This document shows positions 1-31,716 of a DNA stretch of 31,716 bases, one piece after another (positions within the stretch are counted from its first letter, which is position 1; each line of letters starts with the position of its first letter). A model generated the notes under the pieces. The model was not told the origin of the DNA, ran no database searches, and saw only the letters and a list, made by a program, of their open reading frames with translations. Position numbers and translations under genes: made by a program. Source of the DNA: a virus; the IMG/VR virus record IMGVR_UViG_3300038366_000072, positions 1 through 31,716 of that record; one strand, given 5' to 3'.

Positions 1-254
1 TCTGCAGGAGTATGATCCTCCTAAGGATTGGAGTGAGACAGTTATCAAGTTGGATCCTGATACAGGTCCTGATATAAGTATACAGAACAGCCAAGGTATA
101 GGCGGTGAGGCTGAGGCTGATGGCAGTTTATCCAGTTCTCAGGTTAAGTCAGGTATAAGTGTTTCTAGAGGTGAGATTGTTGGCAGTGTCTCTGATTCAA
201 AGGTTCGGACGCAGATCTCTCAGGGTAAGGCTGTTGCTGATGCTGATGTTTCTT
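1..254. repeat. Terminal overlap, left copy (circular assembly)
   Basis: The first 254 bases match 31463-31716 in direct orientation with no gaps. I count 11 mismatches (positions 22, 78, 157, 163, 167, 168, 169, 171, 175, 176, 177), so 243/254 are identical. The reading frame runs through both copies in register. The simplest reading is that the contig is circular or circularly permuted with a unique length near 31,462 bp. The clustered differences imply that the two ends came from different strains in a population. A tandem gene duplication is the alternative. Confidence 0.8.
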
Positions 255-781
255 CTTCTACGGTTGTTAGTAATAGTCAGGGAGTGGGAGGTGTTGAGGA
301 TGCTAATGCACCTGTCTCTACAGGTGTTGATGAACTGGTTTCTGATGCGTTACCAGCTGAGGGTATTGCAGAGGGTTCTGTTGCTGTAAAAGTGGATGAA
401 ATTGTTTCTGATGCTGTCGGTGCAGGTGCTGAGGCTGCTGCCGGTGTCGCCCAAGGTAATAACATTGTTGATCCTGGTGACGGTGAGGAGGTTGATGGCG
501 GTTTATCTGGTGGTGCTTCTTCTGTTTCAAGGACTGTAAGGGAGCAGGTCAGTGTTGATGTGGAGATCCCGGTTGAAGTGAATCAGGTTTCAGGTTTTAC
601 AGGTGTTGTACCTGTTGAGGTAAGTGATAGGGTTGTTTTAAATGCTGATTCCGGTGTTGTTGTAGGTGAGGGCTCAGGGTTTACTGGTTCTCTTGGTAAA
701 AAGTACAGGTTTTCAAGGACGTTATCAGGTGAGGTGGAGACTGATAATGAGAAGTTGAAGAAGATTTTAGCGGTGATTTAA
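2..781 (+). CDS. Repeat-rich virion surface protein, 3' part (start lies across the circular junction)
   Basis: The frame is open from the left edge and continues the gene that starts at 31416; joined on the circle the protein would be about 275 residues. It consists of loosely repeated beta-strand-like units of about 20 residues rich in Val, Ser, Gly, Asp and Ala, with recurring VSDS, QGxGG and ADADV motifs. It ends in a short basic tail with KYRF and LKKILAVI. There is no signal peptide or membrane segment. Such low-complexity beta repeats are common in fibre, spike or adhesin proteins of tailed viruses, but I recognise no named family. It is the last gene of the fibre block that begins at 28180 and is followed by a terminator hairpin. 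The repeats differ between the two contig ends, so the gene is probably variable in the population. Confidence 0.7.
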   Translation: MQEYDPPKDWSETVIKLDPDTGPDISIQNSQGIGGEAEADGSLSSSQVKSGISVSRGEIVGSVSDSKVRTQISQGKAVADADVSSSTVVSNSQGVGGVEDANAPVSTGVDELVSDALPAEGIAEGSVAVKVDEIVSDAVGAGAEAAAGVAQGNNIVDPGDGEEVDGGLSGGASSVSRTVREQVSVDVEIPVEVNQVSGFTGVVPVEVSDRVVLNADSGVVVGEGSGFTGSLGKKYRFSRTLSGEVETDNEKLKKILAVI

Positions 782-784
782 TAA

Positions 785-807
785 ACCTGTAATACAGGTG
801 TTTTTTT
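785..807 (+). terminator. Hairpin plus T-run terminator
   Basis: A perfect 6-bp dyad (ACCTGT, spacer AAT, ACAGGT at 785-799) is followed by G and seven T residues (801-807). It sits between the fibre-block gene ending at 781 and the start codon at 811. The layout matches an intrinsic, U-tract terminator closing the 28180-781 block. Confidence 0.65.
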
Positions 808-810
808 GTT

Positions 811-1128
811 ATGAGTCAGCCAAGTGATTATCCACGTACTGCCCGTGTTGTCGGTGAGGATCAGCCGTTTAACTGTAGGTGTAGTCAGGCTCCTGTGTTG
901 GCGGAGGATCTGCCGGATGAACTGGATGGAATGCAACAGTTGAGCGGTGTATCTTTGGATTTGAATGGTTTGACTGAGAGGAAGGTTGAGGTCTGGCAGA
1001 AACATGGAAGTGATGATTATGATTCGTTTCAGGTTTTTTGGAAGGATATGTTGAACCGTCATAGTAAAAGCGAGTTAGCGGACAAGTTGTCCATGTCTAA
1101 GTCGACAGTGTATTCTTGGAGTAAATAA
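811..1128 (+). CDS. Detached C-terminal part of the MuF head-morphogenesis domain with a helix-turn-helix
   Basis: This 105-residue protein starts with a segment containing DYPRTARVVG and QPFNCRC. That is the C-terminal signature of the phage Mu gpF-like (minor head) domain, including the closing NCRC cysteines. The portal-MuF protein at 25180-28158 carries the start of that domain but lacks this end, so the two look like halves of one ancestral domain. The C-terminal third (residues about 80-104, SKSELADKLSMSKSTVYSW) is a helix-turn-helix of the terminase-small or Xre type. It lies just after the fibre-block terminator and before the prohead protease. It may complete the portal-associated MuF fold in trans, or survive as a small DNA-binding protein. 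Confidence 0.65.
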   Translation: MSQPSDYPRTARVVGEDQPFNCRCSQAPVLAEDLPDELDGMQQLSGVSLDLNGLTERKVEVWQKHGSDDYDSFQVFWKDMLNRHSKSELADKLSMSKSTVYSWSK

Positions 1129-1158
1129 GTAGTTGTACACCTCGGGTTTTTCCCTGTA

Positions 1159-1167
1159 CTTTTTAAG
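1159..1167 (+). promoter_or_regulatory. TATA-like promoter for the protease-capsid genes
   Basis: CTTTTTAAG lies about 25 nt before the ATG at 1189, which is the expected archaeal TATA-to-start distance. The protease mRNA would therefore be leaderless or nearly so. Confidence 0.5.
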
Positions 1168-1188
1168 AGGGTTGTTCAACACTGTAGT

Positions 1189-2997
1189 ATGACTGAAGTT
1201 GAAACCTGTCCAGTTGATTTGTCAAGCATACAAGGTAAGTCTATCACTGAGGATGAGGTCTCAGAGTGCATCAGTGAGAAGGTTGATGATGGTGTGCCTC
1301 AGGATCAGGCTGTTGCTATCTGCCTTAGTGAGGCGGAAGAAGGCAGCACAGAACCTGTCAACCGTGAGGTAACTGTAGATTCAAGTAAGAAGAGTGTTTT
1401 GACTGACACTGTTTTAGTTCCTGACCAGTTACTGTATAGAGAAAGGTCTACTGCGGAGTTGGTTGCGGAGATGCTTGACTTGGACGGCGTACATACCCAT
1501 GAGTTAGGTGATACAACATACTTTATGCCGGGTGATAGCCATGAGCAGTTCTTTGAGGTTCTAGGTGAGCCTGGTGTTGAAGGTTTGGTGGATGAAAACA
1601 TGACACAAGAAAACGATGCTACAGATATGGAAGAAGTTGAAAATGACGGTAAAAGCCTTGAAGATCCTCAGTACAGTGTAGGTGATTACCTGCGCTGGGA
1701 TTTTGCTTCCGGTACTGCTGAGGGTGAGGTTATAGAACGTGCTACTGATCCCGGCGATTCATTGAGTGCTGGAGGTAATGAGTTTACTGTTGATGAGGAG
1801 GGCGGTGACCGTGACGTACCTCTTTACAAGCTTCAGGAGTGGGATGATTCTGAAGGTGAGGAAGGAGAGTTTACTAATAATGTTGTAAAGTTTGAGGATG
1901 AATTGCGTGAGGTTCAGAGACCTGATGCTGCTCCGGCTTCCGCTCCAAGGAATAGATCAAAGTCAACAGGTTCTAGGGAGAAACGACGGCATAACTTCCG
2001 TGTTAAAGGCAGTCAACTTGAACTGACTAAGGAAGATGATGACGGTGTATACGTAAATGTACCTATACAGGCTGTGTCTGAGGATCGTGACGGTGATATA
2101 ATTACTGATAAGGGACAGGAAAGTATTATGGAGCAGTTAAACAGTGGTGAGGTCCCACTTGTACCTAATCATGGTGTAGGAAGTGGAGCTGCTACCTATG
2201 ATTTCAGGGATATTTTCGGCCAGTTTGTCGGCGGTGAGATGATGGATGGTACTACTGTAGGCCGTGCCCGTTTGCGTGAGGGTAGTGAAATGGCTGATGA
2301 ACTACATGATCTACTTGAGCAGGATATGCCTGTAGGCTTCAGTGTAGGTTTTATTCCTACAGAGACTGAGGAGCGTGGTGAGGGCGGTATGCTTGTTGAT
2401 GACCTAGATCTTATGGAGGTCTCGGCTGTTGGTGTACCGTCTAATCCTGATGCTGTTCCGCAGGCTATGGGCGGTGCAGTTGCTGCTGCCAAACAGGCTG
2501 GATACAGTAAAAAAGAGATTCAGAAACGTGTTGAGAAGGCGTTTGAAGGATTTGATGATTCTATGACAGGTAAAGATACAGAAAATGAGGATGGTAAAAC
2601 TTCGGAAAATCTTAAGATGATGGCTGAGGAGGATGTTGAAGCTGTTATGTCCGCTGTTGGAGGCGCTCTTGACTCTGCCATGGATGAGGCTATGGATGAA
2701 ATGAGAGAGAGTTTGATGGCTATGATGGAAGATGGAGAAGATATGGAGGAAGATGGTTCTTACGGCAGTGATGATGAAGATATGGAGGAAGATGAAATGG
2801 ATGAAGATATGGAAGAGGACAGTTTGTCCGATGATGAGAAGACGGTCTCCAGTGACAGCAGTGGTAAGACTATCCAGGGCGTGGATGATTCAAGCGCTCA
2901 AAATGAAAATCAAGGAGAAAAAGAGTCTGAAGGTGTTGACAGTTTGATGTCTGAGCCGGAGGGCAGTGGCTGGGGAACAGTTGTCAGCCACGACTGA
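1189..2997 (+). CDS. Prohead maturation protease with acidic scaffold-like tail
   Basis: HK97-type (U35-like) capsid maturation protease, 602 residues. The N-terminus (about 20-50) has an SEKVDDGVPQDQAVAIC-type segment often seen at the start of phage protease or portal-linked proteins. The protease domain spans roughly residues 280-440. The catalytic His is expected in VPNHG (H328) and the Ser in PVGFSVGF (S385), followed by the typical LMEVSAVGVPSNPDA strand. From about residue 460 the protein is strongly acidic with Met-rich EDMEED runs, which fits a fused scaffolding or delta-like domain, and no separate scaffold gene lies before the capsid gene. The family is usually about 200 residues, so the extra 250 residues in front of the protease are unexplained. 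It should process the capsid shell before DNA packaging. Confidence 0.9.
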   Translation: MTEVETCPVDLSSIQGKSITEDEVSECISEKVDDGVPQDQAVAICLSEAEEGSTEPVNREVTVDSSKKSVLTDTVLVPDQLLYRERSTAELVAEMLDLDGVHTHELGDTTYFMPGDSHEQFFEVLGEPGVEGLVDENMTQENDATDMEEVENDGKSLEDPQYSVGDYLRWDFASGTAEGEVIERATDPGDSLSAGGNEFTVDEEGGDRDVPLYKLQEWDDSEGEEGEFTNNVVKFEDELREVQRPDAAPASAPRNRSKSTGSREKRRHNFRVKGSQLELTKEDDDGVYVNVPIQAVSEDRDGDIITDKGQESIMEQLNSGEVPLVPNHGVGSGAATYDFRDIFGQFVGGEMMDGTTVGRARLREGSEMADELHDLLEQDMPVGFSVGFIPTETEERGEGGMLVDDLDLMEVSAVGVPSNPDAVPQAMGGAVAAAKQAGYSKKEIQKRVEKAFEGFDDSMTGKDTENEDGKTSENLKMMAEEDVEAVMSAVGGALDSAMDEAMDEMRESLMAMMEDGEDMEEDGSYGSDDEDMEEDEMDEDMEEDSLSDDEKTVSSDSSGKTIQGVDDSSAQNENQGEKESEGVDSLMSEPEGSGWGTVVSHD

Positions 2998-3038
2998 AAA
3001 AAATCTATGTTTGAAAGTTACGAGGTTATTACTTCACT

Positions 3039-4199
3039 ATGAAAGTTTCACAACTAATCAGGTCTGATTCTAAACAGACTTTTGAGAAGGCTTGGAAGGA
3101 TCACGGTATTGAAGCCGTGAAAACTGATGGGCAGTCAGGAGTAACTGCACCTGTTCAGGATGTCCTTTCACACAACAAAGAGAAAACCCAAGAATACAAA
3201 GGAAGTGTCAGGAAGGCTGCAGCTGAAATGGCTACAAAGTCCACTATGGACTCAGGTAGGACAGAGAACTTTACTCCATTAATCTTCGATCCTGAGATAG
3301 TATCCATTCTGAAGCAGAATGCACCTGTACTTGATGTGATCCCTGAGGAAGGTCAGGAAGGATTTGATGCTGTCTACAATATTGTAGATGCACGTGATGA
3401 TCCGATTGGATACACGTCAGAAAGCGATGCTGTAGATCTTACAAACAACAGTCCTAACGGAGTCACGTTTGCTAAGGACAGTGTTGACATGACAATTTAC
3501 ACTGACTTGATTGAGATCTCAGACTTTACGCAGGAGGCAGCTGCTCACTACATGAATGTCCGTGAGACAACTCTTGGTGAGAAGGTTGCGCAGCATGCAC
3601 AGCGTAAGGCACAGCAGATCTTCTACGGTGATCCGTCACAAGATACGCAGACTGGTTTCCTTGGAGATGCTGAAGGCTTCAAAGGTCTCACAGGATTTGC
3701 CAGTGATGCAGGTAATGTCACTGATAAGTCCGGTGTCTCAACTGGATTTGTTAAGGACATTAAGTCTGTAGTCCGTGACATCAGGCAGGAGGAGAATGCG
3801 AATATCAACAATCTCAGGATTCATGTAAGCCATGAGTTCTATGATGTACTTGAGAATGAGGCTGACTTTGATAACCTGACTACTGATGCGGATACAGGTG
3901 AGCTGAATGTTGGGCTTGATGACGGAGGCCTAAGTATTGGAGGTGTTCCTGTAGTTCCGACTCACAACATTGACAGCTTCACTGATTCAGGTAACGGCAC
4001 AACGTATAATGCAGGTGATCCTGGTGATGTATTCATATTCAGTAACAGGACTGCAAGATACAGAGCGTTGCTTCCTATGTCAATGGTTCCACTTGCAAAG
4101 AACGGCTTGGCTGATACGGTTGCATTGGCTGAGTTCGGTGCTTTGATTGAGAAGTCACAGGGTAACTTTGTGAGGCATCTTCAGGCTTACAACTTCTGA
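3039..4199 (+). CDS. Major capsid protein, HK97 fold
   Basis: A 386-residue protein immediately downstream of the prohead protease, the standard position for the major capsid protein. The N-terminal 70 or so residues are charged and helix-prone, like a delta-domain or N-arm removed by the protease. The body starts near the FTPLIFDPEIVSILKQNAPV segment, a pattern I associate with capsid proteins of archaeal tailed viruses. It ends in a FGALIEKSQGNFVRHLQAYNF strand-rich tail typical of the HK97 P-domain. Codon use is richer in C and A at third positions than neighbouring genes, as expected for a highly expressed gene. Assignment rests on context and overall pattern. Confidence 0.85.
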   Translation: MKVSQLIRSDSKQTFEKAWKDHGIEAVKTDGQSGVTAPVQDVLSHNKEKTQEYKGSVRKAAAEMATKSTMDSGRTENFTPLIFDPEIVSILKQNAPVLDVIPEEGQEGFDAVYNIVDARDDPIGYTSESDAVDLTNNSPNGVTFAKDSVDMTIYTDLIEISDFTQEAAAHYMNVRETTLGEKVAQHAQRKAQQIFYGDPSQDTQTGFLGDAEGFKGLTGFASDAGNVTDKSGVSTGFVKDIKSVVRDIRQEENANINNLRIHVSHEFYDVLENEADFDNLTTDADTGELNVGLDDGGLSIGGVPVVPTHNIDSFTDSGNGTTYNAGDPGDVFIFSNRTARYRALLPMSMVPLAKNGLADTVALAEFGALIEKSQGNFVRHLQAYNF

Positions 4200-4226
4200 A
4201 GAATCCTGACACATTTTCCCTTTATC

Positions 4227-4236
4227 TTTTTATATA
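4227..4236 (+). promoter_or_regulatory. TATA-like promoter downstream of the capsid gene
   Basis: TTTTTATATA in the 90-base gap after the capsid gene. A start about 25 nt downstream would leave a leader of about 30 nt before the ATG at 4290. The T-rich stretch just upstream (4213-4230) could also stop capsid transcripts. Confidence 0.4.
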
Positions 4237-4289
4237 CTGCATCAAAAAGAAGAGTTATAGACTAAAAACAGGGGTTTAAACAATAATTT

Positions 4290-4685
4290 ATGACTGATAA
4301 CGTGATTTTGCAGCATGAGGACGGTGAAAACTACAGAGCTTCCAGTGTATCTGTCAGGTATGATGGACGTGTCCGAGACCTACGGGTTGATGAGGTTGGA
4401 CGTGTCCATGCATCCAATGATAAAGAGGTTGAGCAGTTGACAGAGGTTCATGGCAGCTATATTAGAGTGGATGAAGACAGTGGAGGCGCTGGTTATGTAC
4501 TCGAGGATAAAAGCGTTGAAGAGGTTGCAAAGTATGTCCGTGATATTGATTCTTTGCAGCGTTTGAAGGAGTTACGTGACCTGGAGAATGATGGGCGTGG
4601 ACGTAAGACTGCCCGTGAGCATATTGACAGTCGTATTGAAGAGGTGAAAGGTTATGATGACGAGGGTCAAGGAGAAGGTGAGTAA
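4290..4685 (+). CDS. Uncharacterised virion-module protein
   Basis: 131 residues, not recognised. The first half is beta-prone (VSVRYDGRVRDLRVDEVGRVHAS). The second half is helical and charged (VEEVAKYVRDIDSLQRLKELRDLE). It contains no cysteine and no membrane segment. It lies directly after the capsid gene, where tailed archaeal viruses often encode a small capsid-associated or connector-like protein, but the sequence alone does not show this. The next ATG follows within one base of its stop. Confidence 0.7.
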   Translation: MTDNVILQHEDGENYRASSVSVRYDGRVRDLRVDEVGRVHASNDKEVEQLTEVHGSYIRVDEDSGGAGYVLEDKSVEEVAKYVRDIDSLQRLKELRDLENDGRGRKTAREHIDSRIEEVKGYDDEGQGEGE

Positions 4686-4686
4686 A

Positions 4687-4785
4687 ATGGTGAAAAAGCT
4701 GACTTCTGATAACGGGAGTGTCCGTGAGATGACTGAGGAGGAAATTAAGGATATGAATGATAAGGTGAAAGAGGAAGATGACTGA
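4687..4785 (+). CDS. Tiny acidic hypothetical protein
   Basis: A 32-residue reading frame starting one base after the upstream stop and overlapping the next gene by 8 bases. The product (MVKKLTSDNGSVREMTEEEI...) is highly charged and helix-prone. The tight coupling on both sides and use of the genome's usual codons support a real gene; function unknown. Confidence 0.5.
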   Translation: MVKKLTSDNGSVREMTEEEIKDMNDKVKEEDD

Positions 4786-5095
4786 TATTGAGCAGTTGGA
4801 TGGTGTTAGCAGGCCTTCTGTAAGCATTAGCTCAGGCGGCACGTTTTCTAAGGTGTTGTCTGCTCGTGGGGCCCGTGGTATCAGTGGTATCGTGGATAAG
4901 CCGTCCGGTTTCAAAATTGAGTTGGAGTGGCTTAGTCCTGATGAAACCGTGATCGCTACAGAAACCGTTACTACTGGTGCTTCTGGTGTTACGGAGTTCA
5001 GTGAGGACTGGCATACTGTAGATAAATGCAGGATCAAAGTCACGGATACAAGTTCTACGGCAGAGGATGCAGGTATTACTGTCTCGGTTGTATAA
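4778..5095 (+). CDS. Uncharacterised beta-rich virion protein
   Basis: 105 residues, predicted as an Ig-like or beta-sandwich domain from alternating strands such as FKIELEWLSPDETVIATETV and a CRIKVTDTSS segment. It is acidic, with one cysteine and no membrane segment. It is coupled by overlap to the 32-residue frame before it and sits between the capsid and fibre genes. A decoration or fibre-anchoring role is possible, but there is no direct evidence. Confidence 0.65.
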   Translation: MTDIEQLDGVSRPSVSISSGGTFSKVLSARGARGISGIVDKPSGFKIELEWLSPDETVIATETVTTGASGVTEFSEDWHTVDKCRIKVTDTSSTAEDAGITVSVV

Positions 5096-5129
5096 GTCTA
5101 CATATTTTTTGGCTTCTTTATTCAACAAG

Positions 5130-5138
5130 TTTTTAAAC
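5130..5138 (+). promoter_or_regulatory. TATA-like promoter of the first fibre locus
   Basis: TTTTTAAAC centred 26 nt before the ATG at 5161. This spacing gives a leaderless transcript and argues for the ATG at 5161 over a TTG two codons earlier. Confidence 0.5.
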
Positions 5139-5160
5139 TGGAGAGTCGTATACTTTGTTT

Positions 5161-5631
5161 ATGGCTAGTCCGAATAATTTTAAAGAAAGTTTGATGGAAG
5201 CAGATTTTGATCTTGTAAACGATACTATACGTGTAGCACTGTTAAGTGACGACACTGCTTACAGTTTCAGTGCTGACAACCATACTTTTGTAAACGATAT
5301 TATTGATGGAGGTACAACAGCCACGGAGTTTTCAGGTACTGGTTACAGCCGTCAGACTTTGACTAATGTATCGGTGACTCAGGATGATACTGATGATGAG
5401 GGTGTTGCGGATGCTGATGATGTCACGTTTGCTAACTTGAATAATGATACGATTCAGGGTATTGTGATTTACAAGCAGGTGGGCGGTGATGATTCGACTC
5501 CTGGTGATGATCCTGTGATCGCTGTCTATGATAATGATAGTGGTACGACTTTGGCGGATCTGCCTTTACCGACTAATGGTGGGGATGTGACCTTGAACTT
5601 TTCAACTGAGGGAATCGTAAACATACAGTGA
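5161..5631 (+). CDS. Fibre-locus virion protein (tail/decoration family)
   Basis: 156 residues from ATG 5161. The plan is NFKESLMEADFDLVNDTIRVALLSDD at the start, VTFANLNNDTIQGIVIYK in the middle, and DLPLPTNGGDVTLNFSTEGIV at the end. This pattern recurs in small structural proteins of many tailed phages that precede fibre genes. The protein encoded at 28533-29300 has the same plan with an extra inserted domain, and it too is followed by a fibre gene, so the two loci look duplicated. I infer a fibre-attachment, collar or head-decoration role. Confidence 0.7.
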   Translation: MASPNNFKESLMEADFDLVNDTIRVALLSDDTAYSFSADNHTFVNDIIDGGTTATEFSGTGYSRQTLTNVSVTQDDTDDEGVADADDVTFANLNNDTIQGIVIYKQVGGDDSTPGDDPVIAVYDNDSGTTLADLPLPTNGGDVTLNFSTEGIVNIQ

Positions 5632-5644
5632 GGTCTAAAATAGA

Positions 5645-7567
5645 ATGACGGATTTTGTTTTTCCAGAGGATACCGGGACAGGTGCAGGTCAAGGCGATGA
5701 TAATGATGCTGCTAACTTTGGAGCTGCCTATGATGGTATTGGTTTAACTGATTTTGTCGTTAAGGGAATGGGTTTTACTTTGAATGCTGGTACGCCGTCT
5801 CTGGATTTGGGAAGTGGTAAGGCGGTTGTCAGTGATTCAAGTGCTACTGCAACACAGTCAGGTGAAACCAGAGATGAGGGCGTTGCTTTTGTAGTTGAAC
5901 TGGATGCACGTACAGGTATTTCGTTAACAAATTCAGCTGTTAACCACGTGTTTTTGCAGGTGGATTTAAGCTCGGATGACACGGTTAATATTGTCGTTAA
6001 TACTACTAATTCTGCGCCGAGTGAGCCACAGGTTAAACTCGGTACTGTTGACACCTCGAATGATACAACAACAGAGGTGAACAGAGATACACCTCTTCAA
6101 GTTGATGGGTTAAGAGGTGATAATGGTTCAAATGGACAGTTTTTACAAACTGATGGTACCAACCTTAGTTTTGCCTCTGTTCAAAAAGGTATGACGAATA
6201 TTGAGAGGCAGTTACAAAATGATAAAGTTGCAAGCATTGCTCTTTTAGAGTCTAAAAATAATCTCTCTGAAATAGATTATGATGGCGGTTTTTTCGAGAT
6301 TTTCCGTGACGAGTCCAAAATCGTTAATTCGACACAGGTTGCTTTGAAGACTTTGGATTCTGGTAATGCGGAAGGAGTAGCTGAAATATTGGAGAGTTTA
6401 GGAGCGCCAAATAAGTTGATAGAGACTTTGACTGACAGTTCAAACAATATTCAAGCCACTTCTTTGAGCAGTGATTTTCTGGCTGTTGGAAGCAACGATA
6501 ATAATACATATGTTTATGATACAACTAATTTTAATCTTCAGCATACTTTGACTGACAGCTCAGACAATGTTAACGGTGTTTCTTTGAGCAGTGATTTTCT
6601 GGCTGTTGGAAGCAAGGCTAATGTTGTTTATGTTTATGATACTACTAATTTTAATCTTCAGCATAGTTTATTTGCCCCCCAAGACAGGGTTAAGAGTGTT
6701 TCTTTGAGCAGTAATTTTTTGGTTGCTGGAACAGGGTTTGCTGACCAAGATGTCTATGTTTATGATACAACTAATTTTAATCTTCAGCATACTTTGACTG
6801 ACAGTACAGGCAGGGTTAACGGTGTTTCTTTGAGTGCTGATTTTCTGGCTGTTGGAAGTGGTGATGATAATACATATGTTTATGATACAACTAATTTTAA
6901 TCTTCAGCATACTTTGACTGACAGCTCAGACAATGTTAACGGTGTTTCTTTGAGCAGTGATTTTCTGGCTGTTGGAGGAGGTGGGTTTGACAGAGATGTT
7001 TATGTTTATGATACTACTAATTTTAATCTTCAGCATACTTTGACCGACAGCTCAGACAGTGTTAACGGTGTTTCTTTGAATGCTGATTTTCTGGCTGTTG
7101 GAAGCAGTGATGATAATACATATGTTTATGATACAACTAATTTTGATTTGCAAGATACGTTGACTGACAGCTCAGACAATGTTAATGGTGTTTCGCTTGT
7201 TGGTGAATATTTGGCTGTTGGAAGCAGTGATGATAATGCTTATGTTTATGAAAGGTCGCTTTTGTTTGCTGACAGCGGTACTATTGAGTGGAGTAAAGAC
7301 CTTTCACAAGATGGTTTTAGTAATCCTCCTTCAAATGTCGTAACAAGCTGGAATGTTACTTTGCCATCAAATACAAGTATAAGTATAGAGATAGCTGATG
7401 GTAGTGGTAATTCTGTAAATCTAAGCAAGTCTGATATTGATTCAGAGGTTGATTTGTCGCCTTTAACTAGCACTACTTTAGATATTACAGTGACATTAAG
7501 CCAGTCTTCAACTAATGATGACGTGACTCCAACTCTTAATGATTTGATGCTTAACTTCCAAAAGTAA
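5645..7567 (+). CDS. Fibre protein with a seven-bladed WD40-like beta-propeller
   Basis: 640 residues. Residues 1-160 form an attachment module with DNDAANFGAAYDG, LDARTGISLT, NHVFLQVDL and VKLGTVDTSNDT motifs, shared with the fibre protein at 29305. Residues 160-255 are a linker. Residues about 258-538 hold exactly seven repeats of 40-42 residues with the core TLTDSSDNVNGVSLSSDFLA and then VGS...YVYDTTNFNLQ, a WD40-type blade pattern closing a propeller. A C-terminal beta domain follows (WSKDLSQDG to LNDLMLNFQK), typical of phage tail proteins. Blades differ mainly in the turn after AVGS. I infer a host-receptor or glycan-binding spike. Its place among capsid genes allows a head fibre as well as a tail fibre. 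Confidence 0.8.
   Translation: MTDFVFPEDTGTGAGQGDDNDAANFGAAYDGIGLTDFVVKGMGFTLNAGTPSLDLGSGKAVVSDSSATATQSGETRDEGVAFVVELDARTGISLTNSAVNHVFLQVDLSSDDTVNIVVNTTNSAPSEPQVKLGTVDTSNDTTTEVNRDTPLQVDGLRGDNGSNGQFLQTDGTNLSFASVQKGMTNIERQLQNDKVASIALLESKNNLSEIDYDGGFFEIFRDESKIVNSTQVALKTLDSGNAEGVAEILESLGAPNKLIETLTDSSNNIQATSLSSDFLAVGSNDNNTYVYDTTNFNLQHTLTDSSDNVNGVSLSSDFLAVGSKANVVYVYDTTNFNLQHSLFAPQDRVKSVSLSSNFLVAGTGFADQDVYVYDTTNFNLQHTLTDSTGRVNGVSLSADFLAVGSGDDNTYVYDTTNFNLQHTLTDSSDNVNGVSLSSDFLAVGGGGFDRDVYVYDTTNFNLQHTLTDSSDSVNGVSLNADFLAVGSSDDNTYVYDTTNFDLQDTLTDSSDNVNGVSLVGEYLAVGSSDDNAYVYERSLLFADSGTIEWSKDLSQDGFSNPPSNVVTSWNVTLPSNTSISIEIADGSGNSVNLSKSDIDSEVDLSPLTSTTLDITVTLSQSSTNDDVTPTLNDLMLNFQK
6425..7255 (+). repeat. Seven tandem WD40-like coding repeats
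   Basis: Near-identical DNA units begin at about 6425, 6545, 6665, 6791, 6911, 7037 and 7157 (steps of 120 or 126 bp). The stretches encoding TLTDSSDNVNGVSL and YVYDTTNFNLQ are almost unchanged between units, while short insertions and substitutions fall after the AVGS turn. This is expected of recent tandem duplication with gene conversion. Confidence 0.85.
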
Positions 7568-7584
7568 TCAATAACTTAAAAATT

Positions 7585-8088
7585 ATGGACCAAAAAACAA
7601 GTTTCTTAATATTGATGTCATTTATTGCAGGTTTTTCAAGTTCTGCGTTTTTCATAAGTGATTTACAGCCAGAGGCAACTATTAATGTAAACAGGACGGA
7701 AGGTGATATTTCTCAGGTAAATAATATTGAACCTCCAAGATATAATTATATTCAAGCTAATAACCATGATGTAAATTATACTTGGACAGGAGACGAGGTT
7801 ACTGTTGAAGATGTTGACCAAGTTATTGAGGTTCACGGTAGTAGTATGCGTCCTACAAGTTTTACAGGTCATAAAGGTTTAGCCAAGGAATACAGTAATC
7901 AGTCCTTAAGTGAGGGCATGATTGTTGTGACAAAAGAAAACGTCATGCATAGGATTGAAGCAGATTACAGTGATACAGACGGATATTATATGATACGTGG
8001 TGATAATGCAGAGGATTTGAACAGGGTTGAAGATGAAGATATTGATTACGTTGTGATCGGCATGTTATATGATAAGCAGAGCCAATAA
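7585..8088 (+). CDS. Membrane-anchored Sec11-like (S26) serine peptidase
   Basis: 167 residues. An N-terminal hydrophobic segment (about 5-24) is followed by a linker of about 60 residues and a signal-peptidase-like catalytic region. GSSMRPT holds the candidate nucleophile Ser87. VMHRI places a His (H122) where bacterial enzymes have Lys, as in archaeal and ER Sec11. RGDNAEDLNR matches the conserved KGDNN...D box (D140 or D144). All three boxes are in order with normal spacing, so it is probably active on the outer face of the host membrane. The long linker and missing C-terminal membrane segment differ from cellular Sec11. It follows the propeller fibre gene by 17 bases. Substrates are unknown; viral exported proteins or host surface proteins are candidates. 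Confidence 0.75.
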   Translation: MDQKTSFLILMSFIAGFSSSAFFISDLQPEATINVNRTEGDISQVNNIEPPRYNYIQANNHDVNYTWTGDEVTVEDVDQVIEVHGSSMRPTSFTGHKGLAKEYSNQSLSEGMIVVTKENVMHRIEADYSDTDGYYMIRGDNAEDLNRVEDEDIDYVVIGMLYDKQSQ

Positions 8089-8091
8089 AAG

Positions 8092-8100
8092 TTTTTTTAA
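8092..8100 (+). promoter_or_regulatory. TATA-like promoter / T-run after the peptidase gene
   Basis: Seven T residues and AA lie directly after the stop codon, about 30 nt before the ATG at 8127. The wider sequence AAAGTTTTTT(T)AACT recurs at 9888-9901. Because archaeal polymerase also stops at T-runs, the element may end one transcript and start the next. Confidence 0.45.
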
Positions 8101-8126
8101 CTAATACAGGGCAATTTTGTTATAAA

Positions 8127-8684
8127 ATGGCTGATTTAGGGAGTCAAGATCTTGGTGGCGGTACTCTTGGAAGCGATGACAAAAGTATAGGTGTCAGTGA
8201 ATCCAGTGTATCGACCGATAGTCCTAGTGTTGGTTTGTCTGCAGGTGCTACAACTTTATCAGTGGTTGAGACTGGTCTGGTTTTTTCTGTACAGTCTTTG
8301 AACTTGGGTAGTGTTGTTGAGGTTTCTGTTGATGAGACTGTTAACACGGTGAAGGTTGAGGATGTGGATGTGGTGCCGGGTGCTGCCAGTTTACAAGTCA
8401 GTGAAACCACTTCAAACACTGTTAACAACAGTATAGGTGTAACGGGTGGTGCTGTTGACCTAGGTGTAGAGGCTGTCAGCAACATTATATCAGTTTCAGA
8501 TGGTGTCAATGTTTTACCGGGTAATGTAGATGTAGATGTAGCGGAGACTGTATTGTTTACCGACTCAGAGGAGACAGGTATTAAGAATATCTTGAATATT
8601 TCATCTCCGACAAAAGCTATAATTACAAACAGTGATAGGAAAGCATTTTATACATCCAAGGATAGATTTGTAGTATATGAGTGA
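8127..8684 (+). CDS. Repeat-rich beta virion protein
   Basis: 185 residues made of Val/Ser/Asp/Gly-rich repeats (VSESSVSTDS, VSVDETVNTV, ISVSDGVNVLPGNVDVDVAE), much like the proteins encoded at 30526 and 31416/2-781. The C-terminal 35 residues (ILNISSPTKAIITNSDRKAF onward) depart from the repeat and may be an attachment piece. No signal peptide or cysteine. It overlaps the BppU-like gene by 8 bases, so the two are translated together. A fibre, spike or baseplate appendage is likely; family not recognised. Confidence 0.65.
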   Translation: MADLGSQDLGGGTLGSDDKSIGVSESSVSTDSPSVGLSAGATTLSVVETGLVFSVQSLNLGSVVEVSVDETVNTVKVEDVDVVPGAASLQVSETTSNTVNNSIGVTGGAVDLGVEAVSNIISVSDGVNVLPGNVDVDVAETVLFTDSEETGIKNILNISSPTKAIITNSDRKAFYTSKDRFVVYE

Positions 8685-9003
8685 TCAAACATTCAAAGAA
8701 GGTGATCTAGGGGATGAGTTGGAGGCTACTTTGAAGGATGCGGATGGTCCCATAGATTTATCTGCAATTGACAAAGTTGATTTTGTTATGGAGGATAGGT
8801 CTGGTGACAAGGTTTTGGATGAACAGGTTAGTATTGTGAATGGATCTGAGGGCAGGATACAGTATCAATGGTCGCCGGGTGATCCGATTGAGGAGCCGGG
8901 TGTTTACCGTGCTGAGTTCCGTATTACTGACAGTGCCGGTGATACGGAGACTGTACCTAATGATGGTTATGATGTGATTGAGGTTGAGGAGGAGATTAAA
9001 TAA
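8677..9003 (+). CDS. BppU N-terminal-like virion protein
   Basis: 108 residues with the pattern of the phage baseplate upper protein N-terminal domain. FKEGDLGDELEATLKDADGP comes first, DLSAIDKVDFVMEDRSG follows, then YQWSPGDPIEEPGVYRAEFR and a closing strand with PNDGYDVIEVEEE. Such beta-sandwich domains link receptor-binding proteins to a baseplate or capsid vertex. Overlaps at both ends (8 bases with the upstream gene, 1 base with the connector gene) put it in the same translational unit. It probably anchors the repeat protein upstream. Confidence 0.75.
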   Translation: MSDQTFKEGDLGDELEATLKDADGPIDLSAIDKVDFVMEDRSGDKVLDEQVSIVNGSEGRIQYQWSPGDPIEEPGVYRAEFRITDSAGDTETVPNDGYDVIEVEEEIK

Positions 9004-9611
9004 TGGTTGAACCGTTTAATACTGCGGATGATTTACAGGCTCGACTGGGTTTTCTTGGACCGAATCAAGACCAGTTTGATTTAACTGATCGTTTACTGGA
9101 TGCTACTCTGGAGTTGGAGGCTATGATCGGACGTAGTGTTCAGGAGTTGTTGACACCTAGTTTTGATGACCAGAGAGAGTTCCGTTTAACTTACAGTAAC
9201 GTGTTTGAAGTAATCAGGATTGAAATAGTTAGTCCGCATGGTACGCATCCTGAGACGGTTGACAGTTCTGATTTTACGTTGACTCACAGCCCTGAACGTG
9301 GCAATCAACAGCAGCTTGTTTTTGACCAAGTATTTGCAGAGGATCAGTTGTTTAATGAGGATTACAGGCTGCGGATTGTGTATATACCAGAACTGTATAG
9401 GCGTTTGGAGCTGCGGTTAGCTGAACTGGATATTGCTTCTTTGGCGAGTGTTCAGACTGGTGATGATCAGACTGCGGCACGTGCAGAGAAGGCAATGGAT
9501 AGAATGGATGCTTTGATGAAACGTATTAATAGGACGGAGCAGAACTTGGCAGATCCTGATACCGGGCGGAACTTGTCTCCTAACTTTAACTATCCAGGTG
9601 ACCGATTCTAA
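9003..9611 (+). CDS. Head-tail connector / adaptor protein
   Basis: 202 residues. Its position between the capsid region and the HK97 gp10-like gene is that of the adaptor (gp6/gp15-like) that docks under the portal. Helical ends (DDLQARLG...LLDATLELEAMIG at the start, RLAELDIASLASVQTGDDQTAARAEKAMD later) flank a beta region with REFRLTYSNVFEV, which fits the family. Three bases separate it from the next gene. The assignment is mainly positional. Confidence 0.7.
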   Translation: MVEPFNTADDLQARLGFLGPNQDQFDLTDRLLDATLELEAMIGRSVQELLTPSFDDQREFRLTYSNVFEVIRIEIVSPHGTHPETVDSSDFTLTHSPERGNQQQLVFDQVFAEDQLFNEDYRLRIVYIPELYRRLELRLAELDIASLASVQTGDDQTAARAEKAMDRMDALMKRINRTEQNLADPDTGRNLSPNFNYPGDRF

Positions 9612-9613
9612 GG

Positions 9614-9889
9614 ATGTTGAATCTTACTGATGAGGGCCGTAAAAAGTTGAATAATGCTGTCCGTAAAAAGGGTTTTAAGGTTGTTAGGAAGGCTAAAGGT
9701 AATGCACCTGTTGATACTGGACGTTTACGTGCAAGCATTAGTTTGGAGGAGGAGTTTTTAGGTAATGGCTTGGTGAAGGTTTTAGTCGGATCTAATGTTG
9801 ATTATGCACGTTTTGTTGAGTTTGGTACTGAGAGTCAGGTTGCACAGCCTTATTTGCGTCCTGCTTTGCGTGAGGTTGCTCAGGAGTAA
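9614..9889 (+). CDS. HK97 gp10-like head-closure / neck protein
   Basis: 91 residues with the hallmarks of the HK97 gp10 family: NAPVDTGRLRASI in the first half, and VDYARFVEFGTESQVAQPYLRP near the end. In other siphoviruses this protein sits at the head-tail interface and helps join tails to filled heads. Its length is at the short end of the family (usually 100-150) but both signatures are complete. It is followed by a T-run and a 140-base gap. Confidence 0.88.
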   Translation: MLNLTDEGRKKLNNAVRKKGFKVVRKAKGNAPVDTGRLRASISLEEEFLGNGLVKVLVGSNVDYARFVEFGTESQVAQPYLRPALREVAQE

Positions 9890-9891
9890 AG

Positions 9892-9899
9892 TTTTTTAA
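9892..9899 (+). promoter_or_regulatory. TATA-like promoter / T-run upstream of the tail genes
   Basis: TTTTTTAA follows the gp10-like stop codon, within a 20-base stretch resembling that at 8088-8107. It may drive the tail block, or the short frame at 9917. Confidence 0.4.
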
Positions 9900-9916
9900 C
9901 TGATCAAGGTAATTAC

Positions 9917-10021
9917 TTGTATTGTATTGCAGAGGAAAAGGGGTTTATCAGGACTGGGATTCGAGTGCAACTGAATCCTTCTTTTGATAAGACCACAGAG
10001 TGTAAACTTGTGGAGGATTGA
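9917..10021 (+). CDS. Possible 34-residue protein (TTG start)
   Basis: The 142-base gap between the gp10-like and tail terminator genes holds a frame beginning TTG at 9917. It would encode IAEEKGFIRTGIRVQLNPSF and continue DKTTECKLVED. The TTG is 20-25 nt below the TATA-like element at 9892, so a leaderless start is possible. The same DNA has a 6-bp inverted repeat (GGATTC 9957-9962, GAATCC 9973-9978), so a structured leader is an alternative. Composition looks like the neighbours' coding DNA. Function unknown. Confidence 0.35.
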   Translation: MYCIAEEKGFIRTGIRVQLNPSFDKTTECKLVED

Positions 10022-10031
10022 ACCGTGAAAA

Positions 10032-10514
10032 ATGGCTGATGTTAGACCGCAGACTGTAGTTGATGATTTAAGAGGATACTTGCAGGATCAAATCAGTGAT
10101 CCTAACAGTGATCGTAGAGGCAGCCAGCGTTTTGTCTATAAGATTCCTATAAACTTTGATTTAGCTGATTTCCCACGGATTCATATACAGAGATTAAGTG
10201 CGACTCAGACAGGTTTTTCTTTAAGCAGCGGTCAGAGACAGGTTGATGAGTTAATACAGATCAGTATTTTCCACAGTACGCAGGATGGTTACAGGCTTGA
10301 TGTTGATGGTGATGGTGAGCCTGAAAGCCAGGAGCAGGTTGTGGATTTCCTGTCGGAGCGTGTTATTGATTTAGTTAATCAGAGTCAGGATAGGTGGCAG
10401 GGCTTAGGCGGTAATGTCCAGTATTTGATTACTCAGACTGAAAACCGTGTTCAGGATACAGAAAATCATGTTATTCATTACAGTATTGATGCGGAGTTAA
10501 GGCTTAGGAGGTAA
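10032..10514 (+). CDS. Tail terminator (gpU-like) protein
   Basis: 160 residues between the gp10-like protein and the tail tube protein, the usual site of the tail terminator that caps the tube. The mix of an N-terminal helix (VVDDLRGYLQDQI), a central strand pair (FPRIHIQRLSATQTG), and QRQVDELIQISIFHSTQDGY fits the gpU/terminator fold. The DVDGDGEPESQEQ stretch looks like a calcium-type acidic loop. The assignment is mostly positional. Confidence 0.65.
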   Translation: MADVRPQTVVDDLRGYLQDQISDPNSDRRGSQRFVYKIPINFDLADFPRIHIQRLSATQTGFSLSSGQRQVDELIQISIFHSTQDGYRLDVDGDGEPESQEQVVDFLSERVIDLVNQSQDRWQGLGGNVQYLITQTENRVQDTENHVIHYSIDAELRLRR

Positions 10515-10526
10515 GAAGATTATATT

Positions 10527-11414
10527 ATGACAATTGAGACTGGTTTGAAGGAGAACATTAAACTTGAGGATGATTCAAATACTGAGGTGCAGGATTTGTT
10601 CGGTAGTTATGCCAGTGCGTCTGCTGTGATTGATGAGTCCAGTAGACGTGAGGGAACTATCGGCAATGAGGGTAAGGCTGCGGAGGTGGCTGATGGACCT
10701 GTGGAGAACAGTGCTGTTATAGAGTGTAAGCCTGAATCCTTAGAGATCTTGAAGTTGATGGGAACGTTTGACAGCGGTGCCGGAACCATTACATTCCCTG
10801 CTGATCTTCCTAAACATAACTTGTTGCAGGCTCAGTTTACTGATAGCCACAGCTTCAAGTTTGAGGACTTCAAGGTAGGCGGCTTCACGTTATCGTGTAC
10901 TTTAGATGAGTCCGTGTTTATAGAGTTCTCACCTATTCTTGCTGAGACAGGTAGTATACCTAAGACAACTGTTGATGTCGATGCGGTTACAGGTCAGGCA
11001 TTGCAGTGGACTGATTCAACCGTCAAGATTAACGGTTCACAGTTCGGTGTAACTGAAAGCGTGGAATCAAGTCTTGACCGTAACATCAGCAGTGAGTACG
11101 GTTTAGGTAGTGGACGTGAGCCTGAGGAGATTGTTGAGGGAGAGTTCAATATTGAGATCAGTCTTGTTGTGAAGGTTGAGGATGCTTCTCCTTATGAGGA
11201 GTTACTTGATGATTCAAGTTTTCCGCTAACTGTAAGTGAGAGCCGTGGCAGTGTCAGTGAGATCAGTATTGATTTCGGTGATGGTAACGGCGAGTTAGTG
11301 GTTAAGAAGGGTAAGGCTGAGATCAATGAGTTTGAGTTTGATGAGGAGAAGGATGTACGTACTGTTGAATTATCTTTCCCTGCTGCTCAGGATGTTGAGG
11401 TGAGGAATCTGTGA
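10527..11414 (+). CDS. Major tail tube protein
   Basis: 295 residues, immediately before the overlapping chaperone genes, where siphoviruses encode the tube protein. It is beta-rich and acidic, with SFKFEDFKVGGFTLSCTLDE and VEGEFNIEISLVVKVEDASP segments. The final 30 residues (KKGKAEINEFEFDEEKDVRT to the end) look like an outer beta domain. The length suggests a tube domain plus a surface Ig-like or decorating part. It overlaps the next gene by 4 bases. Confidence 0.75.
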   Translation: MTIETGLKENIKLEDDSNTEVQDLFGSYASASAVIDESSRREGTIGNEGKAAEVADGPVENSAVIECKPESLEILKLMGTFDSGAGTITFPADLPKHNLLQAQFTDSHSFKFEDFKVGGFTLSCTLDESVFIEFSPILAETGSIPKTTVDVDAVTGQALQWTDSTVKINGSQFGVTESVESSLDRNISSEYGLGSGREPEEIVEGEFNIEISLVVKVEDASPYEELLDDSSFPLTVSESRGSVSEISIDFGDGNGELVVKKGKAEINEFEFDEEKDVRTVELSFPAAQDVEVRNL

Positions 11415-11770
11415 CCACTGTGGAGTTAGAGGATGTTGAAGGGAACACGTTTACGGAGGTAATTCCTAAGTATCCAAGTGCCAAGTTAAGAAATGAGTGT
11501 GAGGCCCTGTTCAATGCTCATGTAAGGGCTACAGGTTCAGGTGAGGAAGGTGCTATTGATAATGCATTGGAGGCTATCACCAAGCAGAAGGATAAGGTTA
11601 CTGAGTGGTGTAACAGGAATCATTTTGAAAGAGATCTTGGACCTGAAAAGATTGCTCCTCCTAGTCAGGATAAGATTATGCGTGAGTATGCACCGTATAT
11701 TAAAGGTGTTGAGGTTGAACAAAAAAAAAGTCAGGGGGACCGGACTACGAAAGGATCAGAGACAGGGTGA
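11411..11770 (+). CDS. Tail assembly chaperone G
   Basis: 119 residues from GTG 11411. Short helical acidic protein between the tube and tape-measure genes, the position of lambda gpG-like chaperones that coat the tape measure during tail assembly. It ends in a basic, low-complexity tail (EQKKSQGDRTTKGSETG) read past a run of nine A residues. If ribosomes slip back one base in that run, translation continues into the next frame to make a G-T fusion (see 11722-11728). The overlap with the upstream gene (ATCTGTGA) suggests coupled translation. Confidence 0.8.
   Translation: MTTVELEDVEGNTFTEVIPKYPSAKLRNECEALFNAHVRATGSGEEGAIDNALEAITKQKDKVTEWCNRNHFERDLGPEKIAPPSQDKIMREYAPYIKGVEVEQKKSQGDRTTKGSETG
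11722..11728 (+). promoter_or_regulatory. -1 ribosomal frameshift site, A AAA AAA
   Basis: The zero frame reads CAA AAA AAA AGT across nine A residues (11721-11729), giving a canonical X XXY YYZ heptamer A AAA AAA. The -1 frame is open from 11728 and runs without a stop into the frame ending at 11997. This produces a continuous SGGPDYERIRDRVRTYLKIM stretch that is absent from either frame alone. Chaperone-pair frameshifting is conserved in long-tailed phages. Confidence 0.85.
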
Positions 11771-11997
11771 GAACTTACTTGAAAATCATGGATAAAGGAC
11801 ATAATCCTAGTGTGGATGAGTATGATATTGCACGTGGCTTCCAGTTGTATAATAGAAGTGAGCGTTTTGACCTTGATTTGGAGTATGTGAATGCTCATAA
11901 TTTCAAGGTCATGGAGATTATTGAACAGGAGAAAAGCCAGTTGATGTCAAGTAAGGTCTCCAGCAGTGAAGTTGGAGGTGTGAACAGGTATGGCTGA
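11767..11997 (+). CDS. Tail assembly chaperone T domain (expressed as G-T fusion from 11411)
   Basis: This frame lies in the -1 register relative to G. From the first codon after slippage (11728) it encodes 89 residues including DKGHNPSVDEYDIARGFQLY and LDLEYVNAHNFKVMEIIEQE, a conserved T-type helical domain. The fused product would be about 195 residues (106 from G plus 89). An independent start at GTG 11767 exists but would cut the conserved SGGPDYERIRD region, so the fusion is favoured. In lambda-like systems the T part recruits tube subunits to the tape measure. The end overlaps the tape-measure start by 8 bases. Confidence 0.82.
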   Translation: MRTYLKIMDKGHNPSVDEYDIARGFQLYNRSERFDLDLEYVNAHNFKVMEIIEQEKSQLMSSKVSSSEVGGVNRYG

Positions 11998-12643
11998 TGC
12001 TACTTTAGAGGCTGAGATTGTACCTGATACATCTGCTGTTGAACAGGTTCAGAATGAGGAGTTGGAGCTTGGTGGAGGCGGCGATTTATCCAGCAGTCAG
12101 AAAAGTGAACGTGAAAACGTGATAAGCGGAGGTTTTAGAACTGCTTTAGCTGCTACAGGTATTATTGGTTTACTTGCTAATTTGAAGCCTTTGACTGCTA
12201 CTATCGGCGCTATTTTCGGTCTTATTGGCAGAAGTTTAGTACCTGTAATTGAGTTGATAGCTGAGTTGTTACGTCCTTTGGAAAATCTTGTTAACAGGAT
12301 TGGGCAGTTTACTGAAAGTGTTACTCCTACTCCTACTGATGAGCGTGAAGAGGTAAGTCCGGAACAAGTTGAGGGTATCTTAGGTAATGTTGATATTTCT
12401 GATCCTGCTTCTGTTTTACGTGCTAATAACAGGCTTTCTGAGTTAAGGGTGAATCCTAATGCTGATAATCAGGGCAGAGGTGGCGGTGAAGCTGTTAATG
12501 AGCAACTGGCTTCTGTTGTAGGTACTTTAGCTGAGTCACAGAGTAACGGTAAACCTGATCTGTCAGGTGAGGCAAGTAAGATAGATAAGAAGGAGGAGAT
12601 TCAGGCTGCATCGCAGGATATTGTGGGGGCGTTTCAGGAATGA
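11990..12643 (+). CDS. Very short tape measure protein
   Basis: 217 residues directly after the G/T chaperones, the invariant position of the tape measure. The centre has hydrophobic helices (FRTALAATGIIGLLANLKPL, ATIGAIFGLIGRSLVPVIEL) typical of tape-measure membrane segments. The C-terminal half is hydrophilic and helical. Most tape measures exceed 500 residues. With the usual rule of about 0.15 nm per residue this predicts a tail near 33 nm, so the virion would have a stubby tail. It overlaps the next gene by 4 bases (ATGA). Confidence 0.72.
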   Translation: MADATLEAEIVPDTSAVEQVQNEELELGGGGDLSSSQKSERENVISGGFRTALAATGIIGLLANLKPLTATIGAIFGLIGRSLVPVIELIAELLRPLENLVNRIGQFTESVTPTPTDEREEVSPEQVEGILGNVDISDPASVLRANNRLSELRVNPNADNQGRGGGEAVNEQLASVVGTLAESQSNGKPDLSGEASKIDKKEEIQAASQDIVGAFQE

Positions 12644-13137
12644 CTGATAAGATTGTTTTGAAGTCAGGGTTTTCTGATTTCAGTGTAGATCTCGAGTATG
12701 AGTTTGATTTAGTTCAAAGTAAGGAGGAAGGTATTAACAGGAGTTTTACCACTATCGGTAATAAGGATCCTCGTGCTGCCAGGCATTTTGGGTTTAGGCC
12801 TGGTGAGAATAATCCTACTTTGAGATGGATTTTGTTTGATAACGGTGAGGATAAAAGCAACGGCAGTTTATCTGCTTCTAATATTTCAGATGCAAGGTTT
12901 TCTAATCAGACTGTGACAACTTTGCAGGAGCAGATTATCTGGATTCAACAGTTCATCATGGATAATTCAAGTGATGCACGGTATCGTTTGTTCGGTGGAC
13001 GGTTCAGTGATTACAACGGTGATGGGATTGAGGAGGGTACTCCTGTGGTGATTAAGAATCCACGTATTACGCAGAGCAGTGACCGTCCTACTACTGCTGA
13101 GGGCAAGATACAGTTGAAGCTAGGGGTGACCATTTAA
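12640..13137 (+). CDS. Distal tail protein (Dit-like)
   Basis: 165 residues between the tape measure and the large tail protein, the place of the distal tail or baseplate hub ring protein. It is beta-rich, with LKSGFSDFSVDLEYEFDLVQ at the N-terminus and VVIKNPRITQSSDRPTTAEG near the end. A DYNGDGIEEG loop looks like a metal-binding acidic turn. Translation is coupled to the tape measure. No sequence hallmark of Dit is recognised, so the call is positional. Confidence 0.6.
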   Translation: MTDKIVLKSGFSDFSVDLEYEFDLVQSKEEGINRSFTTIGNKDPRAARHFGFRPGENNPTLRWILFDNGEDKSNGSLSASNISDARFSNQTVTTLQEQIIWIQQFIMDNSSDARYRLFGGRFSDYNGDGIEEGTPVVIKNPRITQSSDRPTTAEGKIQLKLGVTI

Positions 13138-13139
13138 CA

Positions 13140-15209
13140 GTGGTTAACCTGTCAAGACGGTTCAAGCTCGAGTATGAGGATGCGTCTAATGGTACAACCA
13201 TCATTGCGGAGACAGGTCAGGATACTGGTGCTGCCAAGATTAATAGGCACGTCCATATTTTACGTAAGAATGATCCTGATATTTTGAAGCTGCGTCTTGA
13301 AATAGATGATTACGGTAACAATATTCCTACAGATAAAAGCCAGTATGCTCAGGCGCAGAATGGAACTGATGATCCTGAGATTTTGTATAAGCAGTTTGAC
13401 CGTGATACACAGAGTTTTGTGACGCAGGGCAGGTTTTATGCTAAGAACTCGGGTGCTGTGAATGAGGATGGGGAGTTGGCTGTAAAGCTTTACAGTTTCC
13501 TGAAGTTTCATGCAAAGGGTGAGGTCAGTGTTTCTGAGACAGGTGATACGTTGTCGGCTATGAATCAGGCTTTACCCAGTGGTTATGTGGCTGTTGATCC
13601 TACTGGCGGTGTATCTTTGACAGGTGAGTATAATTCTAATGGTAGAAGGGAGCAGGCTTTCCAGGAGTTGACACGTAATTATAATTATGCGTTGACGTTT
13701 ACCAGTGAGCTTGATGCTAATAATGATTACAAGGTGCGTTTTGAGCCTGTTGGTCAGGGCGGTACAGTCTCTACCTTGGTTGACCGTAATCAGACAGGGC
13801 GGTTCCCGATTGTAGATATTGACACGGTTAATGATAGTTTCTCTGTAGCAGGTGATAAGACAGGTGATCTTGTTGTTGATCAGGTGATACAGGTTGAAGG
13901 CAGTACAGGAAATGATGGCAGTTTCACCGTTACTTCAACATCTTTTAATTCAAGCAGTAACGAGACTGTGATCAGTGTTTCTGAGAATGTTTCAAATTCT
14001 ACTGCTGATGGTTCGGTGATTCCTGGTGGTTCAGCTAAAGTTAAGTCTTGGGAGAAGAATAAGACTGATAACGTGATTAACAAGGTAACTGTAACAGGTG
14101 TGAATAAGAAAACAGGGAATCAGGTGACAGCTACTGCAAACAACAACAGTATACAGAATAAGATCGGTGTAAAAAGCCGTGATAATGTTAAGATAGGTTA
14201 CTTGAATGCCTCAAGTGATTCTGATGCAGAAAGTGATGCTCAGGAAATCGCAGAATCTCTTTTGCGTCCGGGGAAAGGTATCAGTGAGTTACCTGAGAGC
14301 GGACGTGTAAAGACTCCTGTGTTCAGTGATAATATTGTTAATGATAGTGTGCAGTTTGTCAGTAATCGTTTGAATATTGATGATACTTTTACTGTGAAGG
14401 AGCAGAGAAACTTTTTCCCTGAAGGTGCGTCTGAGCTTGACCTGAATTTTGAGAAGGAGGGTTTGGAGGGTGCTGCAAGGCAGAGCCAGAACCTGAGGGA
14501 TGAACGATCACGGCTTTTATCCAGTAGTCAACAGGATGTTGGTAATCAGACGGTGGATGGTAATACGGAGAATGTATCCGATCAGTACGATAGTCATAAT
14601 GCTGCGCAGGGAGATCATGATGTTGAGGGACAGACGTTTACTGAGACTACTGATGATACTGAAACTAATGAAGGACGTGCCACTTTCGGTAATGTCTCAC
14701 CTGGAGGCACAATCAGCTTGGAAATCAACACTGATTTTGTAAGCGGTGAGACTGATGTAGCGTTTCTTTATTTTCAGGCATCGGTGTCAAAAAATGCAAG
14801 TTTTAGTGATGGATGGGATCTTAAGATAGAGAATAATGATACAGGTACAACATACTTCAACGAGTCTAATTTTATCACGGGAGCTGCCACACCTACAAAT
14901 GGTGTAGTTACTGCCTCTACTTTAGCTATTACAAGTGAGAAATTGGAGGGTGATGAAATAGATTTTGAGTTTACTAATCAGACTGGTGCGGATTCTGATG
15001 TTCAGGTGAATGCTGCGGTTGCACAGTTATCTGATTTTTCAATCAATATTCCGAGTGATCCTGATGGTGCGCAGCCTAGAAGCGATGGATCTACTAATAC
15101 GACTAACAGCAGTGACAGTGATGCAGGTGATACGTCTAGTTTGGATACTGATGGTTCTACAAATCAGAAAGATGTAAATATACCGGATGAGGATAAAGTT
15201 AATAGATGA
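13140..15209 (+). CDS. Tail hub / tail-associated (Tal-like) protein
   Basis: 689 residues from GTG 13140. The N-terminal 200 residues have hub-like beta structure (RFKLEYEDASNGTTI, ILRKNDPDILKLRLEIDDYG). A domain at about residues 225-300 with VEGSTGNDGSFTVTSTSF and SVSENVSNSTADGS is inserted; the protein at 28533 has the same small domain. The hub continues to about residue 450 (LRPGKGISELPESGRVKTPV). The last 230 residues are acidic, Asn/Ser/Thr/Asp-rich and beta-prone, suggesting a surface-exposed tip. It probably closes the tube and contacts the cell. It overlaps the next gene by 4 bases. Confidence 0.72.
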   Translation: MVNLSRRFKLEYEDASNGTTIIAETGQDTGAAKINRHVHILRKNDPDILKLRLEIDDYGNNIPTDKSQYAQAQNGTDDPEILYKQFDRDTQSFVTQGRFYAKNSGAVNEDGELAVKLYSFLKFHAKGEVSVSETGDTLSAMNQALPSGYVAVDPTGGVSLTGEYNSNGRREQAFQELTRNYNYALTFTSELDANNDYKVRFEPVGQGGTVSTLVDRNQTGRFPIVDIDTVNDSFSVAGDKTGDLVVDQVIQVEGSTGNDGSFTVTSTSFNSSSNETVISVSENVSNSTADGSVIPGGSAKVKSWEKNKTDNVINKVTVTGVNKKTGNQVTATANNNSIQNKIGVKSRDNVKIGYLNASSDSDAESDAQEIAESLLRPGKGISELPESGRVKTPVFSDNIVNDSVQFVSNRLNIDDTFTVKEQRNFFPEGASELDLNFEKEGLEGAARQSQNLRDERSRLLSSSQQDVGNQTVDGNTENVSDQYDSHNAAQGDHDVEGQTFTETTDDTETNEGRATFGNVSPGGTISLEINTDFVSGETDVAFLYFQASVSKNASFSDGWDLKIENNDTGTTYFNESNFITGAATPTNGVVTASTLAITSEKLEGDEIDFEFTNQTGADSDVQVNAAVAQLSDFSINIPSDPDGAQPRSDGSTNTTNSSDSDAGDTSSLDTDGSTNQKDVNIPDEDKVNR

Positions 15210-15502
15210 AATATGATGAGGTAAAGATTCTGGACGCTGAGGAAACTGAAGATGGCAGGTTAAGGGTTCCGTTTGAGGTTCCTGGTCATCATTTTAACCA
15301 GAGTTATCCTAAGCGTTTATCACATTGTTTTGTTGAGGTTGATAAGTTCTTGGAGGTTGTAGATGATCAGGGTACAAGGCGTTTTGAGAAGATTTTAAAA
15401 GATATTTACTTGGCTGATAACTCGGAAGACACTTCTAGGGACTCTAGTAGTAGTGATATTGAGGAGGTCAGGGCTGAGATTGAGGGCGGTAAAAAACTTT
15501 AA
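15206..15502 (+). CDS. Uncharacterised protein at the end of the tail block
   Basis: 98 residues, overlapping the tail hub gene by 4 bases. The first 65 residues look globular (DGRLRVPFEVPGHHFNQSYP, HCFVEVDKFLEVV). The rest is acidic and Ser/Asp-rich. It contains His residues near a single Cys (PGHHF, SHCF), but no recognised metal motif. It is the last gene before a new promoter and the membrane-protein pair, so it is probably expressed with the tail genes. A small tail-tip or assembly protein is possible. Confidence 0.65.
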   Translation: MKYDEVKILDAEETEDGRLRVPFEVPGHHFNQSYPKRLSHCFVEVDKFLEVVDDQGTRRFEKILKDIYLADNSEDTSRDSSSSDIEEVRAEIEGGKKL

Positions 15503-15504
15503 AA
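15497..15504 (+). promoter_or_regulatory. TATA-like promoter of the membrane-protein pair
   Basis: CTTTAAAA overlaps the stop of the upstream gene and lies about 29 nt before ATG 15530. The spacing supports that ATG rather than the TTG at 15512 and separates this pair from the tail transcript. Confidence 0.45.
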
Positions 15505-15529
15505 CATCGTCTTGTTTTATTACTGGTTG

Positions 15530-15832
15530 ATGATTTCAAACGTTGATAATCGATTGGCTCAAGTTTTTGTTGTTGTATTAAGTGTTTTTTTGGTAGGAAG
15601 TGCTGTTTACATGGTCTTGGATGGTGCTGAGAAGGCTCCTGACAGGGATTTGAATGCGTCTGCCAGTAATGATAAGGTGTGTGTACCGCCCTATAGGGAT
15701 GGGGCTTGTTACCCGGTCAATGATTCGGTGAATGCCAGTCTACCAGCAAACCACACCTCAAATCAGACAAACACTTCTCAACAAGCTAACCAAACGGTGA
15801 ATATAACGGAGAATGTCAGTACAGTGCAGTGA
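15530..15832 (+). CDS. Single-pass surface protein dense in N-glycosylation sequons
   Basis: 100 residues from ATG 15530. A short N-terminus is followed by one hydrophobic segment (VFVVVLSVFLVGSAVYMVL) and an outer domain of about 70 residues. This domain carries nine N-x-S/T sequons (NAS, NDS, NAS, NHT, NQT, NTS, NQT, NIT, NVS) and two cysteines (KVCVPPYRDGACY). It overlaps the next gene, a two-TM protein, by 20 bases. A spanin-like or other lysis role, or remodelling of the infected cell surface, would fit this pairing after the tail genes. Archaeal AglB would be the expected glycosylating enzyme. Confidence 0.65.
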   Translation: MISNVDNRLAQVFVVVLSVFLVGSAVYMVLDGAEKAPDRDLNASASNDKVCVPPYRDGACYPVNDSVNASLPANHTSNQTNTSQQANQTVNITENVSTVQ

Positions 15833-16217
15833 CGGCAGTGAGTGCGGAAGCGGCCAAGAACATTTGATCAGATCTCTTAGCGTCTGCCTACCACATCGTG
15901 CGAGGGCTTGGATACATGATTACAAAGGCTTCATGTCCAAGAATGACGGATACCTAGACTATACAGAATGGCACGTTGCTGCTTGGAGCCTGATGCTGTC
16001 AGTAGCAACATTTGCATTACATGAGTTATTTGCAGGCATCTACCTGTTGTTGACAGTACGTGTAGTAAGAGATGAGTACAGTGAGCATTCAAGCCTATCT
16101 GAGATTGATGGAGAGCTACCATACTGGTTTGGAGTCTTTATCACTTCAGCTCTGGTGTTGCAGTACCTTGGTTTAACCGCTGATTTCAGTGGTTTGGTTT
16201 CGGTGCTTGGACTGTAA
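15813..16217 (+). CDS. Two-TM membrane protein, holin candidate
   Basis: 134 residues from ATG 15813. An amphipathic, basic N-terminal third (LIRSLSVCLPHRARAWIHDY) precedes two hydrophobic segments, roughly residues 52-80 (WHVAAWSLMLSVATFALHEL region) and 105-132 (WFGVFITSALVLQYLGL region). They are joined by a charged loop (RVVRDEYSEHSSLSEIDGE). Size, topology and place after the tail genes suggest a holin-like protein, but archaeal virus holins are poorly defined. Codon use is more C/A-rich than in the neighbours. It is followed by a T-rich terminator. Confidence 0.6.
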   Translation: MSVQCSDGSECGSGQEHLIRSLSVCLPHRARAWIHDYKGFMSKNDGYLDYTEWHVAAWSLMLSVATFALHELFAGIYLLLTVRVVRDEYSEHSSLSEIDGELPYWFGVFITSALVLQYLGLTADFSGLVSVLGL

Positions 16218-16224
16218 AATATAA

Positions 16225-16244
16225 TTTTTTGTTTTTGTTTTTTT
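16225..16244 (+). terminator. T-run terminator
   Basis: Three closely spaced runs of six, five and seven T residues after the holin-candidate stop codon match the U-tract terminators used by archaeal RNA polymerase. It ends the late block before the regulatory region. Confidence 0.55.
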
Positions 16245-16270
16245 CTAATGGTTTGAGAGTGAAAGTGTCA

Positions 16271-16287
16271 TTATAACGCTGTTATAC
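16271..16287. promoter_or_regulatory. Operator palindrome 1
   Basis: TTATAAC-GCT-GTTATAC, an inverted repeat with core TATAAC-N3-GTTATA. It matches the second site at 16321-16339 apart from the spacer and the outer bases. The centres are 51 bp apart, close to five helical turns, so two dimers would bind on the same face. The nearby winged-helix proteins are the likely ligands. Confidence 0.65.
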
Positions 16288-16320
16288 TGTGGTTAAGAGC
16301 TTATTTTTTCTTCAGCACGT

Positions 16321-16339
16321 ATTATAACACTGTTATAAT
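16321..16339. promoter_or_regulatory. Operator palindrome 2
   Basis: ATTATAAC-ACT-GTTATAAT, a perfect 8-bp dyad with 3-base spacer. It ends about 7 bases before the TATA-like box at 16346, so an occupied site would cover the BRE/TFB region of that promoter, consistent with autoregulation of the gene at 16420. Confidence 0.7.
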
Positions 16340-16345
16340 TTACTC

Positions 16346-16355
16346 TTTGTATAAA
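16346..16355 (+). promoter_or_regulatory. TATA-like promoter of the first winged-helix gene
   Basis: TTTGTATAAA next to operator palindrome 2. A start about 25 nt downstream leaves a leader of about 40 nt that contains the hairpin at 16396-16417. Confidence 0.5.
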
Positions 16356-16395
16356 TGCTACCATAGAAAATAAAAAAGAAAAAAATAAAATAAAT

Positions 16396-16417
16396 TGTAA
16401 GGGTGACCAACCTTACA
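16396..16417 (+). promoter_or_regulatory. Leader hairpin presenting a Shine-Dalgarno sequence
   Basis: TGTAAGG and CCTTACA form a perfect 7-bp stem around the 8-base loop GTGACCAA, directly before ATG 16420. GGTGA, complementary to the archaeal 16S tail, spans the top of the 5' arm and the loop. The geometry could modulate translation of the regulator. Confidence 0.5.
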
Positions 16418-16419
16418 CA

Positions 16420-16686
16420 ATGACAGTTAAAATGGACGAGTTTAAAGACTTCATAAAAGTCTACGAAAACCAAGGAATAGAAAAAGTCAAGCTCAAAGAT
16501 CTCAAGAAAGCAGTCAGACACTTCTGGAATGTTGCCAGTGAACCCACGGTCAAAGACAGACTGAGTACGCTTGAAGAAGAAGGCTGGATTGAAAGAAAAC
16601 CTCACAGCGATGTGTTTAAAATAAACCATGAGCTTGATGATCCAGTGATAAAAGCCTTCAAGAATAAAGGTGTAACCGAGGAGTAA
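16420..16686 (+). CDS. Winged-helix DNA-binding regulator
   Basis: 88 residues, probably a single winged helix. Helices lie around FKDFIKVYENQG and LKDLKKAVRHFWN. A recognition helix is in EPTVKDRLSTLEEEGWIERK, and a wing ends at KPHSDVFKINHEL. The EEGWIERK turn is typical of archaeal phage and plasmid repressors. Codon use is A/C-rich, unlike the G/T-rich structural genes, so it may have been acquired separately or be an early gene. The palindromes at 16271 and 16321 lie in its promoter region, so it is the best candidate for binding them. Confidence 0.72.
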   Translation: MTVKMDEFKDFIKVYENQGIEKVKLKDLKKAVRHFWNVASEPTVKDRLSTLEEEGWIERKPHSDVFKINHELDDPVIKAFKNKGVTEE

Positions 16687-16706
16687 TAAGGCTAAAAACC
16701 TTATTA
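16684..16706 (+). terminator. Hairpin between the two regulator genes
   Basis: TAATAAGG and CCTTATTA form a perfect 8-bp stem with the 7-base loop CTAAAAA. It includes the upstream stop codon and lies just before ATG 16717. It shares AAGG...CCTT pairing with the hairpin at 16396. It may be a weak terminator or a leader element for the second regulator. Confidence 0.5.
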
Positions 16707-16716
16707 ATTATTTATT

Positions 16717-17028
16717 ATGGATAAGTCTTTGAGTGAGCAGCAGGAGATGCTTCTTTTGCAGGCGTGTAAGGAGAACGGCGGTACGTTACCTGTGTCGATG
16801 GCGGAGGGTATTTACAGTTCTAAGTCCAGCGCTAAGTCTGCGATTCAGAAGTTGAAACTTTTTGATTATATTGAGTTACGCACTCCTGGTTATTTTGAGG
16901 TTGTCAAACTTCCAAGTCATTTGAAGCAGGAGTTGAAGGAGATACAGAAGGATGACGGCACTGACGGCAGTGAAGATGATTCAAGTGAGTTTGTTGCGGA
17001 GTCGAGTAAGAGTGTTGAGGTTCCGTAA
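16717..17028 (+). CDS. Second winged-helix protein
   Basis: 103 residues. Residues about 5-65 resemble a winged helix (SEQQEMLLLQACKENGGTLP; SKSSAKSAIQKLKLFDYIEL as recognition helix and turn; RTPGYFEVVKLP as wing). The remaining third is an acidic disordered tail. Its codons are G/T-rich like the structural genes, unlike the regulator before it. The divergent leaders suggest that the two regulators are separately controlled. A partner or antagonist of the first regulator is plausible. Confidence 0.65.
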   Translation: MDKSLSEQQEMLLLQACKENGGTLPVSMAEGIYSSKSSAKSAIQKLKLFDYIELRTPGYFEVVKLPSHLKQELKEIQKDDGTDGSEDDSSEFVAESSKSVEVP

Positions 17029-17029
17029 G

Positions 17030-17038
17030 TTTCTTAAC
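17030..17038 (+). promoter_or_regulatory. TATA-like element before the structured non-coding region
   Basis: TTTCTTAAC lies about 25 nt before the first base of the long stem that opens at 17057, so initiation near 17060 would start the RNA close to its own structure. Confidence 0.35.
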
Positions 17039-17056
17039 AATCAGTTTTTTATTTAG

Positions 17057-17425
17057 TTCTTGGTAGGGTACAAGATCTACCTTAGAATTGTAGGTACGTC
17101 TACCGGGTGCCAAGGATCGTATTGCCATGTATGTGTATCTCCCAAAGATTACTGCATGGAATCTTTCCCAGTGGCCGCTCCCTTTCGTTTCATCGGTGTG
17201 CCCTTTCCCTTCGGATGCGGTCACTTAAAACAAAGTTCAAGACCGGAGGGAGAGGCACTGTTTTTCCTTACTTGGGTTTACACAAATGTTTTAAAATTAA
17301 GATGCTATAATCTTTGTGTTGAAAATCCTCCTTATTTCAGGAGGTGTTTGTAGTATCATTACCTCTGGTGATGATGAGGACTTTGGTGGATCTTGGAGGG
17401 GTTTATTACCCTTTCCAAGGTTTTT
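17057..17425 (+). ncRNA. Candidate structured RNA (or origin) in the largest non-coding gap
   Basis: The 477-base gap 17029-17505 has no convincing gene. It can fold into successive helices. A 9-bp stem, 17057-17065 with 17108-17116, encloses two hairpins (66-70/78-82 and 90-93/100-103). CCATG at 17125 pairs with CATGG at 17155 around a six-pair inner stem. A 9-bp stem AGTGGCCGC pairs with GCGGTCACT (17170/17217) with one G-U. ACACAAA pairs with TTTGTGT (17280/17313). CCTCC pairs with GGAGG (17327/17340). A final hairpin, 17392-17400 with 17409-17419, is followed by five T residues at 17421-17425. GC content is higher than in the flanks. An RNA ending at that terminator is my first choice; a replication origin is the alternative. 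No known RNA family was recognised. Confidence 0.45.
17392..17425 (+). terminator. Strong hairpin with T5
   Basis: CTTGGA pairs with TCCAAG, and GGG with CCC after a 2-base bulge, around an 8-base loop, then TTTTT at 17421-17425. It would terminate RNA from the non-coding region before the promoter at 17458. Confidence 0.6.
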
Positions 17426-17457
17426 CTACTTTCCCAACTTCCCTAACTAACACAATG

Positions 17458-17498
17458 TTTATAAACAAGTAATAGTAATTGGTGGTTGGGAGATACAC
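17458..17498 (+). promoter_or_regulatory. Duplicated promoter-leader element, copy 1
   Basis: A 41-base block with the TATA-like TTTATAAAC at one end and TTGGGAGATACAC at the other, ahead of ATG 17506. Apart from a few bases it equals 21134-21174, which precedes another small gene. GGGAG is a Shine-Dalgarno-like site, so these two genes have a short leader rather than being leaderless. The two transcription units are probably co-regulated. Confidence 0.7.
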
Positions 17499-17505
17499 TT
17501 TGAGA

Positions 17506-17676
17506 ATGACAAACGAGCAGCTTAATGCTGCATCTCCGGACAACATCGCTGCAGAAAACAGCAAGGATAAAATCACGGAGAAAACACTGACATCTTTGGC
17601 ACGTAAGTCAGACGGCTGGAAACAGGAATTACTTTCTACAGCTGCCGAAATAGTTAAACAGGAGGCAGATAATTAA
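17506..17676 (+). CDS. Small helical protein, first gene of the small-gene operon
   Basis: 56 residues from ATG 17506, chosen because it follows the GGGAGATACAC leader and because the frame upstream overlaps the promoter element. It is acidic and helix-rich (DKITEKTLTSLARKSDGWKQ). No cysteine or membrane segment; not recognised. Its stop codon shares an A with the next ATG, the first of a chain of tiny overlapping genes. Confidence 0.6.
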   Translation: MTNEQLNAASPDNIAAENSKDKITEKTLTSLARKSDGWKQELLSTAAEIVKQEADN

Positions 17677-17789
17677 TGACTTTACGTGAGATCTGCAAGA
17701 TTGGCAGGACGTATGAGTCGATGGCGATTGAGTCAAGTCAAGGCCAGTACACAATCAAGTTCGGCAGTTATGATGGAGGTGATGATTAA
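17676..17789 (+). CDS. Tiny hypothetical protein
   Basis: 37 residues (MTLREICKIGRTYESMAIES...) joined to its neighbours by one-base TAATG overlaps at both ends. The beta-prone ending (GQYTIKFGSYDGGDD) suggests a small folded domain. Not recognised. Confidence 0.5.
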   Translation: MTLREICKIGRTYESMAIESSQGQYTIKFGSYDGGDD

Positions 17790-17914
17790 TGAATGGTTAC
17801 AAATGTTGTAAAGGATCTACAGCTGATGGTCATTGGGTAGATTGTCCTCGAGCAAGACAAGCCGATGCTCTTGAACGTATTGCAGAAGCTCTTGAAGATA
17901 TAGCTGATGAATGA
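17789..17914 (+). CDS. Tiny cysteine-containing protein
   Basis: 41 residues. The N-terminus has YKCCKGSTADGHWVDCPRAR, three Cys and one His that could bind zinc. A short amphipathic helix follows (ADALERIAEALEDIADE). It overlaps the upstream gene by one base. A small zinc-binding adaptor or DNA-associated protein is possible; not recognised. Confidence 0.55.
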   Translation: MNGYKCCKGSTADGHWVDCPRARQADALERIAEALEDIADE

Positions 17915-18079
17915 ATGAAAGTTTATGTGATTATTTTCGACTGTGCAAAGCGTGGATGCAACCGTTTTGTAGAAGTATTCAGAAGCAGAGAGGGAGCTGA
18001 AGAATACATGAAGCAAGGAGATCTTAGCAAAAGTTATTATAAAATTACAGAGAAAGAGGTGATGGACAGTGAAGTCTAA
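17915..18079 (+). CDS. Small basic/acidic mixed protein
   Basis: 54 residues (MKVYVIIFDCAKRGCNRFVE...). A first strand, a helix (SREGAEEYMKQG) and a final strand (SYYKITEKEV) suggest a compact beta-alpha-beta fold. Two cysteines occur. It starts directly at the stop of the upstream gene and overlaps the next by 11 bases. Unknown function. Confidence 0.5.
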   Translation: MKVYVIIFDCAKRGCNRFVEVFRSREGAEEYMKQGDLSKSYYKITEKEVMDSEV

Positions 18080-18509
18080 TGTTCGTGGCAAGGTTGCTGC
18101 TTTGAAGCCTAAGCCTGCAGAGGATTATTTTAACATTGCTTTGGATGATGCTGGGCGTGATGAGAACTGGTATATCGGGGACGGCAGTATTACGGATCAT
18201 GTTGATTCCTTGAGTGAGGGCACGCAGGTTGTACTGGATTTTAATAACGAGTCTGTTGTAGGTATTAGCAAGGTGAATGAAGACGCATCGGGCGTGTCTA
18301 GTGGTGGAGAGTCCTTGGGGGAGGGGCAGGAAAGCTCTCCAAGCCTTACTAAGTCTAAGCAGGAGCGTATTAAAGTTCAGACTGCGTTTAAGAAGGCGGT
18401 GGATCAGGTTGACCGCCGGAGTTGTGAGACCAAGGAGGATTACCGTAAAATGGTGAAGGAATTGACCGTGATCCACAGCAAGGTTTTAGATGAGGTGATG
18501 ATGGACTGA
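18069..18509 (+). CDS. Uncharacterised protein with a possible OB-like N-domain
   Basis: 146 residues from GTG 18069. Residues 1-70 are beta-rich (VRGKVAALKPKPAEDYFNIA, GTQVVLDFNNESVVGISKV), recalling an OB-fold or small beta barrel. This is followed by a Ser/Gly/Glu linker and a charged helical end (ERIKVQTAFKKAVDQVDRR). A DNA- or RNA-binding role would fit the early-gene location, but nothing specific is conserved by eye. It overlaps both neighbours. Confidence 0.6.
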   Translation: MKSNVRGKVAALKPKPAEDYFNIALDDAGRDENWYIGDGSITDHVDSLSEGTQVVLDFNNESVVGISKVNEDASGVSSGGESLGEGQESSPSLTKSKQERIKVQTAFKKAVDQVDRRSCETKEDYRKMVKELTVIHSKVLDEVMMD

Positions 18510-18679
18510 TGGGAATAGATTATGAGTCTGAGTACAGCAGCGTTGTAGAGATCAACGGTGATCGTTACCTAGTTCAGGGTGATAGTGATGATGAGATCTG
18601 GATGTTCCGTGATATAAACGAGTTACTGGAGTGTGAGCGTGATAATGTCCAGGCGATGTTAGGTGAGAAGTATGACTGA
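18509..18679 (+). CDS. Small acidic hypothetical protein
   Basis: 56 residues, start overlapping the upstream stop by one base (TGATG) and end overlapping the next gene by 8 bases. Beta-rich first half (SSVVEINGDRYLVQGDSDDE), helical second half. Not recognised. Confidence 0.5.
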   Translation: MGIDYESEYSSVVEINGDRYLVQGDSDDEIWMFRDINELLECERDNVQAMLGEKYD

Positions 18680-19010
18680 TGTGATTTTTGATGCCTCAGA
18701 TAATGACGGCAGTGATGAGGGCAGTGTTGCGGATACGAGTAAAGCAGCTTACCGTGATTTGAAGGAGTCGGGTGAGTTGGCGGATCAGGCTGAGAAAGTA
18801 TACGAGGCTTTGAGGGCGATGCCGTATGCAGCAGTAACATACAATGAATTATCTAATGAGACGTTGGCTGGCTGGGAGAAGTCCACGATCACTGGTAGAA
18901 TCAATGACTTGCAGGATCATGGATTAGTTGAGTTTGCTGGTAAGCGTCCTGACATGTATACTGGTCGTAAGTGCAAGACTTGGATGCCTGTAGGCGGTGA
19001 TGAAGACTGA
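18672..19010 (+). CDS. Winged-helix DNA-binding protein
   Basis: 112 residues from ATG 18672. After an acidic N-terminus, residues about 40-110 form a winged helix. Parts are EKVYEALRAMPYAAVTYNEL, a recognition helix in EKSTITGRINDLQDHGLVEF, and a wing with RPDMYTGRKCKTW. The SGRINDL...GLVE...TGRxxxxW pattern occurs in virus- and plasmid-encoded replication or regulatory proteins. The gene lies among the early genes before the nuclease, and no other replication factor is recognisable, so a role in replication initiation or early control is possible. Confidence 0.72.
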   Translation: MTDVIFDASDNDGSDEGSVADTSKAAYRDLKESGELADQAEKVYEALRAMPYAAVTYNELSNETLAGWEKSTITGRINDLQDHGLVEFAGKRPDMYTGRKCKTWMPVGGDED

Positions 19011-19354
19011 GGCGTGGTGACACCTTTTTCGTTTTATTTTTTGTCTTAATTACTACGGTGTCGGGTGTTGCGGTTCATGAATACACACATTTTTACTTGT
19101 TTCAGGAGGCTGGATGCAGTACAGATTTGAATGTTTTGAGTGAGGGTGATCCTGAGACTGGTTTGGCGGCTGCATCGGTTGAAGCTCATTGTAATGGTAC
19201 TGCGGAAGAGTTGCAGAGGTTGGATCAGACTCAGAGCATGGTAGAAAGTGTTGGCTATCAGGTCTTGCCGTTGTATATGTTGCTGGGTTTGATGTTAGCG
19301 CTTACAATCATCAATAGGCAGCCAAGGAGAAGGCGGAGGCGTGATGTTGTATGA
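19007..19354 (+). CDS. Membrane protein with an HEXXH metalloprotease motif
   Basis: About 115 residues if started at CTG 19007, which overlaps the upstream stop; a GTG at 19058 would give 98. The frame between the two encodes an obvious membrane segment (TFFVLFFVLITTVSGVAV) that leads straight into HEYTH, so the upstream start is preferred although it is non-standard. HEYTH is a zinc-protease signature; a later DPETG or AEAH-like region (SVEAHCNGT) may supply the third ligand. A second membrane segment (LPLYMLLGLMLALTIIN) and an Arg-rich end follow. It may be a small membrane metalloprotease; activity is unproven. Confidence 0.55.
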   Translation: MRRGDTFFVLFFVLITTVSGVAVHEYTHFYLFQEAGCSTDLNVLSEGDPETGLAAASVEAHCNGTAEELQRLDQTQSMVESVGYQVLPLYMLLGLMLALTIINRQPRRRRRRDVV

Positions 19355-19791
19355 TTGACTGGGGTGATGCTGTTGAGCGTTTGGAGAGTCATGAGGACAG
19401 GGTGGATTCTCTAGGTGCGTCTGCTTCAGGTCGTTACATCCATAGTCTGCTTGAGTCGGAGTATGGTGATGTTCCGGGCTTGAGTTTTGAGGAGGAGGTA
19501 AGTGGTGGCCGTGCTGACTGTATCGGGGAAGATTATGTGTATGAGTTTAAGACTAAGAACTGGTTTAACATGGGTGAGGCTCCGTTGGAGGATGATATGC
19601 GGCAGTTGCAGAGGTATTTGAACAGTAGTGATGTGGATGTGGAGCAAGGTCAGTTGGTGTATATTAACCGTGATGATTTTGGGCAGGTCAGGCAGTTTGT
19701 TTTTGAGCCTGAGTATAATACGGATTTTATCAGTGATGGTGGTTTACCTGATTTCAGTGAGTACAGTGTCTATGAGGTGGAGGATTTGTGA
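19351..19791 (+). CDS. PD-(D/E)XK nuclease, Cas4/RecB-like
   Basis: 146 residues. The catalytic core is GGRADCIGEDYVYEFKTK, giving D, then E-x-K in the order of the PD-(D/E)XK fold. A QxxxY motif (QLQRY) follows about 40 residues later, as in RecB and Cas4 nucleases. A helical N-terminus (GRYIHSLLESEYG) supplies the early conserved region. The four iron-sulfur cysteines of true Cas4 are absent. Small viral Cas4-like exonucleases are used for end processing in replication or recombination, or against host DNA. The start overlaps the HEXXH gene by 4 bases (ATGA) and the end overlaps the zinc-finger gene. Confidence 0.78.
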   Translation: MIDWGDAVERLESHEDRVDSLGASASGRYIHSLLESEYGDVPGLSFEEEVSGGRADCIGEDYVYEFKTKNWFNMGEAPLEDDMRQLQRYLNSSDVDVEQGQLVYINRDDFGQVRQFVFEPEYNTDFISDGGLPDFSEYSVYEVEDL

Positions 19792-19946
19792 GGTTGTTGC
19801 AGCGTTTTCTTAGGGATATTGAGCAGGTGTACTGGTGTAAAAGATGCGGTGACCGCCTTAAGTCGTTGGAGAAGGCTAAAGTCCATGTTAAGAACAGGTG
19901 CAGTGAAAACAGTGATAGTGGTCAGGAATCCCTTAACTTTATTTAA
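19788..19946 (+). CDS. Small zinc-finger protein
   Basis: 52 residues from GTG 19788, overlapping the nuclease by 4 bases. VYWCKRCGDRL with KVHVKNRC gives C-x2-C and H-x5-C, a single C2HC-type finger. The N-terminal helix (LLQRFLRDIEQ) may pack on it. The coupling to the nuclease suggests a DNA-binding partner. The stop lies inside the TATA box of the terminase promoter. Confidence 0.65.
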   Translation: MRLLQRFLRDIEQVYWCKRCGDRLKSLEKAKVHVKNRCSENSDSGQESLNFI

Positions 19947-19948
19947 AA
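19942..19948 (+). promoter_or_regulatory. TATA-like promoter of the packaging genes
   Basis: TTTAAAA centred 25 nt before ATG 19970, a leaderless arrangement. It overlaps the stop codon of the zinc-finger gene. Confidence 0.5.
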
Positions 19949-19969
19949 CAGGATACTGTATTAAGTAGT

Positions 19970-20446
19970 ATGACAGGGCTGACCCAGAGAAAAGCTGCAC
20001 GTATGGAAGAGGCTGCCAAGCTCAAATGGGGTGAGGACTTGACCCATGAGGAGATAGCAGACGAACTGGATCTTGCTCACAGCACCATCGACCAGTATTT
20101 TAGCAGTGATCATATGGAGAAGTTTCAAAGGATTTTCACTGATATGGGGCGTTTTGAGTTGCAGCGTGTTTTGGAGCAACAGTTGTATGATATTGAGCAG
20201 GAGGCTGTTCAGAAGATTAGGGAGGCTGCTAATGATCCTGAAAGCACTGCTTCGGATCAGATCCGTGCTGGTAAGGAGTTGATGAATGTTGTTCGTAGGA
20301 AGTTGGAGATGCTTCAGCAGCTTGGAGTGGTTGAGAAGCCGAAGGAGCGTAGTAAGGTTGAGACTGGTGCTGATACTGATGAGTTACGTGAGGAACTGGT
20401 TGAGGGTTTGCAGACTAAACGTGAGGAGTTGATGTCTGAGGAATGA
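19970..20446 (+). CDS. Small terminase-like protein
   Basis: 158 residues. A helix-turn-helix lies at about residues 17-45 (LKWGEDLTHEEIADELDLAH, STIDQYFSS). A long helical oligomerisation region follows (RVLEQQLYDIEQEAVQKIRE, QIRAGKELMNVVRRKLEMLQ), with a charged C-terminus. This is the layout of small terminase subunits that recognise the packaging site. The large subunit is encoded 1.65 kb downstream, separated by eight small genes, rather than adjacent. The end overlaps the next gene by 4 bases (ATGA). Confidence 0.75.
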   Translation: MTGLTQRKAARMEEAAKLKWGEDLTHEEIADELDLAHSTIDQYFSSDHMEKFQRIFTDMGRFELQRVLEQQLYDIEQEAVQKIREAANDPESTASDQIRAGKELMNVVRRKLEMLQQLGVVEKPKERSKVETGADTDELREELVEGLQTKREELMSEE

Positions 20447-20715
20447 AGGATTACAAGCCTAGGGAGAAGCGGAAGCGTTATGGTGAGTTTACTGTTGTTG
20501 AGAAGTTGTTGCCTCCTTTCTTGAACTATATTGTTAGGAAGATTGTCTTGGGCTTGGTTGTGGTGTTGTTGACGGTTTCCAGGGTTTTATCCGGTTTGTT
20601 TGACTTCAGTATTGATGCCAGTGTAAGCGATAGAGATGAGTGGATTTGGCTGGATGATAAGGAGCTGCCTGTAGTGACTTTGGATAGTAAGAAGGTTAAT
20701 ACTAAATCGGAATAG
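20443..20715 (+). CDS. Small single-TM protein
   Basis: 90 residues. A basic N-terminus (MKDYKPREKRKRYGEF) precedes one hydrophobic stretch at about residues 25-50 (FLNYIVRKIVLGLVVVLLTV), and an acidic tail follows (SVSDRDEWIWLDDKELPVV). A membrane protein with the positive end inside. It is coupled to the small terminase by overlap. Its function is unknown; an accessory lysis or envelope-associated role cannot be excluded. Confidence 0.6.
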   Translation: MKDYKPREKRKRYGEFTVVEKLLPPFLNYIVRKIVLGLVVVLLTVSRVLSGLFDFSIDASVSDRDEWIWLDDKELPVVTLDSKKVNTKSE

Positions 20716-20730
20716 ATTTATGTCTTTGGT

Positions 20731-20898
20731 ATGACTCCTCGTCAGCGGCAGTATAAACGTGTGTTGGATGATTTGGTGTTGCGGTTGACGTTGTGGTGGA
20801 TCACTTCTGGATGGCGGCCTGAATGGAGTATAACTAGACGTGAGAAGGTTAGGCGATCTAATGCAGAGGCTGTAAATAGGTTGAGACAAGAGTTATAA
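20731..20898 (+). CDS. Small basic protein
   Basis: 55 residues (MTPRQRQYKRVLDDLVLRLT...), unusually basic and Trp-rich (LWWITSGWRPEW) for this acidic proteome. Helical throughout. The basic character suggests nucleic-acid or membrane contact. Not recognised. Confidence 0.5.
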   Translation: MTPRQRQYKRVLDDLVLRLTLWWITSGWRPEWSITRREKVRRSNAEAVNRLRQEL

Positions 20899-20905
20899 CT
20901 TGTTA

Positions 20906-20918
20906 GGACAAATTGTCC
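20906..20918. promoter_or_regulatory. Short perfect palindrome GGACAAATTGTCC
   Basis: A 13-base inverted repeat (GGACAA-A-TTGTCC) in the 23-base gap before ATG 20922. It differs from the TATAAC/GTTATA operators, so it would be a site for another protein; chance occurrence is possible. Confidence 0.35.
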
Positions 20919-20921
20919 AGT

Positions 20922-21122
20922 ATGGTTGATGATGTAGATGATAATAGGCGTAGAATCAGCACTGAGTTATTGAAGGAGATTGAGGGTTTTGATGGTAAGG
21001 ACTTCAGCGAGCAGCTTTTGAAGTGGAAGAGTGATCTGGACAGTCTGTCCAGTAATGAGTTGGAGTCGGTTGTGCGTAGAGTTGTGCAACAGGAGCTTAG
21101 TGATTATACGGAAGGTCGATAA
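20922..21122 (+). CDS. Small acidic helical protein
   Basis: 66 residues from ATG 20922 (preferred over a TTG three codons earlier that lies inside the palindrome). A charged helical sequence (RRRISTELLKEIEGFDG, NELESVVRRVVQQELSDY). No recognised domain. Ends before the second promoter-leader repeat. Confidence 0.55.
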   Translation: MVDDVDDNRRRISTELLKEIEGFDGKDFSEQLLKWKSDLDSLSSNELESVVRRVVQQELSDYTEGR

Positions 21123-21133
21123 GTAACAAAGTA

Positions 21134-21174
21134 TTTATAAACGTGTAATGGTAAGTGGTTCTTGGGAGATACAC
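21134..21174 (+). promoter_or_regulatory. Duplicated promoter-leader element, copy 2
   Basis: Second copy of the element at 17458-17498: TATA-like TTTATAAAC, then a GTAAT block, a GGT stretch, and TTGGGAGATACAC just before ATG 21176. The middle is conserved as well as the boxes, so more than TATA and ribosome-binding functions seems to be selected. Confidence 0.7.
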
Positions 21175-21175
21175 A

Positions 21176-21304
21176 ATGAAAGAGTTTAACCCGAGATGGG
21201 AGTTCTACAAGTACGATGAGGTAGACGGTACAAAATACTTCAAAGACCCTGAAACCGGCAAGGTTTACTGGGAATCAAGTAAAGGAGGATGGATAGAAGC
21301 ATGA
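21176..21304 (+). CDS. Tiny Trp/Tyr-rich protein
   Basis: 42 residues (MKEFNPRWEFYKYDEVDGTK...). A beta-hairpin-like pattern with YFKDPETGKVYWE and a WIEA end, rich in aromatic residues. It is the first gene after the second promoter-leader repeat. Its A/C-rich codons differ from the neighbours, as in the early regulator at 16420. Unknown function. Confidence 0.5.
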   Translation: MKEFNPRWEFYKYDEVDGTKYFKDPETGKVYWESSKGGWIEA

Positions 21305-21387
21305 ATCCTGATAATCCGATCACCAGGCTTTTTGAGGATATTTATGACGTGGATATGGTAAACCTTAGGAAAGGTGATGTTAGATGA
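21301..21387 (+). CDS. Tiny hypothetical protein
   Basis: 28 residues (MNPDNPITRLFEDIYDVDMV...), overlapping the upstream gene by 4 bases and the zinc-ribbon gene by 4 bases. Coupling on both sides argues for translation; it may mainly serve to pass ribosomes along. Confidence 0.4.
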   Translation: MNPDNPITRLFEDIYDVDMVNLRKGDVR

Positions 21388-21653
21388 ATGCCTCTAAACA
21401 AACTGTTTCATGTTTTGCCTGTGATTCAGAGACAGATTCAGGCAAACACAAACAAGGAGAGCCACTTTGCCAAAAATGCTTTGACATCAGCGAGAAGTTT
21501 GAGGAGCATGGTTACAGCTATCTTTACGGCAGATTATCTGAGAGAGTTAAAGCTGCTGAAAGATACAGTGGGAATGTAGAGGTATTGTTTGAGCAGGAAA
21601 AAAGGCTTGGTAAAATACAGGATCTTGTGATTGAAGGTAGGACCAGTGATTAG
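21384..21653 (+). CDS. Zinc-ribbon-like protein
   Basis: 89 residues. SCFACDSETDSGKHKQGEPL followed by CQKCFD gives two C-x2-C knuckles about 15 residues apart, a zinc ribbon. The rest is helical (RLSERVKAAERYSGN, EVLFEQEKRLGKIQDLVIE). Zinc ribbons of this kind in viruses often bind nucleic acid or transcription factors. The start overlaps the 28-residue frame. Confidence 0.65.
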   Translation: MNASKQTVSCFACDSETDSGKHKQGEPLCQKCFDISEKFEEHGYSYLYGRLSERVKAAERYSGNVEVLFEQEKRLGKIQDLVIEGRTSD

Positions 21654-21655
21654 AG

Positions 21656-21754
21656 ATGACTGATGTTGTTTTGGATGAGGATCGGCGCAGGTTTCTTAAA
21701 CATTTTATCAAAGGATTGTCGAGGCTGCAGACGCATAAAGTGGAGAACAGTTGA
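21656..21754 (+). CDS. Tiny basic hypothetical protein
   Basis: 32 residues (MTDVVLDEDRRRFLKHFIKG...), forming one amphipathic basic helix after an acidic start. It begins two bases after the upstream stop. Not recognised. Confidence 0.4.
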   Translation: MTDVVLDEDRRRFLKHFIKGLSRLQTHKVENS

Positions 21755-21756
21755 TT

Positions 21757-22104
21757 ATGGATGAGAAAATGAGTGATGAGGACTTGAAACAGGATTTGTT
21801 GAGTGGTTTGACGATCAGTGAGGTCACTGAGAAATATGGTTACAGTGATGAATCTCATGTGGCTAAGCGTAAGACCGAGGCCAGTTTTGAGTTACGGGAG
21901 AATACCAAGTTGGCGTTTTTGAATCGTGGCGGAGCCAATATCTATTTTTCCAAGTCTATTGTAGATGACTTGTTGGATGCGGCAGATCTGGATAAAACTG
22001 ATGATGTTTTTGTACATAAGGAGTTGGTGGACGGCATGGTCTGCATGAGTTTCACAAGCCAGAGATACACTGAGAAAAACAAAGAGGAGGTGCGTGAAAG
22101 TTGA
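21757..22104 (+). CDS. Helix-turn-helix protein before the large terminase
   Basis: 115 residues from ATG 21757. Residues 12-40 (DLLSGLTISEVTEKYGYSDE and following) look like a helix-turn-helix. The second half is beta and helix mixed (GANIYFSKSIVDDLLDAADL, TDDVFVHKELVDGMVCMSFT), reminiscent of an AbrB-like or swapped-hairpin domain, but not clearly so. The last codons overlap the terminase start and contain its ribosome-binding site. Confidence 0.6.
   Translation: MDEKMSDEDLKQDLLSGLTISEVTEKYGYSDESHVAKRKTEASFELRENTKLAFLNRGGANIYFSKSIVDDLLDAADLDKTDDVFVHKELVDGMVCMSFTSQRYTEKNKEEVRES
22086..22092 (+). promoter_or_regulatory. Ribosome-binding site that fixes the terminase start
   Basis: GGAGGTG, a full match to the archaeal anti-Shine-Dalgarno, lies 8 bases before TTG 22101 and 20 bases before the alternative ATG 22113. 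The spacing favours the TTG start. Confidence 0.6.
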
Positions 22105-23555
22105 GTGAGTTGATGCAGGCTGTAAAAACCAGTGACATCGGTGATGTTACTAGGTCGTTGTTTGATGTTGATTTGTATCCGACCCAGGAAATGATAGTCC
22201 GTGATATTGGCTTAGGTCTCGAGCGCAGGATGATTGTTAATACTTATACGCAGTATGGTAAGTCTTTCAGTATTGGTGTGGGTTTGGCGCTGCGTATTCT
22301 CGGCAGCAGTGAGTCTTTGGATATTGGTTTGCTTGGACCGTCTAAGTCGGATGGTCGGAATGTCCGTGATGCTTTGTTGGAGGCTGGTTTGGAGAGTGAT
22401 TTGTTCCGTGATTTGATTGATACTGGTGCGGGCGGTGATCCTGATGATCTTCTTAAGTCTGCTAGTAAGGATGTTTTGACTTTTGATGATGGGCGTGTCC
22501 GTGTTGAGGTTATGTCCGCTGCCTCTGGGAGTAGTGGTAAGGGTTCGGGTTTGATGGGTTCTGGCGTGGATTTGTTGGTGATGGATGAGTCTAACAGGGT
22601 GCCGGAGTCGGTTTGGCGTGATGCTGGTGATCGTTTGTTGAATAGTTATGACAGTGTCTTGGTTGAGGCTGGTAATCCAAGGCATCAGGGCAACCAGTTT
22701 TTTGAGCATTTCCAGGATCCGATGTTTAGGAAGTATCATGTCGGCGAACATAGTCTGGATGAGTATGGTGATGCTGTGTTGCCGGAGAACTGTCATACTG
22801 CTTCGGGTTTGGAGGAGGGTAGGCATGGTAAACGGTTTTTTGATGAGAAAGCAGGTAATGTCGGAGGCCGAGATAGTGTCCGTTATACTTGGAAGTACAA
22901 AAGTGTGTTTCCTGATGAGGTTGAGGGCGGTCTGTTTAGTTCAAAGTGGCTGCGTCAGGCACAAGATCTTCATCACTTTATTGATACAATGGAGAGAGAG
23001 GTTCGTTATGGTTTGGATGTTGCTGGTATGGGAGACGACTTGATTGTACTGACTAGAACTTTGTATTATGAGGGAAAGTATTTTTTGACTGATCAATGGT
23101 GTCGCAAACGTTCTTCTGATACGCGTGAGACTGCTGATTGGGCCGATAGTTTAGTTAAGGATGATATTGATAATATAAGTCAGTTTGTTGTTGATTATAC
23201 TGGTATCGGTGGCGGCGTATGGTCGGCACTAAAGCAGATGGGTTACAGTCCTACCAAGTTTAAGGCAGGTGAGTCACCGGATGCGGAAAGTGATAAGTAT
23301 GTGAATAAGAAGGCTCGTAATTACTTCAAACTTAGGGATATTTTACAGGATGGTGACATGGCTATAGGGAAGGGTTTTGAGAACCCTGACATGGATATGC
23401 CGTCTAATAAATTGATGTATGAATTGGGTCATATTAGACGGGAGCCGGGGCGGCGTGATAAGGATAAAGTGGTTGATCCTGATGACGGCAGCCCTGACTT
23501 TGCTGATAGTTTGATGATGACTGTTTACGAATCTAACAGAGGTTTTGTGTTATGA
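22101..23555 (+). CDS. terL: Terminase large subunit
   Basis: 484 residues. It is the ATP-driven DNA packaging motor with its nuclease. ATPase: a Walker A variant TQYGKS at residues 50-55, and Walker B VDLLVMDES at 156-164 with catalytic E163. Nuclease (RNase H-like): YGLDVAG with D306, VVDYTGIG with D365, and PDFADS with D469, in the expected order. Length matches the family. The TTG start is favoured by the upstream GGAGGTG. It overlaps both neighbours by 4 bases. Confidence 0.95.
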   Translation: MSELMQAVKTSDIGDVTRSLFDVDLYPTQEMIVRDIGLGLERRMIVNTYTQYGKSFSIGVGLALRILGSSESLDIGLLGPSKSDGRNVRDALLEAGLESDLFRDLIDTGAGGDPDDLLKSASKDVLTFDDGRVRVEVMSAASGSSGKGSGLMGSGVDLLVMDESNRVPESVWRDAGDRLLNSYDSVLVEAGNPRHQGNQFFEHFQDPMFRKYHVGEHSLDEYGDAVLPENCHTASGLEEGRHGKRFFDEKAGNVGGRDSVRYTWKYKSVFPDEVEGGLFSSKWLRQAQDLHHFIDTMEREVRYGLDVAGMGDDLIVLTRTLYYEGKYFLTDQWCRKRSSDTRETADWADSLVKDDIDNISQFVVDYTGIGGGVWSALKQMGYSPTKFKAGESPDAESDKYVNKKARNYFKLRDILQDGDMAIGKGFENPDMDMPSNKLMYELGHIRREPGRRDKDKVVDPDDGSPDFADSLMMTVYESNRGFVL

Positions 23556-23905
23556 GTTTGACTGCTGCGTTTGTTAAGAAGTTGATTAGGAAAAACGATC
23601 TTTACCAGGAGATCTATAACTTTGTAATCAGTCAGCGTCCGAGTGTGAAGGATGATCCTGTGCAGCGTATTCATCGTTTGGAGGATCGTTCGGATGTTGC
23701 TTATCTGTGGGATCTGGATTGTACTGATAAGCAGTTGATGGAGTTGACTAATCGTGTTAAAACCAGTTTTGTACGTAAGAATAACAGGAATCCTCGTGCG
23801 CTGCATTTGATCCGTAATGATGTATCTACTGTGAGTGAGTTGAGTCCGGAGGAGATACGGGAGAGTGTGCAGCCTTTCCTAGAAGATACTGATGATGGTG
23901 CGTAA
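23552..23905 (+). CDS. Uncharacterised protein between terminase and methyltransferase
   Basis: 117 residues, overlapping the terminase by 4 bases. Basic helical N-terminus (AAFVKKLIRKNDLYQEIYNF), then mixed charge (RVKTSFVRKNNRNPRALHLI) and an acidic end. Unlike most proteins here it is not strongly acidic, which suggests nucleic-acid contact. No recognised domain. Confidence 0.65.
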   Translation: MSLTAAFVKKLIRKNDLYQEIYNFVISQRPSVKDDPVQRIHRLEDRSDVAYLWDLDCTDKQLMELTNRVKTSFVRKNNRNPRALHLIRNDVSTVSELSPEEIRESVQPFLEDTDDGA

Positions 23906-23908
23906 CCT

Positions 23909-25138
23909 GTGAGCGATTCTATACGGTTTATTGATTTGTTCGGCGGTATCGGAGGCTTCCGCTTAGGACTTGAGCAAGCCTCTGACAGATACGAGTGCGT
24001 TGACTACATAGAATACGATGATTATGCGGTGAATTCATACAATGAAATCTTCGAAGAAGAACACGAACCAAAAGACGTTACTGAACTCGACACAAACCAA
24101 ATCCCAGAACACGACCTTATTTGTGCAGGATTTCCTTGCCAAGCATTCTCTGTCGCAGGAAACCGTGAAGGAACTGACGACTCCCGGGGCAAGCTCTTTC
24201 GTGAAATCGTTAGGATTGCACAAGCCCACAGACCTGAAATGCTTCTCCTTGAAAACGTTAAAGGACTTCTATCGCAGAAAGCAGTCCAAGACGGGGAATC
24301 TGTCGAAGGAACAAAAGGTCATGCGTTCAGAGAAATCCTATCGTCCCTTCATGAACTGGGGTATTGTCTCGAGTGGAGGGTGCTTAACAGCAAGAACTGG
24401 GGAGTCCCGCAAAACCGTGAAAGAGTCTTCATTGTCGGACATCTTGGAGGAGAACCCCGAGAAAAAGTATTTCCTCTCCCAAGAGAAAACCGAGAAGATA
24501 CTGGAGAAGATGGAAAAGGCTTAGGTGCTGTTAGCTATGGAACTCATAATCAGGATAGGTTGTTTAGCAGAAATGGTTTGTCTAGTACGCTAAGAGGTAA
24601 CGGTAATGCTGGGCATCATATCAAGGTTTTAGGTAATGTGAATCCTTCGGGTAGAGGTATGAATGAACAGGTTTACGAGGCTTACAGTGAGACTATTTCT
24701 CCTACTGTTACGACCAACAAGGGAGAGGGACACAAGATTATTGATGAGACATATGGCTTTGATGATGTTAGACAGTATGATGAATTGGTGCCAAACCTGA
24801 GAAGTGAACGCACAGGATTGAAGATTATCAATCATCAGATGCGTCCTGAGTCACGTCCAAGTATCCAAAACGGGCAGTCTGGGGGGAGTGGTATCCTGTT
24901 CAACAGTGATTATAGTTATGCGTTAAGCAGCAGCCCTCATTTTGCCAAGTGTTCTGATCGAAGGATTCGGAAGTTGACTCCTCGTGAGTGTTGGCGTTTG
25001 CAGGGGTTTCCTGACTGGGCTTTCAACGCAGCGCAGAAAGAAAACAGTGATACACAGCTCTACAAACAGGCAGGTAATGCTGTAACAGTTAATGTGATAG
25101 AAGCTCTTGGAAGAAAGATTGAGGAGGTTTATGACTAA
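23909..25138 (+). CDS. DNA (cytosine-5) methyltransferase
   Basis: 409 residues from GTG 23909. Motif I is FIDLFGGIGGFRLGLE. Motif IV is GFPCQAFSVAG with catalytic C77. Motif VI is ENV (115-117). Motif VIII is QNRERVFIVGH (168-178). Motif IX is RKLTPRECWRLQGFP, and motif X is QAGNAVTVNVIEALG. Residues about 205-355 form the target recognition domain; the target is not readable from sequence. No cognate restriction enzyme is present, so it probably protects viral DNA from host restriction or alters regulation. Codon style changes sharply at about 24525, between motif VIII and the recognition domain. Confidence 0.95.
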   Translation: MSDSIRFIDLFGGIGGFRLGLEQASDRYECVDYIEYDDYAVNSYNEIFEEEHEPKDVTELDTNQIPEHDLICAGFPCQAFSVAGNREGTDDSRGKLFREIVRIAQAHRPEMLLLENVKGLLSQKAVQDGESVEGTKGHAFREILSSLHELGYCLEWRVLNSKNWGVPQNRERVFIVGHLGGEPREKVFPLPRENREDTGEDGKGLGAVSYGTHNQDRLFSRNGLSSTLRGNGNAGHHIKVLGNVNPSGRGMNEQVYEAYSETISPTVTTNKGEGHKIIDETYGFDDVRQYDELVPNLRSERTGLKIINHQMRPESRPSIQNGQSGGSGILFNSDYSYALSSSPHFAKCSDRRIRKLTPRECWRLQGFPDWAFNAAQKENSDTQLYKQAGNAVTVNVIEALGRKIEEVYD

Positions 25139-25141
25139 AGG

Positions 25142-25150
25142 TTTTTTAAT
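25142..25150 (+). promoter_or_regulatory. TATA-like promoter of the portal gene
   Basis: TTTTTTAAT right after the methyltransferase stop, about 34 nt before ATG 25180, leaving a leader of about 10 nt. Confidence 0.4.
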
Positions 25151-25152
25151 CG

Positions 25153-25175
25153 TACACCTGTAAAACAAAGGTGTA
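25153..25175 (+). promoter_or_regulatory. Dyad at the portal transcription start
   Basis: TACACCT and AGGTGTA form a perfect 7-bp inverted repeat with 9-base spacer, covering the expected transcription start before ATG 25180. It could be an operator or an mRNA hairpin. The left arm with its flank (ACACCTGTAA) resembles part of the terminator at 785. Confidence 0.45.
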
Positions 25176-25179
25176 ATTT

Positions 25180-28158
25180 ATGAGTGGCGATTTTATATCT
25201 TTGAAGGATTCTGAGAGTAAGGCAACTATCTCCGGTATCGGTGGACGCTCCACGCAGGGTATCAAGGGTGCTAAGTCCAGCGTGTTTTACAATGATTCTA
25301 TGGATGGTGAGCCAAGGCATGATGACCTGTTCGCAGTACGTTTGCTGGGGCGGACTGGTTATATTGAGATGGCTAAGGATATTATCAAGGATCAGGTTGC
25401 ATCTACGGATTTCCATGTGAAGCCTATGATCCCTGAGGGCGTGGATCGTGAAGTATCTAGACGGGAGCAGGATGCGGCTGATGCCATGACACAGTTTTTC
25501 AACGGAAACTTCAATACTGATAATCAAAGTTTTGATCATTTGCTGAAAGCGGTTTTGAATGATGTCTTGGATTTTAACACGGCCTGTATTGAACTGGTGT
25601 CTGATGATGATGGCTACCTGCAAGAACTGTTGGTTAGGGATGGCTTGACTTTTACTAAGAATGTTAAGGATGTTGGTAAGTTACCAAGTCCTGGTAGTGA
25701 TGATCCGGCGTATTACCAGTTTAGTTTGTCAAGTCAGGCTAAACAGTTTTTCAGGAGTGATCGTGAAGGTATTGACATCCGTGATATTACCAGTGAACTT
25801 GGTAGCATGGGTTTCAATAAGGTTTTCAGCCGAGATACCCGGAAGTTTAGCCGTGATGAATTGGCGTGGTTTGAACTTGATAATCGTACTGGTGCGGCGT
25901 ATGGACGTGGTAAGACGCAGAAGGTTAAGAAACAGGCTGAGAACTTGATTAACGGTGATGTTCATAGGACACGGTTCTGGAATGATAATGAATACCACAA
26001 GGGTTTCCTGAATGTACCTGAGACCATGAGCCAGAACCAGCAGCAAAAACTTAAGGAGCGGTTTCATGGTACCGCTGGAGATGAATACGAACTACCTATT
26101 ATCGGTGCGGAGGATGCTGATTACGTAAGTATTGATCCTAATCCTGAGGAGATGCAGTTCCTTGAGAGCCATAAATTCTTCACTAAATTATCGCTCAGTA
26201 TCTATGGTTTGAATCCTAATGAGGCAGGTTTTGTAGAAGATAGCTCCCGGAACGTCAGTGAGCAGCAACAGAAGAATGTCTGGAATCGTACTACGCAGCC
26301 AACCTTAGAGATGATTGAACGTGTGTTTACGAATCAGATCTTGCCGTTTATGCGTGAGTATGATGCGGTTGACATTGATTTTGAGTTCTGTTTCAAGCCT
26401 CAGAATGACTTTTTAGAACAGATTGAGAATGAGATGATTGAGCAGGAAGAGTCAATAGGTACTTTGACTTTGAATGAGGCACGTGAGCGTAAGGGTAAGG
26501 AAGGGTTTGGTGAGATCGGTGAGTTGCCTAAGGAGGCGTTTGACAGTTTGGCTACTCAGAATCCGGGTTTTGTTGCTGAGAAGTTTGGTATTGAGGATGC
26601 GCCGCAGAATGAGCCGGGTGGCGGTCCGTTGTTTGGTAACAGCTACAACAATAACGACAACGATAACAATGATGATGCTACGGACAATGGTGATGTAAGA
26701 GATGGCGATGACAAAGATGGACGTGAAAGAGAATACGGAGAAGGAGATCGACAAAACTATAATACGGATACAGAAGTAAAGGATAAAGCTGTTGAGGATG
26801 TTGATTTGACTCCTCCTGATTTTGTTGTTCATGCTGCGGAAACAGCCTTGGAGAAGAAACAGGAGTTCAGTGATGAGGTAGGTGACTGCGGTACAGGTGT
26901 AGGAGAAGATCGTGCCAAGAAGATTGTTAATGATAATTTAGAGCCTGAGGATTTTTTAGGTGGTGAGAATACTGCGATACCTGATTATCTGGAGAGCCAT
27001 GAGGAGGATGTAAACGGTCTTAACAAGCCTGTAAGTGAGTGGACTGATGATGACTGGACTGGTAGATCTGTCTCGAGTGATGGTAGTCCTCGTTGTGGTC
27101 CTGTTCAGTATGCGTTGTGGGGCGGCCAAAGTACAGGTGAGTCTTTAGAGTGGGCTAACGGTACAGAACAGGAGCTTCAAGATGCCATGGAGGATGAGGA
27201 GCAGGATAGTGTAAAAGAAAGTAACGGAGGTGTCCGGGATCAAAGCACCTCCTCAAGTATCAGTGGTTACCGCAGTGCTTTCAAGAATGTTGATGCTGTC
27301 TTGGAGATGACTAAGGATGCTTTGCGTAATCAGCATGGTTTTGATGATGTGGACGGTGTTGTAAGCCAGAAGGAAGATCTTAAGCATGATGTTGCTACTG
27401 TTTTTGAGTCCATCCAGTTAAGGGATATGGTGGAGGAGGAGTTTCCTGAACAGAAGCAGGATAGTGAGTTACTTGTTGATGCTGATTCTGTTTTAGATAG
27501 TGTTGGTTTCCGTGATCGTTTGGCATCTGTTTTGGAGTCACGGAATTTGGAGACTTTGGAGTTATCGGCGGAGCATCATAAACAGGATATTGAAAGTGAG
27601 GCGGAGGAGCGTTTGAATGTTCCTAGTGAGGTCAAAGTTGAGCTCGGTTTTGATGTTTTTGATACGTTTACAGCTGATAAGATACGGGAGGAGGCGTTGC
27701 GCAATGCTACTGTAATAGAATCAAGTGTTAAGGACCGTTTGCGGAGGGAGTTGTTGGATGCGGCGGAGGCTGGTGAGGGCATACCTGATGTTATGGATAG
27801 GGTTCAAAAGGTGCAAAGTGATATAAGTGATAGTCATGCGGAGCTAGTGGCTCGGACTGAGACTTTATCAGCCAGTCGTAAGGGAAGTCAGGCATTAGCA
27901 GAGTCTACGGACTTGGTTGGTGGCAAAGAATGGATTGCTACCAGTGATTCAAGGGTTCGTGAGTGGCATAGGGTGATGGATGGGACTGTTGTGGAGAAGG
28001 ATGATGTTTTTACTGTTCCACAGGTCTCCGGCAGCAAAGGTTTGTCACGTAAAGAGGCTGATTCACGTATTGACCTAGAGTTTAAGAAGGAGAAACTGGA
28101 TTTGATGAGTAAGAAGAAGCGTTTGTTAGATGACTTGGTTGATGAGGAGGCAGGTTGA
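25180..28158 (+). CDS. Portal protein fused to the front part of a MuF domain
   Basis: 992 residues. Residues about 1-450 are the portal: N-terminal SSVFYNDSMDGEPRHDDLFA, the central DFNTACIELVSDDDGYLQEL, and FFTKLSLSIYGLNPNEAGFV typical of phage portals. An Asn/Asp-rich linker lies near 485-520. A small domain at about 545-650 (CGTGVGEDRAKKIVNDN, ending in RCGPVQYALWGG) resembles a module often found in phage head proteins. The helical front of the MuF domain follows (HAELVARTETLSASRKGSQA, GKEWIATSDSRVREWHRVMD). After FTVPQ the expected end with NCRC is replaced by a basic coiled tail. That end is encoded at 811-1128. Confidence 0.9.
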   Translation: MSGDFISLKDSESKATISGIGGRSTQGIKGAKSSVFYNDSMDGEPRHDDLFAVRLLGRTGYIEMAKDIIKDQVASTDFHVKPMIPEGVDREVSRREQDAADAMTQFFNGNFNTDNQSFDHLLKAVLNDVLDFNTACIELVSDDDGYLQELLVRDGLTFTKNVKDVGKLPSPGSDDPAYYQFSLSSQAKQFFRSDREGIDIRDITSELGSMGFNKVFSRDTRKFSRDELAWFELDNRTGAAYGRGKTQKVKKQAENLINGDVHRTRFWNDNEYHKGFLNVPETMSQNQQQKLKERFHGTAGDEYELPIIGAEDADYVSIDPNPEEMQFLESHKFFTKLSLSIYGLNPNEAGFVEDSSRNVSEQQQKNVWNRTTQPTLEMIERVFTNQILPFMREYDAVDIDFEFCFKPQNDFLEQIENEMIEQEESIGTLTLNEARERKGKEGFGEIGELPKEAFDSLATQNPGFVAEKFGIEDAPQNEPGGGPLFGNSYNNNDNDNNDDATDNGDVRDGDDKDGREREYGEGDRQNYNTDTEVKDKAVEDVDLTPPDFVVHAAETALEKKQEFSDEVGDCGTGVGEDRAKKIVNDNLEPEDFLGGENTAIPDYLESHEEDVNGLNKPVSEWTDDDWTGRSVSSDGSPRCGPVQYALWGGQSTGESLEWANGTEQELQDAMEDEEQDSVKESNGGVRDQSTSSSISGYRSAFKNVDAVLEMTKDALRNQHGFDDVDGVVSQKEDLKHDVATVFESIQLRDMVEEEFPEQKQDSELLVDADSVLDSVGFRDRLASVLESRNLETLELSAEHHKQDIESEAEERLNVPSEVKVELGFDVFDTFTADKIREEALRNATVIESSVKDRLRRELLDAAEAGEGIPDVMDRVQKVQSDISDSHAELVARTETLSASRKGSQALAESTDLVGGKEWIATSDSRVREWHRVMDGTVVEKDDVFTVPQVSGSKGLSRKEADSRIDLEFKKEKLDLMSKKKRLLDDLVDEEAG

Positions 28159-28163
28159 TTTGA

Positions 28164-28171
28164 GGGGTGAT
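28164..28171 (+). promoter_or_regulatory. Ribosome-binding site of the first fibre-cassette gene
   Basis: GGGGTGAT, complementary to the 16S tail, 8 bases before ATG 28180 and 5 bases after the portal stop codon. Confidence 0.5.
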
Positions 28172-28179
28172 CTTGTTTT

Positions 28180-28497
28180 ATGGCTGATAAAGGATTGAAG
28201 ATTTTCCGTGACGGTGATTTGGAGGATGAGGTGACTGATGGTTCTTTGGTTTTTGATCCTGTTAAGGCTGGTGAGGAGACTGTGCGTTCTATCTATGTTT
28301 TGAACAGTGTTGATTATGTGATAGAGGTGGATAGTTTTGTTTTAGAGAGCAGTGAAGAGGTTGAAGTATTAAGTGATTTGGAGAGTGTTGAGCCAGGTGA
28401 GAGCCGTGGTATTAGGCTGCGTTTTGCACCGGATTTTGATGTCCGTGAGCCTGTTGAGTTAAGTTTTTCTATTAACTACAGTTTCACGGTCAGGTAA
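28180..28497 (+). CDS. Ig-like small virion protein
   Basis: 105 residues. An alternating beta pattern (EETVRSIYVLNSVDYVIEVD, EVEVLSDLESVEPGESRGIR, FAPDFDVREPVELSFSIN) gives an Ig-like or fibronectin-like sandwich, similar to the archaeal and bacterial domains that contain VEPGES turns. It is the first gene of the cassette inserted between the two halves of the MuF domain. It probably links fibres to the virion. Confidence 0.68.
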   Translation: MADKGLKIFRDGDLEDEVTDGSLVFDPVKAGEETVRSIYVLNSVDYVIEVDSFVLESSEEVEVLSDLESVEPGESRGIRLRFAPDFDVREPVELSFSINYSFTVR

Positions 28498-28500
28498 AAG

Positions 28501-28509
28501 TTTTATAAG
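28501..28509 (+). promoter_or_regulatory. TATA-like promoter of the second fibre locus
   Basis: TTTTATAAG centred 28 nt before ATG 28533, again leaderless. It supports the ATG over the GTG at 28524. Confidence 0.5.
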
Positions 28510-28532
28510 AAAATACTTGTAAAGTGTTTGGT

Positions 28533-29300
28533 ATGGCAGTAACACCTGGACTTCCTAAAATTGGCGAACAGCGCTATCAAGATTTCTTAGATGGTAAAAC
28601 AGTTGATATTACATTATTTCATGATGGTAATCAGTCAGGGAATGTGGAGAAACCTGTTCAGGCTGTAGATACTACGAATGATATTATTGAGGTAAATGAT
28701 AATATTATTGATGATTCTGCTACAGGTACGGAGAACAGTGAGCAGACTCTTGGACCTAGAGGTTTTGCTTCAGGGGACTTCGGGTTTCTTGCTGATGGAC
28801 AGGCCTTTGAGATTAGTGGTTCGACAGGCAATGACCAGACGTATACTGTGAAGAATATGTTGTTTAACTTTCAGACTAATAGAACCTTGATTGAGGTTAA
28901 TGAAAGTGTTACGGATCCTACTCCTGATGGCTCTGCTTTATTCGGTAATAGTAACAGGTCAGGTAGAGGTGATAATCTTAGGGATGGAGATGATCTCGGT
29001 GATATTACCACTGAGCCTAATGACGGAGGTTTTACACGTGCGACTGCTCAGACGATTGAGAAGTTTGATAATGGGGACACGTATTTTATCAGGACGAAGA
29101 ATGACACGGTGTTTGATAATTTGAATGATACTACTGGACGTGTTGACGCTGTGGCTGTGATTGATAATTGGCAGGCGGCAGGTGAGTCAAGCCCTAATGA
29201 TCATATCTTGTTTACAGCTTTCCTTGACCAATTGTATCTTCTTGATCAGACGGACCGGCATACTGTTGATGCAAACACTATAAGATTGGCGATACGGTGA
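28533..29300 (+). CDS. Fibre-locus virion protein with inserted domain
   Basis: 255 residues from ATG 28533. The ends match the plan of the protein at 5161: KTVDITLFHDGN at the start, VFDNLNDTTGRVDAVAVIDN in the middle, HTVDANTIRLAI at the end. Between residues about 45 and 150 there is an extra domain with FEISGSTGNDQTYTVKNMLF and LIEVNESVTDPTPDGSALFG. This is the same small beta module that is inserted in the tail hub (13140). It precedes a fibre gene, as does the 5161 gene. A paralogous fibre-attachment or collar protein is inferred. Confidence 0.68.
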   Translation: MAVTPGLPKIGEQRYQDFLDGKTVDITLFHDGNQSGNVEKPVQAVDTTNDIIEVNDNIIDDSATGTENSEQTLGPRGFASGDFGFLADGQAFEISGSTGNDQTYTVKNMLFNFQTNRTLIEVNESVTDPTPDGSALFGNSNRSGRGDNLRDGDDLGDITTEPNDGGFTRATAQTIEKFDNGDTYFIRTKNDTVFDNLNDTTGRVDAVAVIDNWQAAGESSPNDHILFTAFLDQLYLLDQTDRHTVDANTIRLAIR

Positions 29301-29304
29301 ATAC

Positions 29305-30267
29305 ATGGCTTTCACCGACACGGATATTACTGCTTATGCTTTTCCGCAGGATGGCGCAAGTCCGGGGATAGCTGATACGGATGCGGACTGGAATAATGCG
29401 GCGTTTTTAGGTGCGTTGGCTAAGGCTAAGGCAAATAATTATGCTCCGCAGGGCTTGGATATTGTCACGGATCATGTTAATGAACAGTTTACTTTGACTG
29501 CTGGACTGGCTTTTATTGAGGATAAGGAGAATATACCGTTCAGGTTGTTTTCGGACAGTGAGATTAACAGGAGTGAGGTCTGGACCACGGGCTATATTTT
29601 GATGGTTGAGACTGAGGAGGAATCCAATATTTCTTTTGAGACAACTACAGGTAAGAACTTTGTCTACCTCGGGTTTACAAGACAGGCGCAGAATGACGTA
29701 TTTGTCCGTGTTGCTGATGATGAGGCGGATGCTCCAAGTAAGTCTGTTAAACTTGGTGAGATTGATGCTTCTGCGGATAGTAAACGTGAGCAGAACCGTG
29801 TTGCAGGTTTTCAGTATGAGTTTCTTGGTAAGAGAAGTACAAACGGTTTTGTAAACCAAGCCGACCTTGCGATACCTGACAGCAGCTTCGACGAATACAA
29901 GATAAAATTCATAAACGTCGAGGGTGATGCAGCAAGCGGTAACGTCACACTGCTTTCAAGAGTCAGCAACGTAAACTCCGGATCATACTTTTTCCGTACA
30001 ACACAGAATAATACACAGCAGGCAACCAGATTCAAATTATACCAGGGAAGACCGGACAGGTTCGGTATAAACGGTGAGTTGTTCGTATCGCAGAAAGGCG
30101 GCTTATTCACATTCGACAACCGGCTGACGTCCAACCAAGAGAAGCAGTTCGCATTCTCCGGAGGAAGCACAGATCCAGCGATAACACCTTTATCAAGTCT
30201 TCAACTGTTTTTCACGTCGGGGCAGATTAACGCAGAGATAAACGTATGGGGTAGAAACAATTTATGA
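29305..30267 (+). CDS. Second fibre protein, shared anchor with a swapped tip
   Basis: 320 residues. The first 180 follow the same plan as the propeller fibre (5645): DADWNNAAFLGALAKAKANN, NFVYLGFTRQAQNDVFVRV, and KSVKLGEIDASADSKREQNR. From about residue 185 a different beta-rich domain follows (FDEYKIKFINVEGDAASGNV, RFKLYQGRPDRFGINGELFV), resembling a jelly-roll tip. Third-position bases switch from G/T-rich to A/C-rich at the same point (about 29855), suggesting that the tip came from another genome. It ends in LQLFFTSGQINAEINVWGRN. Probable receptor-binding protein. It overlaps the next gene by 4 bases. Confidence 0.72.
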   Translation: MAFTDTDITAYAFPQDGASPGIADTDADWNNAAFLGALAKAKANNYAPQGLDIVTDHVNEQFTLTAGLAFIEDKENIPFRLFSDSEINRSEVWTTGYILMVETEEESNISFETTTGKNFVYLGFTRQAQNDVFVRVADDEADAPSKSVKLGEIDASADSKREQNRVAGFQYEFLGKRSTNGFVNQADLAIPDSSFDEYKIKFINVEGDAASGNVTLLSRVSNVNSGSYFFRTTQNNTQQATRFKLYQGRPDRFGINGELFVSQKGGLFTFDNRLTSNQEKQFAFSGGSTDPAITPLSSLQLFFTSGQINAEINVWGRNNL

Positions 30268-30515
30268 GTCACCACACAATGTACTGGGAATTCGACAACG
30301 ACAGAGATAATATACACCTTTACATGGAAAGCAGCGACCAAGAGCTTACCAACAGCCCGATAGAAGCTACAGGCGTAACAGAGCTTCCGGAAGATTTCAT
30401 GCCTTGTGTCGCCTACGAGATGAAGGAGGAGTTCAATAACAACGGTTTTACGACACGTATGATGAATATTATTTTAGCTCAGGCACAACCCGACATATAC
30501 ATAAAAAAGAAGTAA
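30264..30515 (+). CDS. Small protein downstream of the second fibre
   Basis: 83 residues, start overlapping the fibre stop (ATGA). Aromatic and acidic first half (MYWEFDNDRDNIHLYMESSD), a helical middle (EDFMPCVAYEMKEEFNNNGF), basic end. It shares the A/C-rich codon style of the fibre tip, so it probably moved with it. A fibre-assembly chaperone or a tip partner is plausible. Confidence 0.6.
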   Translation: MSHHTMYWEFDNDRDNIHLYMESSDQELTNSPIEATGVTELPEDFMPCVAYEMKEEFNNNGFTTRMMNIILAQAQPDIYIKKK

Positions 30516-30525
30516 ATAATTTTTT

Positions 30526-31416
30526 ATGGGACGTATAAATACGAATGCAAACGGGGCAACAGGAAGCACAAGACTTGCAGGTAAAAGATTGTCGTTCCCT
30601 GACTTTCAGAGAAGTGAGTCAATTTCAGGTGAGGCTTTGTCCAGTGTTGAATTACCTGTTTTATCCTCTATAGCTGATGCTGATTCAGGTGAGGCTGTTG
30701 GTAGAGCCGATGTTCCGACTATTAGTGTGGTTCATGATTCTGTTACTGGTGAAGGTGAGGCCAGAGGCGATGTACCTGAGTCACGGATCGTGCATGATGC
30801 TACTACTGGTGAGGGTACTGCACGTGCGGATATTCCTGAGACTTTAGTAGTTGCAGATGCAACAAGTGGGAGAGGCTTAGCTACAGCCGATATTCCTATT
30901 ACACGGATTGTACATGATGCGGATACAGGTGAGGCTATTGGCACCGCAGATATTACTGTCAATAGGGAGGTTAGTGATGTAAACCAGTCAAGGGCTGATG
31001 CTGAGGGCAGTATTTCTAACAGTATATCTATCGCTATCTCTCAGGCAACGGATTCTGATGCTGTTGCACGTGCTGATCTCTGTATTGTTACTTATCTGGC
31101 AGGTCTTGGAGGTACTGTGGTTTTTGAGGAAGGTGGTCCGGGTGTGGAAGGCGCTGAAGTCCATATAATAAGAAACAACGATGACACCAAGGTTGCTACA
31201 ACCACGACAGATGCTGACGGTCGGTGGCATGTGACTTTACCTGGAGGTAAAACTACGGATCCGGATCCTGAGGTGTACAGTATAGAGGTCTGGTATCGTG
31301 AGGGAGCTAAAAGAGATAAGAATACCGAGCTTTACAATGCTGAGAATCGGCCTTTCATTGATACAGCTGATCCATCTGAACGTGATCCGTATGAGGATGA
31401 TAATATAGAGAACTGA
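30526..31416 (+). CDS. Repeat fibre protein with a CnaB-like domain
   Basis: 296 residues. After a short lead, residues about 29-150 hold six 20-residue repeats on the pattern VHDATTGEGTARADIPETLV. Residues about 194-265 form a CnaB or carboxypeptidase-regulatory-like beta domain (GGTVVFEEGGPGVEGAEVHI, TTTTDADGRWHVTLPGGKT). An acidic tail follows. Such repeats form rods and CnaB domains act as rigid spacers or carbohydrate-facing units, so a virion spike is inferred. The last base of the stop is the A of the next ATG (TGATG). Confidence 0.72.
   Translation: MGRINTNANGATGSTRLAGKRLSFPDFQRSESISGEALSSVELPVLSSIADADSGEAVGRADVPTISVVHDSVTGEGEARGDVPESRIVHDATTGEGTARADIPETLVVADATSGRGLATADIPITRIVHDADTGEAIGTADITVNREVSDVNQSRADAEGSISNSISIAISQATDSDAVARADLCIVTYLAGLGGTVVFEEGGPGVEGAEVHIIRNNDDTKVATTTTDADGRWHVTLPGGKTTDPDPEVYSIEVWYREGAKRDKNTELYNAENRPFIDTADPSERDPYEDDNIEN
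30610..30975 (+). repeat. 60-bp coding repeats, about six copies
   Basis: Tandem units of 60 bp encode the 20-residue repeats of the protein at 30526. Repeat borders are marked by GATGC/GATTC (Asp) at the start of each unit. The units are diverged in DNA, unlike the WD40 repeats, so this array is older. Confidence 0.65.
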
Positions 31417-31716
31417 TGGCACGTTATGATCCACCTAAGGACTGGTCTGAGACAGAAATAGTTCTGCAGGAGTATGATCCTCCAAAGGATTGGAGTGAGA
31501 CAGTTATCAAGTTGGATCCTGATACAGGTCCTGATATAACTATACAGAACAGCCAAGGTATAGGCGGTGAGGCTGAGGCTGATGGCAGTTTATCCAGTTC
31601 TCAGGTTAAGTCAGGTATCAGTGTCTCTGATGCTGAATCTGTTGGCAGTGTCTCTGATTCAAAGGTTCGGACGCAGATCTCTCAGGGTAAGGCTGTTGCT
31701 GATGCTGATGTTTCTT
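31416..31716 (+). CDS. Repeat-rich virion surface protein, 5' part (continues across the junction at position 2)
   Basis: Starts at ATG 31416, one base overlapping the upstream stop. The N-terminus carries a near-perfect internal duplication (YDPPKDWSETEIVLQE, then YDPPKDWSETVIKLDP), probably an attachment motif repeated twice. The frame is open at the window's right edge and in register with the frame at position 2, so the two are one gene on the circle. Relative to the left-hand copy it has D-A-E-S instead of R-G-E-I in one repeat. Confidence 0.72.
   Translation, partial: MARYDPPKDWSETEIVLQEYDPPKDWSETVIKLDPDTGPDITIQNSQGIGGEAEADGSLSSSQVKSGISVSDAESVGSVSDSKVRTQISQGKAVADADVS
31463..31716. repeat. 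Terminal overlap, right copy (circular assembly)
   Basis: This is the right-hand copy of bases 1-254. Nine of the 11 differences fall in a 21-base patch. There they change the encoded residues R-G-E-I of the left copy to D-A-E-S here, while the flanks on both sides are nearly identical. The patch lies inside a repeat-rich surface protein gene. Confidence 0.8.

Follow-up and report, generated by a model that had tools for sequence, protein, structure and literature searches.

The locus is an open reading frame (ORF 5645-7567, plus strand), which reads in a single frame from an ATG start and encodes 640 amino acids on the 31,716-base IMG/VR virus contig IMGVR_UViG_3300038366_000072; the whole of this stretch was analysed and is called the window below. 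The predicted product comprises an N-terminal anchor, a linker, an array of seven repeat units and a C-terminal domain (Table 1). The gene comes after the major capsid gene (3039-4199) and before the connector genes (9003-9889); it does not adjoin the hub, and the window has a hub-like ORF at 13140-15209. The upstream neighbour of the fibre gene, ORF 5155-5631, is also weakly similar to the podophage GP4 fibre protein gp80 (Pfam Gp80, below cut-off).

The linker gave no match in the Pfam search and probably includes a helical part. The C-terminal domain is probably a beta-sandwich. Two candidate relatives of this domain, an adenovirus fibre (E 0.015 only) and the Halobacteria sequence L062 (a transporter-type protein lacking fibre features), were rejected as looking like chance matches. 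As a tentative lead, the propeller may be inserted in one split beta-sandwich, with DYDGGFFEIF before and GTIEW...LNF after it. Directly 3' of the fibre gene, ORF 7585-8088 (167 aa) carries a membrane segment and the motifs SSMRPT...MHRI...RGDNAED, which resemble archaeal signal peptidase (NCBIfam TIGR02228, E 8e-4, under its cut-off).

Table 1. Coordinates of the fibre gene features and of associated genes in the window
Feature	Position	Strand	Remarks
phrog_644 structural gene	5155..5631	+	phrog_644 E 4e-22; adjoins fibre ORF
N-terminal anchor, residues 1-158	5645..6118	+	HFTV1 gp42 tail-fibre base family
Linker/stalk, residues 159-248	6119..6388	+	from sequence; fibre-like stretch GQFLQTDGTNLSFA
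Predicted seven-bladed WD40-like propeller, residues 249-539	6389..7261	+	Pfam, AlphaFold2, Foldseek, VIA-align
Repeat unit 1	6401..6514	+	
N-terminal D strand, model strand 7-15	6407..6433	+	completes blade 7 (velcro closure), from model
Repeat unit 2	6515..6634	+	
Repeat unit 3	6635..6760	+	42 residues; two-residue B-C loop insertion
Repeat unit 4	6761..6880	+	
Repeat unit 5	6881..7006	+	42 residues; two-residue B-C loop insertion
Repeat unit 6	7007..7126	+	
Repeat unit 7	7127..7246	+	
C-terminal domain, residues 540-640	7262..7567	+	no significant relative found
BppU N-terminal-domain protein, baseplate-type	8677..9003	+	Pfam BppU_N 25.3 bits, cut-off 23.1; in the fibre's cassette
Second gp42-type fibre	29305..30267	+	anchor + standard gp42-like head, no propeller; PDB match E 1e-5

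The virus and its two gp42-type anchors

The portal-MuF, protease and major capsid proteins of the window were related to those of HRTV-28 (Suolaviridae, Pormufvirus), with tblastn E-values of 7e-53, 6e-32 and 2e-50, identities of 29-44% and a gene order that is the same only if the ends of the window join. The virus is predicted to be a distant relative of HRTV-28 that belongs to a different genus. Its predicted proteome is acidic (median protein pI 4.47), as in extreme halophiles. The preliminary description had taken the DNA for that of an archaeal virus, which is borne out by the HRTV-28-related portal, capsid and protease together with the acidic proteome; the same features support halophilic archaea as the putative hosts. 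It should be added that, at 43%, the G+C content of the window is lower than is usual in haloarchaea.

The two ends of the window (positions 1-254 and 31463-31716) share 96% identity over 254 bases and show small differences, so the genome, at about 31.46 kb, is probably near-complete and either circular or terminally redundant; nevertheless, end repeats do not figure in the classification of the record. The portal-MuF gene is apparently split, ORF 25180-28158 matching HRTV-28 gp10 up to 6309 and ORF 811-1128 from 6322 on. With the ends joined, a cassette of approximately 4 kb that includes the second fibre would be placed inside the MuF domain, just before its CRC motif.

Residues 4-157 of the fibre protein matched the base of the HFTV1 tail fibre gp42 in its solved structure (phmmer to PDB 9h7v and 9h5b, E 1e-8), a homology that is well supported computationally. 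The earlier reading of the product as a fibre agrees with this match, spanning the first 158 residues, and the N-terminal anchor foreseen there is present, though it is of the archaeal gp42 type and not of a generic phage type. The anchor aligned furthermore with phiH1 gp33 and with ORF 29305-30267, and a profile of the family found HFTV1, phiH1, HCTV-1 and HCTV-16. In phiH1 the domain stands alone as a protein of about 190 residues encoded beside the tail-fibre genes, and stand-alone proteins of this size occur in several IMG/VR contigs. In HCTV-1 and HCTV-16 it sits within longer proteins, two per genome; in HCTV-16 the baseplate hub gene is directly followed by one of the two, and the second shares a cassette with a BppU_N gene. 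In HFTV1, three gp42 trimers extend outwards from the hub of the baseplate (PMC12494034).

The fibre protein shares with HFTV1 gp42 (9h7v, 9h5b; PMC12494034) the base of approximately 158 residues, the fibre layout and the origin from a tailed virus of a halophilic archaeon; in gp42, however, a beta-helix, a stalk and a different head follow the base, and there is no propeller. The alignment with ORF 5645-7567 covers the anchor alone, the gp42 head being absent. The full-length gp42 counterpart in this genome is ORF 29305-30267, in which both anchor (blastp E 1e-9) and head (E 2e-4) align. Because only its anchor aligns with gp42, ORF 5645-7567 is assigned to the gp42 anchor family and not to the whole gp42 family, and since ORF 29305-30267 aligns over anchor and head, the propeller protein is, by homology, an additional fibre beside a standard gp42-type one. 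Repeat-rich proteins follow the second fibre (30526-31416 and the window-end ORFs 31416-31715 and 2-781); an example of their repeated unit is ...DADTGEAIGTADI..., and a CarboxypepD_reg-like domain lies toward the end of 30526-31416.

Predicted propeller fold and relationships among the blades

The repeat region matched Pfam WD40 (PF00400) with 50.8 bits, summed over the repeats, against a cut-off of 27, and its sequence matches in the PDB were WD40 proteins, with the repetitive propeller 2ymu on top. As repeats inflate WD40 scores, a one-blade profile was searched too; it returned 21 matches, mostly WD40 chains, with a best E-value of 3e-4. AlphaFold2 was run with an alignment of five sequences: that of the window, one from Brocadiaceae (L008), two stretches from Pirellulaceae (L009) and one from IMG/VR (L025). 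The best run reached pLDDT 90.0 and pTM 0.88, with pLDDT of 85-90 across all five runs. In this prediction, seven blades are built from 28 strands, ordered D-(ABCD)x6-ABC, and close by a 1+3 strand arrangement. Foldseek matches of the model were all WD40 propellers. VIA-align superposed it on 2ymu with Z 43.0 and rmsd 1.6 over 279 residues, on a designed seven-bladed propeller with Z 42.0, and on WD40 chains overall with Z 38-43 and rmsd 1.4-2.6 over 267-290 residues. The TM values to a designed seven-bladed propeller were 0.90/0.91.

The propeller model depended on the aligned WD40 relatives: AlphaFold2 without them produced an inconsistent, solenoid-like model with no propeller match (pLDDT 29-78), which the aligned model superseded. 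The closure proposed earlier for a seven-bladed WD40-like propeller was thus obtained (pLDDT 90), but with relatives in the alignment, the five single-sequence runs disagreeing among themselves. The canonical GH and WD dipeptides and the D-H-S/T-W tetrad were not found, VYVYD standing at the WD position and GH being absent; we use the label "WD40-like" because both dipeptides are missing. Many accepted WD40 repeats also lack the GH/WD signature. We conclude that the outer part of the fibre very probably folds, as modelled, into a closed seven-bladed WD40-like propeller, a reading well supported by the computations above.

The seven tandem units occupy 6401-7246 and measure 38 (the first, partial), 40, 42, 40, 42, 40 and 40 residues; Tandem Repeats Finder delimited an array at 6425-7251 with a period of 120 and 6.8 copies, far beyond chance. 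The count of seven given in the preliminary description stands, but "almost identical in DNA" was an overstatement: pairwise identity ranges from 0.56 to 0.92, and only blades 2/5 (0.90) and 4/6 (0.92) are near-identical pairs, blades 1, 3 and 7 having diverged. The longest stretch repeated exactly, 110 bp, recurs 366 bp (three blades) further on.

Variable motifs in the turn after AVGS had been quoted before, and they are present, but the A-B turn and the D-A loop vary as well. Among units 2-7 the B-C loop (mean residue difference 0.65) and the A-B turn (0.64) differed most, followed by the D-A loop (0.47), and the C-D loop hardly differed (0.05), so that between-blade variation falls mainly on three of the four loops. 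Which face each loop belongs to was taken from what is generally known of WD40 propellers. Taken together, top-face loops varied more than bottom-face ones (permutation p 0.002), a result resting on the conserved C-D loop, and the A-B turn, a bottom-face loop, equals the top-face B-C and D-A loops in variability; the variation therefore points to no single binding face. Synonymous and nonsynonymous differences in the variable loops were of the same order, giving no support for selection for change. Retroelement-driven variation was considered and rejected, as the Pfam and PHROGs scans, which took in the larger ORFs and part of the small ones, gave no reverse transcriptase.

Blade identity inside this protein was 0.67, versus 0.28-0.43 to the blades of other proteins, and across propeller proteins it was 0.55-0.68 within and 0.28-0.48 between proteins. 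Computed in this way, the relationships fit repeated amplification or gene conversion. Continuous amplification has been described in all major propeller lineages (PMC9218822). Moreover, the A+T content of the genome is highest across the propeller, the C-terminal region and the next gene (6000-8000), where G+C is 0.35-0.37 versus a mean of 0.433 (sd 0.026), some 2.5-3 sd below it; this lowest G+C suggests that the propeller stretch may have been acquired from elsewhere.

Related propellers in archaeal genomes and known viruses

Among 292 Halobacteria-class genomes searched with the propeller, 10 had a match. The best was in a provirus (L059/L061), where a 356-aa ORF (L059:7360-8430) lies between the tape measure gene (phrog_1533, E 1e-100) and a hub-like ORF, part of which matches the HFTV1 hub (E 4e-6); terminase- and portal-like genes of this provirus were assigned from sequence. 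Its propeller is 41% identical to that of the window over 263 residues, with seven compact blades, and starts at strand B instead of D, which is a circular permutation. The two proteins have in common the compact A-B turn, the seven units and, for the provirus ORF, a place in the tail module; unlike the window's protein, that of the provirus has no gp42 anchor, puts strands BCD first and A last, and lacks a C-terminal domain. Furthermore, IMG/VR contig 3300046025_000059 (L024/L025) encodes, after its tape measure, a 1,022-residue ORF that opens with a beta-helix-like part and also holds WD40 blades and other beta domains; the anchor domain is found at another place on this contig. The L059 provirus and this contig are two more haloarchaeal viruses with predicted WD40-type propellers in their tail regions.

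WD40 was not detected in 16 reference haloviruses (13 plus HRTV-28, HFTV1 and phiH1), where a separate profile search (A3) had no positive control. IMG/VR pattern scans with the whole protein, the propeller and the N-terminal half gave no relatives, a tblastn search of all phage records with the propeller as query yielded Vibrio phage nt-1 alone, and weakly, and no paper on propellers in archaeal virus fibres turned up in the literature searched.

A viral receptor-binding propeller had been thought unusual; it is indeed uncommon, but not new, such propellers being known from phi11 (five-bladed), PhiKZ gp131C (seven-bladed) and PRD1 P2 (PMC4901313). The receptor-binding protein of Staphylococcus phage phi11, a trimer of stem, propeller and tower whose propeller was proposed to hold the receptor sugar, resembles the window's protein in carrying stem, propeller and C-terminal domain on one chain; it differs in being five-bladed, in having glutamine cyclotransferase and not WD40 as its closest DALI match, and in coming from a bacterial phage (PMC4901313). 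PhiKZ gp131C (PDB 4GBF, cited in PMC4901313) is likewise seven-bladed and peripheral on a virus baseplate, but belongs to a bacterial myophage, and the likeness comes from its description and not from a structural comparison. Nostoc 2ymu and the WRAP designs (PMC6805158, PMC9218822) share similar blades amplified from one unit, seven blades and Z of 42-43, and differ in being bacterial or designed proteins and no viral fibre heads. What is new here is a WD40-like, blade-repetitive propeller on an archaeal gp42 anchor; propellers of phage receptor-binding proteins were known already. Repetitive propellers of the 2ymu/WRAP kind carry more of the canonical GH-WD signature.

Proposed role of the fibre and alternatives

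On balance we favour ORF 5645-7567 as an accessory baseplate fibre, a homotrimer with the WD40-like propeller as its host-recognition head. The virus would be siphovirus-like, with halophilic archaea as hosts, and the gp42-type N-terminal domain would dock on its baseplate; a short stalk would lead on each chain to a closed seven-bladed propeller and then to a small C-terminal beta domain. We infer that the fibre is homotrimeric and sits most likely on the tail baseplate, where it would work beside the second fibre (29305-30267), with a common anchor and the usual gp42 head on the latter. Loops of the propeller faces would touch the host S-layer or its glycans, which are the first receptor candidates because HFTV1 probably uses the S-layer glycoprotein as its receptor (PMC9973310); receptor binding by the propeller is proposed from its position and by analogy with phi11. 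The propeller may have arisen by amplification of one blade, partly homogenised by inter-blade recombination or gene conversion, and a change of specificity through blade recombination is plausible.

Host recognition by tailed archaeal viruses is poorly understood: few receptors have been identified, the S-layer glycoprotein being one, and few determinants of host range are mapped. Built compactly from repeats and set on a known anchor, the head described here is a directly testable candidate for a receptor-binding module, and it offers a natural case of recent propeller amplification within a virus. More tentatively, and with considerable doubt, haloarchaeal tailed viruses may share an exchangeable WD40-like recognition head, its surface renewed by blade amplification and recombination; if true, this would be a route of host-range change that needs neither an invertase nor a diversity-generating retroelement.

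The foremost alternative, though rather improbable in our judgement, is a head fibre or turret-like spike making the first, reversible S-layer contact, in which the propeller would still bind the surface. Such a role has been proposed for the HFTV1 turrets, and binding of HFTV1 by both head and tail was reported (PMC12494034, PMC9973310). A head position would suit a gene near the capsid genes and away from the hub, in a genome that already has a standard gp42-type fibre; a tail position is argued for by the anchor, which in the solved structure is a tail-fibre anchor, by the baseplate-type BppU_N gene in the cassette and by the provirus propeller gene lying between tape measure and hub-like gene.

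It is unlikely that the propeller serves as a structural spacer or docking platform, in the manner of podovirus nozzles, and leaves binding to the C-terminal domain. The seven-bladed propeller of the phage SU10 nozzle protein does have a structural role (PMC9509320), and the C-terminal 101 residues lack a known relative, as is common in fast-evolving tips; yet the L059 provirus protein ends at its propeller, and loops vary strongly between blades, though weak constraint would give the same.

An assembly artefact in the blade count or array of this metagenomic contig is quite improbable: at the 110-bp exact repeat a short-read graph might add or drop three blades, but many positions set the blades apart (56-92% DNA identity), the frame is open throughout, the count is the canonical seven with exact D-strand closure, and the relatives have seven as well. 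A beta-solenoid in place of the propeller is hardly credible, for only the best single-sequence AlphaFold2 run points to it (pLDDT 78, the other four at 29-64), against propellers at 85-90 in all five-sequence runs and WD40 matches of the single-blade profile.

Apart from the genes discussed above, a seven-unit WD40 protein is encoded on a plasmid of Natronorubrum daqingense (L004:3759-4880), and the two-residue insertion in the B-C loop of blade 5 is common to it and the protein of the window (GGWVFDGEVY vs GGGGFDRDVY). Two adjacent haloarchaeal ORFs, L060:7157-8353 and 8422-9450, have a near-identical N-terminal module of about 35 residues followed by different propellers (PQQ-like and WD40-like), an arrangement that resembles head swapping on a fixed N-terminus.

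Follow-up and report, generated by a model that had tools for sequence, protein, structure and literature searches.

A predicted membrane-tethered S26B-like serine peptidase encoded next to the fibre gene of a tailed halovirus

The viral record analysed here over its full 31,716 bases (the window) carries, at positions 7585-8088 of the + strand, an ORF of 167 residues that contains the catalytic boxes of the S26B signal peptidases in their usual order and spacing, and that lies with a fibre gene in a cassette which is exchanged among related viruses. From these features and a predicted S26B fold we infer, with a probability of about 0.5, a serine peptidase of S26B (Sec11/SipW) type that is anchored in the membrane and would face outward on a long tether, its substrate being a protein that is exported or displayed on the surface. 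As signal peptidases have already been annotated among viral proteins, the enzyme is not a new kind; what appears from its sequence to be new is the placing of S26B boxes on a long tether within a receptor-binding cassette.

The order and spacing of Ser87, His122 and Asp140 are those of the signal peptidases of the endoplasmic reticulum and of archaea (S26B). The Ser box, GSSMRPT (residues 85-91; 7837-7857), provides the SMxP motif and the putative nucleophile, Ser87 (7843-7845); in the His box, VMHRI (7942-7956), His122 (7948-7950) and Arg123 replace the bacterial Lys; and the acid box, GDNAEDLNR (residues 139-147; 7999-8025), opens with the Gly139-Asp140 pair (Asp140, 8002-8004). Ser, His-Arg and the first Asp are each invariant across A6, an alignment of 28 S26B relatives, most of them cellular. 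A single hydrophobic segment, either a signal anchor or a signal peptide, occupies residues 8-24 (7606-7656; mean hydropathy 2.01), so that the original prediction of a membrane segment followed by GSSMRPT, VMHRI and RGDN, with His in place of Lys, holds both in the ORF and in the S26B alignment. A run of T immediately after the stop codon (8089-8100) is a possible terminator.

Membership of the S26B group is supported by profile searches, at a level that is weak and dependent on the profile used. The NCBIfam model TIGR02228 (sigpep_I_arch) matches residues 77-152 with an E-value of 8.3e-4 and 19.3 bits, below its curated cut-off of 51.85 bits. With a profile built from 14 S26B proteins or domains, mostly of haloarchaeal plasmids and leaving out the window protein, the peptidase scores 23.8 bits, whereas the highest score among 2000 shuffles is 10.8 bits. 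Every other listed gene of the window scores nowhere near it and, when 3524 frames were scanned, drawn from the window and from 17 stretches of related viral and proviral DNA, ORF 7585-8088 was the sole match. On the other hand, a narrower profile of 73 haloarchaeal enzymes of the GDNNPxxDQ type gives 7.0 bits, within the range of the shuffles, which points to a remote S26B relative rather than to a recent copy of a host-type enzyme. No family of Pfam, PHROG or PADLOC matches the protein meaningfully, and phmmer finds no relative of it in the PDB.

The acid box departs from the pattern of the better-known enzymes. For the eukaryotic signal peptidase, Ser56, His96, Asp116 and Asp122 have been described as indispensable, the second Asp being placed six residues past the first (in the human enzyme, D122 after D116; PMC6850559), while in archaeal enzymes only one Asp is essential (PMC2913515). 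In plain register, the second-Asp position (GD+6) of the viral peptidase is taken by Asn146, with Asp144 two residues earlier, and alignments differ at this point: the HMM places Asp144 there at the cost of a two-residue deletion, MAFFT selects Asp150. Thus, of the Ser/His/Asp pattern originally proposed, Ser87, His122 and Asp140 stand, and the second Asp, the one taken to belong to the Sec11 triad, is out of register. This displacement would fit a catalytically dead protein of S26 fold, which binds a surface target rather than cutting it, and one of the top fold matches (see below) is Streptococcus SipA, described in its title as a homologue of signal peptidases that is essential for polymerising pili. 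However, Ser, His and the Asp of the GD pair are all retained, and a deletion of two residues may have left Asp144 to take over from the second Asp, so that we regard a dead enzyme as quite unlikely. In an active peptidase Ser87 would act as nucleophile and His122 as base, with the acid supplied by Asp144 (or Asp140).

An AlphaFold2 model built with alignment A6 has block-mean pLDDT values of 69-86 over residues 61-160 and of about 30 before residue 50. When the model was compared with known structures by Foldseek and VIA-align, the top ranks were taken by LexA/UmuD/CI domains and by signal peptidases, namely LexA (6a2q, Z 8.7), SipA (4n31, Z 8.6), Escherichia coli SPase I (3s04, Z 8.1) and human SEC11C (7p2q, Z 7.5); Z values of 7-8 are to be read as middling. 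The A6 profile finds SEC11A/C when searched against the PDB. The modelling drew on S26B sequences, and AlphaFold2 run on the single sequence, without the S26B alignment, gave no confident model (pLDDT 35) and was uninformative; the LexA/signal-peptidase fold of the ectodomain is, therefore, supported, but not independently proven. Together with the TIGR02228 match and the S26B profile score above shuffles, the modelled fold supports the Sec11-like serine-peptidase domain of the original prediction. LexA chains match the signal peptidases in score, which raises the alternative of an autoprotease domain of LexA/CI type, which shares the superfamily fold. These domains, however, are soluble, rely on a Ser-Lys dyad and, in LexA and CI, are fused to a DNA-binding domain, whereas the viral protein has His122 at the place of the Lys (S24) by the S26B alignment, an N-terminal membrane segment and neither a DNA-binding domain nor a match to Pfam Peptidase_S24; the His box and membrane segment already disfavour the alternative, which we consider barely credible.

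The viral protein also departs from its relatives in the distance between the membrane segment and the active site. Measured alike, the Ser is 62 residues from the membrane segment in the viral peptidase and 6-20 residues (median 15) in 93 relatives, all of which have it close to the membrane. The original prediction had described a 60-residue linker; the spacing is indeed long, but not all of it is linker, as residues 53-82 (7741-7830) are modelled as extra strands ahead of the Ser box (53-58, 65-68, 71-74 and 79-82). These are joined to the catalytic domain in the model, so that the disordered tether would be restricted to about residues 25-52 (7657-7740; pLDDT about 30), that is some 28 residues. 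The N-terminal anchor and the acidic residues that follow it make it probable that the C-terminal, catalytic domain lies on the outer side of the host cytoplasmic membrane, to which a long flexible tether would attach it.

Among the known systems nearest to it is the archaeal type I signal peptidase Sec11 (MEROPS S26B, TIGR02228), with which the viral protein shares the Ser, His-Arg and Gly-Asp boxes in order, His for Lys, the N-terminal membrane segment and, as predicted, an external catalytic domain; it differs in the sub-cut-off match, the second Asp out of register, the spacing of 62 instead of 6-20 residues and in stopping directly after the catalytic domain. The same boxes are found in the SipW-type signal peptidases of TasA operons, and the viral protein scores better with the profile rich in this type than with that of the haloarchaeal GDNNPxxDQ type, but it differs in its long tether and in having no recognised TasA-like neighbour in the window. 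Such similarities make it conceivable that the virus owns a signal peptidase dedicated to a single exported viral protein or to a small number of them, as SipW is to TasA. Besides the shared boxes, the fact that haloarchaeal plasmid-borne peptidases of this kind adjoin proteins with SipW-type signals or TasA family proteins, their likely substrates, speaks for this arrangement (and equally for the outward-facing peptidase), as do other short membrane proteins encoded in the window (15512-15832, 15813-16217 and 20443-20715). However, the adjoining genes 5645-7567 and 8127-8684 encode no segment resembling a signal peptide, and the position of the Ser is outside the range of the 93 relatives. 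Signal peptidases cleave adjacent to the membrane, and an active site well away from the membrane plane is, therefore, probably not that of a general signal peptidase; overall, we give a dedicated signal peptidase odds well short of even. If the outward-facing peptidase is instead the correct reading, an S26B catalytic domain would be operating away from the membrane surface.

By its sequence, the source virus belongs to the tailed haloviruses and has Halorubrum tailed virus 28 (HRTV-28, Suolaviridae) as a distant relative, the capsid proteins of the two being 31% identical. Three viral contigs (L002, L003 and L004) are closer, with the order of the head genes kept and capsid identities of 87, 88 and 57%, respectively. 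The peptidase gene starts 17 bases after the fibre gene (5645-7567, +), in agreement with the location first proposed, and both belong to a variable receptor-binding cassette (5645-8676, +) set between conserved genes at 5155-5631 and 8677-9003. The C-terminal half of the fibre is a WD40-type beta-propeller (Pfam WD40, 1.8e-13), the proposed receptor binder. At the fibre slot L002 has a different propeller-like protein, L003 long fibres and L004 laminin-G-like proteins, with a phrog_644-like gene downstream of the latter; the peptidase is absent from all three, which have the flanking genes. The peptidase (0.357) and then the fibre gene (0.385) are lowest in GC content among the 42 listed genes, which fits their recent gain together. 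In the same cassette, L003 (10397-11449) has an ORF of 350 residues that by eye resembles phosphatases/phosphodiesterases and has no Pfam match.

The vicinity of the fibre gene also raises the question of whether a virion protein, such as the adjoining fibre itself, is processed, as had been suggested in the original prediction. Tailed viruses put their fibres together in the cytoplasm, whereas the active site is predicted to face the outside, which makes a virion-protein substrate unlikely, and a prohead protease-like gene is already present at 1189-2997; despite the gene order, such processing is, in our view, distinctly improbable. The reach of a tethered domain would suit surface-layer proteins rather than virion proteins, and an S-layer or other surface protein is a possible substrate.

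The position of the peptidase in a receptor-binding cassette that is swapped among relatives suggests action on the surface target of the fibre. In phage T5 the gene of a receptor-blocking lipoprotein adjoins that of the receptor-binding protein and, by analogy, the viral peptidase may eliminate the receptor to which the adjoining fibre binds. The role that we favour for the outward-facing peptidase is, thus, to remove or alter the surface protein that the fibre recognises, whereby re-adsorption would be blocked or release aided; this specific role, a hypothesis drawn from gene place and analogy, is put forward tentatively. To our knowledge, hardly any receptor of a haloarchaeal tailed virus has been identified, and we know of no account of how infected cells avoid re-binding of progeny virions. 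In the tailed halovirus HFTV1 the receptor is an S-layer protein, in favour of a surface substrate; on the other hand, HFTV1 shows no superinfection exclusion (PMC9973310), which counts against receptor removal. The broader picture, of a signal-peptidase fold turned into a long-tethered 'surface shaver' that cuts the host target of the fibre and is exchanged with it as one receptor module, is more speculative and, taken as a whole, unlikely. The association of the peptidase with a fibre gene provides a testable link, since finding the substrate of the former may reveal the receptor of the latter.

No close homologue of the peptidase was found in the databases searched. Pattern scans of IMG/VR viral contigs with the peptidase, its core, alignments A3 and A4 and a consensus returned no relative, these being exact patterns of low sensitivity; nor did a scan of genome contigs with the peptidase, or a tblastn search of phages and plasmids, and an IMG/VR pattern scan with the fibre likewise found no relative of the fibre. 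Among 391 genomes of the class of a Halorubrum genome (G011), the four best matches are weak (E 0.0015-0.009), and PIN-type toxin genes read at three of the loci indicate that they are due to chance; they were rejected as homologues. In 50,697 phage records, matches were limited to unannotated gut contigs filed as 'Bacteriophage sp.', with no annotated phage record among them; one such contig (MT835649) was rejected as a phage, as it resembles a Firmicutes-type TasA/SipW operon and is probably a misfiled bacterial contig. The statement that tailed viruses are not generally known to carry such an enzyme was, however, too strong: BFVD lists proteins annotated as signal peptidases from uncultured Caudovirales phage, Myoviridae sp. 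and Pandoraviruses, the phage proteins being named sigpep_I_arch, Peptidase S26 or SipA. A0A6J5PXA0, A0A8S5LXF4 and a Pandoravirus SPase I share the fold of the window peptidase by Foldseek, but only about 16-22% identity. The main survey of archaeal tailed viruses makes no mention of 'signal peptidase', and a search of open papers found none on phage-encoded signal peptidases or on a comparison with Llp of T5.

Other features of the window may be recorded. Genes that resemble those of fibres or adhesins fill about 4 kb (28180-31416 and 50-781) between the portal gene and gene 811-1128; this region is missing from L003, where the matches to the two flanking genes are 7 bases apart, and constitutes a second variable cassette. 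The ends of the record (1-254 and 31463-31716) form an imperfect direct repeat of 254 bases, 96.5% identical, which suggests either that the genome is circularly permuted and nearly complete or that an adhesin segment is repeated. A protein of 98 residues (19058-19354), with no PHROG or Pfam match, has a HEYTH motif and a C-terminal membrane segment and is a possible metallopeptidase. Finally, ORF 23909-25138 resembles, by eye, a DNA cytosine-5 methyltransferase (motif GFPCQAFS), and HRTV-28 likewise has a DNA methyltransferase gene adjoining that of the terminase.

Follow-up and report, generated by a model that had tools for sequence, protein, structure and literature searches.

We consider it narrowly probable that the largest intergenic gap of this virus genome encodes a structured plus-strand RNA, a trans-acting antisense regulator that masks the ribosome-binding sites of several of the virus's own operons. 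Judging from the sequence, this RNA probably binds two viral mRNAs at their 5' leaders and helps to time the infection.

The virus genome and its largest intergenic gap

The analyzed window, that is, the whole stretch of DNA considered here, comprises all 31,716 bases of the virus record. Its ends (1-300 and 31482-31716) are near-identical, with a few differences; hence, the genome is probably a complete one of about 31.5 kb, either circular or with redundant termini. Because the major capsid protein resembles its counterpart from Halorubrum tailed virus 28 (31%; Suolaviridae) and the viral proteins are acidic (median pI 4.66, n=35), the host is likely to be a haloarchaeon or a similar halophile. 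One protein, encoded at 5645-7567, consists of many near-identical repeats (VNGVSLSSDFLAVGS...YVYDTTNFNLQ) and looks propeller-like by eye.

The gap (17029..17505, plus strand) lies between the gene 16717-17028, which has no family match and is HTH-like by eye, and the small gene 17506-17676. At 477 nt it is indeed the largest non-coding gap, as the preliminary description had it, the next largest gaps between likely genes being 202 and 197 nt. Further upstream, the region 16218-16419 contains the palindrome TATAACRCTGTTATA in two copies, located 5' of the winged-helix-like gene 16420 (which has weak HTH matches), and a 7-bp leader hairpin TGTAAGG/CCTTACA that spans the Shine-Dalgarno region; from these features, both seen by eye, it looks like an autoregulated control region.

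Several conventional contents of the gap were considered and rejected. A protein-coding gap was rejected on the basis of its open reading frames, whose products have pI 8.9-11.4, far from the viral median, and have no Pfam or PHROG match. This agrees with the earlier observation that the gap encodes no protein of the acidic type, and the conserved protein that would have contradicted a non-coding reading was looked for in these databases without a match. An Rfam scan of the whole window, proposed in the same description, yielded no match at the curated gathering threshold; six weak matches (E 2.4-7.3) were far below it, so that a known RNA family was rejected as well. A tRNA in the gap was also rejected.

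The predicted fold of the whole gap is stable on the plus strand (-146.3 kcal/mol, z -3.9, with one of 100 shuffles equal or better), the minus strand having z -3.3. In a stability scan of 422 windows of 150 nt on both strands, four consecutive plus-strand windows over and around the gap scored -2.65, -2.65, -4.21, and -3.03. The first two of them (16970-17119 and 17120-17269) had -0.18 and -0.61, respectively, on the minus strand, and the window 17270-17419 (plus strand) was the third most stable of the scan. The two windows that outrank it are coding, 3620-3769 in the capsid gene (z -5.35) and 25670-25819 in the portal gene (z -4.8); thus, stability alone is not unusual in this genome and proves little.

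The candidate RNA and its complementarity to two mRNA leaders

The first part of the gap (about 17057-17265, plus strand) is best interpreted as a structured RNA in its own right. The candidate non-coding RNA occupies 17057..17268 (plus strand), with an uncertain 5' end (17057 to about 17075) and a 3' end at the T5 run 17261-17265. Its transcription may start at a putative promoter with the weak TATA-like stretch TTTTTTATTT (17045..17054, plus strand) or result from read-through from the gene 16717-17028, these two origins being equally possible. The preliminary description had placed a TATA-like box 25 nt upstream of this RNA's first stem. A box can be recognized, albeit a weak one, and the spacing fits only partly: the T6 run of the weak stretch (17045-17050) nearly touches the stem, and it is TTCTTAAC at 17031 that lies about 26 nt away from it.

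Both 9-bp stems noticed earlier were recovered. The 5' helix (17057..17065 with 17108-17116, plus strand) has two G-U pairs; other local hairpins compete with it when the fold is predicted. The other stem, with one G-U pair, is helix A of a predicted pseudoknot (17170..17178 with 17217..17225, plus strand). Helix B (17198..17214 with 17243..17258, plus strand; 16 bp with one bulge) crosses it, and the T5 run follows 2 nt after its 3' strand. The crossing helices were searched with our own script over 17120-17268 with simple built-in loop limits; the loops of the resulting H-type pseudoknot, 19, 2, and 16 nt, are within these limits. The summed stacking of -43.7 was attained by none of 300 shuffles, whereas the minus strand is ordinary for crossing helices (39/100). 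Three G-U pairs in the pseudoknot helices would be A-C mismatches on the opposite strand. A nested alternative fold uses the same 3' strand and competes with the pseudoknot, which therefore is a prediction rather than a proven structure.

A second stable stretch, 17310..17428 (plus strand; z -4.1, 0/200 shuffles), contains the final hairpin with a T5 run of the preliminary description, the hairpin being at 17392-17419 and the run at 17421-17425. This stretch may be an extension of the candidate RNA or a second RNA. Both T-runs of the gap are only T5. A target for 17269-17430 was sought among the viral gene starts; the best match, 10 nt at 15530, is not distinctive.

Like the crossing helix, the antisense segment of the candidate RNA had escaped the preliminary description. 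This segment, TGTGTATCTCCCAA (17132..17145, plus strand), is the exact complement of two mRNA leaders, of leader 1 (TTGGGAGATACAC, 17486..17498, plus strand) over 13 nt and of leader 2 (TTGGGAGATACACA, 21162..21175, plus strand) over 14 nt, and the match spans the Shine-Dalgarno region. In the repeat search, 17132-17145 and 21162-21175 emerged as the two halves of a perfect inverted repeat of 14 nt. Leader 1 lies at the predicted transcript start upstream of the ATG at 17506, where the first gene of operon 1 begins (17506..17676, plus strand; 56 aa, no family match). Leader 2 is immediately 5' of the ATG at 21176, the start of the first gene of operon 2 (21176..21304, plus strand), which stands ahead of the genes for terminase (22101-23555) and portal (25180-28158). 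The two operons share the TATA box TTTATAAAC, at 17458..17466 and 21134..21142, respectively (plus strand), as part of a repeat. Both leaders start about 28 nt after the TATA box and end before the start codon; at this distance from the box, the mRNAs should begin with them. In HF2 promoters, the TATA box begins at -26 (PMC8707807).

The complementarity is distinctive when measured by exact matching. The longest exact complements of the candidate RNA on the plus strand of the genome are the two leaders, followed by matches of 10 nt; among 46 gene starts the leaders are first and second, and the next has 9 nt. Shuffled RNAs reached the match to leader 2 in none of 3000 cases and that to leader 1 in one of 3000, and of 596 real genome windows, none reached it apart from those on the RNA and those antisense to the leaders themselves. 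Thus, complementarity at these translation starts exceeds the chance level, and it is weaker if ranked by energy only. When gene starts are ordered by duplex energy alone, the targets take positions 2 and 8 of 46 (two of the 46 start positions being one base off, which leaves the matched segments unaffected), 11990 is first, and leader 1 is equalled by 126 of 2000 shuffles. With opening costs included, the two targets take the second and third places among 50 gene starts, and 11767 is first.

When up to two mismatches are allowed, TTGGGAGATACAC has three sites in the window, all of them exact, although at least three such sites are also found in 7 of 100 shuffled windows; among all 13-mers of the genome, the combination of two direct copies with one in inverted orientation is unique to that of the leaders. 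Beyond the match, the flanks of the inverted copy agree with those of the leaders in 5-7 of 25 positions, whereas upstream of the two leaders 19 of 25 positions agree with each other. Hence, promoter DNA was not copied along with the segment. An inverted promoter copy on the minus strand was rejected, as inspection by eye shows no TATA box at the distance that it has from the leaders, and the flanks are at the chance level. The candidate RNA is encoded about 4 kb from leader 2 and is thus trans-encoded with respect to it; the predicted RNA and both targets lie on the plus strand at separate places, so this is not cis-antisense of the phiH Tant type.

In the predicted fold, the antisense segment occupies the loop and the 5' arm of a hairpin (17125..17159, plus strand), whose apical CCCAA (17141-17145) is fully open and costs 0.00 kcal/mol to open. 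Opening of the whole segment would take about 6 kcal/mol, compared with about -23 to -25 for the duplex.

These features suggest the following mechanism. An RNA of about 190-210 nt, perhaps extended to 17425, would be formed, with the pseudoknot before the T-run forming and protecting its 3' end. The hairpin loop CCCAA would pair with UUGGG at the extreme 5' end of the two viral mRNAs, and from there the duplex would extend into the 5' arm until it comprises 13-14 bp and includes the Shine-Dalgarno-like motif GGGAG beside the start codon. Translation of the operons from 17506 onwards and from 21176 onwards, the latter including terminase and portal, would then be blocked, or the duplex would be cleaved, as reported for phiH1 (PMC8707807). 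Either effect would end when the RNA becomes dilute, has been consumed, or is switched off. Since operon 2 runs into the terminase and portal genes, an RNA made early could hold back packaging and head genes. What the sequences show directly is the complementarity and its position, the potential for a pseudoknot, the shared leaders, and their virus-specific counterpart in one relative; transcription of the RNA, its pairing in cells, and the direction and timing of its effect are inferred.

The corresponding region of a related virus

The comparison is based on one informative relative, a single record of 34,055 bases that contains the region (L016 reverse complement, or L006). Its capsid protein and terminase match those of our virus at 57% and 51%, respectively, and its genes around the gap follow the same order: the gap again lies between the ortholog of gene 16717 and operon 1, with one extra gene on each side. 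The promoters before the two orthologous operons again share a box and a leader, in other letters (TATAGAAGGTAGAA..). A third copy of the shared promoter and leader precedes an extra gene module between the portal and protease genes (L006:7095-8164), as if the leader travelled with modules joining the regulon. Upstream of the relative's regulatory genes there is also an AT-rich stretch of 450 nt with no likely gene, for which a strong fold is predicted (L016 reverse complement, 9512-9962; -112 kcal/mol).

The gap of the relative contains TTCTACCTTC, a match that was first spotted by eye and tested afterwards. It is complementary to the relative's own leader 1 over 10 nt and, when extended by one letter, to its leader 3 over 11 nt, which shuffles reached in 13 and 5 of 3000 cases, respectively. 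In a set of 860 windows, all other instances of the 11-nt match lie on the antisense strands of the leaders, and the 10-nt match has two additional chance sites. Leader 2 pairs contiguously over just six positions (reached by 2690 of 3000 shuffles), or over 13 by eye if G-U pairs and a bulge are allowed. With opening costs, leaders 1 and 2 are outside the top seven rows, whereas leader 3 takes the sixth place, via another segment. A pseudoknot with loops of 16, 1, and 23 nt, similar to those of our virus, is predicted directly before a T7 run; it is only modestly unusual (10/300 shuffles), with the minus strand equally so (4/100), and the plain fold of the candidate is ordinary (z -1.18).

The gap sequences of the two viruses have no alignable letters, and between the viruses the RNA and the leaders are complementary over just 5-8 nt, compared with 13 and 14 nt within our virus and 10, 11, and 6 nt within the relative. 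Thus, at the level of sequence, the complementarity is virus-specific, and the relative seems to retain the arrangement in other letters. A broader hypothesis, which we put forward tentatively and hold to be somewhat short of even, is that in a group of archaeal tailed viruses one pseudoknotted trans-acting RNA controls several operons through a common 5' leader at each promoter, the leader and the RNA changing together, so that each virus would have its own timing or immunity switch.

Other searches added little to this comparison. Among viral and genome contigs, L003/L005 and L004 are near relatives that do not have the region, L017 contributed one distant terminase, and L007 one remote match. 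No useful homolog was found by the DNA search against phages, for protein 16717 against phages, or for the terminase against plasmids (two remote matches). The leader DNA matched phages only at E above 1, and the gap compared with records L004-L007 gave only weak chance-like matches, in a record of 305,865 bases. In HRTV-28 (L018), the shared-leader and inverted-copy pattern is absent when searched with 13-mers, and by eye the annotation contains no comparable gap.

Alternative explanations and known antisense systems

An unlikely alternative is that TTGGGAGATACAC is a DNA operator bound by a viral regulator at position +1 of two promoters, with an inverted third copy, the structured RNA being unrelated. 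It is favored by two genes of weak or presumed HTH character (16420 and 16717) just upstream and by the repeated promoter modules of HF2, which are thought to bind viral proteins and whose conserved gamma motif includes the transcription start (PMC8707807); a regulator and its operator would also change together between viruses, producing the same pattern in both. However, on the strand of the third copy no TATA box stands at the distance seen for the leaders, this copy forms part of an RNA hairpin (its loop and arm) inside a fold specific to the plus strand, the match begins exactly at the expected transcript start, and the HF2 gamma motif is reported only within the repeats (PMC8707807). Quite unlikely, in our estimate, is a structured RNA with another job, such as a host-directed sRNA, a packaging or replication RNA, or a stable 3' UTR of the upstream operon, with an incidental or minor antisense match. 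The stable structure across the whole gap, including 17310-17428 with no target found there, and the poor energies of the relative's leaders would agree with it, but it leaves unexplained the exact match to the 5' ends of two leaders, given how rarely shuffles reach it, and the different, virus-specific match in the relative.

The complementarity between 17132-17145 and 17486-17498 could also be intramolecular: a read-through transcript would pair these 13 nt and close the start of 17506, the gap being a cis-acting 5' region of the attenuator or switch type. The shortness of both T-runs, just T5, would permit such a transcript. Nevertheless, the longer match is to the leader 4 kb away, leader 1 has a strong TATA box of its own 3' of the folded part of the gap, two T-runs are in between, and in the relative a complete gene separates the RNA from leader 1; we therefore regard this explanation as improbable. 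The preliminary description had offered a viral non-coding RNA or a replication origin. The former part is supported by the strand-specific pseudoknot, the lack of a coding signal, the terminal T-run, and the complementarity to two mRNA starts. A large, folded non-coding region would suit an origin too, but in the proposed cumulative GC-skew check all windows are positive and the curve never turns, no iteron array was found in 16200-21400, and G-U pairs in the helices fit RNA rather than DNA, so that an origin is highly improbable here.

A trans-acting antisense RNA, the explanation we prefer, has partial parallels. The CI RNA of the satellite phage P4 is a small phage RNA that pairs with leader segments of phage transcripts and acts mainly through transcription termination, on one operon. 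Our candidate would resemble it in pairing with leader segments and differ from it in these last respects. The c4 antisense RNA of phages P1 and P7, a structured RNA, acts around the ribosome binding site of an mRNA of the same phage and prevents its translation (PMC12197685). The likeness includes a phage-encoded structured RNA directed against the phage's own mRNA, with the complementary segments in loops (PMC12197685). Unlike c4, which belongs to bacterial phages and has one mRNA target, the candidate belongs to an archaeal virus and would address two separate operons with a common leader, and three leaders in the relative.

In archaea, Methanosarcina sRNA162 masks a ribosome binding site in trans via an unstructured segment (PMC3510493); it is chromosomal and has an additional cis-encoded target, and the portion of its description available to us mentions neither a pseudoknot nor a shared-leader regulon. 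Haloarchaeal virus antisense RNAs, namely, Tant of phiH1 and the asRNAs of HFTV1 (PMC8707807, PMC6210493, PMC12542753), are counter-transcripts opposite their targets, whereas the candidate is encoded elsewhere and pairs by 13-14 nt. The class I intergenic repeats of HF2 are similar in that a promoter module recurs and is conserved in a segment where transcription starts; they have seven copies, and the conserved segment is reported only inside the repeats and presumed to bind protein (PMC8707807). A search of open-licence papers listed no archaeal virus with a trans-acting RNA of its own. Relative to these sources, c4-like action, archaeal trans-acting sRNAs, and haloarchaeal counter-transcripts are already known; an antisense RNA that an archaeal virus encodes separately and directs at a shared leader did not appear in that search.

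Antisense control in haloarchaeal viruses has so far been described, in the accounts cited above, as counter-transcription opposite the target. If the proposed mechanism is true, it would add trans-acting RNA regulation to the life cycles of archaeal viruses and would explain the repeated promoter leaders in such viruses. It would also provide a search rule for further cases, that is, shared leaders together with one inverted copy in a structured intergenic stretch.
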